Below are positions 1 to 64,000 of a DNA stretch of 64,000 nt, piece after piece. Numbering within the stretch: position 1 is the stretch's first letter; each line of letters opens with the position of its first letter. The translations under genes and the position numbers were made by a program. Origin of the DNA: Hanleya hanleyi (lineage: Eukaryota > Mollusca > Polyplacophora > Lepidopleurida > Hanleyidae); the NCBI GenBank assembly GCA_036873755.1, contig JAVTVY010039336.1, forward strand, positions 91,901 through 155,900, read 5' to 3'. The notes under the pieces are model-generated. The model did no database searches. It was given only the letters and a program-made list of their open reading frames with translations, and was not told the DNA's origin.

Positions 1-577
1 AGGGGGCAATTAGCCTGAGAAGGCTCCAGTTATTTACAGATTACCTCTCTAGAGGAGAGAAGCAGGCATGATTTCTATGGGTGGTGACTGGTGACTCGTG
101 TTCTGGTTTTGGTCTGGACTCGGATTGGGTTTGTCCAGGGAGAATAGCCAACAACAACAACTTCACATAAATCTTCCTTTCTCTTCACTATTGAAGAAAT
201 CCTTCATTACAATTGGTATCAACTTTTGATCACAAACTATATATCGTGAATATCTGAATAGGAGACGAATAGATCCTGGTTAAACTGGTTAAAAAAGAGT
301 TCTCTTTGCAGCATAATCCAGCAGATGCAGGAATGATATATTTATGGGAACTGCCAATCTAATTTCACAGCACTTTCCCTTGTTAATTGTCCAGAGTAAA
401 AAGTGTTTGATGCAGGCATGGGAATTTTAGCCAGTTACATATTTTTCAGGACTGCATGAAAACCCAGACCTGTTTTATTTGAAATGCCCAGAATTTAAAA
501 TTCCAAATTTTTTTACAATTGGAATGTGCATTCCCATACCTGTTTTAGGTTGCATGTTTAACCCGCTGTATTTTCAG
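1..577. other. Intronic sequence upstream of the first visible UAP56 exon
   Basis: I see no coding exon here. The stretch is AT-rich and ends in a good splice acceptor (pyrimidine run, AG at 576-577) that opens the exon at 578. It most likely belongs to the intron before that exon. No repeat family was recognised. Confidence 0.5.
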
Positions 578-709
578 CCTATGGAGGTGTATGTGGACGA
601 CGACTCCAAGCTAACGCTGCACGGCCTGAGACAACATTACGTCAAACTCAAGGACAACGAGAAGATCCGTAAACTGTTTGAACTACTGGACGTGCTGGAT
701 TTTAATCAG
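578..709 (+). CDS. DDX39B: UAP56/DDX39B-like DEAD-box RNA helicase, internal exon 1 of 2 visible
   Basis: This 132-bp exon (44 codons, phase 0 at both ends) encodes [17 protein letters not shown]... and ends in ...LLDVLDFNQ. It matches the linker and start of RecA-like domain 2 of UAP56/DDX39B, a nuclear ATP-dependent RNA helicase of the TREX complex that acts in spliceosome assembly and mRNA export. The acceptor AG is at 576-577 and the donor GTAATC starts at 710. An upstream ATG at 482 is in the same frame, but the residues before the exon are not helicase-like, so I read them as intron. Splicing to the exon at 1997 restores the family order ...FNQ/VIIF.... Recognition is firm; whether the locus is functional is uncertain because later exons are missing. 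Confidence 0.88.
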
Positions 710-754
710 GTAATCTTTGATGGGAATACCGAGTGCAGTGGGCTGGATTGTTTG

Positions 755-1065
755 CTGCAGGGTTCATACGGGTCCTTGATATTCTTGATTTCCCTGAACT
801 CTGAGAAAATAAATTCCAGGACCTGAAAATCCTTGAATTCTGACAATATTTGTAAAGAATCCTGGAAAAGTCCTTGCTAGTTGAAATATGTATTCATTTC
901 ATGCTACATTTACACTGTTGAATTCGTTGAATGAAACATGGTAAAAGGTGTTAAAATAGGTCCAATTTAGTTCAAGGTCCAGGAATAAGAGTGTATGGAC
1001 TGTAAAATCTTAGAATTTTGCCTTTAACGAAGCGTAGGAACCCTGTCTGTCAGATCTTTGGAGGC
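755..1065. repeat. Dispersed TCCTGGAAA/TCCTTGAAT-type repeat, copy 1
   Basis: The intron holds a degenerate repeat made of short related phrases (TCCTTGA, TTCCAGGACCTG, TCCTGGAAAAGTCC). The same phrases recur at about 2370-2900. This kind of internally repetitive short interspersed repeat is common in invertebrate introns. Ends were not resolved. Confidence 0.5.
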
Positions 1066-1164
1066 TCACAAAGCTAAACTTATTCAGAACCAGCAATACT
1101 TGAACACAATAACATCAATTATTTAAATTCAACAATTCAGGTGAACGTATGACAGGCAGTGCCT

Positions 1165-1565
1165 CCTATATTTCCTTTATTTCCTAGATTTTTTAGTCAT
1201 TCCTATATTTTACTCAAAATCTATATTTCATATATTTTGACTTTTACTTGTGAAAACTTTCACCAGTGCTCTGAAACGAGTCCAATTGGCATGCGGAAAT
1301 ACATGTCAGAACAAAACATGAAAACATTTAAATCTCTTTTTTCAACCAAGCAGCAGAATGGGTCTACTTAGTAACCACCACTATGACTGCATCCAGTGGA
1401 AATAATTTGATTAAACGCCAGAAAACTACTAAGTTTGGAATATACAGTGTAGTAGTGACGTGTCCAACACTCCTTTATTTCCTTTATTTTCCTATATTTT
1501 ATCTGGAAAACTCCTATATTTCTCCTATATTTTGGCAAATTTCCTCCTATATTTTCACTTTGAGC
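1165..1565. repeat. CCTATATTTT-rich degenerate repeat, two clusters
   Basis: Two clusters (about 1165-1240 and 1468-1560) are built of variants of TCCTATATTTT and CCTTTATTTCC. The clusters resemble each other and are separated by unrelated sequence. The short reading frames here are by-products of the low complexity. Confidence 0.5.
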
Positions 1566-1996
1566 CACTTGCAGGCCTGGATAGGTCTCCTCGTTTTCAA
1601 GCACATTCTAGCAACGTGATATGTTAAACTGGTGGTCAGAATAGGGAAGCAAACCGTGGAGGGTGGGATGGGGTGGTTGCTGGCATATCGCAATCTGCAG
1701 GTTCCATCGACAAATGACAAAATTTCAAGGATTCAGCAGTCGCTGTCGGACGGGACACAATTTCTAGGCAGATTTACCTCCCTTAATATTATTGCATTGA
1801 AATAAGGCAAGCTTCTATCAATTTATATCCAATCGTAGGGGCTTAAGAAGTTCCAATGATTGACTGCTATTGCGTCCTTACAATTTCTCTCAACTCTCTC
1901 ATAGCCCCCTTGTGACAATAGATTCATAGATAGCAATAGACTGTTACTTAATTGTGCTACTGTTCCAAGTTATATGATGGCTTTTATTTTTCGCAG

Positions 1997-2106
1997 GTGA
2001 TCATCTTCGTCAAGTTTGTGCAAAGATGCATGGCTTTGGCCCAGCTTCTAGTGGAGCAGAACTTCCCTGCTATAGCCATCCACAGAGCCATGACACAGGA
2101 CGAGAG
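1997..2106 (+). CDS. DDX39B: UAP56/DDX39B-like helicase, internal exon 2 of 2 visible
   Basis: This 110-bp exon starts in phase 0 after an acceptor at 1995-1996 and ends two bases into a codon before the donor GTAGGA at 2107. It encodes [16 protein letters not shown]... through ...[12 protein letters not shown], the start of helicase domain 2. Family members usually read VKSVQRC and HRGM, so S-to-F and G-to-A changes are present, the second at a strongly conserved glycine. The expected next exon (LSRYQQFKDFQ, then ATNLFGRGMDIERV) is not visible downstream. The locus could be a partial duplicate or decaying copy, or the remaining exons may lie beyond a very long intron. Confidence 0.85.
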
Positions 2107-2369
2107 GTAGGAATATAAAACAATATGACTGAAAGGATGAGTGTTTACTGCAGCAGCTGATTATCCCGGGTTCTCCTGGAGAGTTGGAGAATTTGAAACG
2201 CGAATGATCGAGAAAGGCCTGGTTTCGTTCATCATGTTCGTTGAATTTTCACGAGGCTTCATGAAAGAAGAAATTAACACTATATGTGCAATTGTGTTGA
2301 AATCATATAGTCTGGTATTTAAAATTAATCTGGATTCCATTTAGCGAACTCGAGTGGAACCGACCTGGA

Positions 2370-2960
2370 AAGGTTCTTTCTGGAAAGCCTTGAATTCTGA
2401 GAAAGTAATTCCAGGCCCAGGCAATACTTGGAATACGACAATATATACAGGCTCGTGGAAGTCAGTGAATTTAATGGTTCTATCGCATAAATATAAATTT
2501 CACACAGAATCAGTTGTTGTATTTTTGAATTGTGATCATAGCTCGTATCTTTAGAAAATTTTCCGGTGCCGTTTGACAATGAAACAATTCATACATCTTT
2601 TCACATGACTGAGTTTTGACAATCGGTGCTAAAGTAAGGGGCAGATATCTAACCGTTGATACTACCTTGGGACCTTGTGTAGTCGGTACTTGGATCTGCA
2701 GTCCTGGAGAGGGTTTCCATGGACTCGGAAAAGTTTTGGAATTTTGTCTTTTACTAGGAGTAAGAGCCCTGCTGGATAAGTCCTGGAAATCCTTCTAAAA
2801 AGTCCTGGAAAGCTGTGGTATTTCACCTGTATCAATTTGCATGAATCCAGGGTTCGTACAGGCCCTCGAAAAGCTGGAAAGTCCTTCAATTGAAAGATCT
2901 GTTTTCGTGGACATGAAATTACGGAAATTTTACTTTAATCTAGCTTGGTCTTTGAAGGCT
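2370..2960. repeat. Dispersed TCCTGGAAA/TCCTTGAAT-type repeat, copies 2 and 3
   Basis: Phrases such as TTCTGGAAAGCCTTGAAT, GTCCTGGAGAGGG, AAGTCCTGGAAA and GGGTTCGTACAGGCCC recur as in the first intron. At least two degenerate units are present (about 2370-2470 and 2690-2900), the second apparently ending in the GGGTTCGTACAGG phrase. No coding content is supported. Confidence 0.5.
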
Positions 2961-2983
2961 ACGGAAAACAAAATCTGTGATGT

Positions 2984-5170
2984 ACTTTTTACCCCTCGGC
3001 CATTTTGGCCTCGGAGTATTGTCGTCGCCATGTACGTCCATCCGTCCGTTAACGCATTTTAGGCTAAATCGCTTAAGACACAACCACCAAATTTTCAACA
3101 CTTATTTATCTAGTGCTGAGTCAGACGCCTATCGAAAGTAGGTCCCCTCGGACCATATTTTACAGAGTTATGCCCCTTTACAGATATATTAATTTCTATT
3201 TCTGTCCTATATGTCTGAACGTAACCAACTATATCTGCAGAACTGTGTTCGGTATACACTGCCGCCTCGCCATAGCGTGCCTCGATAAAACGCGAATTCG
3301 GATATAACGCGCACAATTTCTTGTCCCCCAAAATAAAACTCAAAAAATCGGTAAATTCAGATATTTCGAAAATATTTTAACACTGTTGTTAAAAGATAAC
3401 TCACGAAACACCGATTGCACATAATAACGTGTTGATTGTGTGTGTATTTGTTTTGTGTTAAGCCTAAATTGTTAAAGCTACCGTACCGGAATGGCCCACC
3501 TGTGGTATGTGCGACCACGTGGTGAACAACAACGCCGCAGTCATTGATGTGAACTTTGGTGTGCTAGAAAACAGGATGTAGCATGCCTAAAGACTGTTAA
3601 ATAATTAAGAGAGACTGTCAAACTTCTGAGTACACATTGTCATTAAGCAATCAGGATAAACTGTTAATCCCGTGAAGGTGAGAAATCTCAAATATTTCGC
3701 TGTTTGTTGTCGCGGGTCTCTTGAGTAGGACTTATCTGCAGCCCTCTTGGCTGGTCCTAGTTGGGAATAGGCGCAGATTCCCACTGTGATATTTAAATCT
3801 TCTTATCCGCGGTACAATCTCTTGTTTCTCAAAATTATATATGCAGATGTATGTGTAATTTAATTGGATCATTTAAATGAAAATGTATTTATCTTTTTAT
3901 TTAATTATGTTATGTTCCACAATATGTGCTATGATGATTTAGTCTTTAATTTCTCTCTCTAAAATGTGCTGAAATTATACAATTTGGATCGGGTCTTTCC
4001 ATGAGGTTGAATAAATAAAATATTGTCCGAAATATATTGTCAACGACACGCATTATTCAACTTGATAGTGCAAGGGAGACAACTTCAGAATGAAAGGTTA
4101 TTCCGCGATCACCTGCAGCCGAATGCTGCTGCCAGATCACGTGAGCATTACTGCCATCAGTACTTCGTGACATTTGCTGGAACTCCAAAATAAATAAATT
4201 ACCAATCTGAATCTAGAAGGTTAGTAAAATTACCGCTATGTCAGACTGTCTAATCACGTCACATTTGGCATGAAAAGACAGCACCCCATCAGCTTTGGTC
4301 CAGTCAGTATCTTGTCTTGGTCAAGGGTCTTTTTGTCTTGGTCATGTGGTTGACAACGATCTTTTTACAAAAGAAAAAAAATCACAAAACAGCTTGTTCA
4401 CGTTTTATTTTTAAAGTGTTAAGCATAGGACAAAACAATTTTCCGGGATATAAGCCTCCCAAGCGTTACTGCACACTGTTAAGCTGGGTTGACCACGCCA
4501 CGTGTGCCTCTGTCAGAGACTATAAAAGAACAACAACATCAGCTTGGTATATTGACAATTCATTATAACGCGATTATCCTATAACGCAGTTTTAAATTAG
4601 GGGACAAAGCACCGCGCTATGGCGAGGCGACACTGTAGCTACTATATTTTCAACACTTATTTATCTAGTGCCGAATCAGACACCTATCGAAAGTGGCTCC
4701 CCTCGGCCCATATTTTACAGATTTGTGCCCCTTTACAGATATATTAATTTCTATTTCTGTCCTATATGCTTGAATGTAACCAACTATATCTGCAGACCTG
4801 TGTTCGATATAGCTACTTTATTTTGCAAACTTATTTATATTGTTGTATTCTACAAGCCAACAAAGGATTACTCGCCTCGGTTTATGGAGTTATGCCCCTT
4901 TTGGATGTAATAATCTCTGCTTTTGTTATCTGTAGCTTAATGCATGTGCAAGTTATATCTGCCGATCCGTGTTCGGTACAGCTTATTCATCTCGGTTCTT
5001 GTTTTGCAGACTAAGTCAGACGCCTATCAAAAGTGGTTTCCCCTCGGTCCATATTTTACAGAGTTATGCCCCTTAACAGATATATTAATCTCTATTTCTG
5101 TCCTCTATGCCTGAATATAACCAACTATATCTTCAGAACTGTGTTCGGTATAGCTACTATGTTTTGCAAG
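2984..5170 (+). repeat. Tandem array 1, Helentron/pearl-like, about 170-bp units
   Basis: The block opens with TTTTTACCCCTC followed by a hairpin (GGCC-ATTTT-GGCC), the same opening as the element at 48337. About 100 bp later come four tandem units (roughly 3090-3256 joined to 4636-4650, 4650-4815, 4815-5012, 5012-5165). Each contains versions of CAGACGCCTATCGAAAGT, CAGAGTTATGCCCC and CTGTGTTCGGTATAGCTAC. The first unit is interrupted by the Tigger-like element at 3257-4635; the third is the most diverged. Architecture resembles the pearl/CvA elements and Helentron-derived elements of molluscs. The 3' end was not located. Confidence 0.65.
3257..4635. mobile_element. Non-autonomous Tigger/pogo-like DNA transposon, 1379 bp
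   Basis: Terminal inverted repeats start CACTGCCGCCTCGCCATAG on the left and, read inward from the right, CAGTGTCGCCTCGCCATAG. Both are followed by AACGCG-rich subterminal sequence with runs like GATATAACGCGC. A TA target duplication flanks the element (3255-3256 and 4636-4637). The uninterrupted sister unit at about 5145 reads GTTCGGTATAGCTACTAT, exactly the sequence obtained by removing the insert and one TA. No transposase is visible; the small frame at 4317-4568 matches nothing I know. Confidence 0.88.
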
Positions 5171-5562
5171 AAAATGATATTTATTTTATCATATTTAAGG
5201 CAACAGTATCTCTTTCTAGATTCAAGGCATGAAATGTTCAGAATTTCAGTCCTGATCGAGACTGTTTACTACTCAATTTTATGTGAGATCCAAATACTAT
5301 ATTCACAAATTATTACTTTCCTGCAAATATAAACATGTAGTAAGTAGGCCTACTGGACAATTGCCATGGCAGATTAACTTGAGGCCATCCATAATAATAG
5401 TTGTAACTAAGGTTCAATAATAGACATTGAACCTGATGTCATCACTGCACTGCATTGTGGGAATCAGAAGTATAAATCCACCATCTTTGGACTACACAGG
5501 TGGAAACTGTAATTCAGTTGGCATGGATACACAATGCATCATGGGATAGAAAGAAGGATACA
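5171..5562. other. Unassigned sequence between array 1 and element A
   Basis: AT-rich sequence without recognised genes. It may contain the unresolved 3' end of array 1 and the 5' end of element A, because homology between elements A and B begins at 5563. Confidence 0.4.
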
Positions 5563-6434
5563 AGAGATCCTGAAGGATCTTGGTGCCCACCATTGTCCGA
5601 TAATTGTAAGCTAATGACAAGAGGATCTTTTTGTCCATTGTTACTAAGAACAAACGATTGATTTGTAATTTTGTTTACAGAATTTCGAATCCGAGCGAAA
5701 AAGATCGAAAAAGGGACACTGGAAAACACCAAGATATAATCTTTCTAAGTTTCAAGAGTTTCAAGATTTCTAGAAACTGTACATATGTCGGTTGTTATAG
5801 TACAAGAGAAATGAGCAAAGTTAGTCTGAAAGTGAATGTACATGTACGGAGGATCCTTCGTATTCGTTTTGTAGTATTTTTTTTTTTTTTTTTTTGCACG
5901 GGTCATCACTGGGTATTGGAAGTGAAGACAAATCTCTTCGACACTTTGGCATGAGCTATGAAACATACTTAAGATTTTATGATTAGGAACGAATGCTAAT
6001 TCTGTTCTGTTTACTGGGCTAGTTTGAGATATCTCTTTTAAGATACCATTCTCGAAAATAGTAAGATGGTACAATACTTAATACTGAAGGGATCCAGTCC
6101 GCGCAGTAATTTTGAAACTTCGAAAGTGTCTGAATCCTGATGATCTCCTTTGGATCGAAACATGCAGTAGTCTACAGTTGTGAAGTTGTGTCACAAGAGT
6201 GACGTCCCTTCATGTAGCCGACCCGCCGGCAACCGAAAGGGTGGGGCAGTTCACTTGCAACTACATGAACTAAAGAACTTTTAATTCCGAACTATTTGAA
6301 CTCCTTGATATGGAAGGTGAAGGTATGGATATTCTTTATAGTCAATATATAGAATATGCCCCACCGTTTGATCCGCCGACTCTTGTGATGCAACGTCACA
6401 AATCGGAGAATACCGTATTAATTTGAAGCGTAAG
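5563..6434 (+). repeat. Leader block of composite element A
   Basis: About 870 bp closely match 10904-11781 in element B, from AGAGATCCTGAAGGATCTT to the first array unit. Both copies contain a long T tract (5878-5895 here), GGATCGAAACATGCAGTAG and CACCGTTTGATCCG. The start AGATCCT-GA-AGGATCT is a small palindrome. The frames at 5631 (+) and 5745 (-) are opposite-strand frames without known domains and are not called. Confidence 0.75.
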
Positions 6435-6663
6435 TTGGATTTTCGAATCGGACCAAAAAAGGTATCTTGCACAACTAGGCCCCATGTGGGACGTGTGTAC
6501 AAAATTTCAGAAAGATCCATGAAATATTTCCTGAGAATTCACGATAACAATGTTTCAAAGGGAAATTGAAGATGGCCACCTGGCAGCCATATTGGATTTT
6601 CGAATCGGATCAGAAAAAGTATATTGCACAACTGGACCACAAGGGAAACCTGTGTACCAAATT

Positions 6664-7483
6664 CAAACTCAAAAGAAAAACGCTGAACCAAATCTACATC
6701 AGCTTTATCAGACCAACCTTTGAATATGCTTCTGTAGTCTGGGACAACTGCACCAAAGAACAATCCGAAACTATTGAAAAACTACAATTGACTGCAGCAC
6801 GTATTGTTACTGGCTTGCCCGCTTACGCTTGAAGAGAGTCTCTTTATTTTGAAACAGGGTGGGAAACGTTGAAAGCTAGGAGGGAAAATTTAAAACTATC
6901 AACCATGTACAAAATCCACAATAGTGAAGTACCGCAATACCTAGCAAATCTAGTCACTCCTCTTGTTGGTGAAGCAACACCTTACCGACTTAGAAATGAT
7001 AATAACTACACTATCCCAAAAACACATCTAACACTATTTAAAAATTCATTTATACCTTCCGTCATTAATCAATGGAATAACCTTCCGCATGACAGTAGAA
7101 ACTCGAGCTCATATAATTTGTTCAAGTCTAAAATTTCGGCCAAAAAACCACCCCCTGTGTACTACTCTGTTGGATACAGGAAAATGAATATATGTCAAAC
7201 GAAATTACGACACGGCTGTAGCCAGCTTAATGGTGATTTATATCACATAAAACTTCACGAAACCGGACATAGCGCATGTGGGGAACCAACAGAGGATGCC
7301 AAACATTATTTATTATATTGTCCGCGTTACGAAAATATAAGAAAGGAATTACTTGATACTATACCGCCAAATACGAATGTCCATCAATTGTTGTGGGGCA
7401 GTCCATCTCTCTCGCTAACTAACAATATACAAGTATTCAATGCTGTCCAAAAATTTATCAAAGATAGTCGGCGATTCAGCTAG
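6664..7483 (+). pseudogene. CR1/Jockey-like LINE reverse transcriptase, C-terminal part with one in-frame stop
   Basis: One frame runs from the insertion junction to 7483. It contains YISFIRPTFEYASVVWD and AARIVTGLP, the C-terminal (thumb) region of non-LTR reverse transcriptases, then SLYFETGWETL and a cysteine/histidine-containing tail with CGEPTEDAKHYLLYCPRY. A TGA at 6830-6832 interrupts the frame in place of a sense codon; sequence on both sides stays in the same frame and family-like. The protein lacks the catalytic palm domain because the element is 5'-truncated. The preceding codons (6566-6663) translate array sequence and are not part of it. Confidence 0.85.
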
Positions 7484-7817
7484 ATGTTTGTTTCAATGAA
7501 GTGGACCTGGGTGCCTCTTATTATCCTTAAAACCAAGACGCCAATCCTTGCACGTGTAGCCTTCACATTTGTCTATTATTGCCTGTAAGAATGTACATCT
7601 TCAAATAGTGATCTGTGACTTTTTAAACAAATTTGCTAGATCTGCACTTGGAGATATGCACAAGTTAACGAGACTGTAACGTCGTATAAGTTTATATATT
7701 GTTGTTTGATTTTCTTCACAAAATTTGTTTTACCTATATTTGGAGAGGGGAAACTAAGTTGGAAGAACTTGTCCCCAATCCATTTGTTTTGAAGACAATA
7801 AAATAAGTTTAAAACAA
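6664..7817 (+). mobile_element. 5'-truncated LINE inserted in array A
   Basis: The insert lies between two copies of ACCAAATT (6656-6663 and 7818-7825), an 8-bp target duplication cut from a unit that elsewhere reads ACCAAATTTGAG. The 3' part (7484-7817) is non-coding with an AATAAAATAAG tail and no long poly(A). Truncation and the short duplication are the usual outcome of target-primed reverse transcription. Confidence 0.85.
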
Positions 7818-8940
7818 ACCAAATTGGAGAAAGATCAATGCAGTGCTTCTTGAGAAATCACGATAAAGTTTCATGGGGAAATCTAAGATGGCCGCCTGGT
7901 GGCCATATTGGATTTTCGATTCGGACCGAAAAGGGCATTTTGCACAACTAGACACCTATGTATCAAATTTGAGAAAGATCCATGCAGTATTTTCTGAGAA
8001 ATGACGATAAAGTTTCATAGGGAAATCCAAGATGGCTGCCTGGTAGCCATATTGGATTTTCGAATCGGACCAGAAAAGACATGAAGCACAACTAGAACCC
8101 AAGGGGAAACTGTGTACCAAATTTGAGAAACATCCATGCAGTAGTTCCTGAGAAATTGCGATAACACGGTTTCATGGGGAAAACCAAGATGGCTGCCTGG
8201 TGGCCATATTGGATTTTCGAATCGGACCAGAAAAGGTATCTTACACAACTAGACCCCAAGGGGAACCTGTGTACCAAATTTGAGAAAGATCCATAAAGTA
8301 GTTCCTGGGAAATCGTGATAACAAGAATTGTGTACGGACGGACGGCCATATTGGATTTTCGAATCGGACCAGAAAAGGTATCTTGCACAACTAGACCCCA
8401 AGGGGAACCTGTGTACCAAATTTGAGAAAGATCCATGCTGTAGTTCCTGAGAAATCACGATAACAAGGTTTCATGGGTAAATCCAAGATGGCCGCCTTGT
8501 GGCCATATTGGATTTTCGATTCGGACCGAAAAAGGTATTTTGCACAACTAGACCCTAAGGGGAACCTGTGTACCAAATTTGAGAATGATCCATGTAGTAC
8601 TTCCTGAGAAATGATGATAAAGTTTCACGGGGACATAAAAGATGGATGCCTGGTGGCCATATTGGATTTTCGAATCGGACCAGAAATGGTATCTTGCACA
8701 ACTACTCTCCAAGGGGAAACTGTGTACCAAATTTGAGAAACATCCATGCAGTAGTTCCTGAGAAATTGCGATAACAAGGTTTCATGGGGAAATCCAAGAT
8801 GGCTGCCTGGTGGCCATATTGGATTTTCGAATCGTGCCAGAAAAGGTATCTTGCACAACTAGACCCCAAGGGGAACCTGTGTACCAAATTTGAGAAAGAT
8901 CCATAAAGTAGTTCCTGGGAAATCGTGATAACAAGAATTG

Positions 8941-9040
8941 TTTACGGACGGACGGACGACGGACGACGGACGGACGGACGGACGACGGACGACGGACGGA
9001 CGGACGGACTGACTGACTGACGGACGGACGACGGACCACG
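8941..9040. repeat. ACGG microsatellite closing array A
   Basis: About 100 bp of ACGG/ACGACGG repeats with a short ACTG stretch follow directly on the last 155-bp unit. Bivalve pearl-type elements are described as having a tetranucleotide microsatellite after their core repeats, so this supports that assignment for element A. Confidence 0.9.
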
Positions 9041-9059
9041 GATGAAAAGTGACTTGAAC

Positions 9060-9094
9060 AGCCCTCCATCTGGTGATGGACCAGATGGTGGGCT
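9060..9094 (+). other. Terminal hairpin of element A
   Basis: AGCCC-T-CCATCTGGT pairs with ACCAGATGG-T-GGGCT across a 5-nt loop, giving a 14-bp stem with one T/T mismatch. It lies 20 bp after the microsatellite and is followed by AAAAATG. Position and shape fit the 3' palindrome of Helitron/Helentron elements. No gene-related role is suggested. Confidence 0.75.
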
Positions 9095-9109
9095 AAAAAT
9101 GTCATCCGA

Positions 9110-10620
9110 TTTCATGGATATTGGTGAGTGGGTAGGTTGGAAGGCATTTTTATTTTATTTTATAATTTATCATTATCAAATGTGATTTTGACAAAACATT
9201 TATAAAACAAGATTTGAAATTGGTTATAGGTTATGCATATGTAGATTTATTGGTATCTACTTATTGATAACTCAAAAAGTCATCATAACATTAATTTTTG
9301 AAAATTTTAAACAGATCACTACTGGAATCCTTTATATTTCAAATAATAAAAAAATTAGGCTACCCAAAAATTGCTAAATATTTTTGGTAGGATGGTTACA
9401 TCAAACACAGATCTTACATAACAATGGCCCTACTCTGGTGAAGATGTAATCAGATCTACATATTGCCAGTTCATGGCATAACTACAAATTTGCTTGTGAT
9501 ATTGTCCAGACATGCCTTATTTTATTTCTTGTTCTCAGTGACTGTAGATCATCTGTCAGAATATTTCCAACATTATGCTTCTGACCAGATTGCATTATCC
9601 TGGGTGACAGATCATGACAGTCATTACAGGAACTCATTTGTGATATTTGTGACATTATGCTTATGTATTTGGATATAGTCTGGTTGCCTCCCATGTATAT
9701 CCACACAGAAGACAGGTCATGACCAGCATCGTTGATTCAAAATTCTGTCTGGATATAGACTTATTCTACACATTTCAGAATGTATCGTGTCCCAATAAAC
9801 ACTCCTGACCTGGAGAATGAACAGACAGCAAAACGCATGCTGGCATAACCGGTCTACTGTATGGGCATACAGGGGAGGTAACCCCTGATTTGGATTTTCC
9901 ATTCTCGGGACAGATGTCTATCTTGCCTTTTTTACGCTAGGAGATTATACGAGAAGTTCAGTTGTTTGCTTTTCTTCTAATTTGATGGCTCACACCAGAA
10001 GGGCATGATATCACAAAAAAATATTGTTTGCTATTTTCTTCTGTTGCACACATAAAAATCTCCAAATCCATAATCTATCAGTATCAGGTTTCTTCAAAAT
10101 GTACATGTAGACATTTGCTGATTAAAATGGGTTATGTTTACACAATATATAAACAACAAATTTGAAATAGATCGAATTCAAAGTAATGGTCTGACCCACT
10201 CGTCATTAGTCTCAATTTTAGCGCCTCTTGCTGACAAGCATAGGTGGTTGTTTATAATACACAACCAACTCTGACGACCAACACGTACTACACTGGCTTT
10301 CATTATCCGCCAGAAGCATAGTGGTAGCATATCTCTGGTGGAGCGAGAATGCAGACGATGTTACCATATGAGTTTTACACTGTATTATATGGGAATATTA
10401 TTTATCATGCCTTATACCATGTTAAAATGTCTGTTAACTCCTCTTTACATGCATCACACATCTCAGTAGTGCAATGCCCATGCATATTCTCCATTTGGTC
10501 AGCATACAAGTACAATTCAATTCTGAAAGTAAACAGAAATATTTTAAATAAATTGGGAAACTGGTAATAAGTACATGTATTCCTTTCCTTTGAAATAGTA
10601 CCAGATTTTAAAATAAAGAA
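9110..10620. other. Unique-looking intergenic sequence
   Basis: AT-rich sequence between elements A and B. I see no coding exon, RNA gene or recognised repeat. Short frames (for example 9463-9678 and 10349-10567) have no family-like features. Confidence 0.5.
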
Positions 10621-10629
10621 AAATCTCTC

Positions 10630-10800
10630 TTTTTCAGTCAGAATAGCAATCATCTCATAATATTGCTCAACAATGTTCAAGCAAGAAATTTCCCGTAATA
10701 GAATGATTGAATTAAATGCCTTTTCAATCAAAATAACAATCATTTCATACTATCATGACTATTGCTGATCAACAATGTTCAAGCACTAAATTTCGGATAT
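10630..10800. repeat. Diverged tandem duplication, about 100 bp
   Basis: Two adjacent copies share TTTTCAGTCAGAATAGCAAT (variant TTTTCAATCAAAATAACAAT) and CAACAATGTTCAAGCA followed by AAATTTC. They lie directly left of element B. Confidence 0.6.
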
Positions 10801-10843
10801 AAATGGTATGATATAACTGAACCGATATGTAACTAATATATCG

Positions 10844-12777
10844 CAGGCCTCAATTTAAGGTGGTAACCTGTTTTCAGTTTGCCTGGAGGTTGCTATATGA
10901 GCGAGAGATCCTGAAGGATCTTGTCGCCCACCATTGTTCGACAATTGTAAGCTAATGACAAGAGGATCTTCTTGTCCCTTGTTACTAAGACGATTGAGTT
11001 GTAATTTTGTTTACAGAATTTCGAATCTGAGCGAAAAAGATCGAAAAACGGCCACTGGAAAACACCAAGATATAATGTTTCTAATATAAGTTTCACGAGT
11101 TTCAAGATTTCTAGAAACTGTACTTATGTCGGTTGTTATAGTACAAGAGAAATGAGCAAAGTTAGTATAAAAGTGAATGTACATGTACGGAGGATCATTC
11201 GTCTTCATTTTGCAGTATTTTTTTTTTGCACGTGTCATTATGGGTACTGGAAGCGAAGAAAAATCTTTTTGACACTTTGGCATACTTAAGATTTTATAAT
11301 TAGGAACGAATGCTAATTCTGTTCGGTTTACTGGACGAGTTTGAGATATCTCTTGTAAGATACCATGCTCGAAAATAGTAAGATGGTACAATACTTAGTA
11401 CTGAAGGGATCCGATCCGCGCAGTACAGTTGAAACTTCGAATTTGAAAGTGTCTGAATCCTGATTATCTCCCTTGGATCGAAACATGCAGTAGTCTACAG
11501 TTGTCGAGTTGTGACATTGTGTCAGAAGAGTGACGTCCCTTCATGTAGCTGACTCGCCGGCAGATGAAAGGGTGGGCCAATTCACTTGCAACTGCATGGA
11601 CTAAAGAAAACTGATTTAAAATCTGAAGAAATACATTGTAATTCCGAATTATTTGAACTCCTCGATATGGAAGGTGAAGATATGGATATTCTCTATAGTC
11701 AATATATAGAATATGCCCCACCGTTTGATCCGTCGACTCTTGTGATGCAACAACTGTCACAACTCAGGAATACCGTATTAATTGGATTTTCGAATCGGAC
11801 CAAAAAGGCATCTTGCACAACTAGGCCCAATGTGGGATCTTGCACAAGTGGGCCACAATGGGAATCTGTGTACCAAATTTGAGGAAGATCCACGCAGTAC
11901 TTCTTGAGAAATCACGATAAAGTTTCATTGGGAAATCCAAGATGGGCGCCTGGTGGCCATACTGGATTTTCGAGTCCGACCAGAAAAGGTATCTTACACA
12001 ACTAGGCGGCACGGGGAACCTGTGTACCAAATTTGACAAAGATCCATGTAGTAGTTCCTGAGAAATCGCAGTAGGCCTGATGGACATAGCGAATTTTGGA
12101 ATCGGAGCAGAAAAGGTATGTTGCACAACTGGACCACAAGGGCAACCTGTCTACCAAATTTGAGAAAGATCCAGGCAGTACTTTCTGAGAAATCACTATA
12201 ACAAAGTTTCATGGGGAAATCTCAGATGGCCGCCTGGTGGCCATATTGGATTTTCAATTCAACCCAAAAAGGTATCTTCCACAACTAGATCATAAGATGA
12301 ACCTGTGTACCAAATTTGAGAAAGATCCATGCAGTACTTCCTGAAAAATTGAGGTAACAAGGTTTCATGGGGAAATCCAAGATGGCTGCCTGGTGGCCAT
12401 ATTGGATTTTCGAATCGGACCAGAAAGGGTTTCTTGCACAACTAGACCCCGAGGGAAACCTGTGTACCAAATTTGAAAAAAGATCCATGCAGTAGTTCCT
12501 AAGAAATCGCGGTGACAAGGTTTCATGGGGAAATCCAAGATGGTTGCCTGGTGGCCATATTGGATTTTCGAATCGGGACCAGAAAAGGTTTTTTTGCACA
12601 ACTAGACCCCTAGGGGAACCTGTGTATCAAATTTGAAAAAGATCCATGCAGTAGTTCCTGAGAAATCGCGGTAACAAGGTTTCATGGGGAAATCCAAGAT
12701 GGCTGCCTGGTGGCCATATTAGAATTCATGGTAACCTGTTGAGAGGTTACCATCAGCACTCCTTAAATTGAGGCCTG
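10844..12777 (+). mobile_element. Composite element B, 1934 bp, with terminal inverted repeats and internal 155-bp array
   Basis: Perfect 17-bp inverted repeats CAGGCCTCAATTTAAGG end the element (10844-10860 and 12761-12777). Inside are a leader matching element A (10904-11781), about six array units (11782-12720) and a 3' hairpin (12728-12753). Imperfect direct repeats of about 33 bp containing GGTATGATATAACT flank it at 10805-10837 and 12784-12815. They begin 6-7 bp outside the inverted repeats, so they are probably not a simple target duplication. Array plus hairpin and inverted termini resembles Helentron-derived elements; no protein is encoded. Confidence 0.8.
12728..12753 (+). other. 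Subterminal hairpin of element B
   Basis: ATGGTAACCT pairs perfectly with AGGTTACCAT around the 6-nt loop GTTGAG. The left end of the element carries TGGTAACCTG right after its inverted repeat (10861-10870), so the hairpin arm is shared by both ends. Confidence 0.85.
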
Positions 12778-14130
12778 AAGTGGTATGATATAACTAAACT
12801 GATATGTAACTAAATTCCATAAAATTTGAAATATAAATCCGCATTCTACATTTGGCAAAAGATATAAAAGTCCCTGCTCCCCTTTCATGAACTTAATACA
12901 TATACCGGTACTGAAACCTATAAATTATTAGCCTCTGTAGGCCTGCATAAAATCCACCTTTTGCACTTCAAATTCTTGGACAAAGGATTCACGCCAACAG
13001 GTACATGTACACTGATGCGTGACTCCCGCAAATGTACGCCGGGAGTCGTACAAGCATCAGACTTGCCCTGAAAACGTGTGAATCCCCAGGTAAGCTGCTA
13101 AGCTCGACGTTAGGACGAGTTGTGTGTGCATGGGCGGGGGAGGGGAGGGGGTACAAATTATATAATGGGTGACAGCCTTTCTTTTATTATTTACGCTTGA
13201 ACCGACCCCCTGCTATAAATTTTAGAGTGATGGAATTATTTACCTGGTCCTGCCTGTCATAGCGGATGGAATATTCGCCGTATACGGAAAATCGGCACAG
13301 GCAGGTGCTTCTCGATGTTGTTGCTGTGCCGATTGCGTTCGTTTTCTGTTCCTGAGTTCCAATGCCTTTGTAGATCGGGATGTTCTCTCTTTTGGATTGT
13401 TGAGCTTGATATCTCGAGCGCATGGCTCAAGTCTTTGAATCAGCATACCCAGGACCGACATCGGACTTCCAAAATATGAAATAAATCGGTTTGACTGAGC
13501 TGAAGATGTGGTGAGTGTTTTTTTTTCTGTCAGCCAGACAGCGTGGTTCAAGGGCCGTAACTCGTAATTCACTCCATCCCCAAAAAAAATCCCAATTTGA
13601 AAGCGGACGCGCACGTAACTCCAAACTGACGACCTTCTTTACCTCCTATTAACAAAGAGTTCTTTTTATTTTCCTAAATTTTTAATGTTACAATATGTGT
13701 CCATTTTAAAATGGTACAATGATAGTACAATATATCGAGGATGGCTATTCTCACCCTCGAACAAACGAGAGCCAATGTAGGACCGACATTGGAACAATCC
13801 AAACCGTATACATTTTGGACCGACAGCCGTCGCCAATGATGTACCAATATATAATGTTACATCGTCGGCAACATCAAATGGTACCATGATGGTCCAACAT
13901 AAATTGTTACATTGCTGTAACACTCACTGGTACACGTAGGCCTACACTATATATCGGAGTCATATTGTGGGGAAAACGCGTGTGTACTCTTATCTATTTC
14001 TACTGCCTAGATGGCATGATGCAGGCAACTTGGAAAATATTAATCAAAAACGTACACATGCATGTTCCAGATTCTGCTGCATAAAACGTAGCGTGCAAGA
14101 TCTATGGGGCTACGTTTCGTAACATGTGTC
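12778..14130. other. Intergenic sequence with a small hairpin and a G-rich motif
   Basis: No gene is supported. An 8-bp perfect hairpin (GACTCCCG ... CGGGAGTC) sits at 13021-13047. A four-run G tract at 13132-13151 fits the G-quadruplex pattern. From about 13680 to 13930 short phrases such as GGTACAATGATAGTAC and GGTACCATGATGGTCC recur, suggesting an old degenerate repeat. Minus-strand frames at 13187-13923 show no family-like content. Confidence 0.5.
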
Positions 14131-14139
14131 TAATTCCGC

Positions 14140-15190
14140 TTAACCCGGGGCTAGGGGCCGTATGAGCCCATGTACTTCAACATCCTCATGGTACTCATAT
14201 GAACAGTCACAATCAAAGCGTGACTGAGGTACATCATTTTTAGATGACGACTCTATAACGAATATTATGGATTAAGAATACTGATCAGCGATACGGATTT
14301 GATATTTTGGAACATCATGATGTCTTGCCGGCATCATTGAAAACTGTTGGCCGCTTCTCTCTTGCAGGAAACAAGCCTATGTTTATGTATACTTTTGTCT
14401 TTTTGAATTTGGTGCTAATACTGTTATATGGAAATGGAATAGGTCTTTGGATTATGGACGCGGATATTCTCTAATGGACGACGGCTGGATTATGAATGAC
14501 GGACTAGACGCTTGTAAACAGTGTAGTTTTGTTACTTGTCTCAAATATAGAGTAGCTCCTTCACACTACATTATCAAACAAAATCATGGAGAGTTATGGA
14601 ATTATCTCCCCCTATCTTTTAGGACTCCAAAGACACTATCAGTCCAATTTGCGAGTCCGTATTTAATAGCCTTCGATACGTCAAACACTGCTGTCATTCA
14701 AAAGACTCCAAGATATCCATTGTAGTCAACATTATTTTGATTATTATCTAACGAATTCGAGTAATTTCGAGTATCTTTTAAGACTAAAAATCGTTTCAGT
14801 TTATTTGTGTTTCAGATTAACAATCTTATGAAAATTTAAATTTTCAATATAACTCTAATCCATATTAAAATCTAATAATAAGGCTTGAAAAATATAATTA
14901 ACGGGTTGATTTTGAAAATAAACTAGTGATTAGGATTTTATGTGAAGAATATCACATGTTGCTGACATCATTGGAAACACATACACAAAGATTTATTTCA
15001 CATAGCATCATTAGAAAAAACAGCAGTCATTGTATACTAGAATAGAAGCGATCAACAGTGTTCAATGATGGCGGCAAGACATCGTGATGTTCCAAAAGCA
15101 TCAAACCGCATCGCTGGCCTGTGTACTTAATCCATATGATTTGAATGATGCATCCCAGTTACGTTTTGATTGTGTCTGTTAGGCACAAGT
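14140..15190. repeat. Inverted arms, probably Penelope-like element terminus
   Basis: About 140 bp at 14210-14355 recur inverted at 15048-15190; both contain versions of TTTTGGAACATCATGATGTC, GGATTAAG and AATCAAAGCGTGAC. Part of the left arm (14140-14285) also matches 58190-58345 in reverse orientation. There the homologous DNA sits directly beside sequence matching 15190-15440. Inverted long terminal repeats next to a Penelope-type reverse transcriptase remnant are usual for that class. Confidence 0.65.
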
Positions 15191-15344
15191 TACGAACGTA
15201 CCGTCATAGGTCTTGCAAGCGATATATTTTGCTACCAGCACGCGATATACTTGACCAAATTTGAAGAACCAAACACCTTGGAGTGGAGGCACTTGGTGGT
15301 ATAGCCCTGTTTTTGTATTAATTAACTTTAATTAAAATAGTCAC

Positions 15345-15770
15345 ATTTAACCCTAGATCTCGCAAATGATACTAGGTGAGATATTTATACATCATATGCA
15401 GGTCTCACTAGAATGGTGCTGTTCAGAAAGGGATAGTTTACGACGTCGAAATTGTAATCATTTCTTTTGTAGTAAACTCGACGAGAGAGAAGGTCCGCTT
15501 CATTTTTATAGGAATATATGTCTATATATGATGGGCCGTTAGGGCTATCTGCAGTTTTCTTCAATTCCAGTGAAGGTGGATGTAAATTCTTCAGTGCATC
15601 ATTTATATAACGATTATCCACAGCCAGAAGATCGTCTATAAAGCGTTTGCTGAATGAGAAGGGAGGGACTATGAATTGATCGGTTTTTGAAAGCGTCTAC
15701 ATATAACCGTGTTCATAAGAGAACAGATATAGGTCAGTCAAAATGGGTGCACAATTAGTATCCACTTAAA
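15345..15770 (-). pseudogene. Penelope-like reverse transcriptase fragment
   Basis: Read on the minus strand, the frame gives TNCAPILTDLYLFSYEHG, a stop, then SKRFIDDLLAVDNRYIND, SLELKKTADSPNGPSYIDI, YKRNDYNFDVVNYPFLNS and PAYDV, a stop, ISHLVSFARSR. This is the order in reverse transcriptases with the [Y/F]IDD catalytic motif (D-D retained in FIDD), which I assign to the Penelope-like type. Both in-frame stops replace sense codons without frame change; the second sits where the family has tyrosine. Only the palm part is present. A related 3' fragment lies at 58515-58610. DIRS-type or another FIDD lineage is the alternative. Confidence 0.7.
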
Positions 15771-15779
15771 TACCTATAT

Positions 15780-18060
15780 GCTGTTGATATATTATGTTGT
15801 CAAATTTCACATAAATATTATTAATGCAAATTTATAAACGAAGAGACATCCTATGAATGACATTAATATATCGGCGATCAGTTTTCTTGAACAACATTAC
15901 TATTATTGAACTTAGAAGGACATTACGGTTCAGATGAGTAATGTAGAGTATTACATGACAGAGACATGAACAACCAGATTAAATAGATTCATATCCAAAT
16001 TAAAAAAAAATCAGGAGCAAAAGTTCTATTTCTTTAGTCATACGGACATTTAGTGAACAGATAAAATAATTCTGATTAGAATATATTTTAGAGTGTCTAG
16101 ATGTAATTAAATTGCCACATTATGGCATATTCTGACCCGCCAATCTGATGATATTACATGGAGTTAATTCCAAAGATACATGTATGTACTGCATTAAAGC
16201 ACAGTGAAGCAATTGCTTCGGATAATTTCATGAAATACAGCTGAACTATTTCCATGATATATCTCTCATCAGGGGTCAACCACAATCATAAATGTACATC
16301 ATCATTGATAATATATCTTTAATTTACACCGTAGTTATATTGTCTTCATCTTATATTACGTCAGAGCCGTCTTATCTTCAGAAGTCTCGATTTCGACTTT
16401 ATCCAGAGATCGTTCAGCATATCTAATATATTCTTTCCTCTCAGAAAAGCAGTTTTATAAAAGAGATAGCGTCAATTCTTCATCACTAATTCCGGCCGGA
16501 CAACAGTACGGCTGCTGGACTGGACGTGCAAGCATTCCATGGAAACCGATCGCGTCGGACTGAATTTGGTCGACACCCTTCATCGACAAACATTCAATTC
16601 AGAAGCACAAATATATTAACGTTCACTGGAGTGTATCACAACAGGGAAAAGAAATCCGAGGAGGACTCTATCTTTTCACATGTTAATTAAACTGATGTAG
16701 AGTATATACACTTAGTATTATCCATTAAGGCACTGAAACATTTAAAAGCGAGGGGAAGATTTTCTTCAGACTTATGGTATTTTGCTGTGTTTGCCACAGA
16801 ATGAACTCGTTGATGGGTTACTATATTTAAGTGGGAGATTTCGTCAGCCCTTGGGCTACACATCTGGACCTTTCCACTCTATATTTCTGGGCCATACTGT
16901 AACAAAAAATGTCCGCAAACATAACCGCAACTCACTTCCATCTATTAAATGTATATTAGTACATGTTCTATAAGATTATGTTTTGCTTGAACTTGTACTG
17001 TCTATCGGCATAACTACTGTTAAACATACATTACTATATAAGATGCGCGGATAGTGTGCTGAATTTTGCGATGAAATGATCATATCTTACCGGAATCAGC
17101 GGACGGCTCTATTGAGAAACCCTAAGAAAGCCACCTTATGAAATTGAGTCTGTTATGGGGTTTTATATGGAGATATATCGAAGCGTGTTGTGTTATGAAA
17201 AGTTAATGACGAATATTATATATTTTATTGTACATTTCAGTTTGCTCAACACACTTAAGAAAAATATGCAGAGCCAACGGAGTTAATTTTTTATAAGATC
17301 CGGAGTAGACGACTAATTAAAATTGACTGACTTTAATGGTTAGATTTAATGAACAAATTAACCGACTCATTGGAACGCATTAGATGAAAATATAAAACCG
17401 TCAAACTGTTCAAGGCCTATTTGTCCGATATACTGGAACAGGTAAAGCAAGTAGTAAACAAAGTACAAATTATATCCCCGAGGCACAGTTGGTTCAGTCA
17501 AAGGAGTAACGCATCAACGAGTCTTATCTGTGGTAAACATGAAAAAACATAACTCGGAAGAAAACATTAGTTTTAAATATTTTAGTGCCTCAATGGAGAA
17601 TCCTCTCTGTGGTAATGTAATTGCATCAGGTCACGCGAAAATATAATCCAAGGTTGTCTTATCTGACACCAATACAATATGACTTATTATCACCCTACGC
17701 CATTGAGTCCCGGTACATGAATAGCTATTATGAGCTTGTATATGGTGGAAAATAAAAGTTATTCAAGGCTTGAAAAATCATAAATATCACTAGTACTGTT
17801 CACTGAATTTCAGTTTTGTATACGCGACGCCAAAAAGAAATTATTTGGCGATATTTGTTTACAACCTCCAAAGTAGACAACTACTTAAATGTACAGACTG
17901 CAGTAAATGATTACTTAATCAACAGAGGAAAAACAGGCAACCGTTCAAGTAGCCGTTCCGGAATGTCAACTACTGGCAAGTATTAATATATGTTATAGAA
18001 GTTTAGGGAAAGTGCATTACAATGGCAGAGTTTCAATGGACAATGGCTGGCTAATGGACA
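15780..18060. other. AT-rich intergenic sequence
   Basis: No exon, RNA gene or recognised TE protein is visible. Frames here are short and featureless (for example 16782-16973). Parts may be older Penelope or LINE material beyond recognition. Confidence 0.45.
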
Positions 18061-18178
18061 ATTTCAGATTTGACCAATTAGTACCACGAGGGTAGGTAAG
18101 AGATAGGATCACAAGTATGTGACTTGAATTCAATCCAATACAGAGAAGAAATCTCCCGTTGCGGAGAGCTCTGTAGCA

Positions 18179-19317
18179 ATGAACGCAAAGGAAGTCGAGC
18201 AGCCTGAAAGCGTTGGTGATAGCATTTGGTCAATTGTAGGACGGGATAGCAAGACATCAAAAAGGAATTCTAAGCTTAGACAAAGGAAAACTAAAAAGAG
18301 CATAGAGGAGGCAGAAATGCACGCAACAGCTCAAACAGATTTTCAGCTCTCTCTGAGAAGGATGATGTTGAAAATTCCTTTGATATTCCTGGCCCACCCC
18401 ACAAAAGGAATAGAATAGATGAAAGTCCGAAAAGTTTACTTCATAATCAGCAGTCTAAAGAAAATGAGTATGAGAGGATTGTAGATCCAGAAACACTTCA
18501 AACTGTTGGTTCTCTGTCCGGGGTGGAGAACGACAGCGTTGCCAACGATAGACAAATGACCAGCAATGTTGCTACTGCACTTGATGTAGACGACAGTCGT
18601 AGTGAACATCCACCTGTGCGTCGGATGCTGTTGTCGAAACCGAGCTCACCACAGATGATGCTAGAAATGAGCTACCCTTGGTAGATGGGAAAGGAGGTGA
18701 AGATGCATATATTAGTTCTACACCTGTGCATTCTGGTGGTAACTCGAACGTCACCCCAAATGATGATGTGAGTGCTAAGCTCACCAAAGATGATGTTAGA
18801 AATGCGCTTTCCTCAGTAGATGCACCTGTGCATTCTGGTGGTGACTTGAACTTCACACCAGATGAAAATGTGGTTGCTGAGCTCACCAGAGATGATGCTA
18901 GAAATGAGCTGCCTTCAGTGGGTGAAGATGAAGATTTAGGTTTTATTTCTGAAATGGATACACCTGTAAACTTCACTTCCGATGATGATGTGTCTGAGGA
19001 GTTCACTAGTGATGAAGCTAGCAATAAGATACTCATGGAAGATGAAAAACAAGGTGAAGGGGGAAGTTGATAACTCCATTCTCAACACAGATACACCAAT
19101 GAACCTTTCCTCAGACAAAAACACTGTCATGGATCAATCTTGTGATAAAAAGCGACCCGACAAGACTTCCTTAAACCAGAGGTCGAAATGTGAACAGAAG
19201 AGAGAGCAAGAACATTATGGAAATAAAGACAAAGATATGCAGCAGTTGCGAGAAGAGCAGAAAAAGAACAGAAAAGCCAGAGGAGAAGACCTTTCATTAA
19301 ACGTTCATAATGGCTAA
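18179..19317 (+). pseudogene. ORF1-like acidic repeat protein of a LINE, frameshifted
   Basis: Coding-like sequence passes through all three frames: MNAKEVEQPESVG from 18179, DESPKSLLHNQQSK from about 18418, the long frame 18678-19070, then 18982-19317 from about 19070. The protein is acidic and contains four imperfect repeats of about 40-45 residues with phrases TPVHSGGNSNVTPNDDVS, ELTRDDARNELPSV and DTPVNFTSDDDV; the repeat continues across the frameshift near 19070 (DTPMNLSSDKN). It ends just upstream of a LINE endonuclease region, so I read it as a degenerate first ORF of that element. I recognise no RNA-binding domain in it. Confidence 0.55.
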
Positions 19318-19389
19318 GTTGACACTCTATTTCCTTGTGTGTGTACTCTTGTTTGTTATTTCTTCATATAGACTAAAATGGCTCAGTCT

Positions 19390-20347
19390 CCAACCCTCCT
19401 CCAATGAAACTGCAGAGGAGTTTGGTCAAATTTACATGAGCTTCATTTGTTAACTCAGGATTATGAAATCTTAGCTCTCTGTTTGAATGGAGCTTTTCTC
19501 AAAGAAGCAGATAAAAATAAATTTAAATTACGGCAATATACACCCTATCATTCCTGTGCTTTGCAAGAGCATGGAAAGGCTCCAGGCGGTTCTTCAATAC
19601 TTGTTAACATGGGTGTTTTGCATAATCCTACTGATTTGAAGACAGATTTACAGCTGTAGCAGTTCGACTTACTTTGGATTCTGTATTCACATTATGCGCG
19701 GTGTACATACCGTCATCTGGAGGTCTCTAGTGAACTTCAGAATCTTTACGATCAGCTCCCTAAACCTTGTTTACTGATGGGTGATTTTAACGACCGTAGT
19801 AACTTTGGGGATAAATAAGAGAGTTGTAAAGGAAAATTTCTTGAAGATTTTTATCAACTAATTCTTTGTGTATTTTTAATGATGGTTCTTACACACATTT
19901 TTCCACAGCTCATGGAAACTATTCAACTTTAAATATCTCACTTTGCGACCTTCCTATACTCGAATAATTTACTTGGTCTGTTCATGATGACCTTTGTGGA
20001 AGTGATCACTTTTCCACTGTTTTAAAGGCTGTTCATTCAGCTGATGACCCCCCTTTAACAAGGTATAATTCCAAGAAAGTAAATTGGTCAGAATTTGAAA
20101 AGATTTGTTCACAGGAACTACAAGGAGTTTCTTTTTCTGATGTTCCAGATCCTATACAGTTATTTTCAGATATGCTGGTAGAAATTGCCAACCAAACCAT
20201 TCCCACATCTTCAGGAGTTGCACATATTACGAAACCTTGGTTTAATGATGACCGCAAAGAAACAAGAAAATGCAGGAAGAAAGCTGAACGATATTTCCGC
20301 CGACATGCGAATTCTGGAAATTTGAAAGATCTCAGAGTTACAAGAGC
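19390..20347 (+). pseudogene. Jockey/CR1-like LINE ORF2, endonuclease part, decayed
   Basis: With frame changes the sequence reads through an APE-type endonuclease: a start resembling LQWNCRG, then ALCLNGAFLKEADKNKF where the family usually has a catalytic ET pair, AVYIPSSGG, LLMGDFNDRSNFGDK and later VHDDLCGSDHFSTVLK. After it come LTRYNSKKVNWSEFEKIC and KPWFNDDRKETRKCRKKAE, the linker to the reverse transcriptase. GDFN and SDH motifs are retained; several stops and frameshifts are present. The frame is cut at 20347 by the Harbinger-type insertion and resumes at 22337. Confidence 0.8.
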
Positions 20348-20350
20348 TAA

Positions 20351-22333
20351 GGGATCGTTTCCATTAATCGTTTTTTCTTCAGTCGCGATTTTTCTTCAAT
20401 TTTCTCGATTGAAAAACGATCAATCGCGAATCAGTCGCGAGGATATCGAGAAAAAAAATGAGAAAAAACGATTGAACCTTTTCTGGAAAAAACCATTCTC
20501 TCGCGATATCGTTTTTGAATCGTTTACCCATGCGCGATCCGTTCTTGATCGCGAATCTTCAATCGCGAGAGAATCGTTTTTTTCAAGGCGCGAGAGAATC
20601 GTGAGGCGGAGTGATATTTGAAACATAGGCCGTGTTGCCGTCGTACGCCGCTCTATCCGCGTACTGGGAACTACATGTAATGTTGATTGCGGATTTGTCG
20701 ATGGAAACACCTATATTACTATACTATACTGTATAAATGCGTAAGATAACCGAATAATATATATGATTCACGATCTATAGTCGCCTACAAGCCGAAGTAG
20801 GGCGTATGTTGGAAATATCTTTTCATATTCCTGTACCATGCTTCCTGTGACGTTCGCGCTCAGATTTACTCTGGCGAAGCGTGAATGACAAAATTACATG
20901 TTTATTCAATAATCGTGTGAGTCGACAATGTATTAATGATACAGGATGATAGTCACAATATCTTGTTTTGTAAATACCGGGTACAGGCCATAAGTGGATT
21001 TGAGTTCGTTGATTGCATTATCAGAATGATTACGGCACAGGCTTGATAGAGGTGTGAATGGGCGCATGGCGATAACCCAGAACAGCTTAGCCCTCCAGCC
21101 GAGAATTTCTAGGTTAATTAAGGTGAAAAATAGTGTAATTAAATATGTATATTTTGTTATAGTAAAACATACATTAGGAAAGGGTATCCATTCATGTTTT
21201 GGTACAGTTTTTAAACTATTGAGATGTGAATAAGTTCAAAAATCACCATCAAGTTAATTTTATTTATTATAAGAATATTCGCGGCAGTGATTTCATATTT
21301 ATATCAAATACATATCTTTTTGATTGAATCGCATATAACGGTTGGATTCGCATATGTACAATACTTTTTATTTTAATTTTATATTTTGATAAATGAACTG
21401 TGAATGATTCCAAAGGGAAGCTCAAGCCAAAAACCAACTGAATATTATATAATTTCATCTCTTACTGGATTAACCAGTTGTGAAAATTTGTACAAATAGC
21501 CCGCGCTATATATTAATAATTAAGTGCTTGCGAAGACTCAAAAGCCCCGTATGACAATGTTATATTCAATACAGCGCCATCTATCTACACAAGGAACATG
21601 GTGATCGTAGGACAAAAAACCACGCGTACAGCGAAAATCTGATGAATCAACTCAAAATTTCAGCCCGCACAGATGCCAAAAACGTTCACGAAAAATACTA
21701 CACAAGAAATCTGGAATAATGCCAGCTTTAAAATACCCAAAATAATAGACGAAATTGCAAGTGCAAATGACCCAATCTGACCATATCCGGGCCTGTGTCC
21801 CGTACAAAATATATGTAAATATGAAGTTATAATTATATGCCATTATTTCTATGTATATATATAGATATTTTTTTTCAATTTCTTTCAATATCCCCATCGT
21901 ATCTATATAACCGCCAACTGTACAGAAACACGCTATAGTTTTACACTAGGCAAAGAATGGAAAAGGAAGAAGAAAAAATGATCGAACTTTATATAGTCTG
22001 ACTGAAGTGTTAGAAACTCGAACGTGTATGCGGGTCAGTCAGGCTGAACCAATGGCGTACTACTTTCGGCTATAATCCTCAATCGTTTTTTTTCAATCGT
22101 TTATATTTTCTCGATTAAAAAGCGATTGAATCGCGATATCGCTTTTTATTCGCGAGAATTTTCTCGATTGAAAAACGATTGCCAACAGAAAAAAAACATT
22201 CGAACAGCGATCGCGAATGAATCGTTTATTTTGAAGAAAAAAAACCATTCCCTCGCGCCTTGGAAAATCGCGACTTCGAGAAAATTTGACGAAATAAACG
22301 ATTCATTCGCGAACGATAATTGGAAACGGTGCC
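20351..22333. mobile_element. Non-autonomous PIF/Harbinger-like transposon copy 1, 1983 bp
   Basis: Ends are GGGATCGTTTCCATTAATCG and, inward from the right, GGCACCGTTTCCAATTATCG. A 3-bp TAA target duplication flanks them (20348-20350 and 22334-22336), typical of PIF/Harbinger. Removing the insert joins LINE coding phrases (RVTRAKA with RTMKQNKRDSWKNYV, allowing a frameshift). About 270 bp at each end are packed with TCGCGA, AATCGTTT and AACGATT motifs. No transposase is present. A second copy in reverse orientation lies at 48205-53534. Confidence 0.88.
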
Positions 22334-22336
22334 TAA

Positions 22337-22790
22337 AGCTCAGTAGAACCATGAAACAGAATAAACGTGATTCTTGGAAAAATTATGTTCTAAGATCAAT
22401 ACATATACTCCTATAACAAACGTTTGGAAATATGATCCAAAGAATAAAAGATAAAGGCTCCCAAGTCCAGCGTTCAGCATCTCAACGATGGAAATCAGGT
22501 GATTACTGACTGAGTAGAAATTGCAAAAAAATTAGGCGAAACAATTGCCAAAAACTCTCCTTCAGAAAATTATGTACCTAAATTTCAATGTTTCCAAAAA
22601 AGAGAACAGAAAAATGAAATTCCCCTCCGGTAACCATGAAGGCTAACGCTATGTTTCCAATTGTGGAACTTCATGCTTCTCTCTCGAAAGCTAGCGATTC
22701 GGTTGCAGGCCCTGATAATATTAATTACCAACTTTTGAAACATCTACCTGAATCTTCTCGAGGCCAGTACCAAAGCCTGGCTGTAGCCAT
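22337..22790 (+). pseudogene. Jockey/CR1-like LINE ORF2, start of reverse transcriptase
   Basis: This continues the ORF2 remnant after the insertion: RTMKQNKRDSWKNYV, VWKYDPKNK in a shifted frame, and from 22636 FPIVELHASLSKASDSVAGP followed by DNINYQLLKHLPESS. The last phrase matches the family's first reverse transcriptase motif (GPD.I.Y..L+HLP). Several stops and frameshifts occur. The palm domain does not follow; similarity ends near 22790. Confidence 0.75.
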
Positions 22791-24080
22791 ACAGACCATG
22801 GTAATTGCTATAGTTACATATATGCAGTCTATAATCTTTTTTAATGTTCCGCGATACTTATACATCTATTTCTCGTTCATAATCTATATTTCAAATTCAC
22901 CAAAATTACATTTTATGCTTTACGATTGTTCACTTATAATGGTATCGTTGTACATATATATTTGCATGTTCTCATGTCTTGTCAATTCATAATAATTGCC
23001 TAAGAATTCACTGTATGTGTTCAACAACATTACATTTTATTCCTCTCATGTTTATTAATATTAGACATATTGGATTGCTGCAAAATTCTCCTGTTTTATC
23101 AGTTGTAATTACAATTTTTAATCACAATTTGTATATGTGTTATATCTCACTGTGGAATGTAGACTGACAAAGAGTATTTTATTGCCAGCTGTCATGTTTC
23201 GTCATGACGACACTTGAACTAAATGAAAGTACATCCCGCTGTGATAATGGCACAATATTATCACTTCGCTGGTTCCTGGCAGACAGGTGACGGTCTCGGA
23301 CAGGAGTGCAGAGAGAATATATTCATAAATATGGACAAGGAAGAACAAACCTTCAATTTCCAGTGACTACATTTCTCGTATACAGCTTACGAGTTAAACC
23401 CATAATCAAAGATAGAATTTCACCAAAACCGACTGTTTCCATATCCCTGTCTCCACTAATAGGCTTAAAACCCTCGAACAGCAGAGAAGGTAATACCATT
23501 CCTTTACTCTGGAAAAAAGGAAAAATATGGCATCTGTGGCATAACTGTGAACCCTAATTGTCTTAAATTATGAAACTTATATATTTCAGAATATGTTATT
23601 AATATGTCATTCGTTTGCCAGTGACGAATATAATTAGTTTAATTTGCGGCCGAATATAATTAGTTTAATTTGCGACTGTTGATGTGGAGATTATGGAGAA
23701 ATTACACGGCCCGAGGCACCGGCTATAGCTAACTCGGAAGATGTGATGGCAGATCAGTTCAAATATCTAAACTCATATTATGTTGAAGGATGAGCATCGA
23801 AGGCCTTTGAAGGAGTAAACGACCCAACATGGGTTAAACGTGATAAATGTATAATTCCCGTCATGGCTTGAATTTCCTATCAATACAACATATTTTTACA
23901 TATTTATTAATCAAATACCATGTGCATACAGTGGGTCTCCGGGAGTAACAGTCCACCAGCAAAATCATACCGTACACAGTATAAAAATTGGGGAGCTATG
24001 TAAAAGGTGGGAACAGTTGACGACGCCTGTTGAGTTTTGGTCTGGTACATGGCTATTGAGGATAGCATTTAAGCGTGACA
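22791..24080. other. Intergenic sequence with one dispersed repeat
   Basis: No genes are visible. At 23685-23800 (GATGTGGAGATTATGGAG, CACGGCCCGAGGCACCG, CAGATCAGTTCAAA) a repeat is shared with 55760-55900 and 57860-57960. AATATAATTAGTTTAATTTG is directly repeated at about 23627-23670. Confidence 0.5.
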
Positions 24081-24091
24081 AAGTGATCTAA

Positions 24092-24400
24092 CTATTCATA
24101 CTTGCAAATGTACATGCAACTGCCCATGAAAGCCTTCACCAGAAAATGCAAACATGTCCAACATGGTCTCTTTGACGACGTCACAGTTACGTAATTTTGA
24201 AAAAAAAATCCGTCAGATTTTTCGTATGATATCAATGTGTTCTTTTTTCCACAAAATCTGCATGGAAAATTAGGTAAGGAAATAAAATAGCTTTTGCCCA
24301 CTTTTCCTCGGAGAAAAGAAGACATTTTGAAGAACAATGACGAAAACATCACTTTTCTAGTAACCCACATCGCCACCATTTTTGAATTTACTCACCTCGA
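24092..24400 (-). repeat. Repeat family with a CxxC coding-like frame; unoccupied relative of the Harbinger copy 2 target
   Basis: The minus-strand frame 24092-24379 contains MVAMWVTRKVMF, FLRGKVGKSYF, LPNFPCRFCGKKNTLIS and YVTVTS. The sequence flanking Harbinger copy 2 (48080-48204 and 53535-53650) encodes a related protein, with CNFCGKKDIIKIS after the insertion. So this is a dispersed unit whose amino-acid pattern is partly kept in two copies. I do not recognise the protein; the paired cysteines could be half a zinc finger. It may be an exon of an unidentified TE. Confidence 0.5.
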
Positions 24401-24771
24401 AAACATTTGAAATTCGAAATGGGTCGCACAAGAGCGTCATTGATTGACTGACCTAATTAGTGGGCACCATATTAGGAGGAAGGACTCCGCCAATAGAGGA
24501 TGATGTCACTCTACGTGACTTCACTCGCAATCGATGTGTACGTTCTTATTGGTTCTTCTGTCGTTAGCTGGTGAAATTTACAGCTCGGATTTTGAACGCT
24601 GAAGGGGTCAGATAAATCAAGGCAGCTTCGAAGTGGGAACGTAGAAATTGGCTGGATAAAATGAAGATGTCTGCCCTGAACTATCCGGGTAGTACAACGG
24701 TGTCGTCAAGTGAGCCATTGTGGCTCTTCGTTCGGACATCAAAGTTTCGATAGTTTGGTTGAAGCACTCAC
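24400..24771. other. Unassigned sequence
   Basis: No supported gene or repeat. The sequence is slightly more GC-rich than its surroundings and could be upstream pol-like sequence of the possible RNase H fragment that follows. Confidence 0.35.
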
Positions 24772-24900
24772 GTGATTGTCACTGAGAGTCATATTCAGCG
24801 ATACAGTTCGACTCTGGATAAGGGGAAATGTTCCATCCATTGCGAGGCTTTGGCGCTGGTCTGGGTTATTGATACTGCCCTCAAATCAAATTCACTTTTG
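24772..24900 (+). pseudogene. Possible LTR-retrotransposon RNase H fragment
   Basis: The frame reads SHIQRYSSTLDKGKCSIHCE then ALALVWVIDTALKSN. Ty3/Gypsy RNase H typically has a serine-arginine-threonine-leucine phrase, about ten residues, then KEALALVWA. The spacing fits and ALALVW is retained. The match is short, no neighbouring pol domains are seen, and the rest of the 152-codon frame is low-complexity, so this is tentative. Confidence 0.35.
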
Positions 24901-24979
24901 GTGAGGCAATATATTGGTAGATGGTCAAATCTGCCATCTACCAAGTACAGATGTCACACCTGTATTTTTCAAACCATAC

Positions 24980-25075
24980 CCCTTAAGCTGAACCCTAAAC
25001 CTAAACATAGAACCCTAACTCTAAAGCTAACACTAAAACCCTATAACCATATAAACATAAACCCAAAACCTAAAT
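24980..25075. repeat. Degenerate CCCTAA-like (interstitial telomere-like) tract
   Basis: Roughly 90 bp contain repeated AACCCTAA, AACCTAAAC and ACCCTATAACC variants. They resemble the C-strand of a TTAGGG-type telomere repeat but with irregular spacing. It could be an eroded interstitial telomeric tract or simple A/C-rich sequence. Confidence 0.45.
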
Positions 25076-25323
25076 GTAATTGTAATTCAATTCAATATTT
25101 TATTAACGTGTCGCCCCCTGATATGAACAGGGGCCACTCTACATCGAATTATGAGAGACACATCCAATTAAATCTCAGTAAAACTATGAACTCAAACATA
25201 AACTATGATTTATGTGCTATTGTCCAATAATCATAATCTCCCCCCTTCCTTCTCAACAGCCTAATCTGTATGCCAATACAAAGGATTAATAAAATAAAAA
25301 TTGAATCAGTCTTTCAGTTTCAC

Positions 25324-25727
25324 TGTATCTTTATAAATTAGAAAATGTGCCATGATTCCATGAAGGTATTTATACCAGACTGAACTCATTTACCTATTGG
25401 GTAACTCTGTTCAGACATCAGTTGCCTAACTATGGGATATTGGATGTTAGGTGTCTACTTACATTTTCAATAAATTATGAAAACTAATAACTATATATAT
25501 TTATTTAATTATTTTATTTTTTCAGATGGTTTTCTCTCAAATAAAGTCAATGCCTTAGATGTCAAGCCCAGTTTACTAGTTTTTAATTTATATATATTTA
25601 TAGATAGACTGACCTCTATGACTGAGAAAAAGTATCCTGCCGTCCAGGCAACTGTAATTCAGAGAATGGAAATGATTTTCAGTCAATATTTTTACCGCCC
25701 TCTTTTAACTACCTAGAGGTGCTTTTT
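25324..25727 (+). repeat. Duplicated block, copy 1 left part
   Basis: About 400 bp match 45218-45614 closely, starting near GTATCTTTATAAATTAG and ending at TAGAGGTGCTTTTT. Diverged relatives occur at 26527-26790 and in 51820-51930 (shared CAATAAATTATGAAAA-type phrases). In copy 2 this segment continues directly into sequence matching 32538 onward. Confidence 0.88.
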
Positions 25728-26935
25728 GCCTCCGTCGATCAGACGGAGGTCTAGGAGCGCAACGTCATATCTCCCGCCAAATAATTGTCATATGGGGAAC
25801 CCACGACTCGTGTGATTTCCAATAGGGATTGCTATGGTTCCCGACGAAATTTTGAAAAGTTTCTGGACACAATTGAATGCTTACGTCACAAAAGGTGTGT
25901 ATCCTTTGCAGTGCTTCCACCGGGTCTCTTAATTCGAGGGTACTAAATTCGCGCGTGTACTTATAGCTTCGCGCTGGTACAGATGGCCGGTATGCGACGA
26001 AGACAAACCTGCGCTTTCATTAAATTTTCACGAAAGAAAAACTCGCATTCCGGATAGTATAATTGGAAACTTCCACGAGAATCTCTGAATCGGCAAAAAG
26101 ATAAAGGACGAGTGTCATTCACCAGGATGGGAGTCGGAAGTAAGAAGTCAAATTCAAAGTCAGAGGTCAAAAACGTAAAACTCCGAAGAACTCTCCCGGC
26201 TTTTTCTTTTCTTTTTTTTTGAGTTGGGGGGTGGGGGAGATAGCGACTGGAAAAATATATCTTCCCATGCTTCAATCGTTATCTGTGAATCCGATCAACA
26301 ACCTAGCCAGACAATCTGTCAAAAATTATCCGTCGTCTGGGTAAGGTTGAAGGGTAATCGGAAGCTCGGACTGTGATACAGGCAAAAACAGTTGTTGTTG
26401 TAGTCTAGAAAAATAACTGACATGCACTCTATGGAGAAGGGCCTCGTGAGGCACAAAGTGCAATTTTGTTGTTGTTGTTTATCTGCAAATCCGCTCATCT
26501 CGATGGGTATCTTTCACTGGTTCTCACAGTTGCCTGGCCTGTGTTATATTCGGTGATCGAAGTCTACGTATAGTTTTTTTCAATAAATTATGGAAATCAA
26601 TACAAACATATATACAGATATTTTTTTAAATAGATTTTTTTATAAGTGTATTTCTCTTTCATCTTAGGCTCAATTAAAGTCATTCTCTAAAATGTGAAGC
26701 CGAGTTAATACAGTTTTTAATTATCTACCAAACCCTGTCCTCTATGACATAGAATAAAAAAGAAGTTGGGAATAGAACCGCTCAACAGTCATTTCTAAAC
26801 ATCAAGTTGTACATAAGTATTTTTACTTACTCTGTACAAGCTGAGGTCATTTTTGTGGCTTTTGACAATTTTGAGATTTTTGCGTGTCTGTCCATATTTA
26901 ACTAAGCGACGTCCACGCGAGCTAATGTACGCGCG
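25728..26935. other. Left unique part of the 6.8-kb insertion
   Basis: From the left hairpin to the first large repeat unit there is no recognised gene. It includes a diverged relative of the 25324-25727 repeat (about 26527-26790) and a hairpin-forming GCCTCGTGAGGC near 26441. The minus-strand frame 25961-26275 crosses low-complexity sequence and is not called. Confidence 0.5.
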
Positions 26936-29900
26936 TTATATTCATATCAAATATGGTGCGGCTTGTGTTCAATGAGGCTTGGAATGTTTATACAATTAAT
27001 TTTCTTCTCACTGTTACACAATGAAATTAAGTTTCAAATCATTTGATTCATCTCTTCGATGTAGATTGTTATGTTTCATTCGAGGAAATAATTTTAAAAG
27101 ATACATATGACATTTTCTAACTTTATGGCTGGAGTTGTATCACAAAGAGCAAACGGCGTAAACATGCTTTTCCATCTCACCCACGCTCATATAGGTATCG
27201 ATCGTTCCTTTTCGAGGACACACTAACTGATGACCTAGTTCAGAGCCAGTGATTTGCTCGCCCTCCACCCCATTGGATATCAGTTGATTTCTAGGGAAAT
27301 AAACATTACACATGTAATGACCACCTGCCGAGTGATACATGTGTGAATCGGTCAGACATTTCCAAGGATGCCAAATTCTAACTTAAAACAACCATGCCGG
27401 ATTTCATTGCTTCACTGAGAATAATTGGACCTAACTTTTACAAAGCCTGCAGCTCCCAATAGCTCCTGGATCTAGAACACATAAATGAAGGGACCTAGTT
27501 TATCGGTGCTATGGCAAAAATATCATGTAGAATGGGGTTGTGTGGATAATATCCTTGGAAGTTGAAGTCCTGCTGCATGCTTCACAAACATCATCAAAAG
27601 TGAAAATAATCTCCCTTGACCAGGTAAGGACTTGAATGTGTGTCTAAAAAGATTTAGCTTCTAGAAACAGACTTCATTTCAAATTTTAATTCCAATTCTG
27701 CTACATGTACATGTATAAAATACATACAGAATGAACTGCATACATAATAACACAAAGAACAGGTATATGTATCTCATTACATTCTTATTCAAAGATCAAT
27801 ACCTGGGTAATATTACAACAATACCATGGCGTTATATATTGTTATGATTGACTTAACTTTAGCTGCTGAAGATATTTCTAATTTGAGATCAATGAACAAT
27901 CATACTAGATTTCATAACTTCATTTATGTTCACAATAAGCAACATAATCGAGATTAGCAGTTAATTGTAGACAAAAATACCCATGAATATATGTTACCAT
28001 GATTCAGTCATGATATTACCTGTAATATATTGATGTCGACAAGGTATAAACATAATTATTTGATAGTATTACTAATTGTATGTTGTTTATGATTAACATG
28101 AACTTTTTATTTGCTGCGTGGAATTCAGTCATTTGTTCCATAGGGGCAATATTCTCATCAGTCATCACCATTCAATGTGAATGTGATACATGTACAAGTC
28201 CATGGTCATTGATACAGCAAGGTGAAGGCGAAGGTGACCTGTAACACCAGTATACAAAATTATACCGAGCGCATTGAATCCTCATCATATGATGTTGAGA
28301 CAGATCAGAACGAAGTGTCGGTAAAATCAGGTGTGTTTTGAAGAGCATTCTCTCATCAGTGATGATGCTATACTGTACACATACAAAATATGAAGTGTTG
28401 ATGTGTTGGGCCTATAGCACAAAATCACAAGCAAGTTGGTACAACAACTAGGCACACGGTGTCTCATTTCTGCCGCTAACGTGTCGATTTGGGTGAGGGC
28501 ATCCTCTCAGGGGGAGGTGGGGGTGGGATGGGGCCTAATGTCTCAAGCACTTTTCCAGGTTTTCCATCAATATACTCTATTCCATACCCCAATATTTCAA
28601 GCACGTCAAATCAAACAAAAATTATTTGCTGGGAATGTGACTTTCACATCCCTGTCTGGACATGCTAGTGAGGAACCCTCAATCCCAGATATGTTATTCA
28701 GTGATGTATATTCATATCAAATATGGTGCGGCTTGTGTTCAATGAGGCTTGGAATGTTTATACAATTAATTTTCTTCTCACTGTTACAAAATGAAATTAA
28801 GTTTCAAATCATTTGATTCATCTCTTCGATGTAGATTGTTATGTTTCATTCGAGGAAATAATTTTAAAAGACACATATGACATTTTCTAACTTTATGGCT
28901 GGAGTTGTATCACAAAGAGCAAACGGCGTAAACATGCTTTCCCATCTCACCCACGCTCATATAGGTATCGATCGTTCCTATTCGAGGACACACTAACTGA
29001 TGACCTAGTTCAGAGCCAGTGATTTGCTCGCCCTCCACCCCATTGGATATCGGTTGATTTCTAAGGAAATAAACATTACACATGTAATGACCACCTGCCG
29101 AGTGATACATGTGTGAATCCTTCAGACATTTCCAAGGATGCCAAATTCTAACTTAAAACAACCATGGCGGATTTCATTGCTTCACTGAGAATAATTGGAT
29201 CTAACTTTTACAAAGCCTGCAGCTCCCAATAGCTCCTGGATCTAGAACACATAAATGAAGGGACCTAGTTTATCGGTGCTATGGCAAAAATATCATGTAG
29301 AATGGGATTGTGTGGATAATATCCTTGGAAGTTGAAGTCCTGCTGCATGCTTCACAAACATCATCAAAAGTGAAAATTATCTCCCTTGACCAGGTAAGGA
29401 CTTGAATGTGTGTCTAAAATGATTTAGCTTCTAGAAACAGACTTCATTTCAAATTTTAATTCCAATTCTGCTACATGTACATGTATAAAATACATACAGA
29501 ATGAACTGCATACATAATAACACAAAGAACAGGTATATGTATCTCATTACATTCTTATTCAAAGATCAATACCTGGGTAATATTACAACAATACCATGGC
29601 GTTATATATTGTTATGATTGACTTAACTTTAGCTGCTGAAGATATTTCTAATTTGAGATCAATGAACAATCATACTAGATTTCATAACTTCATTTATGTT
29701 CACAATAAGCAACATAATCGAGATTAGCAAGTGAAGTTTTAAAACAAGTGAAGTTTTAAAACATAATATAATAAACAGCATGGGTCTTCTTCAGTTTATT
29801 GTAGACAAAAATACCCATGAATATATGTTACCATGATTCAGTCATGATATTACCTGTAATATATTGATGTCGACAAGGTATAAACATAATTATTTGATAG

Positions 29901-32478
29901 TATTACTAATTGTATGTTGTTTATGATTAACATGAACTTTTTATTTGCTGCGTGGAATTCAGTCATTTGTTCCATAGGGGCAATATTCTCATCAGTCATC
30001 ACCATTCAATGTGAATGTGATACATGTACAAGTCCATGGTCATTGATACAGTAAGGTGAAGGCGAAGGTGACCTGTAACACCAGTATACAAAATTATACC
30101 GAGCGCATTGAATCCTCATCATATGATGTTGAGACAGATCAGAACGAAGTGTCGGTAAAATCAGGTGTGTTTTGAAGAGCATTCTCTCATCAGTGATGAT
30201 GCTATACTGTACACATACAAAATATGAAGTGTTGATGTGTTGGGCCTATAGCACAAAATCACAAGCAAGTTGGTACAACAACTAGGCACACGGTGTCTCA
30301 TTTCTGCCGCTAACGTGTCGATTTGGGTGAGGGGATCCTCTCAGGGGGAGGTGGGGGTGGGATGGGGCCTAATGTCTCAAGCACTTTTCCAGGTTTTCCA
30401 TCAATATACTCTATTCCATACCCCAATATTTCAAGCACGTCAAATCAAACAAAAATTATTTGCTGGGAATGTGACTTTCACATCCCTGTCTGGACATGCT
30501 AGTGAGGAACCCTCAATCCCAGATTAATTACCATTGATGAAGCTAACGTCCAACAAATGCAAAATTGAGCTTGGCATCCGGCTGTATGTTATTCAGTGAT
30601 TTATATTCATATCAAATATGGTGCGGGTTGTGTTCAATGAGGCTTGGAATGTTTATACAATTAATTTTCTTCTCACTGTTACACAATGAAATTGAGTTTC
30701 AAATCATTTGATTCATCTCTTCGATGTAGATTGTTATGTTTCATTCGAGGAAATAATTTTAAAAGATGCATATGACATTTTCTAACTTTATGGCTGGAGT
30801 TGTATCACAAAGAGCAAACGGCGTAAACATGCTTTCCCATCTCACCCACGCTCATATAGGTATCGATCGTTCCTATTCGAGGACACACTAACTGATGACC
30901 TAGTTCAGAGCCAGTGATTTGCTCGCCCTCCACCCCATTGGATATCAGTTGATTTCTAAGGAAATAAACATTACACATGTAATGACCACCTGCCGAGTGA
31001 TACATGTGTGAATCGGTCAGACATTTCGAAGGATGCCAAATTCTAACTTAAAACAACCATGGCGGATTTCATTGCTTCACTGAGAATAATTGGATCTAAC
31101 TTTTACAAAGCCTGCAGCTCCCAATAGCTCCTGGATCTAGAACACATAAATGAAGGGACCTAGTTTATCGGTGCTATGGCAAAAATATCATGTAGAATGG
31201 GATTGTGTGGATAATATCCTTGGAAGTTGAAGTCATGCTGCATGCTTCACAAACATCATCAAAAGTGAAAATAATCTCCCTTGACCAGGTAAGGACTTGA
31301 ATGTGTGTCTAAAATGATTTAGCTTCTAGAAACAGACTTCATTTCAAATTTTAATTCCAATTCTGCTACATGTACATGTATAAAATACATACAGAATGAA
31401 CTGCATACATAATAACACGAAGAACAGGTATATGTATCTCATTACATTCTTATTCAAAGATCAATACCTGGGTAATATTACAACAATACCATGGCGTTAT
31501 ATATTGTTATGATTGACTTAACTTTAGCTGCTGAAGATATTTCTAATTTGAGATCAATGAACAATCATACTAGATTTCATAACTTCATTTATGCTCACAA
31601 TAAGCAACATAATCGAGATTAGCAAGTGAAGTTTTAAAACATAATATAATAAACAGCATGGGTCTTCTTCAGTTTATTGTAGACAAAAATACCCATGAAT
31701 ATATGTTACCATGATTCAGTCATGATATTACCTGTAATATATTGATGTCGACAAGGTATAAACATAATTATTTGATAGTATTACTAATTGTATGTTGTTT
31801 ATGATTAACATGAACTTTTTATTTGCTGCGTGGAATTCAGTCATTTGTTCCATAGGGGCAATATTCTCATCAGTCATCACCATTCAATGTGAATGTGATA
31901 CATGTACAAGTCCATGGTCATTGATACAGCAAGGTGAAGGCGAAGGTGACCTGTAACACCAGTATACAAAATTATACCGAGCGCATTGAATCCTCATCAT
32001 ATGATGTTGAGACAGATCAGAACGAAGTGTCGGTAAAATCAGGTGTGTTTTGAAGAGCATTCTCTCATCAGTGATGATGCTATACTGTACACATACAACA
32101 TATGAAGTGTTGATGTGTTGGGCCTATAGCACAAAATCACAAGCAAGTTGGTACAACAACTAGGCACACGGTGTCTCATTTCTGCCGCTAACGTGTCGAT
32201 TTGGGTGAGGGGATCCTCTCAGGGGGAGGTGGGGGTGGGATGGGGCCTAATGTCTCAAGCACTTTTCCAGGTTTTCCATCAATATACTCTATTCCATACC
32301 CCAATATTTCAAGCACGTCAAATCAAACAAAAATTATTTGCTGGGAATGTGACTTTCACATCCCTGTCTGGACATGCTAGTGAGGAACCCTCAATCCCAG
32401 ATTAATTACCATTGATGAAGCTAACGTCCAACAAATGCAAAATTGAGCTTGGCATCCGGCTGTATGTTATTCAGTGAT
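26936..32478 (+). repeat. Three tandem direct repeats of 1.77, 1.90 and 1.88 kb
   Basis: Units start at about 26936, 28708 and 30603 with ATATTCATATCAAATATGG and are nearly identical. Unit 1 lacks about 65 bp after CGAGATTAGCA and about 60 bp before the next unit. AAGTGAAGTTTTAAAAC occurs twice in unit 2 and once in unit 3. Each unit holds a minus-strand 66-codon frame starting MYHSAGGHYMCNVYF (27140-27340, 28910-29110, 30805-31005) and a plus-strand frame starting MVQQLGTRCLISAANV (28436, 30270, 32148). Differences among copies change amino acids as often as not, so coding is unsupported. Each unit ends with a G-quadruplex-type motif. Confidence 0.92.
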
Positions 32479-33710
32479 GTATTACGCTACGGACCCTGTT
32501 GCCTCGACGGAGGTCTTTGCGCTCATCCAGCGCTTGCTATATTTTGTATTGATATTTTTTCTCTACACTCTCCAAACCATTGTCATTGTACAAATTCAAA
32601 TGTAATCAGATCGGTTGGCTATACATCCCCTTTCATAATTTCCATTTAAACAAAATTTACTGTCTTTTTTCAACATTTTCAAAAATGGCCTAAAAGATAG
32701 TATGCGAGGGTCGAACTATGAAACTAGACTGAGCATCTCTAAAAAAAACGTCAATTAGAACGATTCTCTCAACAGAAACAGATATTTATTCTTAGCATTA
32801 TAGATCAACAATGTAGTAAGTGAAGTATTTATTAATCCGCAGAAAAGGAGGAATATTCCAATCAAACTATTATACCGTATAACGAAATAATATCCGCTGC
32901 CTTTATTTTGATGGTACCCTAGACTATTATTGATGCAAAATTGACCATTCAATCTTTAGTGACATCAGTTGAATATAAATATTGCACAATAATTTTTGCA
33001 ACAAGGCCAAATTACATACGCTAGCGTAGTCTATTGGTATACGACTGGCCGTATAAAAGTATAGGGCTCTGAATTCTGAGAAGATTTGTAACACTTGTAT
33101 CACGAATTTGACTAAGATTTTATTAAATCGGCCAAATATAACTTTCTTACACTGTAAACCGAATATATTTTGAAACACGACTTCATGGTTTGACAAACCC
33201 ATGTTTGGGTATTTCAAAACAATACAGCCTGGTTTTAAAACTTGTGTATTTCGAAACACAGATGTTTGGTTTTCCGACAACTTGATTGTTTACAAGCCAC
33301 CGCTTCTGGGATTTGGAACATTATGGTTGGGTTCGAAGATAGCTAAGATTCATAGCGTTTTCCTTCCCTCACCGCTATGCCGACGACAAATACATTTACC
33401 TGGTGGTAACTCGAATATCTCCATGGCGAGTTATTATTACCTTTGCGCCCTATTGGATCTTCATTAACTTGAGAAAATGGGCCGCCATGAATAAAATTAC
33501 AGAAATGGCAGACTAAATGGCTATTCGTCGGTCAAAAATTAATTACAGACGTTAAAATTATCCATATGGAGCATCAAAATCACCTGAAATCTAGGGGCAC
33601 AGGGCGGGTGATAAATGGCAGGACAAAGTCTCGTCTGCATGTACAATCGAATAAACAAATAGATTGGATACCCTGCAAGTAGGTACTTCAGTTTATTTCA
33701 AAGGTAGAAA

Positions 33711-33899
33711 ATGTATAATCGCAGATATTTACAAACCAATTGGGACATACGAGTGTACACAATAATAAACAGATCAACAGGAGAACCAAGACGTGCTTTC
33801 AGATATGAATTATCTAGAGAAGCTGAGATCGAACAGTTCATGAGAGACGCTGATGATGAATCTCTTCTTGCTGTTTTAAATGAGACACAAAACGAATGA
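33711..33899 (+). pseudogene. Unrecognised 62-codon frame in the duplicated block
   Basis: The frame reads MYNRRYLQTNWDIRVYTI, RRAFRYELSREAEIEQFM and DADDESLLAVLNETQNE. Amino-acid composition is protein-like and a tyrosine recombinase fragment follows 70 bp later in another frame. The paralog (about 47179-47365) has a shifted beginning but keeps the C-terminal phrase. It may be an N-terminal remnant of the same TE protein; I do not recognise the family. Confidence 0.4.
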
Positions 33900-33969
33900 G
33901 ATCAGCTGAACAAAGGTAGAGTTTTCTCCGCGGACGATGAGAAATTAGGAGATCTGGCTAACAAACGAA

Positions 33970-34113
33970 ATGAGCCAGGGGCCGACAGGCAAACATAGCT
34001 TGAGATCAACAACTGCCACGGTTCTGCTTGGGGCGGGTGCGTCTATCATTGATGTGATGTCGGTTATAGGTCACAGAAATTACAAACGACATCAAATATT
34101 TGTGATTTTCTGA
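33970..34113 (+). pseudogene. Tyrosine recombinase C-terminal fragment (Crypton/DIRS-like), copy 1
   Basis: The 47-residue frame contains TGKHSLRSTTATVLLGAGAS, DVMSVIGHRN and YKRHQIF. This is the tyrosine-recombinase catalytic signature: the HxxR box (HSLR) followed about 25 residues later by GHR. The nucleophilic tyrosine expected roughly ten residues on is not evident and a TGA ends the frame. Eukaryotic tyrosine recombinases of this kind occur in Crypton and DIRS-type elements. The fragment is too short to decide between them. Copy 2 is at 47436-47663. Confidence 0.65.
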
Positions 34114-34430
34114 TCCACAGTCATCACATCTTGGCGGTTTTTCCGAAATGCCAATGTTTCCTATAGCACCGTGAACATAAATTTCCTTCCTAATTAAATA
34201 AATCCTGGCTACATTTTTCATTGTTTGAGAAAAAGCTGTAAATTAATATATATTGAAGACGTAAATTTCTGCCTCAAGTTTAACTGTTGGTTCCAACGTG
34301 ATTGATTAAGAATGTCACACAAATAGGCTTGTATGCAAGCATGTTTCACTACGCTCCCTTCTGAAAGACCAAATAAACTCGTCCACTGATATTGACACGC
34401 TGCCAACTGAGGCGGACGGTACATTTCAAC

Positions 34431-34787
34431 GGTACACTTCTTATTATAAAGAAGTTCAAATTCAAACTCAGTTCCGTAGGACATGAAATATGAATATTAA
34501 AATAGGTCAATTTAACGTGTATGCCATACCGAAGGCCTCGGTTTATTCACTGCTAAAATGTTCAATTGCTTACAATTTGTCATGAAAATATATATACAAA
34601 AACGAATTCAAGTTTTGTGACAAATCCATATATTTATGGTTTTGCATATGACAACAGCAAACATAACTTTTATTTGTTACATATGAGCTGGGCTGAAATG
34701 GTAATGTGTTAATATCCTTTCAAAAGTTTCGAATGTCTGATACTGTACTAAAATATTCATGCATATGCTTGTTCAAAATACATTCAT
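34431..34787. other. Unassigned AT-rich sequence
   Basis: Between the duplicated block and the CACTA-like gene; no feature recognised. The 5' terminus of the CACTA element should lie here or to the left but I could not find matching CACTA/CACTG ends. Confidence 0.4.
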
Positions 34788-34920
34788 ATGGTTGTGACAG
34801 ATGAACAGCTCCAACACTGCCATGTTGAAAATGGTTCCTGGCAGTGTCCAGTCACTACTTGTGAAAAATTCTTGAGTCGGAAGCAGACACTGCAAAGCCA
34901 TTTAGTAAATCATCATGGGA
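34788..34920 (+). CDS. C2H2 zinc-finger exon, probably the N-terminus of the EnSpm/CACTA protein
   Basis: The frame DEQLQHCHVENGSWQCPV then TTCEKFLSRKQTLQSHLVNHH holds one C2H2 finger with spacing C-x4-C-x12-H-x3-H. TNP2-like EnSpm proteins of animals often begin with a DNA-binding finger, and the TNP2-like region follows downstream on the same strand. The exon's 3' border is unclear because no convincing GT donor follows CATGGGAACAG. The reading continues open to 35006 with less plausible sequence. Confidence 0.55.
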
Positions 34921-35146
34921 ACAGGATAGTTCGTTGGGAATGTTATATTTATGCTTTTGCAGAGACGTTTAGATTCACATTTGAAGTAACCTATGTTGCT
35001 TCATAGCCCAGAGGTATCGAGAGGTTATTTCGCTATACCAAGGCCTGTTATGCATAGTTCTGCTGAGAGTTTAGTCATATGTGAAATAGAAAACATTTTC
35101 ATCAAGTTTTATGCAAATTTACATGTGAACATTTTTTTTTCTTCAG

Positions 35147-35218
35147 TGGAAAATACACCTAAGAGATACAAACTGTACGAGATGATTCAGCCCAAGTACC
35201 AAGATCAACATATTTTGA
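35147..35218 (+). CDS. Predicted small exon of the EnSpm/CACTA gene
   Basis: A 72-bp segment lies between a strong acceptor (T-rich run, TTCTTCAG) and a consensus donor GTAAGT. It encodes ENTPKRYKLYEMIQPKYQDQ. Both splice sites are textbook and the translation is open. Assignment to the transposase gene is by position only. Confidence 0.5.
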
Positions 35219-35822
35219 GTAAGTTGACATTTCGTGAGCTCTCATTGTATGGACAGCTTTTCTGACAAAACTTGTTAGTTTGGGACAAACATATAATATT
35301 GACGATACATGTAATGTTCTCCAGAATTCCTTGACAATTCTATGAATTTAGGCTTCAAAAGAAGCAAAATTTAGGCAGATTTCCATTAAGGGTCAGATAC
35401 TTTTACTTCCAATGACTTCAAGATCCAACAAATTGTACGACATTTTTCTTATGTCCTACCAGATATGGGTAGGTAGAATAAATGGGCAAGGCTTTTTTTG
35501 TAAGATTTTCCATTTAAACGGTAATATCCTGGACAAATGACCGACAATGCATCTTGTAGCAAATCCCTCGTCAATTATGTTACGAGTGTTACACCAAATT
35601 GGTGCAAATAAATGGGATTATTTGCTTAACAATAAAACTCAGATGGTGTAGGAGGCTCCAGTAGGGATGATCTTGATTACGAACACTTTTGTCGCAACAT
35701 ATTTCACTGAGATATATTGCGTGTTTTTTTTTTCAAATAAACTAGATTACAGTTGGACTGGCTAAATCGCAGTACAATACACTGTGTGATGACGTCTATG
35801 TGGAATTTCAATCTTTTCACAG

Positions 35823-38291
35823 AAAGAAGAAACAATCTGCAGGATCGGAGTGCACATTTGATCCTGGTCCTTCACAATCTGGCATTGAAGAAGAAGAGCC
35901 TGTGGGTATGAGTTCTCTTACACCTGAAGACGCAGCTGAGGAATCGGGGCAGGGTCTCAATGCAGAGAGCTCTTATAATGAGGACTACTGTACACTGGAT
36001 AATTCAGAGCATTTCGAAGCTGTTGGTTTGGAATAGAATTCCACACCCTGTGATATTTCAGACATCAGCGATATGGATCTCTCAACTGATGATGAAACCG
36101 ACAGTTCTTCCAGCGATTCTGAAGAACCGGATGGTAATATTCAGCCTGTTCAGAGCTGTGCAACCAATTATCGTAAGGATGACCCACCATTCTATGTTAT
36201 ACAAAACACTTCTGATCTGTGGAGTAGTTGACTGACCAAAAGCCAGCACCACCTTGCTGTCAGTGCATTTGCCTGTCGACATAATCTGTCTGATACTGCA
36301 ATAACACATTTACTGGAACTGGTTCAGTTGCATCTACCAACACGAAATTTTGGTGAAAGCAATGTGAAAACGGTCAAGAAGCTCTGTAGGTTTGATAGCA
36401 ATTGTCTAAAATATCATTATTACTGTGAAGACTGCAAGAAACTCTTTTCTGTAGAGTGTGATTCCTATAAAACCCCAGGCTGTAATGGTAGGAAATCAGA
36501 TTCTAGATGCAGAAGATATTTCTTGACAAGCAACCTGAATATGCAGATACGAGAAGTTTTGGAACGGGATGGCATTTGGCAAGCCATACAAGACTCCTCC
36601 ATCTGTAATGAAACATGTGCCAGTACTTGTATTTCAGATGTCAAAACTGGACTTGCCTACAAGAAATTGAAGGCGACTGGGAGATTTCTACATAAGAGAA
36701 ATAACATTACCCTTTCCTTATTCACGGATGGAGTACCTCTGTTCAAAAGCTCCAGTGTCGCACTTTGGCCGGTTTATCTTCTGATAAATGAAATCCCACC
36801 TTGGGAAAGATTTCTGCGCAAAAACATGCTGCTTTGGGGTGTCTGGCAGGGAGTCGGAAAGCCCAGTATGAACATGTTCTTACGACTACTTATTATGGAT
36901 CTTCTGCATCTTTATGACAGAGGAGTTTGCATTACCATCAATGATGAATTACTCCAGGTGAAAGCAATGCTTCTTGTTGCTACCATGGACTTGCCGGCAT
37001 GAGCAGGTGTTCTCAATATGACTCGGCATAATGGAACAAATGGCTGCCGCTATTGCATGGAGCCAGGGGAGAGTGTACCAAGTAGTAAAGGGCACTGCCG
37101 AGCTTACCCAGTGAGAGAACAAAAAACAGATGAAAAGACACATGCAACTGCAATAGCAAGTGCTGCAAAAGCCCGTAAAGATGGAAAGAGAACGGATGGT
37201 TTTTTGGGTGAGAGTGTTTTACTCTATCTACCATATTTTTCCCTTACTGAAAGCATCATGGTGGATTACATGCATGGTACATGTATTCTGCTTGGCATCA
37301 CTAAGAAGTTTCTAGAACTCTGGTTTGACACCAAATACTCTACGGAGCCTTACAACATCAGCCAGCATATCAAAGAAATTGATGAACAGCTCAAAAACAT
37401 CCACCCACCATACATGATTCACAGACATCCACGGATACTGACTAAAACTTACCAGCACTGGAAAGCATCAGAGCTCAGGAACTGGCTGCTTTGCTACTCC
37501 ATTCCCTGTTTACTTGGGCGTCTTCCAGATGTGTATTTGACACACTTCAGCTGTCTGGTTGAGGCCACATACAATCTCCTTGGTGAAGGGATGTCTTCAG
37601 AAGATCTGAGTCGAGCAGATACTCTCGTGGAGAAATTTGTCAAGAACGTACAAACTATGTATCATTTGAGGTGCATGGGTATCAACGTGCACAACCTGAC
37701 CCATTTGGTGCAATGCGTCAAATTATGTGGACCATTGTCGGGATTCTCATGCTTCGCATTTGAATCATTCAATGGAGAATTAAAGAGATCCATCCATGGA
37801 ACTGGAAATGTTTGCAAACAAATGTTCTGGGCGCTTCAAGCCCAGAAGCGAGTCGAGCAAAAGGCTAAGGGAATACCAGAAGTTGATGGGAAAACGTTCT
37901 TAAAAAGCATGATTGGGGAATCTAGTCAGCTGAAGTCAGAAGCCTATCAATGCTACGTTGGCAAGGTCAACCCATTGTGCACCACTTTCTCCACTGCACT
38001 GAAATCACCGTTACTCGAGGTAGCAGGAACAGATGAAGAACCTCGCTTCATGTGGACAACGAAAATATGAAGGAATGGTTTTCTTATGTATAGTTTATCC
38101 AATAGAGTGAAAAAGCAGAATTCACACACAATTGCACTTGAAAATGCCACTGATAACCGAGCAATTGAAGTCCAGATGTATTTGATCAAAACAGATTCAA
38201 GGAAAGTGTTTGCTTTTGGCCAACCACTGATGGCGACAAGTTCTATACTACCCAGACGTCTTCCACATCTGAGAGAATATAGTTACACTGG
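35823..38291 (+). pseudogene. EnSpm/CACTA TNP2-like transposase, main exon with four in-frame stops
   Basis: One frame stays open for about 820 codons apart from stops at 36034 (TAG), 36229, 37000 and 38068 (all TGA); there is no frameshift. The acceptor is at 35821-35822. It has an acidic N-part, a Cys-rich module (YYCEDCKKLF...C), the catalytic region LFTDGVPLFKSS with D at 36727, a second Cys motif GCRYCMEPGE, VDYMHGTCILLG with D at 37264 and FAFESFNGELKRSIHGTG with E at 37762. That order matches TNP2-type transposases, which cut element ends by an RNase H-fold DDE mechanism. A donor GTAGGA follows 38291. All four stops are one C-to-T change from CGA or CAG. Confidence 0.85.
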
Positions 38292-38397
38292 GTAGGATCT
38301 GTTATGTATGTTTCTCTTGCATATTGTTGTCCTCCGACAGATTAGTGGGGGGCCTTAGAAACACCGGGTGTCCATATTCCGCTATTCCGTAATTCCA
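38292..38397. other. Start of the predicted last intron of the CACTA gene
   Basis: Short stretch between the donor at 38292 and the tandem array; nothing else recognised. Confidence 0.4.
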
Positions 38398-40180
38398 TTA
38401 CACATTTCTTGTCCGATCGATAACTCGAGAAGCGTTGAACCCTTGACTTCAAACTTGCAGAGTGTCTTCACATCGGTAAGCGGATTGTTGAGATTGCTTT
38501 TCAGTTACCTGCGTAATCCAAGATGGCTGCAATCAGCCATCTTTGTTTTCAGCAGTTGTATCTGTTCACATTTCTTGTCCGACCAATAACTCCAGAACTA
38601 TCACAGGCCCTCAAAGCAAAGTTTTGGGAGGTGTGGATGGTGGTATTGCGGTGAAGTGTCGAAATATGAGGTAGTGGCGACACGCCTTCGGCAAGAGAGG
38701 TCACACACTGATCAGATGACCAATCAGAATTGAGAGAGAATCGGACCATCATCTCACTGTGCCAGGTTGAATGGACAGTCGGGTTGGATTTTGAATCGCT
38801 CGGCAAAGGTATAAAATTGCCCAAATTTACTAATTTGACGACTGGAATATATAGAGTTACAATTGTAGAATATGCTGATGTATTTTGTTTGGAGGTAAAC
38901 CGTTTATTTCTTGTTTCACTCAAATTGCGTTCCAGACCTTGGTGTGTTTTTATATATAGCATGGGGTTATATATAGAGACCCCATATTTTGACACTTCAC
39001 CGTAATCCACCGTCCCCCCACCACCTCAAAACTTTTGTTTTGAGGGCCTGTGGAACTATTCAACAGATCAATTTCAAACTTAGAGATTGTCTTGACATCA
39101 TTATCTGTGTAATCCAAGATGGCCACCATCAGCCATCTTGTGTTGTATCTTTACACATTTTCTGTGCGACTAGTAAGTCGAGAAAGAAGAGTGTTTTGAA
39201 GTGTGTTTTGACATCGGTGACGGTTGCGATTGCTTTTCAGTTACCTGCGTAATCCAAGATGGCCATAATCAACCATCTTACAGTTTTTGGATTTACACAC
39301 ATTTCTCATCTCACCAATAACTTGGTACATTTTGAACCAATCGACTTCAAACTTGTAGAGTGCCTTAACATCGGTGAGAGAACAGTTGGGATGGCTTTTC
39401 ATTTACCTGTGTAATCTAAGATGGCCGCCATCAGCCCTCTTTCATTGTCAGATCTTTACAGATTATCAGATTGGTTTTTGTCCAACCAATAACTCAACAA
39501 CCATTGAATCAATCGTCTTCAAACTTGCAGAGTGTCCTGACATCCGTGAGAGGTTGCATGGGATTGCTTTTCTGTTACCTGTGTAATTCAAGTGACCGCC
39601 GTCAGACATACTGCATTGTCAGCGGTTGGATTGTTGCACATTTCTTGTCAGACCAATAACTCTAGAACTATTGAACTGATCAACTTTAAACTTGGAGAAT
39701 GACGGGACAGCTGGGATAGCTTTTCAGTTGCCTGTATAATCCATGATGTCCACGGTTAACCATCTTGAATTTTCAGCGCTTGGATCTTGTCCGGGCAACG
39801 ACTCAAGACTGATTGAACTGATTGACTTCAAATTTGGAAGGTGGTTTGACATCGGCGAGAATATGGTTAGGAATGCCTTTCAGTTACCTGTGTAGTCCAA
39901 GATGGCCGCCATCAGTTATCTTCTGTTGTCAGCAGTTGGTTCTTTACACATTCCTTGTATGACCAGTAACTCCAGAATTATTGGACTGATCGACTTCAAA
40001 CCTGGGAGAGCGTCTCGACATTGGTGATAGGACAGTTGGGATTGCTTTTCAGTTACCTGTGTAATACAAGATAACTTCCAACTCTCTTGGATTTTCAGTA
40101 GTTAGATCTTGTCCGGACAAAAACTCGAGAACTATTGAACTGCTCGACTTGTGATATGTCTGGCTCTTCAGACAGATCTC
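38398..40180. repeat. Tandem array in the CACTA intron, about 152-170-bp units
   Basis: Repeated units contain TTTTCAGTTACCTGTGTAAT, CCAAGATGGCCGCCATCAG, CATTTCTTGTCCGACCAATA and GACTTCAAACTTG. The TTACCTG phrase recurs near 38498, 39232, 39397, 39567, 39719, 39876 and 40044, giving spacings of 152-170 bp apart from the gap caused by the MITE at 38602-39052. Units are considerably diverged. The sequence is unrelated to arrays 1 and A except for period and the AAGATGG core. Confidence 0.88.
38602..39052. mobile_element. MITE with long terminal inverted repeats, 451 bp, 7-bp target duplication
   Basis: Ends start CACAGGCCCTCAAAGCAAAG and, inward from the right, CACAGGCCCTCAAAACAAAA. Arm similarity continues for about 70 bp through GCGGTGAAGTGTC. 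GAACTAT is duplicated at 38595-38601 and 39053-39059, and other array units carry one copy (GAACTATTGAACTG). No protein is encoded. Superfamily is undecided. Confidence 0.85.
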
Positions 40181-40620
40181 CATTTTCAAAACCATAATCT
40201 TCACCAATGATATGAGATTTCATTGGCCAAAAAAAATCAACCATAGAAGTTGATGTCCCCAGCAGCAGCATGATCATTTATGGTTGATGCACCATATCTG
40301 GTGCTGCTGGCCGGGAACGTGGACCTCTATGGTCTATTTTTAAAAGTATGCTTGCCTGGTAATCAACGTTCACACATGTATAATTATTGTATGCCCAGGT
40401 TAGACAGGCTGCAGTGGGATTGGTATGTTTTCTAATCTTGGCACACAGTGTTCTGATGCCCTTGTTGATTGGCATTTCTGTTATCTGCAAAACAGCCACT
40501 GTATTTGAAAATGTCAATCACCGTATACAGGACCATTGTGATGTCAGTTATTGGTCTGGCCTTTACAATCCGTAACCACCCCTGCTGGATATCGTACTCC
40601 ACACGACCGATATTTGAACG
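40095..40620 (-). pseudogene. Unrecognised protein remnant, minus strand
   Basis: Two successive minus-strand frames abut at a stop: 40517-40278 (TFSNTVAVLQITEMPINKG, RTLCAKIRKHTNPTAACLTW) and 40277-40095 (MIMLLLGTSTSMVDFF, EPDISQVEQFNSSRVF). They are in the same frame, so a single TAA separates them. The composition is protein-like and the sequence directly follows the array. I do not recognise the family; it may be a captured or TE-derived coding fragment. Confidence 0.4.
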
Positions 40621-41089
40621 CTCTGTTTAAGATAACAGCATTTATATACGGATGACGCACGAGGCTGCTCTGTAAGACTTCATTATATTGAAATGAAAAT
40701 CAAGTAGGGGAAATTGGAGTACACTGGGATATTTTTCACCTTCTTGCAAACATTTCTGCTATTATTGTCCTGTATCCCATGCTCTTGATTGAACTAATAT
40801 TTAGTATGACATCATCATACAAAAAATTCTGAAATATCTGTTATTTCTTTTCTCCAGAATTCATTTATAAAAACGTATAAAAAAAAGTGTCTCAGTTTTC
40901 CCCGGATATGGGTGCACTGAGACACCCACTGGGGTGCGGTGTCCCTAATTGGTTTGAAGATGTTCGAACTTTTGCTATTAGTAATTTCTAGATTTTGATA
41001 TCTCAGTTGCAGATTTATTCTTGAATGCCTATTTATATACATGTATCTGCAATCTCGAAATAAAATGTGACAACTGTTTTCTCCCACAG
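40621..41089. other. End of the predicted last CACTA intron
   Basis: No gene seen. It ends in a good acceptor, TTTTCTCCCACAG, just before 41090. Confidence 0.4.
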
Positions 41090-41201
41090 GCATGGACAAA
41101 CTGTTGTAAAAGCAGAGCACCTGAAGGAACCTCTTGCGGTAGTGAAACGAGATGAGACTGTCCATGCAGGAGCCCTTTCAAATCACTTCGAAAAGGATTA
41201 A
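41090..41201 (+). CDS. Predicted last exon of the EnSpm/CACTA gene
   Basis: Joining ...ACTGG at 38291 with G at 41090 keeps the frame: YSYTG continues as HGQTVVKAEHLKEPLAVVKR and ends ...HAGALSNHFEKD with TAA at 41199-41201. Both splice sites are good and the phase fits. The upstream piece after the stop at 38068 (HTIALENATDNRAIEVQMYL, 38086-38291) remains in the main exon's frame, so the C-terminus appears preserved. Confidence 0.6.
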
Positions 41202-41682
41202 CTTGTGAACGTCTCAGAAGACTACATCACAGAACATAATCATTGTGTACAACCTGCTTATTACCGTGTACAGTGTATACGTGTCTGGAGAATCTCGAAG
41301 AATGGAATAGTACTGTGCGATTTAGGTATCTTTATATACCAAATCAATAAGACTGAGCATTCTACGTTATGTGGAGACATTTGCGTTCACGTCACCATCC
41401 ACAAGATGGCTTGAATTCGTGTGATGCCATTAAGGCGAAGCGATATCCAATACTTTACCGTTTATTTTTCGGTCTTCATCCAGCAGAGAACAGACTCGAG
41501 AACAGATCAATTGTAAGTGTTGTACATTGTGTAGAACTGCATTTTGAACAGGTAGGACAGCACATGATTCAAAAATGGCAGGTTTAGTTTAGCTGATTGG
41601 CTGATGACATCTGGATTGGATTTCAGGGAATTCCCTCGTATACATGTAGTTGCCGAAAGTACAATGTAGGCTGAAATGGATA
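41202..41682. other. Sequence downstream of the CACTA gene
   Basis: No gene supported. Short overlapping frames at 41205-41587 have no family-like content. The 3' terminus of the CACTA element probably lies here but was not located. Confidence 0.4.
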
Positions 41683-41684
41683 TA

Positions 41685-42765
41685 CAGTGAAACCTGGATA
41701 CGCCGACCTTGCACGGGACCGAAGAAATATGTCGGTTTTGACAGTGTGTCGGTTTTCTCAGGGTTGATTATTTTGGCGTCTGGCTGAGAGACGACAACAA
41801 CAACAACAACGCTGAAGGAAGGAAGTCGGCTAATACGAGGACTGTGCTACAATACTTTTTATTCGACACACAAAATAAATAAATTATATGCAATACTATA
41901 AATGATGTTGATCATTTATATTTACAATGCACATTTATGATGAAAATATATTCAAGATGTTATGAAGGAAAGTGTAAAAGATGACGCAACTGCGGTACAA
42001 TGTAGGTCACGTAAGGTGTCGGGTCTATAGCACTCAAGTCAGCACAATGCAAAATATATAAATACGCCAATATAATAATATAATGAACTCAAATATTTGA
42101 ATACAGGTAATAATTGTCAGTTGTAGCACTTTTAGTGAAAAACCTATCGAGCGTGGATTGCTCTTTCCTGCTCTGCTCCTCCACGATCATATCCTCTGTT
42201 ATGCTCGTCATGGCCTGGATTTGCGAATTGCGGATTGGATTTACACCACTTGTACTCTCCCCTTTTCTTCCGAGTGTCTTGTCCGGCATTGCACGGAAAA
42301 ACAAACCAGTCTCGCCACAGTTAAATATGTCTGACGGGGAATAACCGGCCACGAGGGAGTCTGGGTTTTCACCAGTGTTATTGCAGGTGTTATTCCAGTA
42401 TTTATTATACTATAGTGAGTTAACGGGAGAAAGACAAACAAACACCTCGTGTAATTGACTGCTACATGTTTGGGCGTGCTGAATGTTTCAAGTGGATTAT
42501 AGCCGAGTCGACGGCCGACCGACCTCCTGGTGCGTGAGTTGTCAGTCGGTCGGATAGCATGCAGCGTCGGTGTTTTCAGGGCCAATTAACATTGTTTAGA
42601 TAGGTTTGCATTTAAAGACACGGTCGGTTCCGATGGGGACAGGTTCCGGTGTATTCAGTGTCTTGGTATAGGCAATTAACATTGAAGAAAAAGTGGACCG
42701 GAGAGTTTGGTCGGTGTTGACAAGGTTCCGGTGTTTCCAGTGGTCGGAGTTCTCAGGTTTCACTG
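41685..42765 (-). mobile_element. Tigger/pogo-derived element, 1081 bp, copy 1 (reverse)
   Basis: Ends read CAGTGAAACCTGGATACGCC and, inward from the right, CAGTGAAACCTGAGAACTCC, with TA target duplications at 41683-41684 and 42766-42767. It encodes a remnant Tigger transposase on the minus strand. It is nearly identical to the element at 42904-43984 (I found one difference near the outer end, TACGCC versus TACACC), has exactly the same length and lies in opposite orientation 138 bp away. Confidence 0.92.
42089..42352 (-). pseudogene. Internally deleted Tigger transposase, copy 1
   Basis: The frame contains GYSPSDIFNCGETGLFFRAM and PDKTLGRKGES, the region around the first catalytic aspartate/glutamate block of Tigger-type (pogo) DDE transposases; the family usually reads N.DETGL, here NCGETGL, so the aspartate of DET is replaced by glycine. 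It then jumps to a short C-terminal tail (QAMTSITEDMIVEEQSRKEQ). The catalytic core is deleted, so it cannot be an active transposase. Confidence 0.8.
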
Positions 42766-42903
42766 TACACGATATCAGGGTCAGTCTTACTGCGTATAGA
42801 TGACCCAGGTTGTATGTGGAGAGCAAATTAGTTAAAACCTGGTACTGTGGTTTCAATTATTCATTCTGGTGATGACAAATCTTGTTACCAATTTTTACAT
42901 GTA

Positions 42904-43984
42904 CAGTGAAACCTGAGAACTCCGACCACTGGAAACACCGGAACCTTGTCAACACCGACCAAACTCTCCGGTCCACTTTTTCTTCAATGTTAATTGCCTA
43001 TACCAAGACACTGAATACACCGGAACCTGTCCCCATCGGAACCGACCGTGTCTTTAAATGCAAACCTATCTAAACAATGTTAATTGGCCCTGAAAACACC
43101 GACGCTGCATGCTATCCGACCGACTGACAACTCACGCACCAGGAGGTCGGTCGGCCGTCGACTCGGCTATAATCCACTTGAAACATTCAGCACGCCCAAA
43201 CATGTAGCAGTCAATTACACGAGGTGTTTGTTTGTCTTTCTCCCGTTAACTCACTATAGTATAATAAATACTGGAATAACACCTGCAATAACACTGGTGA
43301 AAACCCAGACTCCCTCGTGGCCGGTTATTCCCCGTCAGACATATTTAACTGTGGCGAGACTGGTTTGTTTTTCCGTGCAATGCCGGACAAGACACTCGGA
43401 AGAAAAGGGGAGAGTACAAGTGGTGTAAATCCAATCCGCAATTCGCAAATCCAGGCCATGACGAGCATAACAGAGGATATGATCGTGGAGGAGCAGAGCA
43501 GGAAAGAGCAATCCACGCTCGATAGGTTTTTCACTAAAAGTGCTACAACTGACAATTATTACCTGTATTCAAATATTTGAGTTCATTATATTATTATATT
43601 GGCGTATTTATATATTTTGCATTGTGCTGACTTGAGTGCTATAGACCCGACACCTTACGTGACCTACATTGTACCGCAGTTGCGTCATCTTTTACACTTT
43701 CCTTCATAACATCTTGAATATATTTTCATCATAAATGTGCATTGTAAATATAAATGATCAACATCATTTATAGTATTGCATATAATTTATTTATTTTGTG
43801 TGTCGAATAAAAAGTATTGTAGCACAGTCCTCGTATTAGCCGACTTCCTTCCTTCAGCGTTGTTGTTGTTGTTGTCGTCTCTCAGCCAGACGCCAAAATA
43901 ATCAACCCTGAGAAAACCGACACACTGTCAAAACCGACATATTTCTTCGGTCCCGTGCAAGGTCGGTGTATCCAGGTTTCACTG
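42904..43984 (+). mobile_element. Tigger/pogo-derived element, 1081 bp, copy 2 (forward)
   Basis: Same ends and length as copy 1, with TA at 42902-42903 and 43985-43986. All three short frames within it are identical in translation to those of copy 1. Each copy has its own target duplication, so two insertions are more likely than one inverted duplication. Confidence 0.92.
43317..43580 (+). pseudogene. Internally deleted Tigger transposase, copy 2
   Basis: Translation is identical to the minus-strand frame at 42089-42352, with the same NCGETGL motif and the same internal deletion after GRKGES. The identity shows that the deletion preceded the spread of both copies. Confidence 0.8.
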
Positions 43985-43986
43985 TA

Positions 43987-45119
43987 CATGTTTGAACTAA
44001 TATAGGCAGGGCTAAGGATGATTCATATTTTGAATTTGAAATTTGGGCAGTTCAGTGTTTTATGTCGAGTTAACATACCACCGTCTGAGATTACTAAACT
44101 TGGTAAAATTCGTGAAAAAAAGATTGTGCAAGTCACTACTGAAATAAAAGTGTAATGCCCCTTACAATCACAATTAGAATTGTGGACAAATATAGTAAAC
44201 AATATAGTGTGGTACAAAAGCTATGCAAATAAGTTTAAGCTATAAGAATAAGGCTCAGATATGGTTCATGGTTCTCCAGAGAATTCTACATATATTCCTG
44301 CCAAATAGTCCGGTTGGTCATGTCAAAGATTGTAAATATCTGTGAACCAAATGCCAATCAATTTTAAATGAAAAAGGAAGAATTGTTGTCATTGGTTGAT
44401 ATATCTCAGAGAATAACAATAAACAGGTCACACACATTTTTCAGTGTTACTACTAGATGGTGTTTTAGCCGATTTACCATCTTGGTTCCCTAGATCAATA
44501 AATTTACTGCCCATTTTAAAACACAAGAAACAGTGCAACTTGCATATATTCTATTTTTTTTGTTGAAAATATTCTAAGTCCACACTCTTTTCTCTGAAAA
44601 ATTTTCTAAGTCCACAATTTCCATGCTTTTTCCAATTTTCATGCTGAAAAGTGTTGAATTCTCGTAATTCCATGGTGTCCATGGACATTGTCCATGCTTT
44701 CCAGGGTCCAGAATAATGTGACCATGGACATTGTCCATGGTTTCCAGCATAATTTCAGGGATTCCAACCTATTTCCAGGGTTTTTTAGTCAACCATGGAC
44801 ATAAACCCTGGAAATACTATAGCCGGGATACCATGGTATTTCCGATATACGTCACCAGCCTAGAAATCTGTACAAGAAAAAATAAGCCGCTGCAGTCGGA
44901 TATACCAGTAAGCTGATTTCAAACAAATGTCATGATTAAATGAGATTGAATAAAACGTCATGAGTTTAATATCTCACGTTCTATCCCGTATTCAAATTAT
45001 TTTGAATTATTAGCGACTGCATAGATTTTATGTTTGTAAGAGATTTTTTATCGGGCGACTACTTTGGAAGATCATTTTTATCGGGTGAGGGAGGATTACA
45101 TTTTCGGTTTCTTGATGGA
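43987..45119. other. Intergenic sequence with CCATGG-type palindromic repeats
   Basis: No gene is supported; 44000-44470 may be very decayed retroelement coding sequence. From about 44570 to 44850 phrases such as CCATGGACATTGTCCATGG (a perfect palindrome, 44722-44740), TTTCCAGGG and AAACCCTGGAAATAC recur in both orientations, forming a degenerate palindromic repeat. Confidence 0.5.
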
Positions 45120-45218
45120 AATCGGTTTGTTGCATAAGTTTTAATGTTGCTGATCGTCGCTATGTTTGTATCGGTTTGTTGCATAAGTTTTAATGTTGCT
45201 GATCGTCGCTATGTCTGT
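45120..45218 (+). repeat. Tandem duplication of 50 bp
   Basis: ATCGGTTTGTTGCATAAG through CGTCGCTATGT(T/C)TGT occurs twice in a row with one difference. It immediately precedes the duplicated block copy 2. Confidence 0.85.
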
Positions 45219-45891
45219 ATCTTTACAAATTAGAAAATGTGCCATGATTCCATGAAGGTATTTATACCAGACTGAACTCATTTACCTATTGGATAACCCT
45301 GTTCAGACATCAGTTGCCTAACTATGGCATATTGGATGTTACGTGTCTACTTACATTTTCAATAAATTATGAAAACTAATAACTATATATATCTATTTAA
45401 TTTTTTTTTCAAATGGTTTTCTTTCAAATAAAGTCATTGACTTAGATGTCATGCCCAGTTTACTAGTTTTTAATTTATATATATTTATAGATAGACTGAC
45501 CTCTATGACTGAAAAAAAGTATCCTGCAGTCCAGGCAACTGTAATTCAGAGAAAGGAAATGATTTTCAGTCAATATTTTTACCGCCCTCTTTTAACTACC
45601 TAGAGGTGCTTTTTATATTTTATATTGATATTTTTTCTCTACACTCTCCAAACCATTGTCCTTGTACAAATTCGAATGCAACCAGATCGGTTGGCTATAC
45701 ATCCCCTTTCATAATTTCCATTTAAACAAAATTTACTGTCTTTTTTTCAACAATTTCAGAAATGGCCTAAAAGATAGTATGCGAGGGTCGAACTATGAAA
45801 CTAGACTGAGCATCTCTAAAAAAAACGTCAATTTGCACGATTCTCTCAACAGAAACAGATATTTATTCTTAGCATTATAGATCAACAATGT

Positions 45892-46286
45892 ATATAGATT
45901 TGCACATGCTAAGGCCCCATAAACATCATTTATAAACCAACCATGGCAAATTTTTGTTTGGTTATAGGTCTATATTGGTACAAAATAATAGATACGAAAT
46001 TTGAATTACCACAGAAGAGGGCAGAACAAGCGAGTTGACATTCACAACCAATTGCTACCAATAAGGTTAGATGCGACGTTAAACTTCAACCAACCAACCA
46101 AACCAACTGTTCGAGCATGAAACAGGGCTTGAGAGATAAGACTGAATGTCCAGATTGAACATATTGTTGTTACGTTTATACCCAAGAAACCAACAAACTG
46201 CCCTATGACATAGGCTGTGACGTCCTACTAGCCTATTATCCGAATCAGGCTATTATATCGCATTACGAAACAATATCGACTTCACG
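45892..46286 (+). mobile_element. Copy-2-specific segment, possibly a SINE or RTE tail
   Basis: This stretch is present only in copy 2. It contains GATGCGACGTTAAACTTC followed by CAACCAACCAACCAAACC, a form common at the 3' end of mollusc short interspersed elements. I found no tRNA-like promoter boxes and no clear target duplication. Deletion from copy 1 is equally possible. Confidence 0.35.
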
Positions 46287-47435
46287 CGAAGTATTTATTA
46301 ATCCGCAGAAAAGGAGGAATATTCCAATCAAGCTATTATACCGTATAACGAAATAATATCCACTGCCTTTATTTTGATGGTACCCTAGACTATTATTGAT
46401 GCAAAATTGACCATTCAATCTTTAGTGACATCAGCTGAATATAAATATTGCACAATAATTTTTGCAACAAGGCCAAATTACACACGCTAGCGTAGTCTAT
46501 TGGTATACGACATGCCGTATAAAAGTATAGGGCTCTGAATTCTGAGAAGATTTGTAACACTTGTATCACGAATTTGACTAAGATTTTATTAAATCGGCCA
46601 AATATAACTTTCTTACGCTGTAAACCGAATATGTTTTGAAACACGACTTCATGGTTTGACAAACCCATGTTTCGGTATTTCAAAACAATACAGCCTGGTT
46701 TTAAAACTTGTGTATTTCGAAACACAGATGTTTGGTTTTCCGACAACTTGATGGTTTACAAGCCACTGCTTCTGGGATTTGGAACATTATGGTTTGGTTT
46801 GAAGATCGCTAAGATTCATAGCGTTTCCCTTCCCTCACTGCTATGCAGACGACAAATACATTTCCCTGGTGGTAACTCGAACATATCCATGGCGCATTTA
46901 TTATTACCGTTGCGCCCTATTGGACCTTCATTAACGTGAAAAAATCGGCCGCGATGAATAAAATTACAGAAATGGCAGACTGAATGGCCATTCGTCAGTC
47001 AAAAATTAATTACAGACGATAAAATTATCCATATGGAGCCTCAAAATCACCTAAAATCTTGGGGCACAGGGCGGGTGATAAATGGCAGGACAAAGTCTCG
47101 TCTGCATGTACAATCGAATAAACAAATAGATTGGATACCCTGCAAGTAGGTACTCAGTTTATTTCAAAGGTAGAAAATGTATAATCGCAGATATTTACAA
47201 ACCAATTGGGACATATGAGTGTACACAATAATAAACAGATCAACAGGAGAACCAAGACGTGCTTTCAGATATGAATTATCTAGAGAAGTTGAGATCGAAC
47301 AGTTCATGAGAGACGCTGATGATGAATCTCTTCTTGCCGTTTTAAATGAGACACAACACGAATGAGATCAGCTGAACAAAGGTAGAGTTTTCTCCGCGGA
47401 CGATGAGAAATTAAGAGATCTGGCTAACAAACGAA

Positions 47436-47663
47436 ATGAGCCAGGGACCGACAGGCAAACATAGCTTGAGATCAACAACTGCCACGATTCTGCTTGGGGC
47501 GGGTGTGTCTATCATTGATGTGATGTCGGTTATAGGCCACAGAAATTACAAACGACATCAAATATTTGTGATTTTCTTATCCACAGTCATCACATGTTGG
47601 CGGTTTTTCCGAAATGCCAATGTTTCCAATAGCACCGTGAACATAAATTTCCTTCCTAGTTAA
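47436..47663 (+). pseudogene. Tyrosine recombinase C-terminal fragment, copy 2
   Basis: Frame with TGKHSLRSTTATILLGAGVS, DVMSVIGHRNYKRHQIF and a further 27 codons (FLSTVITCWRFFRNANVS). The HxxR and GHR boxes are kept as in copy 1 (33970). Here the TGA ending copy 1 is TTA, so the frame is longer, but still no clear catalytic tyrosine. Probably a Crypton/DIRS-type remnant. Confidence 0.65.
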
Positions 47664-47896
47664 ATAAATCCTGGCTACATTTTTCATTGTTTGAGAAAAA
47701 GCTGTAAATTAATATATATTGAAGACGTGAATTTCTGCCTCAAGTTTAACTGTTGGTTCCAACGTGATTGATTAAGAATGTCACACAAATAGACTTGTAT
47801 GCAAGCATGTTCCACTGCGCTCCCTTTTGAAAAACCACATAAACTCGTCCACTGATATTGACACGCTGCCAACTGAGGCTGACGGTACATTTCAAC

Positions 47897-48201
47897 AAAG
47901 GGAAGAAAGGCTGTGAACGTTTACCATATTTTTTTCAATCTTTCATTGTAATCTTTACTGATAATCAGTTTGAGTAGTGCAATAGAATAGAACTAATGTT
48001 TTCATAGGCGTGCTAAATCGTTAATTTGCGAACGATTAATGTGGGAAAGTTGATAAATTTTATGACAACATTATTTCTTAAATGACGGCTATGTGGGGTA
48101 ACAGAAAAGTTATGTTTTTGGTCAGTTTTCTTCACAATTTCTGTTTTTCCGCGAGGAAAAGTGAGCAAAAACTATTTTATTCGGATCAGAATAATATTTA
48201 C
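47897..48201. repeat. Left flank of Harbinger copy 2; relative of the 24092-24400 repeat
   Basis: From about 48080 the sequence matches the reverse complement of 24280-24380 (shared GAGGAAAAGTG, AAAACTATTTTATT). The remainder is AT-rich without features. Confidence 0.6.
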
Positions 48202-48399
48202 TAAGGCAACGTTTCCAATTATCGTTCGCGAATGAATCGTTTATTTCGTCAAATTTTCTCGAAGTCGCGATTTCCAAGGCGCGAGGGAATCGTTTTATTT
48301 CTTGAAAATAAACGATTCATTCGCGATCGCTGTTCGAGTGGTTTTTACCCCTCAGCCTATTAGGCTGCGGGATTTTGTAGTTGGCATGTACGTCCGGTC

Positions 48400-49770
48400 G
48401 TACGGTCGTCCGGTCGTCAACAATTCTTGTGATCGGTTTAGAAACCGTTGCTTCTAGAGACTTCAAATTTGGTATACAGAATTGTTGGGTGGTCCAACAT
48501 AAGCCTATTGAATCTGGATCCGATTGGTTGGAAACTTTGGCGGCCATCTTTAATTTATTCGAAACCATCACAGCTTTCTCGTTACCAAGCTTTCTTTAGA
48601 ACAACTTACCCTAGGCACACCAAACTTGCCGTGCACATCCATATGCTCATGACTCAGAACCCTATTGAATCTGGACCCGATTGGGTGGAAACTTTGGCGG
48701 CCATCTTTAATTTATGCAAAACCATGAATCTTGTGTATCTCGGAAACCATTTTGCTGTTCAGTGTGAAACTTTGTAGAGATTATCGATACATCAAGAAAC
48801 CTTGAAGGAATGACCAAACCAGTTTTCCTGATTAGGTGAAAGCCTTGGTGGCCATCTTTAATTTATGCAGAATCTTTAATGATGTATTTCTTTGATACCA
48901 TTGAAGTGTTCTATACGAAACTTCTCTTTACCAAGCTTTCTTTAGAACGACTTACCCTAGGCACACCAAACTTGCCGTGCACATCCATATGCTCATGACC
49001 CAGAACCCTATTGAATCTGGACCCGATTGGGTGGAAACTTTGGCAGCCATCTTTAATTTATGCGAAACCATGAATCTTGTGTATTTCGGAAACCATTTTG
49101 CTGTTCAGTGTGAAACTTTGTAGAGATTATCGATACATCAAGAAACTTTGAAGGAATGACCAAACCAGTTTTCCTGATTAGGTGAAAGCCTTGGCGGCCA
49201 TCTTTAATTGATACAGAATCTTTAATGATGTATTCCTTTGATACCATTGAAGTGTTTTATACGAAACTTGGTATGCAGCATCGACGTATCAAGAGACTTG
49301 ACTTGCACTGAATCAATTCATCAATTCTTCTGAGAGGCGGGAAGGATGGCCGGCCATTTTTAATTTATGCAAAATCATTAATGATCTCTATCTCTGATAC
49401 TGTTTAAGTGCTCTATATAAAATTTGATAAATACCATCGATGCAGCAAGAGACTTATGATGAATGACAGAACTGGTTTCTCTGATTGGGTGGAAATCTTG
49501 GTGGCCATCTTTAATTTATGCAAAATCTTTAATGATATATATCTCGGATACCATTTAAATGTTCTATATGAAACTTGGGATACAGCATCGATGTATCAAG
49601 ACACTCGCAATGAAGATCAGTTCCTCTGAATGACCGGAAGGATAGGCGGCCATCTTTAATTTATGCAAATCATTAATGATCTCTCTCTGATACCGTTCAA
49701 GTGCTGGATGTAAAATTTGATATACATCATCAGTGCATAAAGAAACTTACGATGAATGACAGAACTGGTT
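48400..49770 (+). repeat. Tandem array, about 150-bp units
   Basis: Units share GGCGGCCATCTTTAATTTAT and GATACCATT-type phrases at about 48540, 48698, 48846, 49044, 49192, 49350, 49499 and 49646, most spacings 147-158 bp. A larger stretch of about 345 bp (48588 onward) is duplicated from about 48935, including CACCAAACTTGCCGTGCAC. The array is unrelated to the others except for period and the CCATCTT core. Confidence 0.88.
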
Positions 49771-49777
49771 TCTCTGA

Positions 49778-50077
49778 TTGAGCGGACTTTCTACATCACT
49801 AAGGAGCCACTGTTCAGCGACTAATGTTGTCATACTTGGAGACTTCAACAATGACTTTGCTGTCGACTCGGCTGAAACAACCAAGATAAACGACTTCTTC
49901 CAAGAGCATGGGCTCTTTCCCTTAATCCACACCCCAACTACAGATCTTAGGACAACCATTGACCAGATTTTCACCAATTTCAAACTCACAGATATACAAT
50001 TTGGTGTCCATGAAACATATTATTCATATCACAAGGCTGTTTGGATTGCCATCCATCCATCCTCATCCTCTGCTTGA
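49778..50077 (+). pseudogene. APE-type endonuclease fragment within the Helentron-like element
   Basis: The 99-codon frame contains VVILGDFNNDFAVDSAETTK, HGLFPLIHTPTTDLRTTIDQ, IFTNFK and FGVHETYYSYHKAVWIAI. These match the C-terminal half of the apurinic-like endonuclease found in non-LTR retrotransposons and, fused to Rep-helicase, in Helentrons. GDFN and IDQIFTN are intact, but the catalytic SDH is SYH. It starts abruptly at the array edge and lies about 380 bp from the 3' hairpin, where a Helentron's endonuclease domain would be. Capture of a LINE fragment is the alternative. Confidence 0.75.
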
Positions 50078-50465
50078 TCACAGATGGAAAGAGACAGACA
50101 ATCAACAGGTACACAGGGATTCATACAGTTATTGCTATCAAAGACTTTTATTATTGTTTAGATTATTATTAGGGTTCAAAGCCAAAATGGCTTGAAGCCT
50201 TTTGTTTTTGTTCAGAATATTTCTGTTCTTCCGCCATATTTTTCGCACGCCCTATGTCAAAATATTTATTATAATCCTTTAATGCATCCAACATCCCACA
50301 CTGAATTTATCATATTTTAATCTTTTACAAACCACTGCTAAAGCATCTTCTGCATTCAACCAAATCTCAGGCTTTTGCATATGCATTTTTCATTCATTGT
50401 GTACCAATATACACTGACTAAAACTGTCTGGCTGAGGGGTTGTTGCACCTTTTAGGTGCTGCCTC
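50078..50465 (+). other. 3' tail of the Helentron-like element
   Basis: Non-coding sequence after the endonuclease stop. It includes a short hairpin (AAGCCAAAATGGCTT, about 50173) and the subterminal GGCTGAGGGGT at 50431-50441 followed by the terminal hairpin at 50446-50460. Confidence 0.6.
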
Positions 50466-50896
50466 ATGTTTTTTCTGTTGGCAATCGTTTTTCAATCGAG
50501 AAAATTTTCGCGAATAAAAAGCGATATCGCGATTCAATCGTTTTTTAATCGAGAAAATATAAGCGATTGAAAAAAAAAACGATTGAGTATTATAGCCGAA
50601 AGTAGTACGACAAGGTTCAGCCTGACCCGCATACACGTTCGAGCTTCTATATCATAAACACTTCAGTCAGACTATGTAAGTTCGATAATTTTTTTCTTCT
50701 TCCTTTTCCATTCTTCTTTGCCTTGTGTAAAACTATAGCGTGTTTCAGTTCAGTTGGCGGTTATATAGATACGATGGGGATATTGAAAGAAATTGAAAAC
50801 AAAATTAGATATATATACATAGGAATAATGGTTGTGCATATAATTATAACTTCATATTTACATATATTTTGTAGGAGACACAGGCCCGGATATGGT

Positions 50897-51392
50897 TAGC
50901 TAAATAATATATAGCCCTCAAGAGTATGAGGGCTATAGGTCGGCCCCAGTCACCTCCAGCGAGGGTTTTAGATAATTTTATTACGAATCACCCACCTCTG
51001 AACCTGCCGTACATCTAATCTCTATCCCCTCCTGCGCACTATTTCAAAATCTTGCACACTATTGTGAAATAGTAACGAATATATCGCCGTCTGAATTTCC
51101 CAGACGACTTCCACTTTAAACGCGCCATGTTAACCGTATAGAGTGACGTCACCAACATGGCGCGCAGAGAGCTAGAAGTTTCCGACTGGAAAATTCAGAC
51201 GGCGATATATTCGTTACTATTTCACAATAGTGTGCAAGATTTTGAAATAGTGCGCAGGAGGGGATAGAGTTTAGATGTACGGCAGGTTCAGAGGTGGGTG
51301 ATTCGTAATAAAATTATCTAAAACCCTCGCTGGAGGTGACTGGGGCCGACGTATAGCCCTCATACTCTTGAGGGCTATATATTATTTAGCTA
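50897..51392. mobile_element. Near-perfect palindromic MITE, 496 bp, 9-bp target duplication
   Basis: Arms of about 240 bp start TAGCTAAATAATATATAGCC and pair almost throughout, closing around ACCGTATAGAGTGACGTCACC with a TGACGTCA palindrome at 51144-51151. GGATATGGT is duplicated at 50888-50896 and 51393-51401. Harbinger copy 1 has it once near 21781-21789 (reverse strand). A 9-bp duplication suggests Mutator-like or fold-back origin. Confidence 0.92.
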
Positions 51393-51721
51393 GGATATGG
51401 TCAGATTGAGTCATTTGCACTTGCAATTTCGTCTATTATTTGGAGTATTTCTGTGTTTTAAAGCTGATATTATTCCAGATTTCTTGTGTGGTGAACGTGT
51501 GGTGTGGTGAACGTTTTTGGCATCTGTGCGTGCTGAAATTTTGAGTTGATTCGTTAGATTTTCGCTGTTCGCGTGGTTTTTTGTCCTATGGTCACCATTT
51601 TCCTTGTGTAGATAGATGGCGCTGTATTGAATACAACATTGTCATACGGGGCTTTTGAGTCTTCGAAAGCACTTAATTATTAATATATAGCGCGGACTAT
51701 TTGTAAAACTTTTCACAACTG

Positions 51722-52338
51722 TCATTATTGTTTTGCTTGTTTGTTTGTGTGAATTAATCTTTTCTGGAGCTCTCTGGGTGGGAGTCCCTAAGTGGGAGTC
51801 TATAAGTGCAAAACCCCACAGTTGCCTGGCTTGTGGGATATTTGATGGTAGATGAATACGTATATTTTCAATAAATTGTGAAAATTTATAATACAAAGGG
51901 TAAATGTATATATAAAAGAAATCACTCAAAGAAAATAGTGATATTGATTATTTTTCACAATTTGACAAGCCTGGTAATTGCAGTATGGAAAACACTGAAA
52001 GTGGGCTGAACGCGGTTTGCTTGGCAAGATGATCAATGTCTCGCCAATGGCTATGACCTATGACCTATGGCTATGACCTATGTACCTTGACCATGCGAAG
52101 ATGTGTTTCAAGATCCCTGTATAATTCAGGTCACGTGACTTGGTTGCTGAAGAATCAAACAACGCCCCGTACCGCTTATGATACTATATGTGAAATAACT
52201 GCATCAATATAACAGATGAATATAAAACGTCTTTCTATGTCCGACAGATTTTCAAATCCCACATTTAAATCTTTAGTTTTGCACAAAAAAACGAAAACTT
52301 TAACCGATGATCGTACTCCAACGAGACTTCTTTTTTTT
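51722..52338. mobile_element. 617-bp insertion in Harbinger copy 2
   Basis: Copy 1 (reverse strand near 21473-21482) reads CACAACTGGTTAATCC, whereas here CACAACTG and GTTAATCC are separated by 617 bp ending in eight T. It contains a diverged relative of the 25324 repeat (AGTTGCCTGGCTTGTGGG, CAATAAATTGTGAAAA) and a short GGCTATGACCTAT repetition at 52050-52082. No target duplication was found. Confidence 0.7.
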
Positions 52339-53537
52339 GTTAATCCAGTAATTAAGAGATGAAATTATATAATATTCAGTTGGTTTCTGGCTTGAGCTTC
52401 CCTTTGAAATCATTCATAGTTCCTTTATCAAAATGTAAAATTAAAATAATAATAGTATTGTACATATGCGAATCCAACCGTTATATGCGATTCAATCACC
52501 ATTGTGATATGTATTTGTTATAAATATGAAATCACTGCCGCAAATATTCTTATAATAAATAAGATTAACTTGATGGTGATTTTTTTAACTTATTCACATC
52601 TCATTAGTTTAAAAACTGTACCAAAACATGAATGGATACCCTTTCCTAAGGTATGTTTTACTATAACAAAATGTACATATTTAATTACACTATTTTTCAC
52701 CTTAATTAGCCTAGAAATTTTCGGCTGGAGGGCTAAGCTGTTCTGCGTTATCGCCATGCGCCCATTCACACCTCTATCAAGTCTGTGCCGTAATCATTCT
52801 GACAATGCTATCAACGACGAACGCAAATCCACTTATGACCTATACCCGGTATTTACAAAAACAAGATATTGCGACTATTATCCTGTATTGTTTATACATT
52901 GTACCAAGTTGCATGAATATCTGAGGAAATTACCGGAAGTATGAAGGGAATGACTGAACATTAATACATTGTCGTCTCACACGATTATTAAATAAACATG
53001 TAAGTTTGTCATTTACGCTTCGCCAGAGTAAATCTGAACGCAGACGTCACAGGAAGCATGGTACAGGTATGTATAGAGATATTTCCAGCATACGCCCTAC
53101 TTCGGCTTGTAGGAGACTATAGACCGTGAATCATATGAATTATCCGGTTTCCTTACGCATTTATACAGTATAGTATAAATATTAGATGTAGTTAAACGCA
53201 TTAAACGTAGTTCCCAGCTCGCGGATAGAGCGGCCTACGACGGCAACACGGCCTATGTGGCAGATATCACTCCGCCTCACGACTCTCTCGCACCTTGAAA
53301 AAAACGATCCTCTCGCGATTGAAGATTCGCGATCAAGAACGGATCGCGCATGGGTAAAGGATTCAAAAACGATATCGCGAGAGAAAGTTGTTTTTTTTCA
53401 GAAAAGGTTCAATCGTTTTTTTCTCATTTTTTTTCTCGATATCCTCGCGACTGATTCGCGACTGATCGTTTTTCAATCTAGAAAATTAAAGAAAAATCGC
53501 GACTGAAGAAAAAACGATTAATGGAAACGATCCCTAA

Positions 53538-54570
53538 TTTATCATGCAATTTTTGCGGAAAAAAAGACATTATAAAAATTTCGAAAAATATATCCAAAGA
53601 TAGCTTTTTTTGTAAATTATGTCACCATAACGTCATGGAAGCGGCCGTCTTATTTTTGTTCATCTTCTGTTTGAGCTTGGCGCGAGGGTATAGTGTGGTA
53701 TGTTTCAGCTTCCAACTTGAAGGGGTAGGAAAAATAATCACGGTGGGCCAGACCCCCCCCCCCCCTCGTCCCAAGGCCTCAAAACATGGCTGTCATGAGT
53801 TAGCGTGTGAAGGGAAAAATTATCATTCAAAATTACTTAATTAAAGGAATAGAAGTCCTTAAGGCGATGCATCCTAATATCGAAAGAACTATATCTTTAG
53901 TATTCGAAAAAAATCAGCTGTTCTAGTAATTCCGAATGAATGAGAACATTTTGAACATCAGAGCTATTGCCCAGATCAAGAATCCGTGAAGGTTGTCATT
54001 ATAGTGTAGTGTAGCTAATAACATGGAAACCAATTGTAAATTATTGTGTCGAGGGCTTTTGACAGATCTGTGGATCTTTCTTTATGCTCCGAGACGGTTA
54101 TGAGGATCGTGATATACGAATGTCGAATTGATATACAGGTTGGCATGTGGCATTTTGCATATGATTTTACGAGCTCTATTTCTGAGGCAGTAATATCTGG
54201 CCACATCACCCGATAACAGTAGGATAAACGTTGCTAATGCTGCCGTTGTTGTTCAATGCTTTACCCTATGGGATAGAGCCCGGGTGACCGCAAGATTTTT
54301 GTCGCAGCGCCATCTACATAAAAACAGTATGTCCCATCAAACGCCACAGTCATTCCAACATGCTGTAGATCATGAAGTGCTAAAGTGTGAACGATAAATC
54401 AATGTTTACTCAGCTGTAGAATTTTGCTATTTTTTTTCTACCCGGGTTTTTGGAATCTGATGGGATAATTCTGTCATGCCGAGCACGATTTTACGCAGAG
54501 TTTACTATTACTTTAAATAGAATGTGATTTTTCACCATGTATATGAAAAATATGCTGGGGACAGATATCT
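53538..54570. other. Right flank of Harbinger copy 2 and intergenic sequence
   Basis: The first 110 bp continue the repeat also found at 24150-24270 (reverse), encoding CNFCGKKDIIKIS. A run of 14 C lies at 53751-53764. The rest has no recognised gene or repeat. Confidence 0.5.
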
Positions 54571-54581
54571 AAAATTATGAA

Positions 54582-55313
54582 GCTTTTGGCATGTCTATAC
54601 ATGTGCTATATTGACAATTTTATAACAATCACAACTTTCCCCGACAAAACAATCCAACTCTAAGAGACTGGCAACGAGTATGAAAGAGCGACGCTCTGTT
54701 GTCACTGAGAAAAATCCATGCATCATGAAGTTTCTTTGAAGCTTGGGGAACTTTCAAAGTTGGACTACTTCAGCTGTCTGAAGTTGTGTAGACCTTTCAG
54801 TTTGAGCTCAGTTTGAACCATATAAATTAGCACTTCACTGTGACCTAACAAAAAAATGGCTTCATGATGCATGTGTGTTTGTGCACCACTACACAAAGTG
54901 ATCACCCAATGAGGATATCTCAATGCATATACAAAGCAGTTTGTTCTTGCCAGTGGTGATTCTTTTGTTTCGTTATCTGTGTGGCCGTGTCCTAACAATA
55001 CAACATTTAATTATTTGGCTATAGCTAGTATCCTATATGTTTTGTTCTAATCAGTGAAGTGCTTTCTTTGAGGTACAAATTGAGTTCAACTTGAAGGTCT
55101 GCAAAACTTCAAACAGCTGATATAGTCTAACTTTCAATTTCTCCAAGCTTCACAGATACATTATTAGACATGGATTTTACTTAGCGTCAACATAGTGGCC
55201 TTCTCTAATCAGTCTCTTAAAGTAGGGTTGTTAGTTGTGAGTTAAGAAGCGACTGTTCTAAAATTGTCAATATTGCACATGTATATAGATAATAGACATG
55301 CCAAGAGTTCCAT
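54582..55313. mobile_element. Fold-back element or MITE with long diverged arms
   Basis: About 275 bp at each side are inverted copies of one another. Shared phrases are TTGGCATGTCTATACATGTG (variant with a small insertion), ATTGACAATTTTA, AAGAGACTGG/AAGAGACTGA, AGACCTT and GCACTTCACTG. A loop of about 170 bp separates them. Target duplication and exact ends were not found; arms show substitutions and small indels, so it is old. The minus-strand frame 54765-54998 is not called. Confidence 0.7.
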
Positions 55314-55484
55314 CATTTTTATTTATCCATTTTGTACGTTTTTAATTCAAAGCCTGGAAAATTTCATTTCATTTAAATAAGCAATTGTCTTGAAAATGAT
55401 ATTTTTCCTCCGCATTGTCATTTATGACGGCCATAGTTTTGGGGAGGAAGCACTCCGTACGATACATGATCCTTATAGAGTGCA
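55314..55484. other. Unassigned AT-rich sequence
   Basis: Short stretch between the fold-back element and the next dispersed repeat, without recognised features. Confidence 0.4.
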
Positions 55485-55900
55485 TTTCAGAACACCCGGC
55501 ATTCTGAATTTAGCCATCCAGTGATTATATGACCACCCTCAAACCGACTTAAATGTGAACTCTGTAATAGATTGGAGCGACATGCAAGAGGTGGGAAAAA
55601 TTGACGACGTCTGGTCACTAAATAGCAACCATATGACTCTACCGGAAAGCTTCCCTCGGCATCCCACATTCATACCCGAGAATACGGTGGATTGGATTGT
55701 AGCTGTTGATGTGAAGACCATGAAGTATTCAGACGGCCCCTTAGACACGGTTTGATTTGAGCTGTTCATGTGGAGACTATGAAGTATCCACACGGCCCCA
55801 AGCACCGACTTAAGCGGACTTAGATACGCTAGCTAGGGAGCTGTGATACCAGATCAGTTCAAACAAATAAATCATCTGATGTTAGTGGATGAACTGTGTT
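55485..55900 (+). repeat. Dispersed repeat family, copy at 55.5 kb
   Basis: Shares AGGTGGGAAAAATTGACGAC, CATGTGGAGACTATGAAG, CACGGCCCC and CAGATCAGTTCAAA with 23685-23800, 24005-24065 and 57700-57960. Within this copy a 59-bp segment is tandemly duplicated (55701 and 55760, AGCTGTTGATGTGAAGACC versus AGCTGTTCATGTGGAGACT). The plus frame 55555-55755 is open and protein-like, but the family is unrecognised and other copies have stops. Confidence 0.6.
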
Positions 55901-57699
55901 TCTACTCTCATATTCTTCTCTCGCAGTTACTGTGCGAATTATAATGCGCTTCAATGATGAGCTGACATTCTTCACCCTCTCTCAAGCCCGTTAATGTTAA
56001 CCCCAAAACACCACCCACCACCCCTTGTCAACCAAACGTTACAGTTTAATTCAAAACGGCGACCATGAACATGTATTTGGAATTTTGTATTTTCTTAGTT
56101 TTTCGCAAATTCTTCTGCCGTTTTCTATATAATAATGCCCAAACTATAATATATAAGATGATTAGTTGCTAATTTATCACGAATGTTAATACGAGGATGA
56201 GTTCACTTATCAAATTGAATCAACATAAACTATAGAAAACTATTCGATGAAAAACGTAATCTCCGCGATGCAGCTCCCTAGCCCAAAGAATAACAAACCA
56301 AAGAATAACAAAAATATTTCGACTACTGAATGGCCGCTTCTTATACGCAAGTCATTTTGGCAGACATGTTGAATTTTCTTAAAATTTTGAGTGTCTAGCG
56401 TATTAAATTCGGCCTGGTATCCAGCGCTTTGGGATTCAGTAAACTCAGATTGTGCTAAAAGCTACGATGCCATTTTCAGAGAACTCGTCTAGTTTATACG
56501 GAGTTCACGTACATTAAAAGGGAACGAAAAAATAATGAGACCTTCGATCAAGATAAGATGTAAATTGGTAGTAAACTTCAAATAATCAGAAAAAACAGGT
56601 AGACGGAGCTAGATGTTTGTTTGAATACATAGTTACAGATATTTTCTGATTGTGCGGGCTGTTTGAGATTATACCTTGCGAGCTGTTGGTTCCTTAATGA
56701 GAGTATAACATTAAATCCATTAAATACTTTAAGTACCAGGAAATATATCAGCGAAATTAAGTTGTGTAATTTTTAAATGAAAAACGTACCTCAATAGCAA
56801 ACCTAAATCTTATCTGTAATCTGACTAAAAACTTCAAGATGCATCTGATGACGAATGATCCAAACATGTTCAATTTATACACAAGATATGACCACCTACG
56901 GCGAAAACTGGGACTATATTGGCTCGTTCAATATTGACTAGGCTTTAGGGCATTCAGACACTTAAACTATAAACTATTTTAAGTGTTTTGTTATTTATTT
57001 CCTCCTGGTAGACCACACAATGAATTCTTACTTGAAAAGAAGGAAAACTGGATTCAAATTTGAATTGTCATTGTCGACATACTCCGCTGCATTTAGTGCA
57101 AATAGTATGGCTTACGTAATTAAGCATCTATGCTTCTAGCAGCATAAAAAATATAGCGGCCGTTTAAACATTGATATACTTAGCACTGGCGCAGGGAGGT
57201 GGGCATCTATTATCAGCCCTCCCCACACCACCTTTCAAAAGTGAGGCGAAGCAAATGCCCACTAACGAATACGGTTGGGTTACGCAGTGGAACCTCTGTA
57301 TGAACATATAGAAACAGTAGAGAAACTTTCAAATGCCTTGCAGACTTTGATAGCTTTATTATTTGAAAAACCTGTAGGTAATATGTAAAGATGCCATAAC
57401 CAATTCTATAATAAAAAAAAAACAACTTCAAATGTAAACACTGGGAACAAATCTATTTTGATAACACTATTAGCCCATAACAAATGCTTCACAAACTGTC
57501 CTGGCTCCATGTTCCAGATGGTTGAATCTTCCCATACTATAAATTTTGGTCACAAAAAAAGTCGGATATAATTTGATCGAATGTCCAGATGATACATGGT
57601 TACGGTAACAAAACGCCTTTGTTAAAAGGTTCTAAATGCATGTCTACATTCTGAGGTCCAACAATCACATGATTTAAATGTTCTGGGTGAGCCTCTACA
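55901..57699. other. AT-rich intergenic sequence
   Basis: No exon, RNA gene or recognised element. CCAAAGAATAACAAA is directly repeated near 56282-56310. Confidence 0.45.
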
Positions 57700-57960
57700 G
57701 TAAAGAATGGTGACATACGTAAGAGGCGGGAAAAATTGACTATCTCTGGCGACAACAATGCAACTATATGCTTTCACAGGAAAGCCAACCTTGGCACCTC
57801 ACATTCAGACTAGAACACAGAAGATTCTAAGACGTAGCCTCGATATCTCAACCGCGCTTTTATTGCTGGTGTTCATGTGGAAACTATTAAATAACCACCG
57901 GCGATACGCTAGCTCGGAAACTGTGACGACATAACAGCTGAGATATGTAACTCATCTATT
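57700..57960 (+). repeat. Dispersed repeat family, copy at 57.7 kb
   Basis: Diverged copy of the 55485-55900 repeat: AGGCGGGAAAAATTGAC, CACAGGAAAGCCAACCTTGG, GTTCATGTGGAAACTAT and GATACGCTAGCTCGG occur in the same order. Confidence 0.6.
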
Positions 57961-58046
57961 GTTACCGATCTTCGCCAGACAGTCTGCCCGTCGATCCGTT
58001 ATGAACGATCGTTTTTGGTAACAGATTGATATACACATCCATCAGT

Positions 58047-58770
58047 CAAGAAAATGCCAACTCAAGCTATAATTATTAAACTACCGCCGATTTTCAGCAC
58101 AGGTGTCGTGTGACCTACATACGGTTGGTGTTTCGATAGTTTATGCTTAGTTCCCCGCTGTAAATATCTTAATCCGTATCGCTAATCACTATTCTTAATC
58201 CACCTTATATTCGTTGTAAAGTCGTCATCAAGAGAATGATGTATCTCAGTCACGCTTTGATTGAGACTGTTCATATAAACACTACGACGATCTTGAAGTA
58301 CATCGGTTCATACGGCCTCTAGCCCCGGGTTGAGTGGAACTATATACAAATTATGAAACACGGCGCCATTGATCTTGCGCGCTGCGCCAGTATTTTGCTA
58401 TCAGCATGCGAATACAAATTTGAGAAACTTGGAGTGGAGGCGCTTGATGGTATAGCCCTGTTTTATGAGTTTATACAATAATGTTTTGTGACGTTGATTA
58501 AAATCGTCACATCTAAGACGAGATCTAGCATATAGTACTAGGTGAGATATGTACATGTAAACGCCATATGCATGTCCCACTGGAATATTGTTATCAATAA
58601 AGGGATAGTTTACGGAACAGACGCTTGTAATATATGAACGCCCTCAAGAAAATGTCAACTCAAGCTACAATTATTACACTATCGCCGATTTTCAGAACCA
58701 CCACTGCAGCAGGTGTCGTGTGACTCGCATGCGGTTGCTCTTTCGATAGTTTATGCTCAGTCCCCCGCTG
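58047..58770. repeat. Penelope-like element remnant between 125-bp direct repeats
   Basis: CAAGAAAATGCCAACTCAAG through TTATGCTTAGTTCCCCGC (58047-58170) recurs at about 58645-58770. Between them, 58190-58345 match 14140-14285 in reverse and 58360-58640 match 15190-15440 directly. The piece therefore belongs to the same family as the 14-15.8 kb locus. Direct terminal repeats around a Penelope 3' region are plausible pLTRs. Confidence 0.6.
58515..58610 (-). pseudogene. Penelope-like reverse transcriptase 3' fragment
   Basis: The minus strand reads VNYPFIDNNIPVGHAYGVY then ISHLVLYARSR, aligning with VNYPFLNSTILVRPAYDV and ISHLVSFARSR at 15345-15480. The AYGVY form is kept here, whereas the other copy has a stop in place of the tyrosine. 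Only this short piece is present. Confidence 0.65.
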
Positions 58771-58879
58771 TATTTCTCGCCTAATGGGTTCTTCAGGATA
58801 GTTACATTTCTGCAATGCGACGACCAGACCTAGCATATCTCAATCCCGATACTGAATACAAATCTTCTTGTGGGATGAT

Positions 58880-59620
58880 CAAAAATGGACTAAATTGAAA
58901 AAAAAAATGAGTTTGTTTGTTCTTGTTTATGGAGTAGGAACACAGTGTCACGACCTACAGGCGGATGGCTTAAGCACGATCACAAGTGATATATCAAGGA
59001 TCATGCAAATGTGAAACTTCGAATCAATCCACCAAATCAGATCGATTTCGTTATGTTCCGATGAAAGTAATTTGAATAGCTCTAACGCTATATCAAGCGA
59101 CGTCTTATGACAAGGTGCCAAATTGCGGACAAATCCACCAAATCTTTTCGATTTTTAATATTGTACATGTATTTCGACGGAATAACTGCACGAACACACG
59201 TTTGCTTTATTTGGTGGTGCATCTGGTTAAATTACAATTCCGTTCTTTGCCAAGAAACCCGCATGCCAAATTGTGAACGAATTAGCTGAATCGTTCCCAT
59301 TTAATTTTGCGTCAGCCAATGAATGAACCGAAAACTAGCAAGGACGTATGGAGTAGGCACACTGTCGGGACACCTACAGGAGGTTATGACTGAATCGCGA
59401 TTAGGTATTGCATTGAGAAAATAAGAAAATAAGCGAATAAATCCAAGTTTCGATTGCATTATGAGCGAATGAAAAAATATGACCAGACATAGTGACGCGA
59501 CCTACACGTGGATCTGGCTGGAACGCAATGCCAAGCGACGTTGTATGACGTTTAAGTATATGCACATATTAAATTGTGGACAAATCCTCTAAATCGTTTC
59601 GATTTCTCTGGAAGGATTAA
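58880..59620 (+). repeat. Diverged tandem repeat, units of about 150-400 bp
   Basis: Phrases GTCACGACCTACAGGCGGAT / GACGCGACCTACACGTGGAT, AAATCCACCAAATC / AAATCCTCTAAATC and TTTATGGAGTAGG recur three times in the same order (about 58925, 59100-59350 and 59490). The units are strongly diverged. No coding function is indicated. Confidence 0.5.
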
Positions 59621-60254
59621 TCATCAGATTGTATACCTTATACTGTCAGATATGGTATTTCGGTTAAATCATGTTGAAAACCTAGGGTATGACGGAGATG
59701 GTATGATGGGTAAACCCTGGGGTACGACGGATATATGCCTGAGATACCCTCCAAGTTTATAGGTTAGCGGAGTTATAGTCATCAAAACAAATTATTCAAG
59801 TTTTGCGACCGCCATAATCATTTTGATCTTGACAGAAGTATTTAGAATCGCCATTTCACTCCAATCGCCATGTCAGTGCGGAAGTATAAAATACGTGCAA
59901 TCATGTTTCCACGGGCACCTTTATTATTATTCCATGAGTGAGAGATCTTATAAGAAATTGGAGGAGCGCTGTCAATACATTCGAGACGGAGACAACTGGC
60001 ACGCCATAACAGCACCACTTTGAAAGTCGGGATTTTGTTCTCTAGAAAGACGTTAATTCATATTGATCAAAACGTACATGTACTAGTCAGACGGGCGGCA
60101 TTCATACCCCCCCCCCCCCTCCGCGACAAGTCTGCAGAGCACACGTGATGGTTATGTTCTTAATCAGCATATCTCCATTTATCAATCAAGCGTAATCTAA
60201 ATCTGTCTGTCAGATGGTACTTCAGTCACGCTTTTATGGAAGTTATTTCATTTA
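59621..60254. other. Intergenic sequence
   Basis: No gene recognised. A C tract lies at 60107-60119. Confidence 0.45.
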
Positions 60255-61740
60255 TTGCTAAAAGGGGACTATGACATAGCATCGCCTTGTATTGCCTACA
60301 TACTGAGAAAGGTTATTTCATCAGTTATTAGCGAGTCACAAAAGGGTTTCATGAAACGCAGGCTTATTGAGGAAATTACGAGAATGGATTATGGCGTTAA
60401 AATAACACACATGATCTGCTGTTCCTGGTAGATTTTGAAAAGGTTTTCGACAGCCTTGATTGCAATTTCATACAAACTGTGTTGCGACCATTTGGGTTCG
60501 GTGAATTGCTTTGTGGATGGTTAAAACTGTTTTCTTGGGAGTCCAAAGGCTGTGTGCAGCGTAATAATTTCCCGTCTTCCTTTTTCGAATTGCAACGAGG
60601 GTGCCAATCGGGTGATCCAGTATCCCTTATCTGTTCATTATTGTCGTTGAATTGCTAGCCATAGTCATGAAACAGGATCCGGATATCAAAAGTATTAAAC
60701 TTGATAACGTTGAAACTTTACTGTACGCCGACGATACTACGGTGTTTCTGGATGGGATAAAATAATCACTAAGGCTAGCCATGGGTGTCCTAGAAGATTT
60801 TATCCGGGTTAACTACAAAAAGTACTGTATGCTTTCATCTGGCCCTCCTGATAAAAACAAAACGAAACGAAAGACAATCACTTGCAGTACGAAAAACAAT
60901 CATTTGCAGTAAACAGGATGGAGGACTAACCATGGTTGCCATTCCATCCTTAATAAACTACATGAAAGTTACATGGCTGAAACGGAGCATAACGTTTTGA
61001 CAGACTTCCAATCTAAAATGTTGCTCCATATCTTCCCCAATATAGGCTCGAACCTCTGTAATATTACTGGTTTAACATGTTAAACATAAATTTTTGGAAT
61101 GACGTTTTGATAGTTTGGTAAAAGAGTATGCTCGGAGAATCAATGAACAAGGGTAAAAAGGAAAACATGATCTACAACGACGCCCCTTGTGCAAAAAACC
61201 AGGAAATGGTATGCAAGTGGGGTTAGAGTGCTGTGTGATTTGGTTAATTCTAACTCTGAATTTATATCTTTCCATAGCTTTCAAAATAAATATCAAAGCA
61301 ATTCAAAGAATTTCCTAATTTACTACTCTGTTATCTACACGAAGCTCCACCGGAGGAAACACTGTTATCTCAACTTAAAAAATCAAGAATCTTTCAAATT
61401 TATATACGAGGTTCTCCTCAAATCAGATCAATAAATCCCTCGCCATCGCCAAATTAAATGGATAAACAACTTGCATCTACCAACTTTCGGTGATACTGAA
61501 TGGACAGTCATCCATCAACCCCGTTCCTAGTGACCAACGAAACCAAGCTCCAATAATTTCAATTTCAGATTACTCTCTTGAATAAATGGTGAATGACAGA
61601 ATCTGATAACTGTGGCTTCTGTAAGAATGAGATTCTACATCTGTTTTGGTCGTGTATCCATGTCTGAGCTATATGGGCTCAATTTCAGACTTGGGCTGTG
61701 GAGACAAATATTGCATCTAACATTGATAGTCCGGGCGCCA
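60255..61740 (+). pseudogene. L1/Tx1-like LINE reverse transcriptase, decayed
   Basis: Through several frame changes and stops the region encodes SESQKGFMKRRLIEE, LVDFEKVFDSLD (first catalytic aspartate, about 60430-60461), QRGCQSGDPVS, LYADDTTVFLDG (YADD at 60724-60735) and later VLCDLVNSNSEFISFHSFQN followed by KYQSNSKNFLIYYSVI and CGFCKNEILHLFWSC. The order (palm, then a C-terminal cysteine region) is that of L1/Tx1-type elements. Catalytic residues survive but the frame is broken in many places. The endonuclease is absent, so the element is 5'-truncated. Confidence 0.8.
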
Positions 61741-62706
61741 GTCGCCAGAAAGTGTCATTCCGTAGCACCCCCCGCGTAGATTTTGTTTGACTCGTGTTTT
61801 TGGAACATAATCATATCTTGGTCAATTCTAGACCTGATGTAGGCATATACTGTGGTGCCTAAGGCTGCAGCATGCGTCTGTTCAACACTACTTGACATTT
61901 GTGACAGAATATCTAACATGGGGGTAGGGGTACTTGTTCAGCAATATTTTTGTTCATCATTCGCCTATTAGGCTAATATTTTCTTTACTGTGCTTCAGAA
62001 TATAGGCCTATGTGCACATCAAATTACATTTTCACTAGCAGCTTTCTTGACGTCAGAATGACGTCATACGTCAGTGGCAAATATTTCTTATAAGTTTTTA
62101 CCGTTTTTGGGGGGATTGTTTATGCTATGTCCGTGGAATTACCTGGTAGATTCTAATTGCCTCATTCATTTGAGAGATAAATATATCCCCAATAATTGTA
62201 GACCGTGTGAGTCCACCAGCTGTGACTGATAAGGCTGATACATGCACATGTTTAGCTCTATATGAGTATGACATTTTTTATGCTTTCTTAATATTTTTGT
62301 TTATATGGTGGACAGGAAGCTGACATTTTCAGAACATTCCAATACCTGTTGGTTAGTTGAAAATTATAAATGATTGAGTGAATAAGTGAGTATGATTTAA
62401 CGTCGTTTTCAACAATTGTTCAGTCCTATCACGACGGGATCATATGTAATTGGTGTGACAGTAGCCAAGTCAATGACATCATGCGCTTAGCGGATATTTC
62501 GTAAACGATTCTATGGTTTGATTATACGAGACGGTCGCTTCTTTTCAACGTCTTGTTAGATATTTATAATCACAGCACCTACCAGTTTTAAACTTGTTGT
62601 ATATTATTATTCTTCGTTGTAGGAATGTAACGATGGTTTTAGACGCAGTTCATTTGGCAGTATAGAGTGAATATCACCGAAGTATACTTGCATCATAGAC
62701 AGGCCA
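61741..62706. other. Upstream region of the right-edge gene
   Basis: No coding sequence is seen. A palindrome GCCTATTAGGC lies at about 61963-61973. The last in-frame stop before the gene is TGA at 62668-62670. I see no convincing TATA box or initiator that would fix a promoter. Confidence 0.4.
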
Positions 62707-64000
62707 ATGGCGGAAGACGAAACAATGAAAAATTCATCAGATGACGATGAGGATGTATTGACTTTGAGGCCGGATAGCAAGCGGCCACGATTGGACACGG
62801 ACTTTTCGAAGTGTATAATATGCCAAGAAAGAGGAAAACAGAAAGTATCAAAAGCAACTAGAAACGGTTTAGAGACATTTTACAATGCAACACAAGTTCG
62901 ACAAGACGACGTCTATGAGCGACTCGGATCAGACTTGGACACACTGATACAGGGAAATGTTTTCTGGCATCGTAATTGCTATCAATGCTACACCAGCAGG
63001 ACCAATTTGGAACCCTTCCAGAAAGCCAAATCCACATCTAACCCGACAGAGGATCCTACGGAGGAAGATGATTCAGATGTGGGACAATGCAGGCGATCTT
63101 GCACCCCAGCTTTAGACTGGGCTCGCTGTATGTTTTGTCAACAGCGGACATACAAGAAGGATAAAGTCCTCCATCAGGTAATGACCTATGATGCAGAGAG
63201 AAGCATTAGAGATGCTGTGGATACCACGAGTGATATTTCTCTCCGGGTGAAGATCACAGGTGTTGATTTAATTGCGCAAGAGGCAAAATACCACCGGCAG
63301 TGTTATAGCAGATACATCTTACGAGCAAAACGACAGGAGTGCAACACCAGCGATGATGAGAGTGAAATACAGTTTGCAACCAAATACCAAGAGGGTTTCC
63401 AACAACTGATTGATGAAATAGACTTTCCTCTAATACAACAAAGAAAGGCTCTGGACATGACTACACTGTTGAATAGGTTCTACGACATCATGGCCAGGGA
63501 GGTACCGGACATTGTAAACTACCGATCGGAGAAGCTTAAACGAAGGCTAATGAACCATTATGGCGAGGCTATCGTCTTCCAATCTCAAAGAAACCCGAAC
63601 CAGTCAGAGCTGGTTTATAGTAGTGCTGTATCACTACAAGATGCCATAAATGTAGCATCGTCAATGAAAGGCCGACTTGGAGATGCATCAGGTACATCAG
63701 CAGATGATGACCAGAATCAGGCTCGGACACTATTTCACGCAGCTTTGTTCCTGAGGAAAGAACTAAAGGGATGTACTGGCCTCACAACAAAACCAGTCAA
63801 TCCAAATGACGTAACTTTAGAGCGAGCTATGGATATGGTGCCTGATTCTGTATACATGTTTCTGAAATGGGTCATAGAAGGGCACGATGAAGAAGTTTGC
63901 GGGATCAGTCTTGAAAAGACTCCGTCTGTAAATGGAAGCATCCATCGACAGATTATCTCGGCTAGTCAGGACCTAATCCACACATCATCGGCTGGGAAAA
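62707..64000 (+). CDS. Uncharacterised protein with two C-x2-C...H-x2-C modules, incomplete at the window edge
   Basis: ATG at 62707 is the first after an in-frame TGA at 62668, and the frame is open for 431 codons to the window end without an intron. The N-terminus is acidic with a KRPR basic patch (25-28). Module 1 has CIICQ (36-40) and HRNCY (88-92); module 2 has CMFCQ (141-145) and KYHRQCY (194-200). Both fit a duplicated zinc-binding fold with C-x2-C and H-x2-C ligands. The rest is mostly helical-looking and charged. Similar CIICQ...KYH..C proteins occur as large lineage-specific families in invertebrates and fish and are often intron-poor, but I cannot name a function. It may be TE-derived. 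It is the only long uninterrupted frame here. Confidence 0.8.
   Translation, partial: MAEDETMKNSSDDDEDVLTLRPDSKRPRLDTDFSKCIICQERGKQKVSKATRNGLETFYNATQVRQDDVYERLGSDLDTLIQGNVFWHRNCYQCYTSRTNLEPFQKAKSTSNPTEDPTEEDDSDVGQCRRSCTPALDWARCMFCQQRTYKKDKVLHQVMTYDAERSIRDAVDTTSDISLRVKITGVDLIAQEAKYHRQCYSRYILRAKRQECNTSDDESEIQFATKYQEGFQQLIDEIDFPLIQQRKALDMTTLLNRFYDIMAREVPDIVNYRSEKLKRRLMNHYGEAIVFQSQRNPNQSELVYSSAVSLQDAINVASSMKGRLGDASGTSADDDQNQARTLFHAALFLRKELKGCTGLTTKPVNPNDVTLERAMDMVPDSVYMFLKWVIEGHDEEVCGISLEKTPSVNGSIHRQIISASQDLIHTSSAGK

Follow-up and report, generated by a model that had tools for sequence, protein, structure and literature searches.

HINEs, the non-autonomous Helentrons, are already known as deletion derivatives from a mite, Culex and Drosophila (PMC4067079). 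In the excerpted text of that account, they insert into T-rich targets without target duplication and carry a variable number of terminal T's; canonical Helitrons insert between A and T and have a CTAG 3' end. HINEs with a satellite core have been described from oyster, with autonomous elements that, in the part of the account cited here, could not be related to them (PMC7492417), and satellite-carrying Helitron/Helentron elements are reported, again from excerpts, as abundant in oyster genomes (PMC11136912). A model combining rolling-circle copying with truncation is outlined in the cited part of PMC12628747. In the literature searched, we found no later link between the satellite carriers of C. 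gigas and autonomous partners and, with subscription papers mostly outside the scope of the search, no satellite-carrying HINE with an endonuclease remnant.

We analysed a stretch of 64,000 nucleotides from Hanleya hanleyi (the window) and searched the genome, a 2.48-Gb assembly of 52,793 contigs. A DDX39B-like stretch of 47 aa (E 3.2e-20) is consistent with a eukaryote. The window contains a complete HINE that keeps half of a Helentron endonuclease (EN) beside a satellite array, inserted in a host repeat of which a second copy serves as empty site. The features are:

48347..50468, plus strand: complete HINE (non-autonomous Helentron), 2122 bp, in an oligo-T tract, delimited by a paralogous empty site
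48347..48357, plus strand: 5' subterminal inverted repeat (subTIR) ACCCCTCAGCC, 11 bp, with its exact inverse at 50430-50440
48349..48371, plus strand: 5' hairpin, the subTIR folding onto the inner complementary repeat GGCTG
48387..48418, plus strand: degenerate GTCC/GTCG microsatellite of the left module, found by reading the sequence; its layout resembles those of L080 and C3479 (below)
48539..49786, plus strand: satellite array, eight units of ~150 bp with a 346-bp higher-order duplication, from TRF and unit-anchor matches
49787..50077, plus strand: remnant of a Helentron APE-type endonuclease, C-terminal half, stop codon included, from Pfam, tblastn and a tree
50078..50429, plus strand: 3' untranslated part of the right module, ~350 bp
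50430..50440, plus strand: 3' subTIR GGCTGAGGGGT, 11 bp, exact inverse of the 5' subTIR and present, bar one base, in the 3' ends of relatives
50445..50459, plus strand: 3' palindrome GCACC-TTTTA-GGTGC (GCACCTTTTAGGTGC), 15 nt, followed by TGCCTCATG and T's; the same palindrome occurs in L104, L105 and L106
48205..53534, minus strand: Harbinger-like host repeat that received the HINE, ends GGGATCGTTTCC / GGAAACG..GCC, 3-bp duplication TTA
21968..22334, minus strand: paralogous empty site, lying in another copy of the host repeat, from blast of the window against itself

In this self-comparison, the left flank (48204-48346) was 95% identical to 22334-22191 on the minus strand and the right flank (50469-50700) 89% identical to 22194-21968, which fixes the limits of the HINE at 48347-50468, with the flanking T's as the uncertainty. 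Joined together, the flanks form a single T tract, with 8 T in the empty and 11 T in the filled site plus one extra G. Judged by this one empty site, the HINE inserted into a T-rich target without target duplication. A canonical Helitron was ruled out by the T-T target and the CATG end. The second host-repeat copy (20351-22333) has the same ends, GGGATCGTTTCC, and a 3-bp duplication TAA; the repeat looks like a Harbinger-type element, the family name being our inference. This copy interrupts what by eye are LINE remains at ~19400-23000 (GDFN motif at 19780), and Pfam returned no LINE family for 19968-20621.

The exactly matching subTIRs near both ends lie in the 11-15 bp range of HINEs; as a control, inverted matches of ≥11 bp occurred in 45 of 20,000 random position pairs of the window. 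The 5' end (48342-48375) has a DNA fold of -8 kcal/mol (z -4.0), and the 3' end (50430-50470), with the short palindrome GCACCTTTTAGGTGC near its terminus, folds with z -3.4; in each case none of 200 shuffles equalled it. Rfam matched nothing in the window. A complete Rep/helicase/endonuclease is absent from the HINE, in which the longest listed open stretch is 111 aa (minimum 110 aa) and lies inside the array. A sequence-only reading of this locus had reported a 5' sequence with a hairpin, an inverted sequence followed by a GCACC/GGTGC hairpin near the 3' end, eight 150-bp units and an APE-type endonuclease fragment. Each of these is present; its element start, 48337, falls 10 bp outside the start given by the empty site.

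The unit anchor matched with ≤3 mismatches at 48539, 48696, 48847, 49042, 49193, 49349, 49500 and 49645, giving spacings of 157, 151, 195, 151, 156, 151 and 145, and TRF called the array as 346 bp x2 at 96% matches and 151 bp x3 at 73%. When the ~150-bp units were compared with other arrays of the window, 1 of 28 comparisons beat all 200 shuffles, and in two more 3/200 and 5/200 shuffles scored as well. We do not claim kinship with these arrays, one inspected pair resting on a 19-bp stretch of GGCGGCCATCTT type.

The window holds other elements that resemble HINEs. A second HINE-like 5' end (2986-3039, extending to ~5560; TTTTTACCCCTCGGCCATTTTGGCC..GTACGTCC) is 78% identical to the start of the main element over 54 bp, and three related stretches of 142-166 bp come after it; its hairpin is weaker, with 13/200 shuffles folding equally well. 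The EN loci L107 and L108 end in GGCCCGAGGGGT, resembling this variant. Another HINE-like element at 5563-9096 (minus strand), with a partial copy at 10904-12726, has a subTIR AGCCCACCATCTG with a hairpin, an ACGG microsatellite, a 157-bp array and a 3' palindrome AGATCCTTCAGGATCT. Its right module had no Pfam match, and readings of 2986-5560 and 5560-6435 with stops as X gave no Pfam family. Elsewhere we observed an inverted repeat at 41680-43989 (arms of 1090 bp, 99.8% identity, ~130 bp apart), tandem copies of ~1.8-1.9 kb each at 26936-32482 (96-99.6% identity) and, at 36232-38070, two adjoining frames resembling a broken transposase, the first matching PF02992 (Transposase_21, tnp2; E 2e-14) and the second without a Pfam match.

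The remnant lies in an open frame at 49778-50074 plus stop (99 aa). Its first ~9 bp are array sequence, so that the endonuclease proper begins near 49787. Frames of equal length occurred in 492 of 2000 first-order Markov controls, and the length alone is thus not unusual. Pfam matched the frame to PF14529 (E 1.1e-5; 25.7 bits, short of the cut-off of 27.4) and PF03372 (E 0.008). A protein database search found no homologue of the fragment, alone or as region 1259-1357 of the window read-through (P0001); viral_contigs gave no match to it; and Helentron Rep pieces matched nothing in viral_contigs and genome_contigs. A PDB sequence search returned three matches at E 0.68-1.2, none relevant, and a structure model reached pLDDT 55.

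Across the genome, the junction between array and EN (36 bases, ≤3 mismatches) occurred 448 times against 0 in the control; thus, one deletion product has multiplied with the family. The sequence-only reading had held that its claim would fail if copies with these termini never carried the endonuclease, and the junctions exclude that case. The right module (49787-50468; 682 bp comprising EN, 3' untranslated part and 3' end) matched over its whole length at 98-100% identity in all 40 scored places, the window's own copy included, these being the best 40 of 1894 candidates and a biased count because the query contains EN. For the 5' 401 bp, the best 40 of 3195 candidates were full matches. Of the 39 other 5'-end copies listed, EN follows on the same strand in at least 18, one (L004) has both ends and lacks EN, and 20 are left undecided by the listed matches. 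We also observed that the 5' 401 bp of the window (48337-48737) differ by 5-7% from the listed copies and the right module by only 1-2%.

An autonomous copy of the window's own family was not found among seven genome matches to a pattern designed for an EN start not preceded by satellite: six were junction-like apart from small changes, and L061, the remaining one, has no EN frame above 90 aa. A locus on C10871, with a 5' end at 19910 and EN at 29237, was not supported as a 10-kb autonomous copy, having no Rep-adjacent match. The nearest long-frame locus is on C26118, the source of L101 and L103, with an 827-aa frame that ends in EN and 57% amino acid identity to the remnant. About 3.5 kb upstream of this frame lies an open 266-aa segment within an 828-aa frame; its homologues in C12535, C40445 and C10965 stand directly behind Rep matches, with EN downstream. 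At this identity, the C26118 family is a sister family of the window's. The L101-type EN loci L104, L105 and L106 end in TGCTGAGGGGTCAAAGCACCTTTTAGGTGCAGCCTCATG plus T's, the window element in GGCTGAGGGGTTGTTGCACCTTTTAGGTGCTGCCTCATG; their 3' subTIR equals the window's bar one base and their palindrome is identical, as also in L103 up to the contig end. Over 160 columns, the EN DNA of these relatives is 72.5-74.4% identical to the window's.

A second relative, on C3479, is an element of 2.8 kb (9291 to 12119). Its 5' end, TTTTTACCCCTCAGCCCATCGGGCTGCGGGG, is 82% identical to the window's over 67 bp, and its array (156-bp units, 5.8 units at 97%) differs from the window's. A 451-aa frame opens in the last array unit; residues 57-218 are a helicase tail (47% to L055, E 2e-43) and the second part is a whole endonuclease (29% to L052, E 2e-25). 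A matching subTIR and an identical palindrome follow the frame. From this arrangement, we read C3479 as a satellite carrier one step earlier. The sequence-only reading had proposed a search for a longer element with the same ends; C3479 has matching ends and keeps the helicase tail and the whole endonuclease, and no autonomous copy of the window's own family was found among the seven matches above.

The C3479-type 5' end (25 bases, ≤2 mismatches) occurred 2502 times in the genome (control 0). Among 100 listed occurrences, 19 are followed on the same strand, within 3 kb, by an L101-type EN; the other 81 have no EN row within 3 kb, with one just beyond and one 9.3 kb away, and most of these probably lack L101-type EN because the EN list extends to weaker matches. 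A 213-aa frame in 22 of 150 L101-type EN rows indicates a further derivative family that keeps more EN than the window's. The 3' subTIR of this group was absent downstream of EN in eight Helentron loci (L047, L048, L050-L055), and its 5' subTIR from six upstream stretches of Helentron loci, L080 among them. Window-type ends thus belong to one Helentron group only, and the other long Helentron families examined, whose ends lack the window subTIR, were rejected as parent. In L080 (contig C17617) itself, at offset 706 on the minus strand, we observed T7, a hairpin GTCCTCC../GGAGGAC and then a CCGTCCGT microsatellite; this stretch lies upstream of a 2579-aa Helentron frame and has the left-module layout of satellite-carrying HINEs.

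Taken together, the window element is very probably an internal-deletion derivative of a Helentron with the ends ACCCCTCAGCC...GGCTGAGGGGT, the palindrome and CATG, a HINE with the array in the gap; it was presumably mobilized in trans and has reached at least 448 copies. The sequence-only reading had derived the array family directly from an autonomous Helentron by internal deletion. The Helentron type of the EN and C3479 bear this out for the Helentron kind; it does not extend to an immediate parent, because C26118, which comes nearest among the long-frame Helentrons, belongs to a sister family at 57% amino acid identity.

An alternative origin is a chimaera, with the ends from one Helentron family and the EN-bearing right module from another, joined when nested copies recombined. 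Between the two related carriers, the arrays are dissimilar (score 28, control maximum 43), so that parts have been exchanged or replaced over time; in the cited part of PMC7492417, oyster HINEs are described as unique combinations of flanks and repeats; and the 5' part of copies is further from the window (93-95%) than the right module (98-99%). Nevertheless, the window HINE and C3479 are alike at both 5' and 3' ends, and within the window element the two subTIRs are exact matches, which makes a chimaera improbable.

As a further alternative, the 99-codon frame might be retained because a useful product is made from it, such as a short DNA-binding or competitor peptide. A frame of at least 99 codons is present in all 150 listed rows, 148 of them without an inner stop, and another EN-bearing family has the 213-aa frames (22 of 150 rows). 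However, the rows are the best-scoring 150 of 2496 candidates and were selected by the search, frameshifted copies exist (L013-L016), and copies only a few percent diverged are expected to have open frames without selection. We consider a useful peptide very improbable.

The genome also contains the Helentrons with which the remnant can be compared. A PF14214 search gave 150 scored matches among 440 candidates, with frames up to 3096 aa, and 26 of 30 fetched loci carry the Helentron Rep signature RGSPHTH (...RVEFQQRGSPHTH), one with a stop just before the motif; an S-type Rep motif is diagnostic for Helentrons according to the excerpts of PMC4067079. In C3370 (3023 aa) and C19764 (2846 aa), a single open frame encodes the Rep match, helicase and EN; the stop comes no more than 8 residues after SYH, and the endonuclease is the protein end. 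Pfam, run on C19764 alone of the two, gave PF05970 (E 2.6e-22) and PF03372 (E 7e-8). The remnant is 30-31% identical to these two endonucleases. Using tblastn, it matched L101 at 57% over 94 aa (E 2e-37), L100 at 49% and L086 at 39%; in all, 23 of 32 Helentron-side loci were matched, 22 at E≤0.002 and the weakest at 0.077, with nine unmatched at E≤10. In the same database, none of eight LINE loci (L067-L074), by reading one I/Ingi-like group without CR1-type elements, was matched at E≤10.

In an endonuclease tree with 29 rows, the two HINE rows that represent the remnant formed a clade with L101, L104 and L105 at support 100/99, nested among the Helentron rows, while three LINE rows stood apart on a branch of length 4.15; the tree carries a long-branch warning, and 10 of its 26 inner branches are open, leaving the deeper forks unsure. 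Left out as near-copies, broken or cut were L049, L056, L081, L082, L084, L090-L094, L098, L102, L103, L106 and L108; the LINE loci L067, L069, L071, L072 and L074 were also left out. The tree proposed by the sequence-only reading, of this endonuclease with those of Helentrons and LINEs, thus places it with the endonucleases fused behind a PIF1 helicase; within the I/Ingi-like LINE sample, it was closest to no LINE of the genome and showed no grouping with a specific LINE family, the outcome that would have refuted that reading, nor did reverse transcriptase follow it.

The remnant has SYH where LINE rows have SDH, a variant common to the Helentron proteins in the frames of 2846 and 3023 aa. 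Decay of SDH to SYH was rejected, since long Helentron frames carry SYH too. We observed SYH in L047, L048, L053, L088, L089, L099, L101 and L104-L109, SFH in L086 and L100, and SNH in L050, L052 and L098; SDH is present in LINE rows and in other Helentrons, for example L051, L054 and L055. The chemistry of the endonuclease in the SYH, SFH and SNH lineages may be altered or lost.

That an unrelated HINE took up the endonuclease piece from a LINE, CR1-like or otherwise, deserves hardly any credence: although Helentron endonucleases are reported as closest to those of CR1 (PMC4067079, in the part cited) and PF14529 is named after LINE proteins, the remnant groups with Helentron endonucleases at 100/99, tblastn matched 23/32 Helentron-side and 0/8 LINE loci (a LINE sample without CR1-type), the stop stands where Helentron proteins end, with no run-on into reverse transcriptase, and the sister element on C3479 has the helicase tail in frame.

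Under internal deletion, the lost segment would start shortly after the 5' microsatellite and stop midway through the endonuclease domain encoded by the Rep/helicase/endonuclease gene, leaving the 5' end, the array, the last ~96 endonuclease codons, the 3' untranslated part and the 3' hairpin. The array would occupy the gap, having presumably formed at or entered the breakpoint. Rep and helicase of related Helentrons would mobilize the product in trans: following Helentron biology as given in the excerpts of PMC4067079, Rep would nick the ends, the 3' hairpin would end copying and T-T sites would be used. Rolling-circle copying would thereby insert it into oligo-T sites without target duplication, spreading it to at least 448 copies.

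In both related carriers, the left module precedes the array and the truncated gene follows it, with at most ~70 bp from array end to recognizable coding sequence. The arrays of these related carriers are themselves unrelated and each sits at the deletion point; this suggests that array and deletion arise together. We tentatively raise the idea, possible though on balance doubtful, that satellite birth is the loss of autonomy: faulty rolling-circle copying would delete a gene stretch and lay the array in the breakpoint, and the remnant length would record the deletion site. Carriers whose remnants differ in length allow the origin of transposon-borne satellites to be tested: array formation at deletion points predicts that in carriers with EN a truncated Helentron gene borders directly on the array.

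With autonomous Helentrons (Rep/helicase/endonuclease), the window element has the terminal layout and the C-terminal endonuclease in common, but Rep, helicase and the first endonuclease half are missing from it. We know of no coding remnant in the Pearl elements CvA, CvE and CvG of C. virginica, in contrast to the window element. These elements, named in PMC11136912, likewise have a satellite core between conserved ends. HINE-Mo of Metaseiulus occidentalis (Thomas et al. 2014, PMC4067079) also has subTIRs, a 3' palindrome and a T-rich target without duplication, and HINE-Mo elements are simple deletion derivatives of Helentrons, as the window element very probably is; they are described, in the cited part of that account, without coding capacity, whereas the window element keeps part of an endonuclease beside its satellite array. 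Cg_HINE of Crassostrea gigas likewise has subTIRs of 11-12 bp, a complementary inner repeat, a GTCY-type microsatellite, a satellite-like central array, a palindrome and an oligo-T target (PMC7492417, excerpts). Its right flank is a 60-bp consensus straight after the array, as against a right module of ~680 bp with EN in the window element. In the excerpts of that study, Cg_HINE could be linked to no autonomous partner, whereas the carrier in H. hanleyi is tied to Helentrons via its EN module: it retains a portion of the enzyme gene that marks the parent kind, and the link can therefore be read from the sequence.
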